A stretch of 39,391 nt of DNA from Peptococcaceae bacterium BRH_c4a (GTDB lineage Bacteria > Bacillota > Desulfotomaculia > Desulfotomaculales > Desulfocucumaceae). Positions 1 through 39,391 of the stretch are shown here, one piece after another (position 1 is the first letter of the stretch; every line of letters begins with the position of its first letter). A program made the position numbers and the translations under genes. The notes beneath the pieces are model-generated. The model saw nothing but the letters and a program-made list of their open reading frames with translations, did no database searches and was not told the DNA's origin. The DNA is taken from the NCBI GenBank assembly GCA_000961585.1, contig LADN01000076.1:1-39391 (forward strand). The letters run 5' to 3'.

Positions 1-237
1 TGCTGGAATAGTCGTCAGTCGTAGGACTTCAGACGTCGGAATAGTTTCATTTTACCTCTGGTCAAAAGACTTTAAGACCTACGACTGAAGACTGACGACC
101 GACGACTGATACAGCCAGTTCAGCCGGAGGATAAGCAGATCGGACTCAAACCCCTCCACCGGCCACAGAGTGACCCCGGAGCGACCCCGGAGGAACCAGG
201 ACCAATAAGGCCTTAATGCGTCATATACTTTCCTAAG
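1..237. repeat. Structured dispersed repeat, copy A (cut by window start)
   Basis: The part from about 112 to 237 matches copy C (25423-25500 and its 3' end) almost base for base, including the GGACTCAAACCCCTC arm and the runs of GCGACCCC, and ends in the shared GCATATACTTTCCT-like tail (here GTCATATACTTTCCT). The preceding part holds two arms of 7-nt-period degenerate repeats (11-45, and 74-110 with GAC at 76, 83, 90, 97 and 104). These arms are largely complementary to each other and would form the apical hairpin of the element. The left half of the conserved structure lies outside the window. No protein is supported here. Confidence 0.8.
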
Positions 238-246
238 CGATAAAAA

Positions 247-290
247 ATACCACGAAGCGCCCGTTTCTTACGGTTCAGTACCTTCGTGGC
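247..290 (-). terminator. Rho-independent terminator after the RidA gene
   Basis: Arms CCACGAAG (250-257) and CTTCGTGG (282-289) form a stem. On the minus strand it is followed by a T-rich run (complement of 241-248). It lies about 20 bases beyond the stop of the RidA-type gene and marks the end of that transcript. Confidence 0.8.
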
Positions 291-312
291 ATTTTAAAAT
301 CTGTTCCGCCGT

Positions 313-768
313 CTACTTTATCTTGACTATTATCTCCACCTCTACAGCGGCATTCATAGGCAGTTCGCTAACCCCCACCGCAGCCCTGGCGTGCCGACCG
401 GCCTCACCAAAGACCTCGCCCAGCAACTCTGAGGCCCCATTTACTACTTTGGGCTGACTTGCAAAACCCTGGGCACTGTTTACAAAGCCGCTAACCTTGA
501 CTATCCTCTCTATATTGTCCAAGCTTCCAATCAATTCCTTTATCGCACTTAAACAGTTGACGGCGCATATTTTTGCGGCCTCGTAACCCTGGGCTTCGGT
601 AAGATCGCTGCCCACTCTGCCTTTAAATTTGAGATCCCCGTCAACAATAGGAATCTGCCCCGATGTGTACACATACCTGTCCGCCAGGACCGCAGGAACG
701 TATGCGGCCAGAGGCTTTGGAGCAACAGGGAGGGTTATGCCCATTTCTTTCAGTTTGGCTTCATACAT
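313..768 (-). CDS. ridA: RidA/YjgF-family enamine/imine deaminase
   Basis: This 151-residue protein belongs to the Rid (YjgF/YER057c/UK114) family, whose archetype RidA hydrolyses reactive enamines and imines released by PLP enzymes or amino-acid oxidases. The signature Arg is in [12 protein letters not shown] (Arg128) and the later conserved Glu in EVEI (about Glu145), matching the catalytic Arg/Glu arrangement of active RidA. It is longer than E. coli RidA (about 128 residues), as in the roughly 150-residue subgroup. The start ATG at 768 follows GGAG of the upstream gene by a short spacer. It is the last gene of the two-gene transcript starting at the palindromic operator at 1227. Its presence suggests the cluster generates an unstable imine; the exact substrate is inference. 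Confidence 0.9.
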
Positions 769-770
769 AA

Positions 771-1214
771 TTAATCATCTCCATCCATATGTTTGATAAT
801 AATCTCGGACTCCAGCTTCAAACCCAACTCCACACCGTCGGGCCTGGCATTGGAAAACAATACTATGTTCAGATGGTTGGGAAGATGTGTTTCATCGAAC
901 CCTGCAATCTTACCCAAAACCCTGCCGCAGCAAATCACTTCATCACCGGTCACCAGCACCCCGCCGTTGGCTATTTCCAGAAAACCCACATAGGATATAC
1001 TATTTACCATTTTTCCAGGAGCGGCTTCAATTTGGTCGGTAATTATAATTTCGTGGATTTCGTTCTTCTTCACAGCTCTGGAGATAGGGACAACCAGTTC
1101 CAAGGCCCGGTTTTCCAGCTTTCCCCTTAGAATTACCACCAGCCTGCCCAATACATCCCTCTTGGCGGCGTAGGGATTTTCACTGAATAGCCCTGCACTG
1201 TACGGATCTGTCAA
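771..1214 (-). CDS. Conserved protein of unknown function, first gene of the RidA transcript
   Basis: A 147-residue soluble protein that I cannot place in a named family with confidence. It is rich in short beta-strand-like stretches with Gly turns (around residues 75-110), and has no signal peptide or membrane segment. The start is TTG at 1214, set 9 nt after GAGGAG. That ribosome site is itself partly inside the palindromic operator at 1227-1241. The gene ends 2 nt before the RidA start, so the two are certainly cotranscribed. A consensus promoter (-35 TTGTGA, 17 nt, -10 TATAAT) drives the pair. Its link with RidA and with the B12/PLP genes under the same operator suggests a role in the same pathway, perhaps handling a labile intermediate; that is inference only. 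Confidence 0.75.
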   Translation of the reverse strand: MTDPYSAGLFSENPYAAKRDVLGRLVVILRGKLENRALELVVPISRAVKKNEIHEIIITDQIEAAPGKMVNSISYVGFLEIANGGVLVTGDEVICCGRVLGKIAGFDETHLPNHLNIVLFSNARPDGVELGLKLESEIIIKHMDGDD

Positions 1215-1226
1215 CTAACCACACTC

Positions 1227-1241
1227 CTCATCATTGATGAG
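1227..1241. promoter_or_regulatory. Palindromic operator, copy 1
   Basis: CTCATCA-T-TGATGAG is a perfect 7-bp-arm palindrome. It sits 4 nt downstream of the -10 box of the promoter for the gene at 771-1214, so it covers the transcription start and touches the ribosome binding site, as expected of a repressor site. An identical copy is found at 10711-10725 ahead of the PLP enzyme gene. The nearest candidate repressor is the FCD regulator at 1321-2055. Confidence 0.75.
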
Positions 1242-1245
1242 TACA

Positions 1246-1274
1246 ATTATACCACCTTCTAAGACTTTTCACAA
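1246..1274 (-). promoter_or_regulatory. Sigma-70-type promoter of the unknown-protein/RidA transcript
   Basis: Read on the minus strand, -35 TTGTGA (1269-1274) and -10 TATAAT (1246-1251) are separated by exactly 17 nt. The -35 box abuts the terminator of the upstream regulator gene. Confidence 0.75.
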
Positions 1275-1276
1275 GC

Positions 1277-1309
1277 AAATGAGAGCGGACAACCAGTCCG
1301 CTCTCATTT
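1277..1309 (-). terminator. Terminator after the FCD regulator gene
   Basis: Perfect 14-bp stem AAATGAGAGCGGAC / GTCCGCTCTCATTT with a 5-nt loop, 12 nt past the regulator stop. It isolates the regulator transcript from the RidA transcript. The stem end overlaps the start of the next promoter closely. Confidence 0.8.
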
Positions 1310-1320
1310 GCTATATTCGG

Positions 1321-2055
1321 CTATCGCTCAACCAGACTCCAATACTTCTGAACGTCCTCGATAAGGCTCTCAATGTGTTCCACCATGGCCTGTTCGGCCC
1401 CGTCCGGATTGCGGTCCCTGATGGCCGATAAAATCTTGCCATGCCCCACCACCAGCCGGCCTCCCACTTCAGTCCGGATATATTCCAGTATGGGTGACAA
1501 CTGTCCGTCATGCCTGATCAAATCCAGGGCGGCGGCCAATACCTTGTTTTTGGCCGATTCGGAAACCAGTTTGTGAAACTTTACATCCTGTTCGGCGGTC
1601 ATTTGTTTCTGTAAGCTGAACTGTTCCTGATCAATCAAAACCGACTCCATCCGGAGAATTTCCGAATCGGTGGCGTGCAGCGCAGCCAGCCTGGCCAGTT
1701 CCCTCTCGATGGCCCTCCTGGCCACCAGAATATCAATAAGATCTTCCTTCTTAGTAGACTTTAGGGTCTCGATAAAACGGTTTCCATAGGCCAGGCGGCG
1801 CTCAAGATTCCTGAAATGTTCCAGCTCTGTTCTTCCGCTGTCGGTGATGGTGCGCCCCTTGAAGCCCGCTTTAATGGTCAGGGCCTTTCTGTCCATTTCG
1901 TTAAGAATACGCCCCACCGTTGCCTCGCTGACTCCAAAGCCCCTGTCCTGCAAAAGCTGGCTAATCAGGCCGGAACCCATGGGCTCCACCCGCTCTTCCA
2001 TTATAGATAGAATTTGGCACTCCAGCTTTTCCCTGTCGCCTGTCACCAACATCAC
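1321..2055 (-). CDS. FCD-domain (GntR/FadR-like) transcriptional regulator
   Basis: 244 residues. The N-terminal winged helix (about 8-75) is followed by an all-helical FCD ligand-binding domain (about 90-235). The FCD metal-site residues are visible: Asp157 and His161 in the D-x-x-x-H motif, then His205 and His227. FCD regulators usually bind small carboxylates or amino acids with a metal. The start is GTG at 2055 or ATG at 2052, only about 10 nt beyond the predicted +1, so the leader is very short. The gene has its own promoter and terminator. It is the only DNA-binding protein in the cluster and the natural candidate for binding the two identical CTCATCA palindromes (1227 and 10711). No copy of that site is seen at its own promoter, so it may not autoregulate. 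Confidence 0.88.
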   Translation of the reverse strand: MMLVTGDREKLECQILSIMEERVEPMGSGLISQLLQDRGFGVSEATVGRILNEMDRKALTIKAGFKGRTITDSGRTELEHFRNLERRLAYGNRFIETLKSTKKEDLIDILVARRAIERELARLAALHATDSEILRMESVLIDQEQFSLQKQMTAEQDVKFHKLVSESAKNKVLAAALDLIRHDGQLSPILEYIRTEVGGRLVVGHGKILSAIRDRNPDGAEQAMVEHIESLIEDVQKYWSLVER

Positions 2056-2069
2056 CCCAGACCAATTCT

Positions 2070-2098
2070 AATATATGCAGAATCTTTCCGCCTGTCAA
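2070..2098 (-). promoter_or_regulatory. Promoter of the FCD regulator
   Basis: On the minus strand TTGACA (2093-2098), 17 nt, TATATT (2070-2075). This near-consensus promoter lies directly upstream of the regulator start, predicting an almost leaderless mRNA. Confidence 0.75.
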
Positions 2099-2145
2099 GG
2101 TCAAACCCGGCAAACCCAGCCCCGATAGATACGGGGCGTATTGTA

Positions 2146-2176
2146 AAAGTGCCCCACCGCCGGGGTGGGGCACTTT
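2146..2176 (-). terminator. Terminator after the permease gene
   Basis: Perfect 13-bp stem AAAGTGCCCCACC / GGTGGGGCACTTT with a 5-nt loop, then TTTTAC on the minus strand. It ends the transcript containing the permease (stop at 2200). Confidence 0.85.
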
Positions 2177-2199
2177 ACCTAAAAAAGACAAACCTGGTA

Positions 2200-3606
2200 T
2201 TACAGCATGAAAATGACGGCCACAATAGTGGATACAACCATCCCGGTTATCACCGGAATAAAATTCTTCCTTACCAGATCCAGAACCGGAACACCAGCTA
2301 TGCCGGCCACGGCCACCAATGATGACCATGCCACAATGGTGCCGCCGCCCGACCAGATGGCCCCGATCTGCCCGATGGAAGCCAGGGTTGCGGTTATATT
2401 CTGGTTGCCCGAACCCAGGGCGGCAGCCAGTGTTCCCACCAGCGGAAGCCCGGAAAAGCCGGAACCGTCAAGTCCTGTAATCATACCCAGTATCAGCAGG
2501 CCAAAGCTGGCCACAAATCCCGTGGGACTGATAACGCTGGCCATGGCGTTGCCCACATCGAACAGATAGCCTGGCGCCCCTTTACCCAGGATGAGTGGAG
2601 CAGACTCGGGACTTCCTATGAAAAAGAAGCCAGCGATGGGTATGATGGGCCCCATAATTTTGAAGGCGAACCCCAGCCCTTCTCCCAGGAAATCAGCCAC
2701 ACTGTCCAGACCTTTTGACTTAAAAACCAGCAAAGAGGTGATGATAATCACCAGGAAGGCCGACCCGCCCAGCAAGGCCGAAGCGTCGCCGCCTTTTATA
2801 TCAAAGGCGAATAGGGAGACAACAACTCCTACAACCACTGCTATCATCAGTCCCGCCGCAAATTTTCCGTAGCGGGCGCCTTCCAGCACCTTTTCTACAC
2901 CGCCGGCCTGCCCCACTATGTCAAAACCAGTGGATTTTTCATTTTTAGTTTTCTCGGCAAATGTTTTAATTTCTTTTCTACTCATTATCCAGGCCATGGT
3001 TATGGCCACCACACCGGTAATGGCTGTTAACATACCCGCCCGGATGGTCACCATCTCAACGGGTACTCCGGCGGACTTTGCCGTCAGCCCGGGGGCTCCC
3101 TGGATAATAACGTCGCCTCCCAGAGCCATCCCCTGTCCGGCCAGGGCTATGGCCACGGCGCACATGATGGGGGGCAGCCCGGCCCTTATGGCCGCCGGGA
3201 TGAGCAGCGCCCCTATGAGCGGCACTGCCGGGGTCGGCCAGAACAGCAGAGAAATAAAAGCAGTGCCCAGAATTATTACCAGATAACCGGTCAGCGGCGA
3301 ATTCATAAAACCCTTCAGGGGCTTTACCAGAACCTGGTCGGCGCCGGTCACTTCCATGGCTGCCAGCAGCGCCACCATTACCCCGATAATCATGAATATG
3401 CTGAAAAGATCCTTGGCCGCAACGATGCTGGCGTTAAAAATTGTTCCCACACCGCCGATAAAACTGCCCGTATAAACCAGGCCAATGGCGAAGGTAAACA
3501 GTATACAGGGTATTATTACATTCTTCCTCAATATCATGGTTGCGATTACAGTTAGGACACCGATAATATAAATCCAGTGAACGGCATTAAAATGGACTTC
3601 TGACAT
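2200..3606 (-). CDS. Multi-spanning organic-acid/amino-acid permease (ion-transporter superfamily)
   Basis: A 468-residue integral membrane protein with about 11-12 hydrophobic segments, and repeated Gly/Pro-rich hairpins such as FWPTPAVPLIGALL and SPTGFVASFGLL, typical of the GntP/CitMHS/DcuC-like ion-transporter superfamily. I chose the ATG at 3606 (MSEVHF) because GGAGGTG lies 7 nt upstream; an in-frame ATG ten codons earlier lacks a ribosome site. Substrate unknown. Its position between the P-loop/mutase genes and the regulator suggests it imports or exports the amino or organic acid metabolised by the cluster. An uptake role would make it a Na+ or H+ symporter at the cytoplasmic membrane. 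Confidence 0.8.
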   Translation of the reverse strand: MSEVHFNAVHWIYIIGVLTVIATMILRKNVIIPCILFTFAIGLVYTGSFIGGVGTIFNASIVAAKDLFSIFMIIGVMVALLAAMEVTGADQVLVKPLKGFMNSPLTGYLVIILGTAFISLLFWPTPAVPLIGALLIPAAIRAGLPPIMCAVAIALAGQGMALGGDVIIQGAPGLTAKSAGVPVEMVTIRAGMLTAITGVVAITMAWIMSRKEIKTFAEKTKNEKSTGFDIVGQAGGVEKVLEGARYGKFAAGLMIAVVVGVVVSLFAFDIKGGDASALLGGSAFLVIIITSLLVFKSKGLDSVADFLGEGLGFAFKIMGPIIPIAGFFFIGSPESAPLILGKGAPGYLFDVGNAMASVISPTGFVASFGLLILGMITGLDGSGFSGLPLVGTLAAALGSGNQNITATLASIGQIGAIWSGGGTIVAWSSLVAVAGIAGVPVLDLVRKNFIPVITGMVVSTIVAVIFML

Positions 3607-3743
3607 TTTGACACACCTCCAAAATAAATTTTGCAAGAAACTGTTATTATTTTGTTAAAAAGCTAAGATCCCCCCTCTAATCACCCACTTTTCCGAACAA
3701 TAAGATAATTGAATGGCTAATATTCCAGCCGTGAACCCAATTC

Positions 3744-4808
3744 TTAAGCCAAGCTCTTCAGCGCCCCGGCCAAACCTCCGGGGCCGTCCCGGACCACATC
3801 AAAAACCGGAACATTGACGGAACACTTTATTTTCGAAACCAACAGATCCCGGTCGATAAAAGCAGGCTGGTAATGGTTGGTTTCGTACCTGTAGCAGGGG
3901 TAAAAGGGATTTACCGCCACCGCCGCCAGGGGCAGGGACTTACGGAAGACCACCCTTCCCTCCCTCTGCGAGACCCTGTCCACAAAGCGTCGGGCCGTTA
4001 GCGGGCCGCCGCTCAGGACAAGCTTCATCGGATCCTCAAAAACGTACGTCATACCTTCCCTGAAGGGCAATCCAGCCAGTGCCTCCAAAATCGCCGGGGA
4101 AACCAGCCCCGGGCAGTACAGGCCCCCGGCCTCCCCCGCCAGGCAGGACATTGCTTTTACACACCCGGCTTCCAGAAGCAATCCGGGTAACTCAGCCAGT
4201 ATCACACCGTCACGGTTCCAGAGAACTGATTTGCCCTCAACATGGGCGGCCCCGGGAATCTCCGCCCCCCCCGGAAGGCTGCATATAACTCCCAGGCTGT
4301 GTGTTTCCAGGGACAACCTGTCCAGGTCGGTGGTATATGACGCTCCGGTGCAAAGTATAATGCCGTCGGTCTCGGCCATGGGGGCAACCCTGTTCAGTGC
4401 CCCGTCCACCATAACCAGATCCGCCCCCTGCACGGACATCCACTGCAGTATCTCCCTCAGGTGCCGGCTTTGATTGGGCCCCGCCAGCACCATAAGGCCG
4501 CCCTTAGCCACTTGGCCGCACACAATTTCACCCAGCGGGGTTTTAATACCCGTCCGGTCCAGCACCTTTACCCTGGCGCTGCCCGCAGGCAGACACCCTT
4601 CCGAAACCGCCACCAAACTGCCCGCTTCTAAATAAATCCTCGGCTTGGGCAAACCGGTTACATTGTCAACCCTTTCCCCATCGTAACCAATGCTGGTAAT
4701 ACCGATGCAGATCCCCGGGTTCCGCAAGTATTCCAGCAAAGCCATGGTGGCGGTGGTCTTTCCGGTATTTTTAGCCGTTCCCGCAATGCCCACGGTGAGC
4801 GTTTTCAC
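3744..4808 (-). CDS. P-loop protein coupled to the B12 mutase-like gene
   Basis: 354 residues. A nucleotide-binding loop lies at the extreme N-terminus (TAKNTGKTT, residues 11-19), of the kind seen in MobB and related SIMIBI-type proteins but with Thr where the first Gly of Walker A usually is. A Walker-B-like strand LVMVDGALNR follows around residue 130. No close named family is recognised. It starts with GTG inside a 4-nt GTGA overlap with the mutase-like gene, so the two are translationally coupled. B12 mutases often have a dedicated NTPase that loads or repairs the cobalamin (for example MeaB for methylmalonyl-CoA mutase). By analogy this may be such a chaperone, but that is inference from position and P-loop only. 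Confidence 0.7.
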   Translation of the reverse strand: MKTLTVGIAGTAKNTGKTTATMALLEYLRNPGICIGITSIGYDGERVDNVTGLPKPRIYLEAGSLVAVSEGCLPAGSARVKVLDRTGIKTPLGEIVCGQVAKGGLMVLAGPNQSRHLREILQWMSVQGADLVMVDGALNRVAPMAETDGIILCTGASYTTDLDRLSLETHSLGVICSLPGGAEIPGAAHVEGKSVLWNRDGVILAELPGLLLEAGCVKAMSCLAGEAGGLYCPGLVSPAILEALAGLPFREGMTYVFEDPMKLVLSGGPLTARRFVDRVSQREGRVVFRKSLPLAAVAVNPFYPCYRYETNHYQPAFIDRDLLVSKIKCSVNVPVFDVVRDGPGGLAGALKSLA

Positions 4809-6625
4809 ACCATCATCACCGTGTCCCTTCCGTTCCGGCCAGGGTAAGCGCCTTCCTCACGGCTGCCAAGTACTCCCCGGTAAAGCGCCTCCACGAAATC
4901 TCCCCTGTCGGCAACCTGCCGCAGAACGTTCTCAATGCCTTCTTCAATTTCCCGGCTCCAGTCCAGCGCCCGCTGGGATGGTTCCAGCCTGGTGCTGCCG
5001 AAAAACCTGAAGCCCTCGCCCACTGCCCGCAGTGTATCCACCTTGGAGGGCACGCTTATGGGCCCCCCTGAATATGCCTCGTCCGAGGAGGCGATGGTAA
5101 TGGCGTCAACCCCCAGCATTGCCGCCAGACAGGCATGATAAGCCGTGGCGGCCGAGGACTGAATGCGGTCCTCGGAATGGGTCATAAAACCTATGGGAGC
5201 CCCCGGCCAGACCGGGGCGTCTATAATGTGGCGCAGGGCCAGCACCTTGGCTACATTAAAATCAACATAGTTATCCTTCATCTGCCCCCCCACCATAACC
5301 TCGGGAGAATAGCAAAACAGTGGCTGAAGTATGGGCTTCGCCCCCAGCCTCAGGGCCAGGGCGGCGGTAATCAGCATCCCGGCAAAGGCCTTGTGGGCCG
5401 GAACCCCGCAAAGCTCCTCATTGGTCACAATGTCAAAGGGCAAACCGTATTTGGCCGCATAGCGGATAGCCTCAACCCCGTCCACAGTCATCCGGGCCGG
5501 GTCTGTGCCGGCCCCCAGCGCCCCGTAAGATATATTTATTTTGGTGAGGTCGGCCTGGAATTTTCCCGCCAGCACCACGGTCTCCGGTGTGTTTAACCCC
5601 CTGTGGGCGCGCACCTGCCAGAGAGTACCGGATTCCAAAGATTGTCTGATCCGGTTCAAGTTGGCCGGGGTGATCACCGTCCCATCCTCCTGATGGGTAA
5701 GAAACCCGTCCATGAAACCCTCTGTCCTTGCTCCCCAGGAAGGATCGAAGTGTATTACCCCGTCCGCCCCCCAGGCCTCGCTGACCTTTATGTGCCCGGT
5801 ATCCATAAAGGGACAGCCGGTGCCATACTGGTTAAACACCAGCGGCTTCTTCAGTGAGTGCTGAAGTTTTGGCGCCTCCATGCGTTCCTTGGTGGCCTTT
5901 ATATACTCTTCAAGGGCCGCCGCCTCTTCCCTGGTAAACCGTCTGGTCTTTGGGTGCAGAATACCTTTCAGGTAAAAATCACGGGTGATTTCCCCGCAAA
6001 ACCTGGGATACTCTTCCAAAAATTCAGTCATTTTCTCGTATTTGCGCCATCTGTCTATATCCCACAATTCCTCGCGCACCCGGGCCCGCAACACCCCGGA
6101 GGAAGTCCTGTTTTCCGTCCAGGCCAGTATAATGCCGGCAATCTGCTTCAGCAGTCCGGCGATAACGCTGTTATGGCAGGTATAAGTATAAGATTCGGTA
6201 ATATCAATCTTTAGTTTGTTATTTTTGGCCAGGCCCGGGACATAATCCCTGCCTTCAACGAAGGCCACCGCCTCCTCCACGCTGGTGCCGGGACCAAAAC
6301 CCGCGTCAAAGCCTAATTCAGCGGCCAGTTCAGGACGTATGGCCATCCCGCCTATGCCTATTCTGACCCTGTCCCTAACCCCGGCAGCATCAGCCAGGTC
6401 AACGAACCTAGCCAGTATCTCAGCCACACCGTAACCCAGGGTCCTGCTGATCAGCACGGTATCCGCCCGGCTGTTTATTATCTCCTGGATAATCTCCTCC
6501 GGCTGCAGATCCGGCTGCAGGAGAACTGTTTCGTGTCCCGCCTCTTCAAGTCCGCGCTTTATTATTTTCAGGCCCACATCGTGGACCGGGTCAATGGGAG
6601 CCAGCAGAACTTTTCGGGAAACCAT
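4805..6625 (-). CDS. Cobalamin-binding mutase-like protein (N-terminal B12 domain plus TIM-barrel-like domain)
   Basis: 606 residues from the ATG at 6625, chosen because GGAGAGGAG lies 7 nt upstream; an open frame extends 20 codons further without support. Residues about 1-130 look like a Rossmann-type B12-binding domain, with DPVHDVG near residue 12 resembling the D-x-H-x-x-G cobalt-ligating loop and later RIGIGGMAI. The remainder (about 230-600) resembles the TIM-barrel subunit of glutamate mutase (MutE/GlmE) and related aminomutases, notably KINISYGALGAG and ITIASSDEAYSGG. The canonical Asp two residues before His is Pro here, with Asp displaced by one. B12-domain-first order differs from ornithine aminomutase OraE, where it is C-terminal. 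It likely catalyses an adenosylcobalamin-dependent 1,2-rearrangement of an amino acid; the substrate is unknown. Confidence 0.75.
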   Translation of the reverse strand: MVSRKVLLAPIDPVHDVGLKIIKRGLEEAGHETVLLQPDLQPEEIIQEIINSRADTVLISRTLGYGVAEILARFVDLADAAGVRDRVRIGIGGMAIRPELAAELGFDAGFGPGTSVEEAVAFVEGRDYVPGLAKNNKLKIDITESYTYTCHNSVIAGLLKQIAGIILAWTENRTSSGVLRARVREELWDIDRWRKYEKMTEFLEEYPRFCGEITRDFYLKGILHPKTRRFTREEAAALEEYIKATKERMEAPKLQHSLKKPLVFNQYGTGCPFMDTGHIKVSEAWGADGVIHFDPSWGARTEGFMDGFLTHQEDGTVITPANLNRIRQSLESGTLWQVRAHRGLNTPETVVLAGKFQADLTKINISYGALGAGTDPARMTVDGVEAIRYAAKYGLPFDIVTNEELCGVPAHKAFAGMLITAALALRLGAKPILQPLFCYSPEVMVGGQMKDNYVDFNVAKVLALRHIIDAPVWPGAPIGFMTHSEDRIQSSAATAYHACLAAMLGVDAITIASSDEAYSGGPISVPSKVDTLRAVGEGFRFFGSTRLEPSQRALDWSREIEEGIENVLRQVADRGDFVEALYRGVLGSREEGAYPGRNGRDTVMMV

Positions 6626-6866
6626 CGCCAGTCTCCTCTCCACCGATTTTAAGCCACCCGTAAGCGTCACCCGGGCGATGGACATAAGCCCTGGCCCTTA
6701 AACGCACGCCGGGCCCCTGAAACTGTATGAATACTATATCAACGTCCTTAAAGCCCATTTCCCTGAATAACTGGAGTGTCAGCCTGCGTCCTTCATCCTC
6801 GCTGGAACATACCAGAAATGTTTCTATGTCAATGGCGTCCATTATCCGTTCCAAAATACGGGACAA
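6591..6866 (-). CDS. Small protein upstream of the B12 mutase-like gene
   Basis: About 91 residues from a TTG at 6866 that follows GGGAGGTG by 6 nt; an in-frame ATG at 6890 has no ribosome site. The sequence predicts helix, strand and helix (LERIMDAIDIETFLVC, then DEGRRLTLQLFREMGF), and no family is recognised. It overlaps the start of the mutase-like gene by 35 nt, implying coupled translation and perhaps a small subunit. It does not resemble OraS of ornithine aminomutase. The last dozen residues lie in the overlap and are Gly/Ser-rich. Confidence 0.6.
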   Translation of the reverse strand: MSRILERIMDAIDIETFLVCSSEDEGRRLTLQLFREMGFKDVDIVFIQFQGPGVRLRARAYVHRPGDAYGWLKIGGEETGDGFPKSSAGSH

Positions 6867-6979
6867 TCGGCACACCTCCCGGTAACGCATTATTTTATCA
6901 CATTACTTGCCAAAGGGCAGCTTATTTTTCAGGTATGCCGCATAACATATAATAAAACCCATTAAAAGGGGGAAATAAG

Positions 6980-7813
6980 TTGAATACTTCCGCTCTCTCC
7001 GGCCAGTGCGAAATTACCGGACACAAAGACTGCCCCTGTGTGCTTGCCAACCTTGAAGAGTGCCTGGTGTGCAGCCACCTGCAAGGCCTGGATTTTTGCG
7101 ACTGCCGCTGGACTAAAAACTGCGTTTACATCAATTTTATACACGACAAAAAATCTTTGGGCCCAAAGGGTGAAAATTTTTTAACTCCAGCCCGCTTTCT
7201 TACAGTGGGAATACGTGGATATCATCTTTTTTTAACTGCGCCTGATGCTGTATTAAGAACCGCCGGACCTCTGGACTGCGTTTCTATCAGAACCCGGCAA
7301 AAACCGGAAAAAACTTTTCCTGCGGTGGTGCTGGAAAAATACCCGGATCACGGGATAATCTCACTGGCCGTCAAGCCTCTCACCGCAACGGAGAAGAACA
7401 TACTTTTCAGTTCTTCGTCCTTTGATTTGATCCCCGGGTCAAAAACCGCCGTACAGGGCTTAACTAATATTGGAAGGCTTGAAGGAATGAACGTGCTTAT
7501 CTCAGCCTCAGGTTACGAACAGCTTCTGGCCCATGCCCTTGTCAAAAGACTGCTGCTGTTTAAAGCTAAAGATATAACGGTTTTATTAAATGAAAACCTG
7601 TCCGTTATCGTCAGCAAACTGGAAAGGGCCGGAGTCCGGTACCAAACGGGTAATGAACGCTCACTGCGGGAAGCCCTTAAGCGCAGTAGTTTTCAAGCCT
7701 GTTTCAGCCTGGGACCCAACTCACTGCACAAAAGGGTTGCCATGGCACTGAACAGCGCGGGGTCCGCCATTCCCCTTTTCATTTCAACCAGTTGCGGAAC
7801 TAACGCTTTTTAA
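6980..7813 (+). CDS. Cys-rich protein with ferredoxin-reductase-like fold
   Basis: 277 residues from TTG at 6980, preceded by AAAGGGGGAAATAAG. The N-terminal 50 residues carry nine Cys, with CPCVLANLEECLVCSHLQG and FCDC, suggesting a zinc or iron-sulfur site. The rest (about 70-260) resembles the FAD/NAD-binding halves of dihydroorotate dehydrogenase electron-transfer (PyrK/FNR-like) proteins. A beta-rich domain is followed by a Rossmann-like segment (NVLISASGYEQLL, then DITVLLNENL), but without a clear GxGxxP motif. It is transcribed against the cluster genes and converges with the FAD enzyme gene, overlapping its end by 4 nt. It may be a divergent electron carrier or sensor, and its role in the B12 cluster is uncertain. 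Confidence 0.65.
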   Translation: MNTSALSGQCEITGHKDCPCVLANLEECLVCSHLQGLDFCDCRWTKNCVYINFIHDKKSLGPKGENFLTPARFLTVGIRGYHLFLTAPDAVLRTAGPLDCVSIRTRQKPEKTFPAVVLEKYPDHGIISLAVKPLTATEKNILFSSSSFDLIPGSKTAVQGLTNIGRLEGMNVLISASGYEQLLAHALVKRLLLFKAKDITVLLNENLSVIVSKLERAGVRYQTGNERSLREALKRSSFQACFSLGPNSLHKRVAMALNSAGSAIPLFISTSCGTNAF

Positions 7814-9090
7814 CAATTTTTTTTGAAGATATCCGTCATACCGGTCCTGTTCACCCTGGCCCTGATAACATCGAGATTGGTGCTGTACAGCCCCTTTTCT
7901 TTCATCCGCTGAAAGTAAACCGAGCCTGAGAAGGTGTACTTTTTGGACAGTCCTTCCTCAGTCCTCATCTGATCGCCAACATAGGCTATGGCGTCACCTA
8001 TGGCAAGGTCCGAAGGAATCACCAGGGTTTCCCGTCCCAGTGCCCGCCTGACGGCGTTGTGCCCGGCCAGGGACCCGGTAACTATGGCCTCGGTGTGCCC
8101 CACCAGGGGGCCGGCCTTTTCACCGGCGCAGAAGAGGTTGTCCAGCCCTTCCACCCTAAGGGAGTTGTCCCTGGGTGAAAGTGCCAGGTATCGTATGGAG
8201 TTGGCCATACCCCCGGAATAGGGGTCCTCGTACCGGGCATACTCAAAGCCGGGTATCTGTCTCAACAGATCCAGGGGGTAAAAGGGGGCCATAAGCTTGG
8301 CGTGCCCTGTGTCAAGAAGTATTATATTTTCGGCAAACTCCGCCAGCGCATACTGCTGACAGGCCTTTTTGGCAAGTATCCCCTCGCCCTTCCTTAATGC
8401 CTCGGGAATGGGAACTATGACCACACCGTATTTGTCCAGCCGTTCCACCATTTCCGGGGCCAGCGACTCTTTGAAAAGCTTGCAGGAACCGCTCATGGCC
8501 CCAATGGAACCGTCGCTTTTTTTGGCGACAGATTCCTTAATCCCGGCCTTGGCCGCAATACTAACCCTGCCGCCAAAGGTGGGGCAACGCAAAACGCACA
8601 TGGCGCAGCCGTTGCCGTATTTAACACAATTGCCCATGGGCCCCGCACTGCCGGTGGTTTCTATAAACACGTCGCCGTTTACCACCTCTTCGTTTTCCAG
8701 TATAACGCCGGTGATAATATTGTTCTCAGTCTTAACGTCTTTTACCCGGCTTTTAGTACGGACCTCCACGCCTTTCTCTTTCAGCAGCCCCTTAATGGCC
8801 GGCTCAATTCTGGCCACATCATATAATGACGCATGCTTGTGTCCCGGAAATTCAATATTCTTATGACGGCACGTCCGGTCAATAACTTGAAATACCTCCC
8901 CGGCCCCCATGCAAACAGCCTCTTCAGTAGCCGTGAACCTCCCATTGTTGCGCATTATGCCGCCCACCAGACCAGTCCCCAGCAACATGTCCGTTCTCTC
9001 CAGCAAGGTTACCTTTGCCCCCGCCTGGGCCGCCGCCACCGCCGAACCGGTGCCCGCCCAGCCGCCTCCAATCACCACTATGCGTACCAT
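7810..9090 (-). CDS. FAD-dependent oxidoreductase with four-Cys motif (MnmG/TrmFO-like fold)
   Basis: 426 residues. The N-terminal dinucleotide fold is VVIGGGWAG (residues 5-13, GxGxxG), and the C-terminal FAD loop LDNLFCAGEKAGPLVGHTEA (about 310) is of the GidA/MnmG-related kind. Between them Cys155, Cys162, Cys165 and Cys169 form C-x6-C-x2-C-x3-CP, which looks like an iron-sulfur ligand set rather than part of the ordinary flavoprotein core. The ATG at 9090 follows AAGGAGG by 8 nt. It sits 58 nt after the PLP enzyme gene in the same transcript. A plausible role is dehydrogenation of an amino group to an imine, passing electrons to a ferredoxin, in keeping with the RidA gene in the regulon. 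Substrate unknown. Confidence 0.8.
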   Translation of the reverse strand: MVRIVVIGGGWAGTGSAVAAAQAGAKVTLLERTDMLLGTGLVGGIMRNNGRFTATEEAVCMGAGEVFQVIDRTCRHKNIEFPGHKHASLYDVARIEPAIKGLLKEKGVEVRTKSRVKDVKTENNIITGVILENEEVVNGDVFIETTGSAGPMGNCVKYGNGCAMCVLRCPTFGGRVSIAAKAGIKESVAKKSDGSIGAMSGSCKLFKESLAPEMVERLDKYGVVIVPIPEALRKGEGILAKKACQQYALAEFAENIILLDTGHAKLMAPFYPLDLLRQIPGFEYARYEDPYSGGMANSIRYLALSPRDNSLRVEGLDNLFCAGEKAGPLVGHTEAIVTGSLAGHNAVRRALGRETLVIPSDLAIGDAIAYVGDQMRTEEGLSKKYTFSGSVYFQRMKEKGLYSTNLDVIRARVNRTGMTDIFKKNC

Positions 9091-9147
9091 AAGTCAAGCC
9101 TCCTTAAAACCGTTTCCTCCCGCAGCAACTGCTAGCTGACAGCTTTA

Positions 9148-10611
9148 CTAAATCACTCCTGCGCTCTTGCATATTATCTCAATCATGCGGACCAAACCCT
9201 GCACCGCATACCTGGTCTCTTTTTCCAGCAGCCGGCCTTCCTTATCGGTGGTGCCCAGTCCCGGTGAGATGTAGATATTTCCGTCATATGCCACCGTGGG
9301 TATAATACCCATCTGGGCCATGCCCGACTGAAGGAGGTTGCTCCCGGAGTACATGTCCTCAATGGAGAAGATGGGTATGCCAAGTTTACCGCCTTTCCAG
9401 GTCCCCTCGTAGTTTACCTCAACTGCGGTGGAGTTATAGGACTTGGAAATAATTATACCTTCTTTTAGTTTTGCCGGCAGGCTTTCAAACTCCTCCCTGA
9501 CGATTTTCTCCAGATCGTCAACGGGACGGGTCAAAACCTCCGGTCTGTCCCTCAAAATCTTTAAAGCCTGTATCTGGGTCAGCAGAGCTTCTTTCCCCGG
9601 ATCAAAGGTCACATAGGCGGCCTTGCCGTATGAAGCGGTGGTCCCCCAGCGGTCGCCGTGCATGCCCATGGCCCGCCGTATGGGAACCATGTATTCCTCC
9701 TTGCCTATTACAAGTCCGCTGGTGGCTGCGCCGGTGGCCTTGTCCATGCTGTAAATCACCAGGTCCGCCCCGGTTTTTCTCGGATCGGATCCAACGAAGG
9801 GAAGTCCCCAGGCGTTGTCCACCACGTAAGGAATGTCGTATTTATGAGCCAGTTGGGAAATTAGCTTCTGAAGCACCGGGACGCCGTCCTCATCCTTGAC
9901 ACCATACCCGTAACCGGGTGTTTCATAGCCCAGTGAAGTTATGCCGGTAAGCATAGACTTATGGTTTTCAGCATGAAAGGCTAATTTTTCAATGGAGGCC
10001 TGGGGGTCAACCCCGGTCAGAAGCGGCACCGGGTGGTACTTGATGCCGTGCGCGTCATACCTTGCCCCCGCCAGGGGAACAATTACGGTATCCAGGTTGT
10101 TCTGCCTTTTGCCGTAAAAGCCCAACTCCCCGGCCGTGGATCCCCTATCGGCGAAAATATCCTTAAAGCGTCCGGGAAAGGGCCGCCCGTAACTTCCCTG
10201 ATGATGCAGGTGCTTTTCATAAGGAGCGATATATCTTGCCCGGTAATTGTCGCCTCTCCCCATCATCGGGGGCGTGAATAAAACGTCGTAACACAGCCAA
10301 ATCCCCGCCTCGCAAGTGCTGGTAGCCGCTGCGTCGTACTCGTCACCATACACGTCCTTGACGATCTCCCTTATCTCGTCCATCAATTTGGCCAGAGGGA
10401 TAACCTCTACCGCACCCTTCTCCCCTGCCTCCATAATGTCCTCCCGCAGCGGGGCGGGGCAGCCTGAAATGGCTCCGGTCAAACCGAATTTGCCTCTAAT
10501 CTCAGGCGGAATGCCAATATCGTCCGCAACCTTTCTAGCCTCGGAATAAATATTGGCTGTATTGGCCTGAAGCTGCCTGTACATCTGAAACTTAAACTTT
10601 GGTTTATCCAC
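9148..10611 (-). CDS. PLP-dependent enzyme, fold type I (aminotransferase/lyase superfamily)
   Basis: 487 residues from GTG at 10611, chosen because GGAGGTG lies 5 nt upstream; an in-frame ATG at 10680 gives 510 residues but has no ribosome site. The cofactor signature is clear. The Asp that contacts the pyridine nitrogen is in PYVVDNAWG (Asp265 here), and the Schiff-base Lys is in SMDKATGA (Lys291), 26 residues later. The N-terminal and central segments match no well-known aminotransferase, so this may be a lyase or desulfurase-like branch. It is the first gene of the cluster behind operator copy 2 and has the FAD enzyme immediately downstream. In family terms it could deaminate, eliminate or cleave the product of the B12 mutase; that is inference. 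Confidence 0.82.
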   Translation of the reverse strand: MDKPKFKFQMYRQLQANTANIYSEARKVADDIGIPPEIRGKFGLTGAISGCPAPLREDIMEAGEKGAVEVIPLAKLMDEIREIVKDVYGDEYDAAATSTCEAGIWLCYDVLFTPPMMGRGDNYRARYIAPYEKHLHHQGSYGRPFPGRFKDIFADRGSTAGELGFYGKRQNNLDTVIVPLAGARYDAHGIKYHPVPLLTGVDPQASIEKLAFHAENHKSMLTGITSLGYETPGYGYGVKDEDGVPVLQKLISQLAHKYDIPYVVDNAWGLPFVGSDPRKTGADLVIYSMDKATGAATSGLVIGKEEYMVPIRRAMGMHGDRWGTTASYGKAAYVTFDPGKEALLTQIQALKILRDRPEVLTRPVDDLEKIVREEFESLPAKLKEGIIISKSYNSTAVEVNYEGTWKGGKLGIPIFSIEDMYSGSNLLQSGMAQMGIIPTVAYDGNIYISPGLGTTDKEGRLLEKETRYAVQGLVRMIEIICKSAGVI

Positions 10612-10710
10612 TTCTACACCTCCGTAATCTTGTCCCAATTCGCCGATTTTTGCAAAAGTCCCGCCGGTAATTATCCCCATGAGACTGGACCGGCAATCTC
10701 TCAGGCACTA

Positions 10711-10725
10711 CTCATCATTGATGAG
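10711..10725. promoter_or_regulatory. Palindromic operator, copy 2
   Basis: Identical 15 bases to the operator at 1227-1241 (CTCATCA-T-TGATGAG). It lies 11 nt downstream of a TATAAT (10737-10742, minus strand), near or just after the transcription start of the PLP-enzyme operon, which is a repressor-type position. Two perfect copies about 9.5 kb apart, both at promoters of minus-strand genes, make chance unlikely. Confidence 0.75.
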
Positions 10726-10736
10726 CCACATATTGA

Positions 10737-10742
10737 ATTATA
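10737..10742 (-). promoter_or_regulatory. -10 box of the PLP-enzyme operon
   Basis: TATAAT on the minus strand, followed after 11 nt by operator copy 2. The -35 region is poor (no good TTGACA 16-18 nt upstream), suggesting a weak or activated promoter. Confidence 0.5.
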
Positions 10743-10784
10743 GCACCTTTTTTCAAATTACGACAGTATTTTTTATAAAAAATT

Positions 10785-10823
10785 CAAAAAAGCACCCCCC
10801 GCCCTATTCAGCAGAAAGTGCTT
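10785..10823 (-). terminator. Terminator after the 59-codon gene
   Basis: Stem AAGCAC (10790-10795) / GTGCTT (10818-10823), followed on the minus strand by TTTTTTG. It separates the small gene from the PLP-enzyme promoter. Confidence 0.6.
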
Positions 10824-10873
10824 GCTCCGTAAATAATAAGTTAATATGAAAATTAAAGAAAGACCACCTAAGC

Positions 10874-11053
10874 CTATTTCTTTTTATAAACATTCAAGCC
10901 AATCTTGACCTCTTCCCGGTCAGGAACGCCAACGTTACCCTCAGTGGAAGCAATGATGATGGTCTTGCCCGATGAAGACGGTCCAAACTCCTTTGTTACA
11001 TCCACCTTAATTGTAAGGATATTTCCGTCCAAACTCATCTCAACGTTTTTCAT
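10874..11053 (-). CDS. Small conserved 59-residue protein
   Basis: ATG at 11053 follows AAAGGAGGTGAG, an excellent ribosome site, and the frame runs 59 codons to TAG. The product begins MKNVEMSLDGNILTIKVDV and continues with KEFGPSSSGKTIIIAST, a compact beta-rich, highly charged sequence with no signal peptide or Cys. I believe similar short proteins occur singly in related clostridia, but I cannot name a family or a function. It has its own terminator, so it is a monocistronic gene. Confidence 0.8.
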   Translation of the reverse strand: MKNVEMSLDGNILTIKVDVTKEFGPSSSGKTIIIASTEGNVGVPDREEVKIGLNVYKKK

Positions 11054-11273
11054 GGAATGCTCACCTCCTTTGTGCTGCTCCGTTTATTAGCCCCCGCCAA
11101 TATAGTATTACGGAATCACTTGCCAATAAAATGAATTATTCTCCCACATTTTTGCAATTTCCTGCAACTGTCAGAAATCGACTAGGGATCAATTATAACT
11201 GGAAAAACACAAAGGAAAACCTGTATGAGTGTCGTATTATAAACCCAAACAAATAGAACCGAAGTTGTATAGC

Positions 11274-11290
11274 ATTGGTGGATGACCAAT
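11274..11290. promoter_or_regulatory. Candidate operator upstream of malic enzyme
   Basis: Perfect inverted repeat ATTGGT-GGATG-ACCAAT, about 100 nt ahead of the malic enzyme start. The TTGGT...ACCAA form is typical of several GntR/FCD regulators (PdhR, LldR type), so carbon-source control of the malic enzyme is possible. Confidence 0.4.
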
Positions 11291-11393
11291 ACCTGTGATA
11301 ATGCGGTATAAACAGGAAAAACCCGGCAGAAGCTATACTGGTTCAGGCAATGTAGAAGCGGGCGTAATGGCCCGGTTATGGAGGGGTCACAAT

Positions 11394-12821
11394 ATGGTAA
11401 AGTCTTCAAGTATTGTAATCAGGGTTAAATTATCCAACCGGCCCGGGACCCTGGCAGGGGTGTTGACTGCAATAGCCAGGGAAGGGGGAAGCATCGGGGC
11501 CATAGAGCTTATTTCGGCTTCACCTTCCATGGTCACAAGGGACATAATGGTCCGTTTGCGGGACAGAAATTCCCTTGGGGGACTTACCGGCACTCTCAGT
11601 GATATCCCCGGCGTCAGGGTAATTCATGTGGCCGACAGGGTTTTCATGAGGCATTTGGGGGGAAAAATTGAAATTCAGCCCAAAAAGCCGGTTACCAACT
11701 GGGAGGATCTTGCCCTGATATATACCCCCGGGGTGGGCGGTGTTTCCGAGGCCATCGCCAGGGATCCCGGCCTGGCCTACCGGCTCACCATGAAGGGAAA
11801 CTCGGTGGCCATTGTAACCGACGGGTCGGCGGTGCTGGGACTGGGCAACCTGGGGCCGGCGGCAGCCTTGCCGGTGATGGAGGGGAAGGCCATACTTTTT
11901 AAAAAATTCGCCAATATAGACGCCGTTCCTTTGTGCCTGGATGTGCACGAGCCCCAGCAGATAATTGATGCCGTGGCAGCCCTGGCCCCTTCCTTTGGAG
12001 GTATCAACCTGGAAGATATTGCCGCTCCCAAATGCTTCGAGATCGAGGAAAGGCTATCGCAAATATTGGATATACCGGTTTTCCACGACGACCAGCACGG
12101 TACCGCCATAGTCGCCCTGGCCGGTTTGATTAATGCCCTCAAGGTGGTGGGCAAAAGCATGCCCACCATAAAACTGGTGCTTAGCGGCGCTGGCGCTGCG
12201 GGGGTGGCCATTGCCAAAATAATGAAAAGTGCCGGTGTGGGTGAAATTATTGTATGTGACAGAAACGGAGCCATCTCCAGGGATAACCCGCCAGATCAGC
12301 AGTCTAAACTTTGGCTGGCCGAAAACACCAACCAGAGATGCATCCACGGCAGTCTGAAGGAGGTTTTGGCCGGGGCCGATGTTTTCATCGGTGTATCCGG
12401 ACCGGGCCTTTTAAAAAGGGAAGACGTGTTGAAAATGGCTGAAAAGCCGGTGGTATTCGCCCTGGCCAACCCTGAGCCAGAAATAAACCCCGAAGAAATA
12501 GCCGATATCGCCGGGGTCATCGCCACCGGCAGGTCTGATTATCCCAACCAGGTTAACAACGCCCTTGTCTTTCCGGGCGTGTTCCGTGGGGCGCTGGACT
12601 GCCATGCCAGGGTCATAAACGACCAAATGTGCCTTGCCGCAGGCTTCGCCCTGTCGGGAGTAATAACCCCCGACCAGCTCAACGCAGAGAACATCATCCC
12701 TTCTGTTTTTAATGATCAGGTGGCTGCGGTGGTAGCCAGGGCGGTGGAAGAAAACGCAATACAAACAGGGGTTGCGGGGAACGCACCGGAAAATGAAGAT
12801 TATCTGGATTTACTGGTTTGA
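11394..12821 (+). CDS. NAD-type malic enzyme with N-terminal ACT domain
   Basis: 475 residues from ATG at 11394, set 7 nt after GGAGGGG; the open frame extends 33 codons upstream without a ribosome site. Residues about 7-80 form an ACT regulatory domain (VKLSNRPGTLAGVLTAIA). The malic enzyme N-domain follows (IYTPGVGGVSEAI) and the conserved FHDDQHGTAIV stretch, then the NAD(P)-binding domain (LVLSGAGAAGVAIAKIM). The enzyme oxidatively decarboxylates malate to pyruvate. An ACT domain suggests allosteric control by an amino acid. It is monocistronic, with the ATTGGT inverted repeat in its upstream region. Confidence 0.93.
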   Translation: MVKSSSIVIRVKLSNRPGTLAGVLTAIAREGGSIGAIELISASPSMVTRDIMVRLRDRNSLGGLTGTLSDIPGVRVIHVADRVFMRHLGGKIEIQPKKPVTNWEDLALIYTPGVGGVSEAIARDPGLAYRLTMKGNSVAIVTDGSAVLGLGNLGPAAALPVMEGKAILFKKFANIDAVPLCLDVHEPQQIIDAVAALAPSFGGINLEDIAAPKCFEIEERLSQILDIPVFHDDQHGTAIVALAGLINALKVVGKSMPTIKLVLSGAGAAGVAIAKIMKSAGVGEIIVCDRNGAISRDNPPDQQSKLWLAENTNQRCIHGSLKEVLAGADVFIGVSGPGLLKREDVLKMAEKPVVFALANPEPEINPEEIADIAGVIATGRSDYPNQVNNALVFPGVFRGALDCHARVINDQMCLAAGFALSGVITPDQLNAENIIPSVFNDQVAAVVARAVEENAIQTGVAGNAPENEDYLDLLV

Positions 12822-12952
12822 GAAAAGGGCTGATATAATTCTTATCCAAATGCTTTTGGCTTTACATTGTGAATTACTCTAAACAAGGTCACGTTGGAAC
12901 AAAGTAAAGCCTGACCTCATTTTTCCTTATTTTTATTCTATAGATTTGCCAA

Positions 12953-12981
12953 TTGCATAAATACGTAATTACGTATATACT
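12953..12981 (+). promoter_or_regulatory. Promoter and palindromic operator of the toxin-antitoxin operon
   Basis: -35 TTGCAT (12953-12958), 17 nt, -10 TATACT (12976-12981). A perfect 16-bp palindrome, ATACGTAATTACGTAT (12961-12976), fills the spacer and touches the -10 box. This is where an autorepressing antitoxin would block RNA polymerase. Confidence 0.75.
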
Positions 12982-13013
12982 GTAAATACATATATTCGAT
13001 TGGGGTGAATACC

Positions 13014-13304
13014 ATGGCAGAAATTCAAGCCTCCTCCCACAAGGTTTCTGTCCAAAGACGTAATTTAATCAGTCTCCCGAAGGATATCAGGGAAACATTA
13101 AATATTAATGAAGGTGATGTACTTGATATTCGCCTTGTTGACAACAAGATTGTGATCGAACCAATGAAATTAATACCTTCAAGTCAAGCCTACTTTTGGA
13201 CTGATAAAACCCAAAATGATATGCTTGAGGCGAAGAAAGATGTTAATTCCGGAAAAGTTCGGGAGTTCGAAACTATTAAAGATTTTTTGGACGGCATCGA
13301 ATAA
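13014..13304 (+). CDS. AbrB/MazE-type antitoxin
   Basis: 96 residues. The N-terminal half is a swapped-hairpin AbrB-like DNA-binding domain (SVQRRNLISLPKDIRETLNI followed by EGDVLDIRLV). The C-terminal half (AYFWTDKTQNDMLEAKKD onwards) is a helical toxin-neutralising tail. ATG at 13014 follows GGGGTG by 6 nt; a GTG three codons earlier is possible. Its last codon overlaps the toxin start (TAATG). It is presumed to bind the palindrome in its own promoter. Confidence 0.85.
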   Translation: MAEIQASSHKVSVQRRNLISLPKDIRETLNINEGDVLDIRLVDNKIVIEPMKLIPSSQAYFWTDKTQNDMLEAKKDVNSGKVREFETIKDFLDGIE

Positions 13305-13582
13305 TGACTAGACGATTTAGAGCCACCCGAAAATTCGATAAGCAATTTAAATCGCTCGATAATAAGACTAATAAGCAAGCGTTAAAGGCAATTGAAATTT
13401 TTATGACAGACCCAAGTCATCCTTCTCTTCGCTACAAAAAGCTCCAGGGTACAAATAATTTCTATGAGATAAGCGTTAACATGTCAGTACGTATTATCAT
13501 AGAAGTCACTTCCGAAGGCCAAGATCAAATCAATACATTCTTCGTCATCGGTACTCACGATGAGGTATTACCTCCAAAGTAG
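13304..13582 (+). CDS. RelE/YafQ-type mRNA interferase toxin
   Basis: 92 residues: RKFDKQFKSLD helix, then the SLRYKKLQGTNNFYEISVNMSVRII core and FFVIGTHDEV C-terminal strand, which are the hallmarks of ParE/RelE-superfamily toxins of the YafQ/HigB branch. Ribosome-dependent mRNA cleavage is expected; which toxin branch it belongs to cannot be fixed by eye. It is coupled to the antitoxin by a 1-nt TAATG overlap. A short terminator begins inside its stop codon. Confidence 0.85.
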   Translation: MTRRFRATRKFDKQFKSLDNKTNKQALKAIEIFMTDPSHPSLRYKKLQGTNNFYEISVNMSVRIIIEVTSEGQDQINTFFVIGTHDEVLPPK

Positions 13583-13601
13583 CAGACATGCTGCTTTTTT
13601 A
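13581..13601 (+). terminator. Terminator of the toxin-antitoxin operon
   Basis: AGCAG-ACATG-CTGCT followed by TTTTTA, beginning inside the toxin stop codon. The rest of 13602-13840 holds no gene; it includes a short degenerate trace of the MITE-type end (GTCGCAGGGACGGCTCCTG, about 13679). Confidence 0.65.
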
Positions 13602-13846
13602 TCATATAGGAAATTATGCTCGGGTCAGAATTTTGGATAACTTATTTTGTCACGGCAAAACCTAGCCGGGACAGGGCCTGTCGCAGGGACGGCTCCTGTG
13701 ACAACATAAACAAAAATACTACTCCAAGGCTACTCCCACTTTGTCTTTTACACAATTAATAAAGCGATGGTTTATTAAGACTATAATCAATCTGCCTCCA
13801 CCCGCACGAAGTATACACCACAATGACATATCTGTCATCCCCCACA

Positions 13847-13886
13847 AAAAAAAACAGCAAAAAAGCAGGGGATCAAATCTCCTGCT
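13847..13886 (-). terminator. Terminator of the tRNA-Arg gene
   Basis: Stem AGCAGG (13864-13869) / CCTGCT (13881-13886), with an A-rich plus-strand run (13847-13863) giving a long T tract on the minus strand, 11 nt past the tRNA 3' end. Confidence 0.75.
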
Positions 13887-13897
13887 TCGTATTCTAC

Positions 13898-13972
13898 TGG
13901 TGCGCCCGGCAGGAATCGAACCTGCGCTTCCGGCTCCGGAGGCCGACGCTCTATCCCCTGAGCTACGGGCGC
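13898..13972 (-). tRNA. tRNA-Arg (anticodon CCG)
   Basis: Full cloverleaf on the minus strand: acceptor GCGCCCG/CGGGCGC, D arm GCTC-AGGGGATA-GAGC, anticodon loop CTCCGGA (anticodon CCG), T arm GCAGG-TTCGATT-CCTGC, discriminator A and encoded CCA (13898-13900). It reads CGG codons. It stands alone between the toxin-antitoxin pair and lactate dehydrogenase. Confidence 0.95.
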
Positions 13973-14075
13973 TTATTAAATGCTGCAAAGGATATTATAT
14001 CTGAATCCCTCCCTTTATGCAAGGATAAAAACCGGGGCCGCCGGGCGTAATTTCTTGAAGGGCACCCGTTTGGTG

Positions 14076-15098
14076 TCAGTGGAGAGTTGTATCCGGCCCG
14101 TCCGGGGCTGCTTTGCCCGGCACTTCTCGATATCCTGAGGCATTAAGGTATTCCTCCACATCCAGCCCTTCGGCGGCCTCCCTGATCACAGCGGCGGAAT
14201 GCCTGAGATGGGATTTTTCCTCCTCGGAAATGGGAACGGCCAGGGCCCTTGCCCTTCCGGACCTGTTCACCAGGGAAGGCACACTGATACATACATTGCT
14301 GAGGCCGTATTCCCCGTCTAAAAGCCCGGAAACAGTAAGTATGGAATTCTCATCCCTGATTATGCCCTCACATATCCTTTTGACCGCCAGCCCTATGGCG
14401 TAATAGGTGGCGCCCTTGCGGTCTATTATTTCATACCCTGCCCTTCTCACCTGATCGGATATCTCCTTTCTGTCCAGGGAGGGAATGCCGCGCATGTTAC
14501 AAAAGTCCTCCACACCTATTCCGGCGATGTTGGCCAGACTCCACAGAGGCACCTCGGTGTCCCCGTGCTCACCCACAACATAGGCGTGAATATTGCGGGC
14601 CTCCACCCTGCATTTTTGGCTTAGCAGAAAGCGGAACCGGGAGCTGTCCAGAACGGTTCCGGACCCCAGTACGCGGTTGGGGGGCAGTCCGGTTATTTTC
14701 AGGGCTGCGTAAGTGAGAACATCCACCGGATTTGACACCATAAGCAGTATTGAGTTGCGCTGGGGGCTCATTATGCGGGGCAGAACCTCCTTCAGCACCG
14801 ATGTGTTCTTTTGTATCAGGCTGAGCCTTGTTTCGCCCGGCTTCTGGTTGGCCCCGGCGGCAAATACTATAATATCGGCATTGTGACAGTCCTCGTATTC
14901 GCCGGAGTATATTTTTATGGGGCTGACAAAGGAGGCCCCGTGAGCAAGGTCCATGGCCTCTCCCTCAGCCTTCTTCTTATCTATGTCCACCAGAGCCATT
15001 TCACTGACCAAGCCGCCGATCATCAGGGCGTAAGCAGATGCCGACCCGACGGACCCGGTTCCAACCACCGCAATTTTTCTTTTGTCCTCCATAAACAT
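14076..15098 (-). CDS. ldh: L-lactate dehydrogenase
   Basis: 340 residues from ATG at 15098 (6 nt after GGAGGG); a TTG two codons earlier is less likely. The NAD fold is IAVVGTGSVGSASAYAL near the N-terminus. The substrate-specificity loop AAGANQKPGETR has Gln, marking lactate rather than malate dehydrogenase, in which Arg is found. NPVDVLTYAALK and the catalytic His in VVGEHGDTEVPLW are intact. It is monocistronic, transcribed away from the polysaccharide deacetylase. In an anaerobe it would recycle NADH by reducing pyruvate, or oxidise lactate. Confidence 0.93.
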   Translation of the reverse strand: MFMEDKRKIAVVGTGSVGSASAYALMIGGLVSEMALVDIDKKKAEGEAMDLAHGASFVSPIKIYSGEYEDCHNADIIVFAAGANQKPGETRLSLIQKNTSVLKEVLPRIMSPQRNSILLMVSNPVDVLTYAALKITGLPPNRVLGSGTVLDSSRFRFLLSQKCRVEARNIHAYVVGEHGDTEVPLWSLANIAGIGVEDFCNMRGIPSLDRKEISDQVRRAGYEIIDRKGATYYAIGLAVKRICEGIIRDENSILTVSGLLDGEYGLSNVCISVPSLVNRSGRARALAVPISEEEKSHLRHSAAVIREAAEGLDVEEYLNASGYREVPGKAAPDGPDTTLH

Positions 15099-15244
15099 AT
15101 GCAACCCTCCGGGAATTTAATTCTTTGAAATGTAAATCAGGCTTTTTGAACGTAAGCCTTATATATTTTTTTGCCCCGGGGCTTATAATATTCGGATCAT
15201 TTCCTTTTCTGTTTAAAACGATAAAAAAAACAATGCTTTTGTCA

Positions 15245-15273
15245 TTGCAGCCGTTTTTTTGGGGAGGTATGAT
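15245..15273 (+). promoter_or_regulatory. Promoter of the polysaccharide deacetylase gene
   Basis: -35 TTGCAG (15245-15250), 17 nt, -10 TATGAT (15268-15273), about 30 nt before the start codon. Confidence 0.55.
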
Positions 15274-15308
15274 ATAGTTGGCACCTTTACAGAAGGAAGG
15301 CATAACCA

Positions 15309-16229
15309 ATGAAAATAAGCGGGAAAATAGCGGTCACAGCCAAGTTCGTTTTGATATTAACCGCTTTGGTTCTGGCCGGGTGCGCCGCCGGACAGCAAAT
15401 GATCAGTGAATCAAAGGGAGTTAATCAAACGGCCTCTCAAAGCACAACCCCACCCGGACCAGTTAACCAGTCAGCCAAAACAGATCGACCCGAGGTCAAA
15501 ACCCTCCCGGCGCCCAAGCCCGAGCTGGGTGTGCCGGCGGCCGAAGCAAAAACCGCAGATAATAAGGAGAAGGTTGTCTACCTCACCTTTGATGACGGCC
15601 CCAATTCACATTTTACCGGAAGGGTTCTGGATGTGCTGGCCAGGAAAAATGCCAAGGCCACATTCATGGTGGTGGGGAAAAATGTGATTTTGAATCCCGA
15701 CGTGATACGGCGCATAATTTCCGAGGGCCACGGCATTTCCAATCACAGCTTCAGCCATGATTACAATAAAATTTACGTATCACCGGAGGCCTTTATTGCC
15801 GACCTGGAGGAAAATAACGTTGTGCTGGCGCCGTATACGGGAAAGCCGGTAATGGTTTTCAGGGCTCCCGGAGGACCCCAAAAACTAAGCCCGGCCCTGA
15901 GGAATAAGCTCCACAGGGGCGGCTACACCTCCGTTGGCTGGAATATCGCCTCGGCCGACAGCGACCCCAATGGAATTACCCGGAAGCAGTTGTATGACAA
16001 TATTGTCAACGGTCTGGAGATTGTTGAAAGTATGAACCGCACACCCATCGTGCTGATGCACGACGGTACCCAGTTGACCACCACCGAGGCCCGGCCCGGC
16101 TCAGCCACGGCAGCATACATTCAGAGCAGGGAGGCTGTGGTGGCGGCTTTGCCCTCGGTTATCGATCATTTCAAGGCAAAGGGTTACTCCTTTGGGGTGG
16201 TGGATCAGCATACTCCTCCGGCATGGTAA
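15309..16229 (+). CDS. Polysaccharide deacetylase (NodB) lipoprotein
   Basis: 306 residues. A signal peptide ends in lipobox VLAGC, so the protein should be lipid-anchored on the outer face of the membrane. A low-complexity Pro/Lys linker (about 27-85) leads to the carbohydrate esterase 4 domain. Its metal site is intact: TFDDGPN (motif 1) and SNHSFSHD (the H-x3-H motif 2), followed by FRAPGG and the late LMHDG. The expected role is deacetylation of peptidoglycan or another N-acetylated glycan. It is monocistronic, divergent from ldh, and followed directly by repeat copy B. Confidence 0.92.
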   Translation: MKISGKIAVTAKFVLILTALVLAGCAAGQQMISESKGVNQTASQSTTPPGPVNQSAKTDRPEVKTLPAPKPELGVPAAEAKTADNKEKVVYLTFDDGPNSHFTGRVLDVLARKNAKATFMVVGKNVILNPDVIRRIISEGHGISNHSFSHDYNKIYVSPEAFIADLEENNVVLAPYTGKPVMVFRAPGGPQKLSPALRNKLHRGGYTSVGWNIASADSDPNGITRKQLYDNIVNGLEIVESMNRTPIVLMHDGTQLTTTEARPGSATAAYIQSREAVVAALPSVIDHFKAKGYSFGVVDQHTPPAW

Positions 16230-16660
16230 AAAACGCCCTGACGGGCGTTGCCGGCTTGCAGACGGCGGAAGCCAGAATTCAGAATCCAGAATCCAGAATG
16301 GTGACAGCCTGCCTTAAAAGCGACCCTCAAGCGACATGCAGTGAGGGGGGTCCGTGCGGAATGTGCCGGAGGCTGCTACTGTCTCTTAACGACCGAACCT
16401 ACGGAATGCCGAGCCGGCTGCAGGACGCAGCCGGAAGCCGGAATCGACGCAAGGATGCGGCGTTGGAGGCGGTCGGCATTCCGTTGGCGACCGAGTCTAG
16501 AGACAGTTGCAGCAGGAGGTTATGCAGGCCGGACTTAAATCGCTCCGCCTACCCATTAGCGACCATGCAGCGACCCTCAAGCGACCCCGGAGGAACTAGC
16601 GCCGATAAGGATTTAGCGATTTAGCGCTTTAATGCTTTAATATGGCATATACTTTCCTTA
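16226..16660. repeat. Structured dispersed repeat, copy B
   Basis: About 435 bases homologous to copy C (25080-25572). It starts with the ACGCCC-TGAC-GGGCGT hairpin, then a 7-nt-period CAGAATC tract (16273-16300), the CCCTCA...TGAGGG hairpin, and long pairing arms. ACTGTCTCT (16378-16386) pairs with AGAGACAGT (16499-16507), and ACGGAATGCCGA (16401-16412) with TCGGCATTCCGT (16473-16484). Between them lies a variable apex. It ends in GCATATACTTTCCTT. An open frame across it (16223-16624) is not a gene. Confidence 0.85.
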
Positions 16661-16689
16661 ACGGTAAAATAGCCGCCCTGTCGGGCGGG

Positions 16690-16763
16690 CTGGAATTCAG
16701 AATCTGAGTTCTGAGTTCTATGTTCTCATAGCTGAGAGCTGACGGCTGATTGCTGACAGCTAT
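16690..16763. repeat. Degenerate tandem repeat with exact 7-nt period
   Basis: CTGA, or a one-step variant, recurs at 16704, 16711, 16718, 16725, 16732, 16739, 16746, 16753 and 16760, nine times at exactly 7-nt spacing, while the other three bases drift. The same type of repeat is found in the apexes of the structured repeats. It lies between the deacetylase and the rimI group, 30 nt beyond copy B. Confidence 0.85.
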
Positions 16764-16805
16764 TTTACATAAAGTTACCGGGTTGTACCAACCCGATGTT
16801 TAGGC

Positions 16806-16955
16806 TCACCCACCGCCGCCGCCGCTGGCAATAAGCCCGGCCAGTCCGGCCCCGACGGATAACATGGCCCATCCGGCGGGCAGGTTGGCGGTAACGCCGA
16901 ATATTATAAGTCCAAAGCCCGCCAGCTTTAAAAGAATTTTTATATTTTTACTCAA
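16806..16955 (-). CDS. Small membrane protein with poly-Gly tail
   Basis: About 49 residues from TTG at 16955 (9 nt after GGGAGG). An in-frame ATG at 16991 would add 12 residues but has a weak ribosome site. It has two hydrophobic segments (ILLKLAGFGLIIFGV and WAMLSVGAGLAGLIA) and ends in five Gly. It follows the rimI gene by about 50 nt on the same strand, with a 15-bp palindrome AATAACA-C-TGTTATT between. Function unknown. Confidence 0.5.
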   Translation of the reverse strand: MSKNIKILLKLAGFGLIIFGVTANLPAGWAMLSVGAGLAGLIASGGGGG

Positions 16956-17005
16956 AGTTAGCTTCCTCCCGAATAACAGTGTTATTATCATTTTGTCATC
17001 TCTTT

Positions 17006-17506
17006 TTAATAATCTGTCCTCCTGAGGTTCAGCCACATGATAATGGCATCCTCTCCGTTATCAGAGTAATATTTCCGGCGGAAGCCCTTTTCCACAAAGC
17101 CCAGGGATTTATAAAGATCCCTGGCCGCCCCGTTGGAAATCCTGACCTCCAGGGTTAATCTATATGCCCCCAGCATTGCCGCCCTGCTGATCAGCTCCAC
17201 CATCAGCGCCCGCCCGTAACCGAACCCCCTGTGGTCGGGATGAACGGCCACATTGGTTATATGAGCCTCGTCCAGCACAATCCACAGGCCTGCGTAACCC
17301 ACCACCTTTTCTTCAGTGATGGCCACGGTATAAAAGGCAAACTCATTTTCGGTTACCTCAAACATAAATGCCCTGCGGGACCACGGCACAGTAAAACTCC
17401 TGTTTTCTATACCCAATACCTGATCCAGATGCTCCGGCAGCATTACCGAAAAAGTGGGCTTTAACCCTGACACCCGCCGTTCATTGTTTGTTGCCTCTGT
17501 TGCCAT
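17006..17506 (-). CDS. rimI: Ribosomal protein S18-alanine N-acetyltransferase RimI
   Basis: 166 residues, GNAT fold. The acetyl-CoA loop VAVHPDHRGFGYGRALM has the R/Q-x-x-G-x-G/A signature, followed by LEVRISNGAARDLYKSLGF and the C-terminal YYSDNGEDAIIM typical of RimI. It acetylates the N-terminal Ala of S18. It overlaps the end of tsaB by 46 nt, the usual tsaE-tsaB-rimI order of Firmicutes. ATG at 17506. Confidence 0.92.
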   Translation of the reverse strand: MATEATNNERRVSGLKPTFSVMLPEHLDQVLGIENRSFTVPWSRRAFMFEVTENEFAFYTVAITEEKVVGYAGLWIVLDEAHITNVAVHPDHRGFGYGRALMVELISRAAMLGAYRLTLEVRISNGAARDLYKSLGFVEKGFRRKYYSDNGEDAIIMWLNLRRTDY

Positions 17507-18189
17507 TTTACTTCCGCCTCCGACAGACGAACATAGTCTGGAAGGAGGGACAACGGGTCCACACCTTCACCTCTGTCCAGCTTAATCCAGCCGATCCCGG
17601 CCACTGACGCCCCCCGGGGTAGAAACATCATCCCGGGAGCAAAAGAAGCTCTTTCCCCCAATAAATCCGATAACCTGTCCCGGTATTCAGTAACCCCGTC
17701 TCCCAGGAAGGTAACCGACCTGTCCCCCCACTGCGAAAGCAGCGAGGCAAGATCCTCGGGCTTTAGTGCCACCGGTCCGGTGAGATTGTTCATCTTTGTG
17801 CCGGAGCCGTCGTAAACCGAGGTGTAAACTTCATTTTTCCTGGCGTTAAGCACCGGGCAGACAAGATTGACCAAGCCTGTGAGGGGATATGCCAGCGCAT
17901 CCAGGGTACTGACACCCACCACCGGCACCCCCCAAATCTGGGCCAGGGTTTTGGCTGTGCTCATGCCTATCCTCAGCCCGGTAAAAGACCCGGGCCCAGA
18001 AGATACCGCTATCCCTTCAACATCGGCCGGGCCAATACCGGCCTCCTCTATTACCGCCTTAATCATGGGCAGCAGGTGACCCGAATGTGTCTTCCTGTTA
18101 TTGATCATTCTCTCGGCCAGCACCCTGTCCTTATTTACTACCGCCACCCCGGCCACCGGAGTGGCTGATTCAACTCCCAGCACATACAT
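17461..18189 (-). CDS. tsaB: tRNA t6A biosynthesis protein TsaB (YeaZ)
   Basis: 242 residues. The N-terminal ASKHA-fold strands (VLGVESATPVAGVAVV), the GSFTGLRIGMSTAK motif and the SHSG-like KTHSGHLLP segment are all as in TsaB. It partners with TsaD and TsaE in forming N6-threonylcarbamoyl-adenosine on ANN-decoding tRNAs. It overlaps tsaE by 20 nt and rimI by 46 nt. No tsaD is present in the window. Confidence 0.93.
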   Translation of the reverse strand: MYVLGVESATPVAGVAVVNKDRVLAERMINNRKTHSGHLLPMIKAVIEEAGIGPADVEGIAVSSGPGSFTGLRIGMSTAKTLAQIWGVPVVGVSTLDALAYPLTGLVNLVCPVLNARKNEVYTSVYDGSGTKMNNLTGPVALKPEDLASLLSQWGDRSVTFLGDGVTEYRDRLSDLLGERASFAPGMMFLPRGASVAGIGWIKLDRGEGVDPLSLLPDYVRLSEAEVKWQQRQQTMNGGCQG

Positions 18190-18643
18190 GCCGATTCAAC
18201 TCCTCAACCAGCCGGCGATACCTTTCCCCCCGGGGAACAAAAGATATCTCCCTGCTGTCATCCCCTGTCTGTAAAATGTTTATTTCCAGCCGGTCCTCCG
18301 GCAACAATTCGGCCACCACCCCGGCCCATTCCAGAAGGGTAACCCCCTGCCCGTAAAAATATTCCTCATACCCCAGATCGGCCATTTCATCCGGCCCTCC
18401 CAACCTGTATACATCCATGTGATAAAAAGGAATTCTCCCCGGGTGCTCATTGATAAGGGTAAAGGTGGGGCTGGCAACCCTGCCTGTAATACCCAGGCCA
18501 TTGGCCACACCCCTGGCAAAAACCGTTTTGCCCGCGCCCAAATCCCCGCTGAGACAGTATATATCACCGGGGGCAGCAATTGCGCCTAAAAACTCACCCA
18601 GAAGGAAGGTATGGTCCGGTGACTGACTCTCAACTGTTAGCAT
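18170..18643 (-). CDS. tsaE: tRNA t6A biosynthesis ATPase TsaE (YjeE)
   Basis: 157 residues from ATG at 18643, the normal length; the frame extends 17 codons up to a TTG. Walker A is SGDLGAGKTVFARG. FTLINEH and YHMDVYRL follow, as does LLEWAGVV, all standard for TsaE. It works as the ATPase of the TsaBDE complex. First gene of the tsaE-tsaB-rimI operon. Its leader holds a TATAAT and a GTTATAA/TTATAAC inverted repeat around 18693-18725. Confidence 0.92.
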   Translation of the reverse strand: MLTVESQSPDHTFLLGEFLGAIAAPGDIYCLSGDLGAGKTVFARGVANGLGITGRVASPTFTLINEHPGRIPFYHMDVYRLGGPDEMADLGYEEYFYGQGVTLLEWAGVVAELLPEDRLEINILQTGDDSREISFVPRGERYRRLVEELNRHVCAGS

Positions 18644-18716
18644 CTGCTTTTCAAGCCTTTCGCAAAGCGGTTCTTTATATAAATTATATTTCAAATCTAA
18701 CCCGTTATAACAAACA

Positions 18717-18776
18717 TTATAACACGGGCTGTCCTTTACTTGCCATTTTGACCCGAATGTCTTTTGACGAGCTCAC
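18717..18776 (-). CDS. Possible 19-codon small ORF with very strong ribosome site
   Basis: GTG at 18776 follows AGGAGGTGTTGATC. The 19-codon frame (begins MSSSKDIRVKM) ends in TAA at 18717, between moeB (stop 15 nt upstream) and tsaE. The near-ideal Shine-Dalgarno site is hard to explain otherwise. It could be a leader peptide, a small protein, or the stump of a lost gene. The remainder of the 18644-18791 gap shows only promoter-like AT-rich sequence. Confidence 0.35.
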   Translation of the reverse strand: MSSSKDIRVKMASKGQPVL

Positions 18777-18791
18777 GATCAACACCTCCTG

Positions 18792-19547
18792 TCAATCAGT
18801 ATTAATTGAACCACAGGAAGGACACAAAGGATCCCTTTCCAGGCGTACCTCACTGAAAGACGCCTCCAGGGCGTCATAAACCAAAAGCCGGCCCACCAGC
18901 GGCTCCCCCAGCCCTGCCAGATATTTCACGGCCTCACAGGCCTGAAGGGTACCAATTACCCCCGGAACCGTTCCCAGCACACCCAGGGATGAACAGTCAG
19001 GAACTCCCGGCTGGGGATCGTTTCGGTATAGGCAGCGAAAACAGGGTCCCTGTCCGGGCACAATAATCATAACCTGTCCGGCATAAGCCAGCACTCCGCC
19101 GTAGATAAAGGGCTTTCCCAGTCTGAGGCAGGCATCGTTCAGTATAAAACGGATACTAAAATTATCTGTGCAGTCCAGCACCAGATCATATTGCGAAATG
19201 AGGGAGGTGGCGTTTTCACCGGTAAGGCGCTCAAGATACGTCTCAATTCTGAGGTCTGGGTCCAAGTGTATTAATTTATCCCTGCCGGATTGTACCTTTG
19301 GCCTCCCCACATCCGGGGTGCCGTGCAGTATCTGCCTCTGGAGGTTGGATACATCCACCAGGTCACCATCTATAATACCTATCCTGCCCACCCCTGCGGC
19401 GGCAAGATAATATGCCGCCGGAGAGCCAAGACCCCCCGCCCCGGCCAGCAGCACACTTGAATTCAGCAGCTTTTCCTGTCCTTCCGGCCCAAAACCGGAC
19501 AGGCTTATGTTACGTCCATACCGGGCCAGCTGTTCATCGTTAAGCAC
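18792..19547 (-). CDS. moeB: Molybdopterin-synthase adenylyltransferase-like E1 protein (MoeB/ThiF family)
   Basis: 251 residues. The ATP site GAGGLGSPAAYYL is near residue 37, followed by the Arg finger LQRQILH and the Asp of DCTDNFSIRF. Two zinc-binding Cys pairs are present, CFRCLY and CPSC near the C-terminus. The enzyme adenylates the C-terminal Gly-Gly of a MoaD/ThiS-type sulfur carrier. Given MoaD, MoaA and MoaC in the same operon, MoeB function is more likely than ThiF. GTG start at 19547 after GGCGGGATGA. It is separated from the MOSC gene by a 7-nt-period repeat tract. Confidence 0.88.
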   Translation of the reverse strand: MLNDEQLARYGRNISLSGFGPEGQEKLLNSSVLLAGAGGLGSPAAYYLAAAGVGRIGIIDGDLVDVSNLQRQILHGTPDVGRPKVQSGRDKLIHLDPDLRIETYLERLTGENATSLISQYDLVLDCTDNFSIRFILNDACLRLGKPFIYGGVLAYAGQVMIIVPGQGPCFRCLYRNDPQPGVPDCSSLGVLGTVPGVIGTLQACEAVKYLAGLGEPLVGRLLVYDALEASFSEVRLERDPLCPSCGSINTD

Positions 19548-19570
19548 TCATCCCGCCCCCAATACTCCTA

Positions 19571-19603
19571 TTCTGGATTCTGGCTTCTGAATTCTGGATT
19601 CCG
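19571..19603. repeat. Short tract of 7-nt-period degenerate repeats inside the moa operon
   Basis: TTCTG starts at 19571, 19578, 19585 and 19592, then TTCCG at 19599, each exactly 7 nt apart, between the MOSC gene and moeB. It is the same class as the CAGAATC tract (16273) on the opposite strand (CAGAA = TTCTG complement). Confidence 0.8.
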
Positions 19604-19614
19604 ACGGAAAAGAA

Positions 19615-20052
19615 TTACAGTTTTAGTATCTTTATTTCCTGCCCCACCTTCACCGGACCGCCCTTCAGCACCCTGACAAAAATCCCTTCCCGGGGCATCA
19701 CACAGTCACCGGCCTGGTAATATATGGCGCAGCGATTATGACACTCTTTGCCTATCTGGGTCACTTCCGCCAGAGCGTCAGGGCCTATACTTATCCTGGT
19801 GCCCACCGGAAGGCTTACCAGGTCTATTCCCTCGGTGGTGATATTTTCTGCAAAGTCACCGGGCCCCACATCCAAGCCCATATCTGTCATTTTACCAATG
19901 CTTTCATTGGCCAGAAGACTGACCTGTCGGTGCCAGGCCCCGGTGTGGGCGTCCCCCTCCAGCCCGTGTTCCTCCACCAGTATGCCCTCTCCAACATTCT
20001 TTTTGCGCATGCCCTTTTTGGGGCTGGTGCATACGGCAATTATCTTTCCCAC
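19615..20052 (-). CDS. MOSC-domain protein
   Basis: 145 residues covering a single MOSC domain: VEEHGLEGDAHTGAWHRQVSLL, then GDFAENITTEGID and the conserved Cys stretch ECHNRCAIYYQAGDCVMPREG. Such stand-alone MOSC proteins are thought to carry or transfer sulfur for molybdenum/tungsten cofactor maturation. GTG start at 20052 after GAGGGGGAA. It overlaps the end of moaC by 13 nt and therefore belongs to the same operon. Confidence 0.88.
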   Translation of the reverse strand: MGKIIAVCTSPKKGMRKKNVGEGILVEEHGLEGDAHTGAWHRQVSLLANESIGKMTDMGLDVGPGDFAENITTEGIDLVSLPVGTRISIGPDALAEVTQIGKECHNRCAIYYQAGDCVMPREGIFVRVLKGGPVKVGQEIKILKL

Positions 20053-20540
20053 TGATCTTCCCCCTCTCTCCGGTATGTTCCGCTTTTCCCTCCGGATTTT
20101 TCCACCAGTCTGATATTATTTATAACCATACCCCGGTCCACCGCCTTACACATATCGTAAATGGCAAGGGCAGCCACCCCGGCGGCGGTAAGTGCCTCCA
20201 TTTCAGCCCCGGTTTTGCCGGCGGTGCGCACCCTGGCCTCAATATGCACTGCATCAGGAGACTGCAGGCGGAAGTCCACGCCAACCCCGGTGAGGTTAAT
20301 GGGGTGAGCCATGGGAATAAGCCTCCCGGCCTCTTTGGCGGCCATTATTCCGGCCACCCTGGCAACACCCAGCACATCCCCCTTGGCAGTTCCGCCTGTC
20401 TCTATAATGCTGAAGGTTTCCGGCTTCATTATTATTTCGGCCCTGGCCACCGCTTCCCTCAGGGTAATGTCTTTTCCGCTTATATCCACCATGCGCGCCT
20501 TTCCCCGCTGATCAAAATGAGTTAATTCCCCTGTAGTCAA
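20040..20540 (-). CDS. moaC: Cyclic pyranopterin monophosphate synthase MoaC
   Basis: 166 residues, full length. MoaC motifs are present: MVDISGKDITLREA, KGDVLGVARVAGIMAAK, LIPMAHPINLTGV, GAEMEALTAAGVAALAIYDM and KAVDRGMVI. It converts the MoaA product to cyclic pyranopterin monophosphate. TTG start at 20540, 10 nt after GGAGG. Directly downstream of moaA (6-nt gap). Confidence 0.95.
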   Translation of the reverse strand: MTTGELTHFDQRGKARMVDISGKDITLREAVARAEIIMKPETFSIIETGGTAKGDVLGVARVAGIMAAKEAGRLIPMAHPINLTGVGVDFRLQSPDAVHIEARVRTAGKTGAEMEALTAAGVAALAIYDMCKAVDRGMVINNIRLVEKSGGKSGTYRREGEDQWER

Positions 20541-20546
20541 AAATTA

Positions 20547-21533
20547 TCAACCTCCGATTTGAGACATTATCCTCTTATCATCCTGCCAGCCTTCATTTAT
20601 ACAATGCCTGTCAGGTTTTCTTCTGACGGCCTGTCTGAAAACATCGCCCAGTTCTGTTTCCGATGCCCCCCGGCGCAGCAGACCCTTTATGTCAATTTCC
20701 CACCCACTGTACAGGCACGGTCGGATCATCCCCTCTGCGGTAAGCCTGAGCCGGTTGCAGGTTTTACAGAAATGGTCGCTCACCGGGCTGATGAATCCAA
20801 TGGTTCCCGGTGCGCCGGCCAGCCTGTAGTACCTGGCGGGGCCGTTGCCGGCCGGCCGGTGGGCGCTTTCCAGCCCCCCCAGCCCCAGCTCAATTATATC
20901 CTTGATCTGGGAAACCGGAACGTGCCTGTCCCCGGCCCAGTTATTTGAGGTACCCACCGGCATCAGCTCGATAAATCTCACATGCAGGGGATACTTAACC
21001 GTCAGGGCGGCCAGTTGGCCTATCTCATGATCATTATACCCTCTCATAACCACCGTGTTTATTTTCACCGGGCTGAAGCCCAACTCCAGAGCGGTTTCAA
21101 TCCCCCTCCACACCTGCCGCAGATCCCCGTTCCTGGTAAGATGCCTGAAGAGGTCCGGGTCCAGAGTATCCAGACTGATATTAACCCTTTGCAGTCCGGC
21201 TTCCTTTAAATCTCTTCCCATGGCAGACAGCAATACCCCATTGGTGGTCAGGGCTATATCGTCAATGCCGGCAATATCATTGATGGCCGCCACCAAATCC
21301 ACAAGCCCCTTACGGACCAGCGGCTCACCGCCAGTCAGCCGTATTTTCCTGATGCCTGCCTGGGAGGAGGCGGCTGCGATTATTCTGGCCAACTCCTCAT
21401 TTCTGAGAATATCATCACGGGGTAAAACTTTTTCAATTCCCCCGGCCGGCATGCAGTAAATGCATCTCAGGTTACAGCGGTCTGTTACCGACACCCTTAA
21501 GTAGTTAATTTCCCTGAGATAGTTATCTATCAA
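20547..21533 (-). CDS. moaA: GTP 3',8-cyclase MoaA
   Basis: 328 residues, radical SAM. The N-terminal cluster ligands are Cys20, Cys24 and Cys27 (CNLRCIYC); the C-terminal cluster is CKTCNRLRLTAEGMIRPC. The required Gly-Gly at the extreme C-terminus is also present (SQIGG). It starts molybdo/tungstopterin synthesis from GTP. TTG start at 21533, 9 nt after AAGGAG. Confidence 0.96.
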   Translation of the reverse strand: MIDNYLREINYLRVSVTDRCNLRCIYCMPAGGIEKVLPRDDILRNEELARIIAAASSQAGIRKIRLTGGEPLVRKGLVDLVAAINDIAGIDDIALTTNGVLLSAMGRDLKEAGLQRVNISLDTLDPDLFRHLTRNGDLRQVWRGIETALELGFSPVKINTVVMRGYNDHEIGQLAALTVKYPLHVRFIELMPVGTSNNWAGDRHVPVSQIKDIIELGLGGLESAHRPAGNGPARYYRLAGAPGTIGFISPVSDHFCKTCNRLRLTAEGMIRPCLYSGWEIDIKGLLRRGASETELGDVFRQAVRRKPDRHCINEGWQDDKRIMSQIGG

Positions 21534-21615
21534 TTTAAGTAACTCCTTCCGTGCGGCGTTACAAAAAGCCTATATGTTTATGTTAACATAACGGCGGCAA
21601 AAAATATCAAGAGAG

Positions 21616-21954
21616 TCACAATTTTTTATACCAATTACTAACCGATTGTTCGGTCTGATCCCTAAGCTGCCTGAATCTTTCCAATAGCTGCCTGGCCTCT
21701 CCGGTAAGTGTGGATCCGCCGCCCGCGTCTCCTCCCACCGTGGCGGTTACCAGCCGGATGCCCCATCTTTTCTCTGCCACCCTTATTTTCCCCCACGCCG
21801 ACCTGTAAGACATACCCATCCCGGAAGCAGCTCCGGAAATTGATCCGGATTTGTCTATGCCCACAAGGAGATCGTAAAGGCCTTCACCAAACACTGATCC
21901 GCCCTTTTCAAACCAAACCTTGAAGGCTGGCTGGAATCCGGAATTGATAACCAT
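21616..21954 (-). CDS. ModE-like winged-helix regulator without a molybdate-binding domain
   Basis: 112 residues matching only the N-terminal HTH of ModE: GIDKSGSISGAASGMGMSYRSAWGKI is split around residues 32-57, then GGSTLTGEARQLLERF. The TOBE/molybdate domain of E. coli ModE is absent, so metal sensing, if any, must come from elsewhere. It starts 2 nt after moaD ends, with GGAGGTGGCTGAAA before ATG. A link to control of the pterin/AOR operon by Mo or W availability is inferred. Confidence 0.88.
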   Translation of the reverse strand: MVINSGFQPAFKVWFEKGGSVFGEGLYDLLVGIDKSGSISGAASGMGMSYRSAWGKIRVAEKRWGIRLVTATVGGDAGGGSTLTGEARQLLERFRQLRDQTEQSVSNWYKKL

Positions 21955-21956
21955 TT

Positions 21957-22196
21957 TCAGCCACCTCCCACCGGAGGGAAGAATGATACCCGGTCCCCCG
22001 GCTTAAGAGTATCTTCCTTTTTGGCGTGAACGCCGTTGATAAGTACGGCAAAAACCAGCTCTTCGGAAATATTCAGAATCCGCAAAAGATCATGCACAGA
22101 GGATCCGTCGGGAGCATCAACTTCCACCGGCTGGCCGTACCTGGCCCCGGGGATTTGCTTCTCCAATCCCGCAAAGACCCTTACTTCCAGAATCAT
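21957..22196 (-). CDS. moaD: MoaD/ThiS-family sulfur carrier
   Basis: 79 residues, ubiquitin-like beta-grasp: LEVRVFAGLEKQI, SSVHDLLRIL, VFAVLINGVHAKKEDTLKPGD, and the terminal PPVGGG whose Gly-Gly is adenylated and thiocarboxylated. It supplies sulfur for the dithiolene of the pterin cofactor, with the MoeB-like protein of the same operon. The start follows GGAGGTGTTCAG. It lies 60 nt downstream of the aldehyde ferredoxin oxidoreductase gene, a genomic partner of tungsten enzymes. Confidence 0.9.
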   Translation of the reverse strand: MILEVRVFAGLEKQIPGARYGQPVEVDAPDGSSVHDLLRILNISEELVFAVLINGVHAKKEDTLKPGDRVSFFPPVGGG

Positions 22197-22258
22197 CTGA
22201 ACACCTCCGGCATTACTATTTTCCGGCGGGTAAATTTACACCCGCCGGAAATGTTATT

Positions 22259-23983
22259 TTAAAAATTAAAGACACTGTCCAAATCGGCCTCGGAAACGTC
22301 AAATCTGGTATTGTGCGGCGGCAGATCCTCGGTCTGGAAAAATTCCGGCAGCCGGTCATCGGCCCTGGTGAATCCAGCCTCACTGTTGAACCGCCTCTCC
22401 ACCCGAAGCACCTGCTGCCCCAGCTTAACCACGTCATCCACCGAAAGTGCCAGACCATACTGGGCGTTAAGCATATCCACTATGGCGGGCAGGCCTTCCG
22501 GATTATCCAGCACCGCAAAGGCCACAAACAGGCACAGTCCGGTGGAATCCACAGCGGCTGTGGCTATCTGCAAATTACGGGAAAGATCGACCTGGCCTTC
22601 AGGAAGCAGTGGGTTTACCTGGCCTCCCACGCTGAGAATGTTGGCCGTCACGGCATATCCGGCAGTGTGGTCGGCCCCCATGGGTGAAGTTGCGTAAGTG
22701 ACACCATTCCCCTTACAGGATCTGGGGTCATAAGCCGGGATGCCCTGCCCCTTAACTGCCGGCACCCTTGTTACACCATAGGTTTTACCGGCCACCACAG
22801 ACCCGCTTCCCAGTATCCTTCCCAGGGCAGTGCCCCTGCCCACCTCTTCCAGCATCTCAATGGCTGCCTTGCCGTCCCCGAAGGAAATGACCCCGGCCTC
22901 CATCAGCACTCCCAGGGCGCAGCCTGTCTCAATGGTGTCCAGACCCACATCATTACAAATATAATTAAGCATGGCCACCTGGTCCAGGTCGGCAATCAGC
23001 AAATTGGGACCAAAACCCCAGGCTGTTTCATACTCAACGGGGGCACAGACCTTACCGTTGGGCATGGGATAAATATTTGAACAGCGCATGACACATCCCG
23101 GATGACAGGCATGGGTAGCCTTTCCACCCCGGGCCACAGCAACTTCGGCCAGTTTTTCACCGGAAACCCCGGCCGCCCCGTCGAATCTCCCATACCGGAA
23201 GTTACGGGTGGGCAGGGTGCCGGCCTCATTTATAATATTCATCAAAACATTGGTGCCGTATGCGGGCAGACCCGTCCCTGTGACCGGATGGTCCATAAGT
23301 ATCTTTGAAAACTTCTTGGCGGCCTCTTTAAACTTTTCAGCATCCTTCACCGGGGCATTGAAAGACGGGCTGTCCACCACTATAACCTTCACCTTTTTGG
23401 ACCCCATCACCGCCCCCAGCCCTCCCCGGCCGGCATAGCGGCTGCTGTTGCCCTCGGTGTCATTGTTTGTCACCCCGGCTGCCAGAAGACGCATTTCTCC
23501 AGCAGGCCCGATGGTAATAACGGCAACCTTGGCGCCATATCTATCCCTGCATAGGGAGGTTACCTCATAGGTACCCTTTCCGGCAAGGTCTTGGGCGCTA
23601 AACATTTCAGCCCCGTCGGAAGTGATTTTAATTCCGTACCAATCGTTTCCTTCGGGCTGACCCTCTAAAATCAAAGCCTTAATGCCCAGGCTGGCCAATT
23701 TTTGAGACGTTATCCCGCCGGCGTTGGATTCTTTTATTCCGCCGGTAAGAGGGCTCTTGGCGCCCACCGACAGCCTGCCGGAGGACGGAGCACTGGTTCC
23801 CGAAAGCAGGCCCGGAGCGATAACCAGCTTGTTAAAAGGACCAAGGGGGTCACTGGTGGCGGGCACCTCGTCGGACACAATCTGTGAAGTCAGTGCCCTG
23901 CCGCCTAAAAGAGCGTACTTTTCCGGCAACTCCTCAGATTTAATCTCCCTGTTTGTCATGTTAATGCGTAAAACCTTAACCAT
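22259..23983 (-). CDS. aor: Tungsten-type aldehyde ferredoxin oxidoreductase
   Basis: 574 residues, slightly short for the family (about 600). The pterin-binding N-terminal region has LLGGRALTSQIV and SSGRLSVGAKSPLTGG. The [4Fe-4S] ligands are in HACHPGCVMRC (C-x3-C-x3-C) with the fourth Cys in DSTGLCLF near residue 495. In Pyrococcus AOR the first spacing is C-x2-C, so this belongs to a different AOR subgroup. It oxidises an aldehyde to a carboxylate with ferredoxin as acceptor, or the reverse. Strong start: AGGAGGTGTCGT then ATG at 23983. It heads the pterin operon, whose gene products build its cofactor. Confidence 0.9.
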   Translation of the reverse strand: MVKVLRINMTNREIKSEELPEKYALLGGRALTSQIVSDEVPATSDPLGPFNKLVIAPGLLSGTSAPSSGRLSVGAKSPLTGGIKESNAGGITSQKLASLGIKALILEGQPEGNDWYGIKITSDGAEMFSAQDLAGKGTYEVTSLCRDRYGAKVAVITIGPAGEMRLLAAGVTNNDTEGNSSRYAGRGGLGAVMGSKKVKVIVVDSPSFNAPVKDAEKFKEAAKKFSKILMDHPVTGTGLPAYGTNVLMNIINEAGTLPTRNFRYGRFDGAAGVSGEKLAEVAVARGGKATHACHPGCVMRCSNIYPMPNGKVCAPVEYETAWGFGPNLLIADLDQVAMLNYICNDVGLDTIETGCALGVLMEAGVISFGDGKAAIEMLEEVGRGTALGRILGSGSVVAGKTYGVTRVPAVKGQGIPAYDPRSCKGNGVTYATSPMGADHTAGYAVTANILSVGGQVNPLLPEGQVDLSRNLQIATAAVDSTGLCLFVAFAVLDNPEGLPAIVDMLNAQYGLALSVDDVVKLGQQVLRVERRFNSEAGFTRADDRLPEFFQTEDLPPHNTRFDVSEADLDSVFNF

Positions 23984-24034
23984 ACGACACCTCCTATATA
24001 CAGGTAATGCCGGATATATTCTTCAGCCTTTTTC

Positions 24035-24059
24035 TTTCTCCTCCCGACAGAAGGAGAAA
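24035..24059. promoter_or_regulatory. Hairpin in the aor leader
   Basis: TTTCTCCT (24035-24042) and AGGAGAAA (24052-24059) form an 8-bp stem around a 9-nt loop, 50-75 nt before the aor start. There is no T tract, so it is not a normal terminator; it may be an mRNA or operator structure. Confidence 0.4.
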
Positions 24060-24137
24060 CGGAAACTAAATATACAGCTGCTTAAAAAAATACTAAATTT
24101 TTATCTGCCTTTCAAGACTCTCACCTCTAAACAAAAC

Positions 24138-25010
24138 TTACCTTATTTCCTCTAACAGCCTTTCCATATCCTTCGCAGAAAAATTATAGGTTTCACCGCA
24201 AAAATGACAGCGTACTTCTGCCCCGCCGCTTTTTTCAATCATATCCTGTATTTCTTCGCTACCCAGACTTACCAGCAGGTTTTCCACCTTTTTCACCCCG
24301 CACATGCATCTGAAACAGACCGGGGTCTTATCCAAAATGTTTATTTGAAAATTACCCGCCACCGCCCTGGCAATATCCTCGGGGGATGCCCCATTATCCA
24401 CCATGCTGCTCACCGGTGGAAGCCCCGCCAGATGTTCCTCCAATATGCCAACCACTTCCTCCCCGGCTCCGGGCAGCAATTCCAGCCAGAACCCTCCCGA
24501 AGCCCTTACCCTGCCCTCACCGTCCACCAGCACACCCAGTGACACGGCGGAAGGGACCTGCTCCGAGGTAATCAGATAGTGTGTCAGATCTTCGGCAATT
24601 TCTCCGGAAATAATCTCAACACTGCCGGTAAATGGCTCTTTTAGCCCCAAATCCTTGGTAACGCTCAGGGTACCCCTGCCCACCGCCGCACCCACCGGCA
24701 GTTTACCCTCTATTTGCCTCGGAAGGTCCACATGGGGCTCTTGAACATAACCCCTGACCTCACCCCCGGCGTTGGCGGAAACCACTATTGACCCCAGGGG
24801 CCCGTCTCCAGTTACCCTGACTGTTACCATATCCCGCCCCTTAAGATTGGCTCCCAGAAGAAGGGCGCCGGTCATAACCCGCCCCAGGGCCCCAGTGGCA
24901 ATGGGCCAGGTATCGTGTCTCTGGCGGGCAATCTCGGTTACACCGGTGGTTACCGCAGCAAATACCCTAAAATTCCGCCCCGTGTCCATAGACCTTATCA
25001 AATAGTCCAT
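24138..25010 (-). CDS. hslO: Redox-regulated chaperone Hsp33
   Basis: 290 residues. The core domain begins MDYLIRSMDTG, and the C-terminal redox switch is present as CFRCMC and CHFC, the four zinc-binding Cys. Under oxidative stress the zinc is released and the protein becomes a holdase. This suits an anaerobe exposed to air. ATG at 25010 after AGGAAGGTGG. It is monocistronic, with repeat copy C just upstream. Confidence 0.95.
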   Translation of the reverse strand: MDYLIRSMDTGRNFRVFAAVTTGVTEIARQRHDTWPIATGALGRVMTGALLLGANLKGRDMVTVRVTGDGPLGSIVVSANAGGEVRGYVQEPHVDLPRQIEGKLPVGAAVGRGTLSVTKDLGLKEPFTGSVEIISGEIAEDLTHYLITSEQVPSAVSLGVLVDGEGRVRASGGFWLELLPGAGEEVVGILEEHLAGLPPVSSMVDNGASPEDIARAVAGNFQINILDKTPVCFRCMCGVKKVENLLVSLGSEEIQDMIEKSGGAEVRCHFCGETYNFSAKDMERLLEEIR

Positions 25011-25079
25011 AAAAAGCCACCTTCCTGTCTAACTCTACAATTATACATTTCCCCCGCCATCAATGGCAAATAGCTGATG

Positions 25080-25572
25080 AAAAAACGCCCTAACGGGCGT
25101 TGCCGTCTTGCAGACGGCGGAATTCAGGAGCCAGGAGCCAGAATCCAGAATGGTGACAGCCTGCTTTAAAAGCGACCCTCAAGTGACATGCAGTGAGGGG
25201 GAGGGGTTTTAGTCCAGGCGGATGTTCCGGAGGCTGTTATCTGGCTCTTGGCGACAGAGCCGTACGGACTGCCGAACCGGCTAATTTGGAGGTTAGATGT
25301 TGGAAGTTGGAAATTGGATTAAGATGGGAATGGCTTCGAGGTCGTTTCCCACAAGTTTTCTAACCTCTAACCTCTGGCCTCCAACCTCCAAAATGGTCGG
25401 CAGTCCGTTAGGCGACGAGCTTAGAGCCAGTTCAGCCGGAGGATAAGCAGATCGGACTCAAACCCCTCCACCGGCCACAGAGTGACCCAGGAGCGACCCC
25501 AGAAAAACTCTGGGCTACATAAAAATGCTTTGGCGCTTTAGTGCTTTAATGCTTTAATATGGCATATACTTT
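25080..25572. repeat. Structured dispersed repeat, copy C (most complete)
   Basis: Full-length copy. The ACGCCC-TAAC-GGGCGT hairpin comes first, then CCCTCA/TGAGGG. Long arms follow: GAGGGGTTTTAGTCC (25201-25215) pairs 14 of 15 with 25454-25468, CTGGCTCT (25241-25248) with 25423-25430, and ACGGACTGCCGA (25264-25275) with 25397-25408. The apex has TTGG-type heptads at 25286, 25293, 25300, 25307 and 25314 opposed by TCTAACC-type heptads at 25359, 25366, 25373, 25380 and 25387. Tail GCATATACTTT, one base before the chemoreceptor stop. Confidence 0.9.
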
Positions 25573-25573
25573 T

Positions 25574-27226
25574 TTAATTTAAACTTCCTAATTTAAACTT
25601 GTCTGTCACTCCCTCCAATTCGGTCGCCAGTTTATGCAAACCTTCAGCAGAAGCGGCAACCTTTTCCATGGATGTCATTTGTTGTTCGGCAGTGCCGGCA
25701 ACGTTATGGGCGCTTCCGGCAATCTGTTGAGACATTGCCGCCACTTCCTGTATTTGTGTACTTAACTCCTGAACAGTCTGAATAATATCGGCAAAAAGTT
25801 TTCCTACTTCCTTCATTATTTCACTGCCGGCCTGAACTCTCTGCAGGCTTTCCTCCGTGCTGGATACAGCTCCGGAAGCGCTTTCCTGAATACGCTGAAT
25901 CAGCTGGTAGATTTCCTTTGCCGCTTTACCCGACTGTTCGGCTAATTTCCTCACCTCTTCGGCCACAACGGCAAAACCGTGACCATACTCGCCTGCCCGG
26001 GCCGCCTCAATAGCGGCGTTAAGAGCCAGTAAGTTTGTTTGATCGGCAATGTTGGCAATCATCTCTGTAATACTGGCAATCTCCCGGGAAGTCTCGTTAA
26101 GTCCCGCAATGGCCCCGGCTACCTGATTAGCAGATACTTTTATATTCTCCATCTGGGTAATCAATCTCGTTACACTTTCGTTCCCCCTGCCGGCCAGGTC
26201 TGCCGCTGTTTCAGCGGCTTGCGCCACCTGAACGGCATTTTGGGCTCCATCCTCAACAGCAGCAGCAACCTCAGAAATGGCCGAGACAGAAGACATGGCC
26301 CCCTGCATGCTTTGCTGGGCGTTTTCGGACAGCTGACTGGCGGCATTAAACACAGACTGTGCGCCTTCTTTTACTTTCTGAACAACTTCGCTCAAGGAAT
26401 GTTTCATTTGGTTGAAAGATCGGACCAAAGATCCTATTTCATCCCTTGTATCGCTTTTTACATCTTCAACCGACAGATCGCCCCCGGCAACGCAGGAAAC
26501 TCCCTGTTCCACCAGCTGTAACGGTTTTGACACCAAGCGCCCTATGTAATAAGCAATAAATAAACCCAACCCAACTGCTATCACAACTGTGACGCAACTC
26601 GTCATCTCAATATTGCGCACCAAGCGTTTATTCTTGTCGATGGCATTTTGCAAATTGGCTTCCTGAGTATTTACAAAAACCTCTCCCGCTTGGGTAGCAT
26701 CGTAAATAATTTTTTGTTTTTCACTCATATAGGCCGCAATTTCTTTTTGCAGGGCGTCCCGCTGTTTTTCCAGCATGTGCTTTCTTTCCAAATCGATCTG
26801 GCCGGACATTTTTCCAAGTTCGGCTTCTATCTCTATAACCTGCGCTTTAAGCCCCGACACGTACCCCACGACTTTTTTAAATTCATCATACCTACCCTGA
26901 AGGTTGTTAAATATTTCCCTCTCCCGATCTGATTCTACAAGACTACCCAGCTCCTGCAGTTGTAAAAAGGACTTAGCACTTATAAGGGTATAATTTTTCA
27001 TCTCATCAGGATTGCTTGACAGCAGGTAACCCCGTAGAATGTTGGATAGTTTTTCAAAAAGAACTAAAAAGTTATTGGCATATGAAACTTTCCGGACCTC
27101 TTCCTGAAAAACCCGATCGTAATTTTCCCTTACCTGGCGCATCTGGTAAATTTGTATCCCAGCGGCAACAACGAAGACAAGCAGCACAACCATGCTTCCA
27201 GATAATATTTTCTGTTGTATTTTCAT
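25574..27226 (-). CDS. Methyl-accepting chemotaxis protein
   Basis: 550 residues: N-terminal TM ([15 protein letters not shown]), an extracytoplasmic helical sensor (about 30-205), second TM ([18 protein letters not shown]), HAMP (about 230-285), and a signalling domain whose conserved tip includes [42 protein letters not shown]. It senses a ligand outside the cell or at the membrane and controls CheA. It is the last gene before repeat copy C. Its placement next to the TRAP/glycyl-radical locus might mean it senses the same substrate, but no sequence evidence shows this. Start codon by homology, ATG at 27226. Confidence 0.93.
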
Positions 27227-27311
27227 AACACCCCTCGCTTCTGAAGAGGTTTACCGGACTACTAAACCCCTTCCAACCACATTAACTATTTTAAGCAGAT
27301 TGCGCACAGAA

Positions 27312-27603
27312 CTAACGGACTTGGCCAGTTATCAGCCGGCGGAGTGGAAGTCCGAGGCCTCGGGGGCCACATAGGCCATGATGTCCAGGGGATTGGTAAC
27401 CACTATAATACAGGCGTTGGGCGAATACCTGGCCGATTGTCCGGCGCATGAAGCCACTATCTTTGCATTGGTGGTCAGCAGTTGATTCAGCACGTGCCGG
27501 ATGAAGAGACCTCCTCCAGCGCCCCCGGACATCGCCTCCCATCCGGTAGGCAAAGCTCCGCCACCACTGCGGTGATTTGCCGGCAGGTGACGATTCTTGA
27601 CAT
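27312..27603 (-). pseudogene. Relic: fumarase alpha start joined to malate dehydrogenase fragment
   Basis: On the minus strand, 27603 to about 27545 reads MSRIVTCRQITAVVAELCLP, like the N-terminus of class I fumarate hydratase alpha. In another frame, 27553-27312 reads a piece of malate dehydrogenase: LLTTNAKIVASCAGQSARYS then NACIIVVTNPLDIMAYVAPE, and ends early. Neither is full length, and both lack the rest of the enzyme. In related clostridia fumarase and malate dehydrogenase genes lie together, so this looks like what remains after deletion of that pair. The flanks 27227-27311 and 27604-27754 show nothing else. Confidence 0.7.
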
Positions 27604-27754
27604 GGACTACCCGTTCCCTTCGTTATCCTGTTGATGCAGCGCCTTTAACTATGACGGCACGGCTCAGTTCTCCCCGGCCTGTACCGGAGCCGCCTTCCCA
27701 ATATATCACGCTCTCTTTGCCTTTATCCGCGCAGGCGGCCCGGGGAAAACGGGG

Positions 27755-29053
27755 TTATCTCATCTGCGACGGTATCCACAGGGCCAGGCTGGGAAAGACG
27801 GCGACAAGAACCATCACCGCCAAGTAGAGGAAGAAAAAAGGCAGACAGCCCCTCCACGCAGTAGCCGAGGTAACGGGTAACCCGTGGTGCTTGGCAATAC
27901 CCTCGACGGTTTGGACGGTAAGCCCCACCGGGGGCGAAAGCAGGCTGAGCTCGACATTAATACAGAATAAAACGGCGTACGCAATGAGGTCGTAGTTATA
28001 AGCGTGCAGGATAGGAGTGAGCACCGGCATAGTCATAAGCAACATGGAAGCTCCCTCCAGGGCGGTGCCCAGAATTATGAGAAACAGCATTGTAATCCCT
28101 AAAAAAGCCCAAACCGGTATGTCTTGGCCAACAAAAAAATCTTTAACCAGGTCCGGAATACCCATTTGAGTGAGGGCGTTTCCAAGGAACATCGCCGTGG
28201 CAACGAGAAACATCACCATCGTTGCCGTGCTCAACCCATATCGTAAAATAGGGAGGATGTCCTTCCAGGTTATACTGTGGTAAATAAATACACAAACAAT
28301 CACCGACCAGAGGCAGGCAACCCCGGCTATCTCTGTAACGGTGGCGATACCGGTGTATATGCCGGCGAGCAGAAAAATAGGGATAGTGAGTGCCCAAATT
28401 GCCACCTTAAAAGCCTGCCAGCGTTCCACCCATGTTTTCTTTGGAACCAGTGGCCTGTTTTCGCTGCGGCTGAAAGCCCAAACCGTATAGACAGAAAATA
28501 AAACCACAATTATAATTGCCGGAATCAGCCCGGCCATAAGCAGCTTGGCCACTGATGTATCGGTAATGGAGCTGTATAAGATCATACCTACACTGGCCGG
28601 CATAAGTATCCCCAATCCTCCCGCAGAAGAGGGCAGTCCCAGGCTGAGTTCCAGGCTGTAGCCCCGCTTGGCCAGGTTGTTGATGGCTACCCCCCCCACC
28701 GCAGCAGCAATACCCACGCTGCTGCCGCACATAGCCGCCAACACAGCGCACGTCAGGACTGTGGCTATCCCCACGCCTCCCGGCACATGCCCCAAAAAGG
28801 CGTCAAATAATTCGAAGAGCCTTTCACCCACACCACCTTTCATCATAATTGCCCCCATCAGAATAAAAAGAGGTATGGCCAGGAGAATCGTATCGTTCAG
28901 GGTGTCAAACATGACCTTGGCCGCCACCAGCAAGGCGCCGTCTCCAACCATGTGATACAACAACGCCATACCGGTAAGACCCATGGCAACAGCTATAGGC
29001 ATGCCCACAAACAGTAACGCCATGAGTAAAATGACGCTTATCGCAATGATCAC
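27755..29053 (-). CDS. dctM: TRAP transporter large permease DctM
   Basis: 432 residues from GTG at 29053 (7 nt after GAGGAGG); an in-frame TTG six codons upstream is unlikely. It has about 12 hydrophobic segments with the DctM signatures NDTILLAIPLFILMG and GVGIATVLTCAVLAAMCGSS. It forms, with DctQ and DctP, a Na+-driven importer of a carboxylate or sulfonate. Gene order on this strand is DctP, DctQ, DctM. Confidence 0.93.
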   Translation of the reverse strand: MIIAISVILLMALLFVGMPIAVAMGLTGMALLYHMVGDGALLVAAKVMFDTLNDTILLAIPLFILMGAIMMKGGVGERLFELFDAFLGHVPGGVGIATVLTCAVLAAMCGSSVGIAAAVGGVAINNLAKRGYSLELSLGLPSSAGGLGILMPASVGMILYSSITDTSVAKLLMAGLIPAIIIVVLFSVYTVWAFSRSENRPLVPKKTWVERWQAFKVAIWALTIPIFLLAGIYTGIATVTEIAGVACLWSVIVCVFIYHSITWKDILPILRYGLSTATMVMFLVATAMFLGNALTQMGIPDLVKDFFVGQDIPVWAFLGITMLFLIILGTALEGASMLLMTMPVLTPILHAYNYDLIAYAVLFCINVELSLLSPPVGLTVQTVEGIAKHHGLPVTSATAWRGCLPFFFLYLAVMVLVAVFPSLALWIPSQMR

Positions 29054-29104
29054 TGTCTTTCCTCCTCGCAATTCAACCCATCTTGTAATATTTATTATTG
29101 AAAC

Positions 29105-29602
29105 CTACGTGAACTTCTTCGGTCGCTGCCCTGCCCTTAAGAGACCGACCGCCACCACTGCATCTGCAACAGCCTCCAGAGTAAACAACGCCATGCCCAC
29201 GGGCAAGACTATCATTAATATGTAGACGGGCAACTCCAATAGAGGTGTATGTCGCTGCGCCTGCTGGGCAACTCCCAGCAGGTAGGCTCCCTTCCAGGTT
29301 ATGACGGCGCCAAAAATTAAGCTTGCGATGTCGCCGGCCAGGCGCATGACCGCCTCTCCGCGAACTCCCAGCTTTTCGCTCACCAGATCCACTTTTACAT
29401 GTCTTCCTTCACGCAGGGTGTAGGCCCCGCCGAGGTACACACCCCAGATAACCGCATAACCGCTGAGTTCCTCTACCCAAAGCATGCAACCCCCAAATGC
29501 GCGGACAACTACATTGGACACGATGGCTAAAACTACCAGCCCCAGGATAATGGCGCCCAATACGTGCGCCGCCGTTTCAACTCTCCTTAAAAATTCCACC
29601 AT
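29105..29602 (-). CDS. dctQ: TRAP transporter small permease DctQ
   Basis: About 166 residues with four hydrophobic segments and the DctQ pattern (VEELSGYAVIWGVYLGGAYTLREGRHVKVD). The ATG at 29602 is 3 nt from GGGGGG; the adjacent GTG one codon later has better spacing. It bridges DctM and the binding protein. Preceded by an attenuator-like hairpin at 29640-29665. Confidence 0.88.
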   Translation of the reverse strand: MVEFLRRVETAAHVLGAIILGLVVLAIVSNVVVRAFGGCMLWVEELSGYAVIWGVYLGGAYTLREGRHVKVDLVSEKLGVRGEAVMRLAGDIASLIFGAVITWKGAYLLGVAQQAQRHTPLLELPVYILMIVLPVGMALFTLEAVADAVVAVGLLRAGQRPKKFT

Positions 29603-29639
29603 GATCCCCCCATAACTAAAACTATACTTTATTGTGCAA

Positions 29640-29665
29640 AAGCCCTTCCCGCATGGGAAGGGCTT
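29640..29665 (-). terminator. Attenuator-like hairpin between dctP and dctQ
   Basis: AAGCCCTTCCC / GGGAAGGGCTT, an 11-bp perfect stem with a 4-nt loop, followed on the minus strand by TTG. It lies after the binding-protein gene and before the permeases, so it would make much more binding protein than permease, as is common in such operons. Confidence 0.7.
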
Positions 29666-29696
29666 CCCGGCGTACAAAGGTGAAATTATTGTTTTA

Positions 29697-30758
29697 TTAT
29701 TTAGCCCAAATTTTCTCGATTTCCTGAATTTCCTTCAGCAACTGGGGAGCATTTTTATACGCTTCTTCCCGAACCTTTTCCTTGGGCGCTTCCCAGAGCT
29801 TCATTTCCTCTGGTGTTGGCCGGTAAACCTTAACACCCAGTTTTTCGGCTTCCTTTATGACATTTTCATAATTCGCCTTTGCGGCCGCCACGCTCTTACT
29901 TTCAACCTCCTTGCCGGCATCGACCATTGCTTTCTGGAGTTCCGGCGGGAGCTTGTCGAAGAAGTCTTTATTGACAATCACCATGGAAGTCATTGTGCCG
30001 CAGGGCAGAAGAGTGATGTGGGGGGCTACTTCATAGAGCTTTCGCTCCACCGAGGTCGCCACCGTCGCAAAAGCTCCCTGGATCACGCCGCGCTGCAGGC
30101 CCATGTATATTTCGGAGCCGTTGAGGAACGATGGATTAATGCCGTATTGAACATAATATGCTGAGGTCTCAGGACCGAGGGTGCGCATGGTCAGCCCCTT
30201 TGCATCCGCCGGCGTTTTAAGTTGTTTGGTGGATACTAAGCCGAAGTCTTCCTGGGACCAGGGAAGCCAGACCAGCGCTTTAATGCCTTTTTTCTCCAGT
30301 TCCGCATCAAGTCTCTCCCGTATGGGCATGTTGTAGATTTTTTCAAGCCCTTCGCTATTCTTAATAAAAAACCACGAATCTAAAATCTTCATTTCCGGAA
30401 TCATCTTTGCCAGGTAAACGCTATAGCCCTGAGCTGACTCAACGGCGCCGGTCATCACCGCCTCATTTACATCACTATCCTTATAAAGCTGGGCTGAAGG
30501 ATAAATCTGTACTTCCAGCGCCCCGTTGGATTTCTGCCTGGCGAGATCCGCCCAGTCCTTCATCTGACTGGAAATATAATGTTTTTCCGGTAATCCCTGG
30601 CTAAAACGGATAACTGTCTTCTTCACCTCCTGCTTCTGTTTCCTTGCCGCAACGTCCTCCGCCTTTTCACTTCCGCAACCGCCCGTAGCCAGCAATAAAA
30701 ACGCAGCCAGCAATACACTGATCCAGACTTTGACTTTTTTTTCCTTACTCAAATTCAT
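29697..30758 (-). CDS. dctP: TRAP transporter substrate-binding lipoprotein DctP
   Basis: 353 residues. The signal peptide ends in the lipobox LLLATGGC, so the protein is tethered outside the cell. The mature part has the DctP-fold stretches RFSQGLPEKHYISSQMKDWADL, split at residues 51-72, and MTGAVESAQGYSVYL, with the usual carboxylate-gripping Arg region (LTMRTLGPETS, about residue 188). Substrate unknown. Because the neighbouring regulator has a PrpR_N sensor and a glycyl radical enzyme follows, an organic acid is expected. A divergent upstream region carries repeated TGTTCAC sites and a possible -24/-12 promoter. Confidence 0.93.
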   Translation of the reverse strand: MNLSKEKKVKVWISVLLAAFLLLATGGCGSEKAEDVAARKQKQEVKKTVIRFSQGLPEKHYISSQMKDWADLARQKSNGALEVQIYPSAQLYKDSDVNEAVMTGAVESAQGYSVYLAKMIPEMKILDSWFFIKNSEGLEKIYNMPIRERLDAELEKKGIKALVWLPWSQEDFGLVSTKQLKTPADAKGLTMRTLGPETSAYYVQYGINPSFLNGSEIYMGLQRGVIQGAFATVATSVERKLYEVAPHITLLPCGTMTSMVIVNKDFFDKLPPELQKAMVDAGKEVESKSVAAAKANYENVIKEAEKLGVKVYRPTPEEMKLWEAPKEKVREEAYKNAPQLLKEIQEIEKIWAK

Positions 30759-30818
30759 AACCCTCCTTTTTATTTTTTTGACCCTACAGAATACAAAAAG
30801 CCGGAATACTCACTCCCT

Positions 30819-30834
30819 TACAAATATATTGCCA
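30819..30834 (-). promoter_or_regulatory. Possible sigma-54 promoter of the TRAP operon
   Basis: TGGCAATATATTTGTA on the minus strand, 61 nt before dctP. The -24 GG is present, but the -12 position reads GT instead of GC, so it is only a candidate. The presence of a sigma-54 activator gene next door makes it worth noting. Confidence 0.35.
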
Positions 30835-30874
30835 CCTATCCCGCATCCAGGATAATTTGCATCCAATATTACCC

Positions 30875-31006
30875 TGTTCACAATAAATGAAATTGTTCAC
30901 ACCTTAACGGATACTTTAAAAGTGAACTACAAGCAAAAATGATTCCACTAATAATGCGTTGCCTGTAATGTCTTTCTAAACTTTGCGACCCGATTAGGCG
31001 TGAACA
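30875..31006. promoter_or_regulatory. Cluster of TGTTCAC/GTGAACA sites upstream of dctP
   Basis: TGTTCAC occurs at 30875-30881 and 30894-30900, GTGAAC at 30922-30927, and the inverse GTGAACA at 31000-31006. The outer two form an inverted pair (TTGTTCACacc / ggcGTGAACAA). This lies 120-250 nt upstream of dctP and is a candidate enhancer for the PrpR-type activator. The rest of 30759-31114 shows no gene. Confidence 0.4.
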
Positions 31007-31114
31007 ATTATAAACAATGCGTTAATTTGTCTTAACGGTTCCAAAATGTTTGAATCACAATATTGCGGCAACATGACCTGGTTCAACAACTCACACCAGG
31101 CAAGAGGCAAGGAT

Positions 31115-33037
31115 CTAATCTTTCTTGAGCTTCTTCCAGAGCGCCGTGCGACTGATCCCCAGGGAGCGGGCCAGGGCGGACTTGGTCAGGCTGCTTTCCG
31201 CCAGCATCTTCTCCAGAAAGATGCGCTCCAGTTCCTGCCAGGAATCCTTCCAACTGCCCTCCTTCGCCAGGGGCGGCCCATCATCCGGACTGAATTCCTG
31301 CCGGGAGTCCTGCAGCAGTTGCGTCAAAAGTCCGTCCCGGTCAGGATGATGGCTGGCTACGGCCACAAACCGCTCGCAAAAATTCATCAACTCCCGCACG
31401 TTGCCGGGCCAGCGGTGCTCCCGCAAAAACGGAATGCTCCGCATGCCGCCTAGGTCAATCCGTTGGTTTATCTTCCGGCTGAAGGACCGGACAAAGTGCT
31501 CAAAAAGCTCGGGTATATCCTCCGTCCGCTCCCGCAGGGGCGGAATGTACAGCGGCAGCACGTTCAAACGGTAAAAAAGATCCTGGCGGAATTCCCCCCG
31601 CATTACCGCCTGCTTCAAGTCGCTGTTGGTGGCCACGATGATCCGCACATCTACCGGAATCAGGCCGTCGCCGCCCAGGCGGGTCACTTCCTTTTCCTGA
31701 ATCACCCGCAAAATCTTGCTCTGCAGTTCCAGCGGCATGGTGCCGATCTCGTCCAGGAAAATAGTGCCCCCATGGGCCAGCTCGAATAAACCCTCTTTCC
31801 CACCTTTGCGGGCGCCGGTGAAGGCCCCCTCTTCGTAACCAAAAAGCTCGCTCTCCACCAGCTCTTTTGGCAGCGCCGAGCAGTTCATGGGCACAAAGGT
31901 CCCTCTGCGCCGCCAGCTCAACTGGTGAATGCTCTGGGCAAAGAGTTCTTTGCCTACCCCGCTCTCTCCGTATATGAGCACGGTGGAGTCGGTGGCAGCA
32001 AAAACCTCCACCTGCCGCTTCAGACAATCCACCGCTTTGCTCCTGCCTACAATGTCAGTGACGGTAAATTTGGCCGTCATGGCCCGCCGGGTCAACTGCC
32101 GGCGAAGGTTGTACTCGATGGACTGCAGGCGGGAGGCTTCGAAAAAGGTAACCACCGTGCCGATAAACTGGTCCTCTACGTTGACAGGAACTATATTGGC
32201 GATAACGGAAAGGTTGTCCAGCTTAATCACTTTTCCCACCAGGGGTTTGTTCCCCGGCGCAGGGTATATCCCTTCCAGCGATCCGCGGCCGGCCGCCTTA
32301 TTGAAAACCCCGGCTATCTCCTTGCCCAGCAGCTGTTCCCGGGGAGCCTTCAGAATGTCAACGGCGGCGCTGTTGACATAGCCCACCCGCCCGCTTTCCT
32401 CCAGGAAGATGATGCCCTCGTGGGCAAAGTCCAGCAGCGCCTGCAGGTGGGCGGACCGCTCCCGCTCCTTGTGGGTGGCTTTGATGATTTCGACGGCCTT
32501 CTGCAAACATTGAAAAACAGATTCATATCCGGAGAGGATTAAACAGGAAGGTGCATTTATTAAGGCGGCATACTCCACCGGTAAGGTGCCGCCAACCACT
32601 ACGGCCCCCAATTCCTTGGCCTTTTTCACCATCTCCCGGATTTCCTGCCGGTAATTACACAACACCTTGGTAACGGTAATTCCCAGCACCTCCGGCCACG
32701 GGCCCAGGTCGTGGTCCTGGGATGTGTGCGTAACCACCATGACCTGTTTTCCCTTATTCCTGGCCCAGTAAAGAGTGTTGAGAACATCGGCGAAGGTTAT
32801 GGGCAGCTCAATTACAGGAACGGCCACCTTCGGCCCGATCTGTATTGCCGTACCGCCGCGGGTAATAATAATTTGGCATTCTTTTTCCAACTGCCGGGCT
32901 CCCCGGAGAGGGGCATCGTCGTCAATGGGATCCACATCTTCAATTATTATTTCCGCTTCCGGCAACTGGGCGCCGACCTTCCGTACCATGGCGCTTAACT
33001 CCGGCGACATACTTAAAAATCCAATCTTCTGCTTCAT
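31115..33037 (-). CDS. Sigma-54-dependent activator with PrpR_N sensor and PAS domain
   Basis: 640 residues from ATG at 33037 (6 nt after AAGGGGGC); a TTG two codons earlier would be too close to that site. Domains: PrpR_N (about 5-185, propionate-activator type, binds small organic ligands); PAS (about 195-300); AAA+ with Walker A GESGVGKE and the sigma-54-contacting GAFTGA loop (EEGAFTGARKGG); a Fis-type HTH at the C-terminus (LTKSALARSLGISRTALWKKL). It should activate the -24/-12 promoter at 33180, and possibly the TRAP operon. It is transcribed away from the glycyl radical enzyme gene. Its inducer is presumably the imported substrate or its product. Confidence 0.93.
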   Translation of the reverse strand: MKQKIGFLSMSPELSAMVRKVGAQLPEAEIIIEDVDPIDDDAPLRGARQLEKECQIIITRGGTAIQIGPKVAVPVIELPITFADVLNTLYWARNKGKQVMVVTHTSQDHDLGPWPEVLGITVTKVLCNYRQEIREMVKKAKELGAVVVGGTLPVEYAALINAPSCLILSGYESVFQCLQKAVEIIKATHKERERSAHLQALLDFAHEGIIFLEESGRVGYVNSAAVDILKAPREQLLGKEIAGVFNKAAGRGSLEGIYPAPGNKPLVGKVIKLDNLSVIANIVPVNVEDQFIGTVVTFFEASRLQSIEYNLRRQLTRRAMTAKFTVTDIVGRSKAVDCLKRQVEVFAATDSTVLIYGESGVGKELFAQSIHQLSWRRRGTFVPMNCSALPKELVESELFGYEEGAFTGARKGGKEGLFELAHGGTIFLDEIGTMPLELQSKILRVIQEKEVTRLGGDGLIPVDVRIIVATNSDLKQAVMRGEFRQDLFYRLNVLPLYIPPLRERTEDIPELFEHFVRSFSRKINQRIDLGGMRSIPFLREHRWPGNVRELMNFCERFVAVASHHPDRDGLLTQLLQDSRQEFSPDDGPPLAKEGSWKDSWQELERIFLEKMLAESSLTKSALARSLGISRTALWKKLKKD

Positions 33038-33179
33038 TTCCAAGCCCCCTTGTCCCGCTAAAACTATTTCTTGGAAATATTATAACATGCGTCATCTTAA
33101 ACGTAAACTTCTGGCAACGTGATGTTAAATAAAATGAACAACAAAGAAAAAAAGCCCCTTTTTTTCAATAGCTATCGCC

Positions 33180-33195
33180 TGGCATACTAATTGCA
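33180..33195 (+). promoter_or_regulatory. Sigma-54 (-24/-12) promoter of the glycyl radical enzyme operon
   Basis: TGGCATACTAATTGCA, with -24 GG and -12 GC exactly 10 nt apart, matching the TGGCAC-N5-TTGCA consensus at nearly every position. It lies about 170 nt before the enzyme start. The leader (33210-33350) holds no convincing ORF; a 71-codon frame at 33199 is not backed by a ribosome site. A TGAACA-like half site lies at 33134-33140. Confidence 0.8.
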
Positions 33196-33362
33196 CAAAT
33201 GAATATCAGGATTTTAAATTTCAGAGTTGCTCCAGAAAGGGGTGACAAAATTTTAAAAAGAAAGAAGGTTGATGAGGCAGAGCGCAATGTGACTCAGTCA
33301 AAATTATCGCTGAACTCCCCCAGAAAATTGAATTTAGTGATTAATTCAGGAGGTTTTAAAAA

Positions 33363-35939
33363 ATGGCAAAAATTCAGGAAAAATACATGCTGGATCCTGA
33401 GTCGGCAGGGGTAAAGCTAGATATGCCGGGTGAACCCACAAGCAAGGGATGGGCTGTTGTTACTCCAGAGATGTGGAAGTTTAGGTTCTCGGTGGCAGAC
33501 AAAATACAGGTAGACGCTCCGGAATACTTCGCTGATGCAGAGGCCTATACAGATATGACTCCATTCTTCGCCATGAAGGAAGTTTATGACGGGAACCCGA
33601 ACCTGCCAATGGCGATTTTGGTTGCTTCGGCGTTTGCCAAGTGCCTTGACGAGCAACCTGTAAAAGTCAGGCCATACGAGATGGTCATTGGTTTGTATTC
33701 CGGTGATCAGCATGGTATGCCGGGGGATCCGCAGAAGCAAAATTGGCAGCAAGTAGAAGCGGCGTTTAAGAACGCTCCGGAAAGGATGAAGTACTGGAAA
33801 GACGGCAAAAAAGTCAGGGTTTCTGAGCAAGAAATTAAGGAGCTTAAAGAAAAGGTAGGCAATAGGTTTAATGCGGTAATGAGGGCTTCTGTCAAGATGC
33901 CGGAGCTTGACCGGCATATGTACTTTTGTCCTGAGGCTCCTGGGAGATATGCAGAGCCATTTGGCTCTGTCCAGCGTGCCAATGCCGATCACGACTGGTA
34001 TATTAGGCTTGGCTGGAGAAAATTGGTGGAAATGAAGAGGGAGAAGTTGGGGGAGTATGAGAGGGAATTGCAGCTTAATAGCATGGAAGACCCCCTCAAC
34101 TTGGGAAAAACTGAGGAGATACAGGATAAGATTAATAACGCTAAAGCCAGCATCCGGGTTGGTGAGGCGGTTATAAGATGGACGAAGAGGCTTGCTGAGG
34201 AGGCGAGGAAAGCTGCTCCTCAGATGCCTGACGAGAAGGCAAGACGGATAGCTGAACAGGCGGCAAAAAATTGTGATTGGGTGGCGGAGAACGCGCCCCG
34301 CACCTTCTGGGAAGCTGTACAGATGTTTTGGGTTAGTTATTGTGTTTTCCGTGGTTTAGAAAGCTGTCACCCCGGTGCATCCAAACCGGATCGGCTTTTA
34401 TGGGAGTGGTATGAACGTGATGTGATAAAAGAGAAAGCGCTTGATCGGGCTGCAGCGGGTGAGATAATTGCCTGCTGGGCGGCTAAGGTCCATGAAACGG
34501 CTGGGTTTGGTCCTGCGCGGTTTGGTGGTCTGGGCAAGTCGGGCCAAGGAACCAGAGACTATACGGTCTGGACGATTGGCGGCCAGGACAGGCATGGTCG
34601 TGACGCTACCAATGAACTGACCCGTTTAATCCTGGATGTTTGGGACGGGTATAGATTTCACTTCCCTGACCTTAAGTTCAGGTGGTACCCCGGGACTAAA
34701 AGGGATGATTTCAGAAGGGTTCTTGAGGTCGCCAGAACCGGATTGGGCCTTCCTTCCATCAGGCATGATCCGCTGGCTATTCAAACCCTTTTGGATCATT
34801 ATCCTGGAGAATTAACTATCGAGCAGGCGCGAGAATGGGGAATTGTAGGATGCAATACCCCGGGATGCACTGTTGATTCTAAAGGACCTGTCAGGCGAGA
34901 GGCTTATTATGCGGACATTGAGAAGGCGCTGGAATTTGTGCTCTTTAATGGCAGAGACCCTGAGCCGGGCTTTGAGTGGGTTAAGTCGATAGAGACGGGA
35001 GACCCTGCTAAGTTTAAGGATTTTGAGGAGTTCTATCAGGCTTGGTTTAAGCAATATGAATGGGTGACGCTTTTTGAGCTTAAGTACCGGAACATGTTTA
35101 TGGAGGAACTGGAAAAGACAAACCGGATGCCGTTTGTGAGCCTCTTGTATAAATCCTGTATGGAATCTGGCTTAGATGCCCTTAATGACCCTACCATAGC
35201 CAGGTTTAGCTTCCAGAGCATAGTTGGCTGGGTAGATTCAATAGATAGCCTTGCCGCTGTGAAATATTTGATTTACGACAAGAAGAAATATTCCATGGAG
35301 CAACTTTTGCAAGCATTGAAGGCTGACTGGAAGGGCTACGAGGATATGCGGGAGGATTTCAGAAATACTCCCAAGTTCGGGAATGATGATGACTATGCGG
35401 ATGATATAATGGCGAGGGCAACCGACGATGTTTATGAGATGTGCAGGACAAAGACCAGGGATAGAAGCGGTTATCCGGTCTACCCCAATCAACTTCCTGT
35501 AAGCCGGATGTTTCAGGCCGCTCCCTTCGTAGGTGCTTTGCCCAACGGGAGGAAGCGCAATGATCAACTGTGTGATGGAGGAATTAACCCTCACGCCGAT
35601 TTTGATAAAGCCGGGCCGTGGGGAAGGATGCGGTCAGCCCTAAAGGTTGATCAGGCCAAGTGCAGGGCGTACATCTACAATCAGCGGCTTGATTATGACT
35701 CGGTGGCAGGCGAGGCTGGTTTGGATAAATTTATGGATTATTGCTGGAGTAGTCTTGAGCAAGGTCAGACCCAGATGCAATTTAACTTTGTCTCGAGCGA
35801 AATATTGAAGGACGCCCAGAAGCACCCGGAGAAATATCCTTATCTTACGGTGAGGGTATCCGGTTACAACGCTTTCTTCACCGGGCTGCCCCCCTTCATG
35901 CAGGAAGCAGTGGTATCTCGGGTGGAGCAGAAGCTGTAG
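33363..35939 (+). CDS. Glycyl radical enzyme with atypical active-site motif
   Basis: 858 residues, ATG after AGGAGGT. The glycyl radical Gly is Gly834 in RVSGYNAFF, 25 residues from the C-terminus. The thiyl Cys is Cys497 in IVGCNTPGC. Diol dehydratases, TMA-lyase, sulfite-lyases and aryl-acetate decarboxylases have GCVE with a catalytic Glu at +2; here Thr499 occupies that place. An x-x-PG after the Cys and an Arg 15 residues on (Arg512) are reminiscent of fumarate-adding enzymes (benzyl- and alkylsuccinate synthases). No small subunits are seen. I can only call it a glycyl radical enzyme, perhaps of the X-succinate-synthase branch. A 15-bp hairpin follows the gene. Confidence 0.85.
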   Translation: MAKIQEKYMLDPESAGVKLDMPGEPTSKGWAVVTPEMWKFRFSVADKIQVDAPEYFADAEAYTDMTPFFAMKEVYDGNPNLPMAILVASAFAKCLDEQPVKVRPYEMVIGLYSGDQHGMPGDPQKQNWQQVEAAFKNAPERMKYWKDGKKVRVSEQEIKELKEKVGNRFNAVMRASVKMPELDRHMYFCPEAPGRYAEPFGSVQRANADHDWYIRLGWRKLVEMKREKLGEYERELQLNSMEDPLNLGKTEEIQDKINNAKASIRVGEAVIRWTKRLAEEARKAAPQMPDEKARRIAEQAAKNCDWVAENAPRTFWEAVQMFWVSYCVFRGLESCHPGASKPDRLLWEWYERDVIKEKALDRAAAGEIIACWAAKVHETAGFGPARFGGLGKSGQGTRDYTVWTIGGQDRHGRDATNELTRLILDVWDGYRFHFPDLKFRWYPGTKRDDFRRVLEVARTGLGLPSIRHDPLAIQTLLDHYPGELTIEQAREWGIVGCNTPGCTVDSKGPVRREAYYADIEKALEFVLFNGRDPEPGFEWVKSIETGDPAKFKDFEEFYQAWFKQYEWVTLFELKYRNMFMEELEKTNRMPFVSLLYKSCMESGLDALNDPTIARFSFQSIVGWVDSIDSLAAVKYLIYDKKKYSMEQLLQALKADWKGYEDMREDFRNTPKFGNDDDYADDIMARATDDVYEMCRTKTRDRSGYPVYPNQLPVSRMFQAAPFVGALPNGRKRNDQLCDGGINPHADFDKAGPWGRMRSALKVDQAKCRAYIYNQRLDYDSVAGEAGLDKFMDYCWSSLEQGQTQMQFNFVSSEILKDAQKHPEKYPYLTVRVSGYNAFFTGLPPFMQEAVVSRVEQKL

Positions 35940-35942
35940 AGG

Positions 35943-35982
35943 GGAAAAGGGGTAGATCCCGGAAGGTATCTACCCCTTTTCC
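35943..35982 (+). terminator. Long hairpin between the glycyl radical enzyme and its activase
   Basis: A 15-bp perfect stem GGAAAAGGGGTAGAT / ATCTACCCCTTTTCC with a 10-nt loop, followed by GCTTTTGT. It is a strong but U-poor terminator or mRNA stabiliser. It would let a minority of transcripts reach the activase gene, matching the excess of enzyme over activase usually needed. Confidence 0.75.
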
Positions 35983-36021
35983 GCTTTTGTCATTAATTAA
36001 AGATAGAAAAGGTGATCTGAT

Positions 36022-36966
36022 ATGGTTGCGGGCACGACAGTCAAAGCCTATATCCACAAAGTAGATGAATATGCAGTTCATGATGGTCCAGGCGGGAGGG
36101 CTTTAGTCTTTTTAAAAGGGTGCCACCTGAGTTGTAAATGGTGTCAAAATCCCGAGTTAATAAAACCTGAGCCTGAGATTATGATCATACACGGGGATCG
36201 GTGCATCTTTTGTCACAAATGCGAAAAGGTATGTCCCGTTGACGCCGTCAGGCTGGAAAGAAGCGGGAGAATAGACAGGGAAAAATGCCTGGGTTCTAGT
36301 TGCAGCAAATGTGTGGAGGCCTGTCCCAAAGGGGTTTATGAGGTTGTCGGCTATAAAACCACTCCCGGGGAGCTTTATAAGCACGTGGCAAAGTATAAGA
36401 TATTCTATAATTATTCAAGGAGAGGAGGTGTAACCCTTAGCGGGGGAGATCCTTTATTTCATCCTGAATTCTCTGCGGAGGCGCTTCGGCTCTGCCAGGA
36501 AGATCATATCCACACGGCGATCGAAACAGCTTTGTCTGCTCCTTATGAAACCCTATGGAAGGTAGCTGAATATTGTAATCTTATCCTCTGTGATATAAAA
36601 CATATGGACAGTAAAAAGCATAAAGAGGGGGTTGGGGTGCCTAATGAGCTAATTCTTGACAACTTGAAAAAGCTCAATCGAGATTTTAAAGGTGATATCG
36701 TCGTGCGAATCCCGTTAATCCCAGGATTTAACGATGACGAGGAAAATATAGCTCGAACGGCTGAATTCCTTAACCCATTACCACAAATAAAAGGGATTGA
36801 CCTATTACCCTTCAATGACCTCCCTGCAGCTAAATATGAGTCTCTTGGGAGGGATTGGGTTTACCAAGGCGCAAAAAGGCAACCCAGAGAATATCTGGAA
36901 AAGCTTAAAGGGATAGTTGACTCCTATAATGGAAGGTTCCAGTGCACAATAGGTGGATTATGGTAG
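36022..36966 (+). CDS. Glycyl radical enzyme activase
   Basis: 314 residues, radical SAM. Cluster ligands C34, C38 and C41 are in KGCHLSCKWC, followed by two added ferredoxin-like [4Fe-4S] sets, C61-x2-C64-x2-C67-x3-C71 and C89-x4-C94-x2-C97-x3-C101. Such two-ferredoxin insertions are usual for activases of benzylsuccinate-synthase, 4-hydroxyphenylacetate-decarboxylase and diol-lyase type enzymes, but not PflA. VTLSGGDPLFHPEF is the conserved SAM-binding GGE-like stretch. It installs the radical on Gly834 of the upstream enzyme, 82 nt away. Confidence 0.93.
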   Translation: MVAGTTVKAYIHKVDEYAVHDGPGGRALVFLKGCHLSCKWCQNPELIKPEPEIMIIHGDRCIFCHKCEKVCPVDAVRLERSGRIDREKCLGSSCSKCVEACPKGVYEVVGYKTTPGELYKHVAKYKIFYNYSRRGGVTLSGGDPLFHPEFSAEALRLCQEDHIHTAIETALSAPYETLWKVAEYCNLILCDIKHMDSKKHKEGVGVPNELILDNLKKLNRDFKGDIVVRIPLIPGFNDDEENIARTAEFLNPLPQIKGIDLLPFNDLPAAKYESLGRDWVYQGAKRQPREYLEKLKGIVDSYNGRFQCTIGGLW

Positions 36967-37020
36967 TTAATTTCTGCAAGTATGCAGATTAAACCAGGCC
37001 GGGCCGGTTGCCGTATTACT

Positions 37021-37182
37021 GCGACAGGGGACGGTTCCTGAAGGGAGCAATCGGAAGTTTTGCGCGTGAAAAAGGCTCAACTGGCTTATGTCAGCAGCTT
37101 GTTGAGCCTTAATAATACCTATGCGCAAGAACTACACGCAAAATTTTTGATTGCTCCCTTCAGGAACCATCCCCAACGTCGC
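37021..37182. mobile_element. MITE-like inverted-repeat element, copy 1
   Basis: About 162 bp with inverted ends GCGACAGGGGACGGTTCCTG (37021-37040) and its imperfect complement ending GTCGC at 37182, and inner arms GGAGCAATC.../...GATTGCTCC. An internal hairpin has GGCTCAAC / GTTGAGCC. No coding capacity; a 73-codon frame through it is accidental. A related element is at 38686-38825. Confidence 0.75.
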
Positions 37183-37332
37183 AAAATTAGAAATAAAACT
37201 ATGAGTCACCTCATAGCCTCCAAGACTCGCCATGAATGGCTGGCTAGGCATTATTCAGTAGGGTTCCCACCCACTATATGACACGCCTTAGCTTGGCGCA
37301 CTCAAGGGCTGACCCTGCGGGTTCCCCCGGGA

Positions 37333-38265
37333 TTATTTATTTCTCTTTATAATAGCTGCCGCATCTTCTATGCTGTTGGCTGTGTAGATTTTGCCAATGA
37401 TTTTGTCCAGCACTACAAAATTATTAATCGTCTTAACTTCTTCCTGAAGGCCAAGCGAGGCACCGGAAAATCTGGCATCCAGGTACTTGCAGATGGCATC
37501 ATGAGCCATTTCCACCTTGCCTTCCGCCTTGCCTTCCGCCTTGCCCTCTTCCTTCGCACCGGTCACCATGGAGATCTCGTCTCTGGCGGCCTTCTCTCTC
37601 AATTCATACAGCCTGCGCTCTTTCTGGCTTTTAAAGAAGATTTGCTCAATGGTCATGGCTTTGCGGATTCCGGGGTTGGCCATAGCGATCTCCTCCATTT
37701 CTTCTCCTTCCAGGTTGTTGAAATACATCAACCATTCTTCCAGCGTATCATTGGGTCTGCGCTTGAGTTTCGTTATCTTTGGCAGCTCCAGGATATGGAT
37801 CTCCAGGTCCTCGTTAAGCAGTTCTCCGGTTTCATCTTCTAGAAGTCGGAAGGTGCGGTGGTACTTGCTCTTATCCTTGAACCAACTGAATCCCAGTATG
37901 TTAATGGTAACGGTCTTTCTGAGATAGATAAAGTTCTCTCCGCTGGACAATTGCCCGTAGTACAGCCCGGCCCAGTAGAAGAGTGTCCGCTTGTCGATGT
38001 TGTACTGGTTGCTAATCTGGACTTCCACGTTGATCAGGGTGCCTGTTGCCGTCCTGGCCAGTATGTCCAGCCGGGCCGCTCTGTCCAGCAGGTATTTGGG
38101 ATCCAGTTCCCTGTCCAGCAGTTCCACGAAGGTCAGCTCTTTGCCGGGCGCCGGCTTTAGTACGGCATTCAGAAAGCTAATCAGCGCTTCTTTGCCTTCT
38201 TCCGATCCCATGATTCTTTTGAAGGCATAATCGTTGGTGCGGTTAATGCTCTTTATTCCATTCAA
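37333..38265 (-). CDS. Rpn-family PD-(D/E)XK nuclease/transposase-like protein
   Basis: 310 residues: NDYAFKRIMGSEEGKEALISFLN at the N-terminus, then ARLDILARTATGTLINVEVQ, which holds the nuclease D and E-x-Q residues. A charged C-terminal tail carries near-perfect tandem copies of EGKA (residues about 242-252). Members promote recA-independent recombination and are often present in many copies. TTG start at 38265 after GGGGGTG. It is not part of any operon. It sits between the two MITE-like elements. Confidence 0.85.
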   Translation of the reverse strand: MNGIKSINRTNDYAFKRIMGSEEGKEALISFLNAVLKPAPGKELTFVELLDRELDPKYLLDRAARLDILARTATGTLINVEVQISNQYNIDKRTLFYWAGLYYGQLSSGENFIYLRKTVTINILGFSWFKDKSKYHRTFRLLEDETGELLNEDLEIHILELPKITKLKRRPNDTLEEWLMYFNNLEGEEMEEIAMANPGIRKAMTIEQIFFKSQKERRLYELREKAARDEISMVTGAKEEGKAEGKAEGKVEMAHDAICKYLDARFSGASLGLQEEVKTINNFVVLDKIIGKIYTANSIEDAAAIIKRNK

Positions 38266-38685
38266 GCCGACACCCCCTTTTTTGATATTATACCAGATTC
38301 CCTGCTTGACCGGTATCTTCTCATTTTCTTCTGCGACAGAGGACAGTATTCTTGTCGAAGAACAATAAGAGAGTCAAAAAACAACTGGTATATCTGTTCG
38401 TGCACTTTCAAGACTTATGGGGGTTAGTAAGGACATTATTTTTAGGGCCTGAATGCGACAGCCTAGAAGAACGAAATCGCTTTGCGATGGCTTTCATAAT
38501 ATAAAGTCTAGTGAAATTCCCTTACAAGCGTGTTAAAATGAACATATAGCAAGGAAAAGAGTGCTGATTGAAACCCCACTTATTCGACATGAATCTAAAA
38601 AGTCCTTCTTTTTAGAAAAATATTTTCCAGAGAGTACAGAAACGAATAATCCCCATAGCTGGGAGCAGAGCGACTTCATTCTTCT

Positions 38686-38825
38686 GGGTCAATCAAAAAT
38701 TTTGCGCTTAGTGTATGCGCATAGTTGTTATCAGGGCTCAAACATGCAGTAAATATGCAGTGTTTGAGCCCTTTTTACGCGCAAAACTTCCGATTGGCCC
38801 CTTCAAGAACCGTCCCCGGTGTCGC
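38686..38825. mobile_element. MITE-like inverted-repeat element, copy 2 (one end degenerate)
   Basis: In the opposite orientation to copy 1: GCGCAAAACTTCCGATTGG and AAGAACCGTCCCCGGTGTCGC at the right end match copy 1's left end; an internal hairpin pairs GGGCTCAAACA with TGTTTGAGCCC. The left outer end has lost the GGGAACGG part. The rest of 38266-38965 (about 700 bases) contains no gene I can support; a 63-codon frame at 38561 lacks any recognisable feature. Confidence 0.7.
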
Positions 38826-38965
38826 AAACATCAGATGGAGCAGATCAAATTTCTTGCGCGTTAGTTTACCGTTTTGCCGGGAGGAAGCAATTGCCAGAAA
38901 ATAAATTGCCGCCTGCTATAGCATGTGCTATATCCTGAGTTTTACAGCAAAAATGACTAAATAAT

Positions 38966-39008
38966 ACCCGTTAGCCTAGTGTTATCAAGGGCTAGCGGGT
39001 TTCGTTTT
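38966..39008. terminator. Bidirectional-type terminator next to the transposase end
   Basis: ACCCGTTAGCC (38966-38976) / GGCTAGCGGGT (38990-39000), one mismatch pair apart, then TTTCGTTTTTT. It lies just past the transposase stop. Confidence 0.65.
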
Positions 39009-39011
39009 TTG

Positions 39012-39391
39012 TCATAAAGTTGTAGTGTATTTACGTTTATTTTTGTATTGCAAAATTTTTTTAATCTCGGACTGGGACATGATTTTTTTACTTAAGTCAA
39101 AATCAAAGGTAGACTCAAAAGATTTTATTACATCATCTCGATAATCAAACAGGTAATAGTTTTGTTCCAAATAGGAACATGAATAGCTAATCAAGGAGTA
39201 TCGAATCTGTTTTACGGTATGTTTTTCCCCTAGCATCTGTTCAAGAACCCTCATGATTACGAGTGCCACAAAACATATCAGGAAATGTGCTTCTACGTGT
39301 TCATCTTTTTTTACATATACAGGTCTTGCCTTGAACTCGCTTTTGATTATTTTAAAGGATTCTTCGATTTCCCAAAGTCCCTTGTAAATAT
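39012..39391 (-). CDS. IS4/IS1634-type transposase, C-terminal part (continues off the window)
   Basis: The frame runs open to the window edge on the minus strand, about 126 residues. It contains YKGLWEIEESFKIIKSEF, the region with the catalytic Glu of the DDE transposases of the IS4/IS1634 group, then RPVYVKKDEHVEAHFLICF and VALVIMRVLEQMLGEK. Its start lies beyond 39391, so the entry is partial; the C-terminus looks intact. Confidence 0.85.
   Translation of the reverse strand, partial: IYKGLWEIEESFKIIKSEFKARPVYVKKDEHVEAHFLICFVALVIMRVLEQMLGEKHTVKQIRYSLISYSCSYLEQNYYLFDYRDDVIKSFESTFDFDLSKKIMSQSEIKKILQYKNKRKYTTTL

Follow-up and report, generated by a model that had tools for sequence, protein, structure and literature searches.

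Amino-acid fermentations that make use of B12 are, to our knowledge, few in number, and each has been a source of new radical chemistry. Among the described systems that bear on the locus considered here are D-lysine 5,6-aminomutase (KamDE, with KamB), D-ornithine 4,5-aminomutase (OraS/OraE) and glutamate mutase (MutE/MutS). We compare them with a gene cluster at positions 313-10725 of a 39,391-nucleotide stretch (contig LADN01000076.1 of Peptococcaceae bacterium BRH_c4a), referred to below as the window. With the lysine system the cluster shares a B12 domain, a barrel, a homologue of the KamE N-terminal domain (KamE-N) and an adjoining KamB-type reactivase, but the domains are split differently, KamE-N being separate here and the B12 domain and barrel forming one chain. 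The cluster mutase also lacks the Schiff-base lysine and the PLP phosphate motif of KamDE, and downstream genes of the kce, kdd and kal type are not seen in the cluster. As in OraE, barrel and B12 domain lie in a single chain with a C-terminal YPxRxG motif; however, the B12 domain is N-terminal rather than C-terminal, the PLP site is lost, the small protein is unrelated to OraS, and Ord, OrtA and OrtB are absent from the cluster. Glutamate mutase resembles the cluster in the mode that we propose for the latter, namely AdoCbl chemistry that needs no PLP and acts on an amino acid of anionic character, and differs from it in that the cluster barrel has no sequence match to MutE and the reactivase is KamB-like, not MutL. 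That genes of known B12 pathways are missing, as had been claimed from the sequence originally, is borne out for the KamD/OraE type, no gene of which (PF09043) was matched in a genome-wide search, but has to be qualified since the E subunit of glutamate mutase (MutE) is encoded elsewhere in the genome, on contig C53. A search of curated families and papers gave no match of the cluster to any complete characterised pathway, and no paper on the cluster was found in a literature search that reached few subscription journals.

The genes for RidA, an FCD regulator, a permease, a P-loop protein, a B12 mutase-like protein, a small protein, an FAD enzyme and a PLP enzyme that made up the original prediction are all confirmed, and two that it did not include are added: a gene for a DUF6917 protein (PF21891, 153.4 bits; 771-1214, minus strand) and a divergent electron-transfer flavoprotein-like gene of the PRK05802 type (6980-7813; NF004470, E 4.5e-16). 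Because the latter is on the plus strand the cluster genes are not all on one strand, contrary to what had been stated. Among 398 sampled Bacillota genomes the mutase is found in 39, the PLP enzyme in 41 and the DUF6917 protein in 40, all 39 mutase genomes have both the PLP enzyme and the DUF6917 protein, and roughly one sampled genome in ten carries the intact cluster. Desulfocucumis palustris (L005), which can be cultured, is one of the carriers. The co-occurrence on which the original prediction had been staked is, then, conserved, with the DUF6917 protein an almost obligate companion of the mutase and PLP genes. Of 42 homologous mutase loci, we find the small gene in 41, where it adjoins the mutase, the KamB-like gene in 40, the PLP gene in 40 and the DUF6917 gene in 37; the FAD enzyme gene is absent at nine, so that this enzyme is dispensable in some lineages, and homologues of the flavoprotein-like gene are present at 15. 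Three CobA adenosyltransferases are encoded by the genome. In some carrier genomes the cluster has spermidine synthase, agmatinase, D-Ala-D-Ala carboxypeptidase or pseudouridine synthase genes as neighbors; none has an operator of its own, and for this reason these neighbors were set aside as clues to the substrate.

The mutase, Mut (4805-6685, minus strand, probable start at 6625; PF02310, 1e-15), starts with a B12 domain (DPVHDVG, with His15), which is followed in the same chain by a TIM barrel like that of KamD. D12, H15 and G18 are invariant in the B12 domain, a Rossmann domain of the kind found in KamE and OraE, and profile comparison with hhalign gives Prob 99.3 against KamE and Prob 98.0 against OraE. 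The barrel aligns with KamD over 390 columns with P 2.3e-6 and a moderate Prob of 89, as compared with P 0.21 for a reversed KamD profile used as a control, and is homologous to the KamD/OraE barrels, although the direct comparison with the OraE barrel is weak (P 0.0014). A Pfam search of Mut returned B12-binding only and not the MutE-type barrel (PF06368). Profile comparison left unaligned the glutamate by which ornithine aminomutase (OAM) holds the Ado ribose (E338), for which D515-E516 is the visible candidate in Mut, and AlphaFold2 models from three-row alignments were poor for both Mut and the PLP enzyme (mean pLDDT 45.3 and 46.6, respectively). Judged by these profile alignments, Mut is a rearranged relative of lysine 5,6- and ornithine 4,5-aminomutase. 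Its small partner (6591-6890, minus strand) matches the N-terminal domain of KamE over 37 residues (hhalign Prob 79.7, P 1.5e-5) and by this homology is that domain of the lysine 5,6-aminomutase beta subunit in detached form; OraS was rejected as its source (P 0.39). The P-loop protein (3744-4808, minus strand; GxxGTAKNTGKTT) scores 206.5 bits over 333 residues against NF052386 (E 4.8e-61), just below the equivalog cut-off of 210, and is a close relative of the KamB-type reactivases.

Contacts to PLP have been described for Arg184, Gly187, Gln188, Ser189, Tyr236, Ser238, Tyr263, Arg268 and Asn299 (PMC3958899, section 4.1). We compared ten contacts defined in this literature, nine of which lie in the barrel. 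OraE keeps all nine barrel contacts and Mut only Tyr263 (Y367), which is also the only one of the ten that it retains; R342 replaces Ser238, and Arg184 and Arg268 are lost. The lysine that forms the PLP imine, at His+11 (Lys144 in KamE, Lys629 in OraE), is present in 13 of 13 KamE and 15 of 15 OraE sequences and in none of 31 Mut sequences, every one of which has Leu at this position, and the phosphate motif R[ST].GQS, found in 12 of 13 KamD and 15 of 15 OraE sequences, is likewise missing from all 31. Invariant in Mut are Arg300, Arg339, Arg342 and Arg378, the first three at positions that align with the ancestral PLP pocket. Mut probably works without PLP, and the lack of the PLP site makes a normal PLP-assisted aminomutase unlikely. 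From the loss of the pocket, together with the arginines at the aligned positions, we infer a substrate that is perhaps anionic.

Several other readings have to be weighed against a PLP-independent mutase. The one that survives best, improbable as we consider it, is that Mut still moves an amino group in the manner of lysine 5,6-aminomutase with the assistance of PLP, held through K20, K412 or K460 or as an external aldimine only. Its lineage and reactivase are of the aminomutase type, the tyrosine that stacks on PLP (Y263) is retained as Y367, and K412 and K460 are invariant; against this stand the loss of nine of the ten contacts, phosphate motif and Schiff-base lysine included, all of which ornithine aminomutase keeps, and the replacement of K20 by Arg at one locus (L006). 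Less probable again is that Mut is an eliminase, either a B12 dehydratase like diol dehydratase or a B12 ammonia-lyase like that for ethanolamine, and that its substrate is a hydroxy amino acid; the PLP enzyme and Rid would process the product. The B12 eliminases that work without PLP likewise have a TIM barrel, and DgaE, the nearest named family of the PLP enzyme, eliminates from hydroxy amino acids, but Mut has no sequence match to the diol dehydratase or ethanolamine ammonia-lyase families and its reactivase is KamB-like rather than DdrAB- or EutA-like. We think it very unlikely that the cluster is a second glutamate route with Mut as an analogue of glutamate mutase, given that a glutamate mutase E subunit is already encoded elsewhere in the genome, that Mut has no MutE match and that methylaspartase is absent from the cluster, even though glutamate mutase, which is PLP-free and binds two carboxylates by means of arginines, would have its mode in common with Mut and its four invariant arginines. 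A corrinoid methyltransferase component in place of a radical enzyme, suggested by a weak match to the B12 domains of corrinoid proteins (MtgC, 29.9 bits), is scarcely credible given that the best match of the B12 domain is KamE, that barrel and small subunit match KamD and KamE-N, respectively, and that 40 of 42 loci include a reactivase of the KamB type.

The genes around this probably PLP-independent mutase appear to be under common control. Exactly two copies of a perfect 15-bp palindrome, CTCATCATTGATGAG, occur in the window as compared with 0.07 expected, and none of 100 shuffles contained at least two. The identity of the two copies had been predicted correctly, their bracketing of the cluster had not: the copy at 10711-10725 heads the PLP-FAD transcript and that at 1227-1241 is internal, heading DUF6917-Rid at the predicted transcription start, with a sigma-A type promoter (TTGTGA-17-TATAAT; 1246-1274, minus strand; 10 of 12 consensus positions) directly upstream. 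A riboswitch in the PLP leader was also sought, with no Rfam match. The operator CTCATCANTGATGAG is found in 31 of 41 carrier genomes (none for the reversed control), with 48 sites in 42 loci where a Markov model expects 0; 30 of these sites precede DUF6917 and 12 the small gene. It is present at 30 of 33 loci that have the FCD regulator and at one of nine that do not (Fisher p 1.2e-5). The palindromes are probably the operators of this regulator (1321-2055, minus strand; HTH_12, PF08461, 2.5e-13; FCD, PF07729, 8.1e-21), which is a probable repressor of the cluster.

The PLP enzyme (9148-10680, minus strand, probable GTG start at 10611) is of fold-type I, as are the DgaE/SelA relatives that provide its best partial match (TIGR01437, E 1e-10), but only some 60 residues align and the score of 41 bits compares with a cut-off of 385, so that the relationship to DgaE/SelA, and to the O-acetylhomoserine sulfhydrylase group, is distant. 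K297 and D271 are invariant in an alignment of 27 sequences of 55-87% identity. Paralogous PLP/DUF6917 loci that have no mutase (L108, L109, L112) lie near ThDP enzymes or aminotransferases, which is consistent with, without being decisive for, 2-oxo-acid chemistry; a 596-residue neighbor of the paralogue in L108 proved unrelated. The FAD oxidoreductase (7810-9090, minus strand; GidA/FAD_oxidored type, PF01134, E 2.6e-34) has invariant cysteines at 155, 162, 165, 169, 203, 244 and 321, and may possibly hold an Fe-S cluster. Its probable electron partner is the product of the divergent plus-strand gene, which is Cys-rich at its N-terminus and matches NF004470, a sulfide/dihydroorotate dehydrogenase-like FAD/NAD protein, weakly (58.8 bits, cut-off 313). 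The remaining genes encode an enamine/imine hydrolase of the RidA (YjgF) family (313-768, minus strand; PF14588, 1e-26; PF01042, 1.3e-18) and a permease (2200-3636, minus strand) for which no Pfam or NCBIfam family was found.

In other genomes the operator also occurs away from the cluster, where it precedes the permease, alone; a NIF3-amidohydrolase-Gate set; 2-oxoacid:ferredoxin oxidoreductase (PorABCD-type) genes with Rid; and a DHDPS-type aldolase paired with Opp, a peptide ABC transporter. The Por operons, none of which is in the window, stand behind the operator in G235, G413 and G362, in G413 directly after KamB, and a PorC gamma subunit so placed scores 192 bits against a subfamily cut-off of 81; the operator governs Por operons in only about three genomes, and DHDPS operons likewise in only about three. 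Together these operator-linked genes point to catabolism via a 2-oxo acid. Diaminopimelate was considered as a substrate, since it has two carboxylates and the regulon includes an aldolase resembling DapA as well as a peptide ABC transporter, but it found no direct support.

On balance we favor, with modest confidence, a substrate-inducible catabolic regulon built around a PLP-independent AdoCbl mutase of the lysine 5,6-/ornithine 4,5-aminomutase lineage. The FCD regulator would sit on CTCATCANTGATGAG at the transcription start and leave when substrate is present; the substrate would be imported by the permease or, elsewhere, by the operator-linked amidohydrolase system or peptide ABC transporter. 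Mut and its small subunit, as their homologies suggest, would bind an anionic substrate directly, for example an amino acid that bears two carboxylates, and carry out an AdoCbl radical 1,2-rearrangement, with the KamB-like ATPase swapping damaged cobalamin. The PLP enzyme, judged by its family, may then eliminate from or deaminate the amino acid to give an enamine that Rid would convert to a 2-oxo acid and ammonia, although the order of the mutase and PLP/Rid steps may be otherwise, and in some genomes the PorABCD-type oxidoreductase would turn the 2-oxo acid into acyl-CoA, releasing CO2 and reducing ferredoxin. Electrons would be withdrawn by the FAD enzyme, together with its flavoprotein partner, at a step that is dispensable in some lineages. 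Of the new amino-acid route through an imine that was put forward originally, what stands is a catabolic cluster of B12, PLP and FAD enzymes, conserved and co-regulated, for which the curated families and papers searched offered no matching pathway, and the passage from amino acid through imine or enamine to keto acid fits both Rid and the operator-linked oxidoreductase; what is sharpened is the place of the mutase, which belongs to the aminomutase lineage but is unlikely to be a PLP-assisted aminomutase of the normal kind.

With its aminomutase B12 machinery kept and its B6 site lost, the cluster mutase represents a natural experiment on the need for PLP in 1,2-shifts. The shared operator provides a direct handle, since whatever compound proves to be its inducer in a strain with the cluster would be the likely substrate, and the cluster supplies a context for families whose role had not been described, DUF6917 and the permease. 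More tentatively, a class of PLP-independent AdoCbl mutases may have arisen within the PLP-dependent aminomutase lineage, an arginine pocket replacing the PLP pocket, and may have opened a widespread, uncharacterised fermentation of amino acids to 2-oxo acid and acyl-CoA.

The cluster extends over positions 313-10725 and is transcribed from the minus strand in the order PLP fold-type I enzyme (9148-10680), FAD oxidoreductase (7810-9090), small protein (6591-6890), B12 mutase-like protein (Mut, 4805-6685), P-loop protein (3744-4808), permease (2200-3636), HTH_12-FCD regulator (1321-2055), DUF6917 protein (771-1214) and RidA (313-768), with a PRK05802-like gene on the plus strand (6980-7813) between the FAD and small genes. 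Nearby are genes for a malic enzyme with an ACT domain (11295-12821, plus strand), a MazE/AbrB-type antitoxin (13005-13582, plus; the small gene that overlaps it downstream resembles a RelE/ParE-type toxin on visual inspection) and a lactate/malate dehydrogenase (14076-15104, minus). A TwoAYGGAY RNA (Rfam RF01731; 16364-16521, plus; 44.2 bits, gathering score 43) lies downstream of a polysaccharide deacetylase gene.

Pfam detects the B12 domain alone in Mut. Against solved structures the Mut family profile best matches the β subunit of lysine 5,6-aminomutase (2.4e-19), with the α subunit marginal (0.77). Profile-profile comparisons, using sets of lysine 5,6-aminomutase α (KamD) and β (KamE) and ornithine 4,5-aminomutase (OraE, OraS) sequences collected for this analysis, establish the homology: the B12 domain matches KamE (Prob 99.3) and OraE (Prob 98), and the barrel matches KamD over 390 columns (Prob 89, P 2.3e-6; reversed KamD profile, P 0.21), an alignment that takes in the starting TTxxxERAxxR helix and the helix-plus-G end. 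A C-terminal YPxRxG motif is common to Mut and OraE. The small protein matches the KamE N-terminal domain (Prob 79.7, P 1.5e-5); OraS gave no match to it in this comparison and was rejected as a relative. The P-loop protein scores 206.5 bits with the KamB reactivase model, below the cut-off of 210. All parts of lysine 5,6-aminomutase are therefore present but split at another point, with the KamE N-terminal domain standing alone and the B12 domain and KamD barrel forming a single chain. Judged from its sequence, Mut descends from a known kind of enzyme, of which it is a variant.

A published list of the PLP contacts in lysine 5,6-aminomutase describes them as highly conserved in ornithine aminomutase (PMC3958899), and we mapped these contacts onto OraE and Mut through profile alignments. 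OraE retains all nine of Arg184, Gly187, Gln188, Ser189, Tyr236, Ser238, Tyr263, Arg268 and Asn299, while Tyr263 (Y367) is the sole one of these nine kept in Mut, where Ser238 is replaced by the invariant R342, Asn235 by R339 and Tyr236 by A340. The Schiff-base lysine (His+11), a test independent of the barrel alignment, is found in 13/13 KamE and 15/15 OraE sequences and is Leu in 31/31 Mut sequences; a plain string count of R[ST].GQS gives 12/13 for KamD, 15/15 for OraE and 0/31 for Mut. This loss of PLP residues suggests that Mut works without PLP and that its pocket, with invariant R300, R339, H341 and R342, may bind an anionic substrate directly, the mode of glutamate mutase.

Three CobA-type adenosyltransferases in the genome indicate that it is able to make AdoCbl. 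Since no KamD/OraE-type aminomutase was found in the genome and a separate glutamate mutase is encoded, the cluster is no simple replacement of either. No NCBIfam equivalog covers Mut, the PLP enzyme, the FAD enzyme, the permease or the small protein, DUF6917 is a family without a name, and our literature search found no paper on the cluster, whose pathway appears uncharacterised. A second radical enzyme in the window, of the glycyl-radical type (PFL-like plus Gly_radical; 33363-35939, plus), adjoins a PrpR-type sigma-54 activator (31115-33043, minus).

Among 398 genomes of the phylum (Bacillota) Mut occurs in 39, the PLP enzyme in 41 and DUF6917 in 40, and every Mut-bearing genome has both of the latter. 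Carriers include Desulfocucumis palustris (83% identity) and an Omnitrophota MAG (47% identity), so that the Mut family crosses phyla. The neighbours in 42 homologous Mut loci (small protein 41, KamB-like 40, PLP 40, DUF6917 37; FAD 33, FCD 33, Rid 25, permease 18, PRK05802-like 15) define a core of small protein-mutase-KamB plus PLP enzyme and DUF6917, with FAD, Rid and permease genes accessory or located elsewhere in the genome. Divergent PLP or DUF6917 paralogues without Mut (loci L108, L109 and L112; genomes G257 and G281) adjoin acetolactate-synthase-like ThDP enzymes, tripartite tricarboxylate transporters, or MmgE/PrpD and M19 dipeptidase genes.

Two copies of the palindrome CTCATCATTGATGAG lie in the window (1227-1241 and 10711-10725; 0.07 expected). 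Repressor operators normally sit directly after the promoter, and the placement of the first copy, immediately preceded by a TTGTGA-17-TATAAT promoter, fits such a role. Between the second copy and the probable GTG start of the PLP gene is a leader of ~100 nt (10612-10710, minus), absent from relatives where DUF6917 comes first and without a match in an Rfam search. The operator CTCATCANTGATGAG is present in 31/41 carrier genomes, at 1-4 copies each, and the reversed pattern in none of the 41. With at most one mismatch there are 48 sites in the 42 Mut loci, 30 of them upstream of DUF6917 and 12 upstream of the small gene, against 0 in five runs of Markov-simulated loci. Operators are found in 30/33 loci with an FCD gene vs 1/9 without (Fisher p 1.2e-5, optimistic as related genomes are counted separately), and the FCD regulator probably binds them. 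Many operator-bearing promoters (L153, L156, L158, L160, L161, L163) have a recurrent upstream GGAxTTTT...TGTCGAAT/TGTCGTA...TATAAT arrangement; TGTCGAA resembles a Spo0A box, and TGTCGTA is found in the PLP promoter of the window too.

Off-cluster operators precede stand-alone permeases (L153, L156, L158, L160, L162, L172, L173, L175, L179), NIF3-amidohydrolase-Gate permease operons (L154, L161, L163, L171, L177, L181, L182), PorABCD 2-oxoacid:ferredoxin oxidoreductase (L155, L168/L190, L188) and DHDPS-family aldolase or Opp/SBP5 ABC transporter genes (L157, L159, L185); for a few sites (L164-L167) no target is evident. In genome G235, whose main cluster has no Rid, Rid lies behind an operator-linked Por, and in G413 the Por operon directly follows KamB with an operator in between. 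Such regulon membership supports catabolism via a 2-oxo acid. The order that would most simply account for all parts is one in which the substrate is imported or released and rearranged by Mut through radical chemistry, the PLP enzyme and Rid then deaminate, and Por, from the cluster or elsewhere in the genome, oxidises the resulting 2-oxo acid; we infer both the substrate class and the role of the FAD oxidoreductase.
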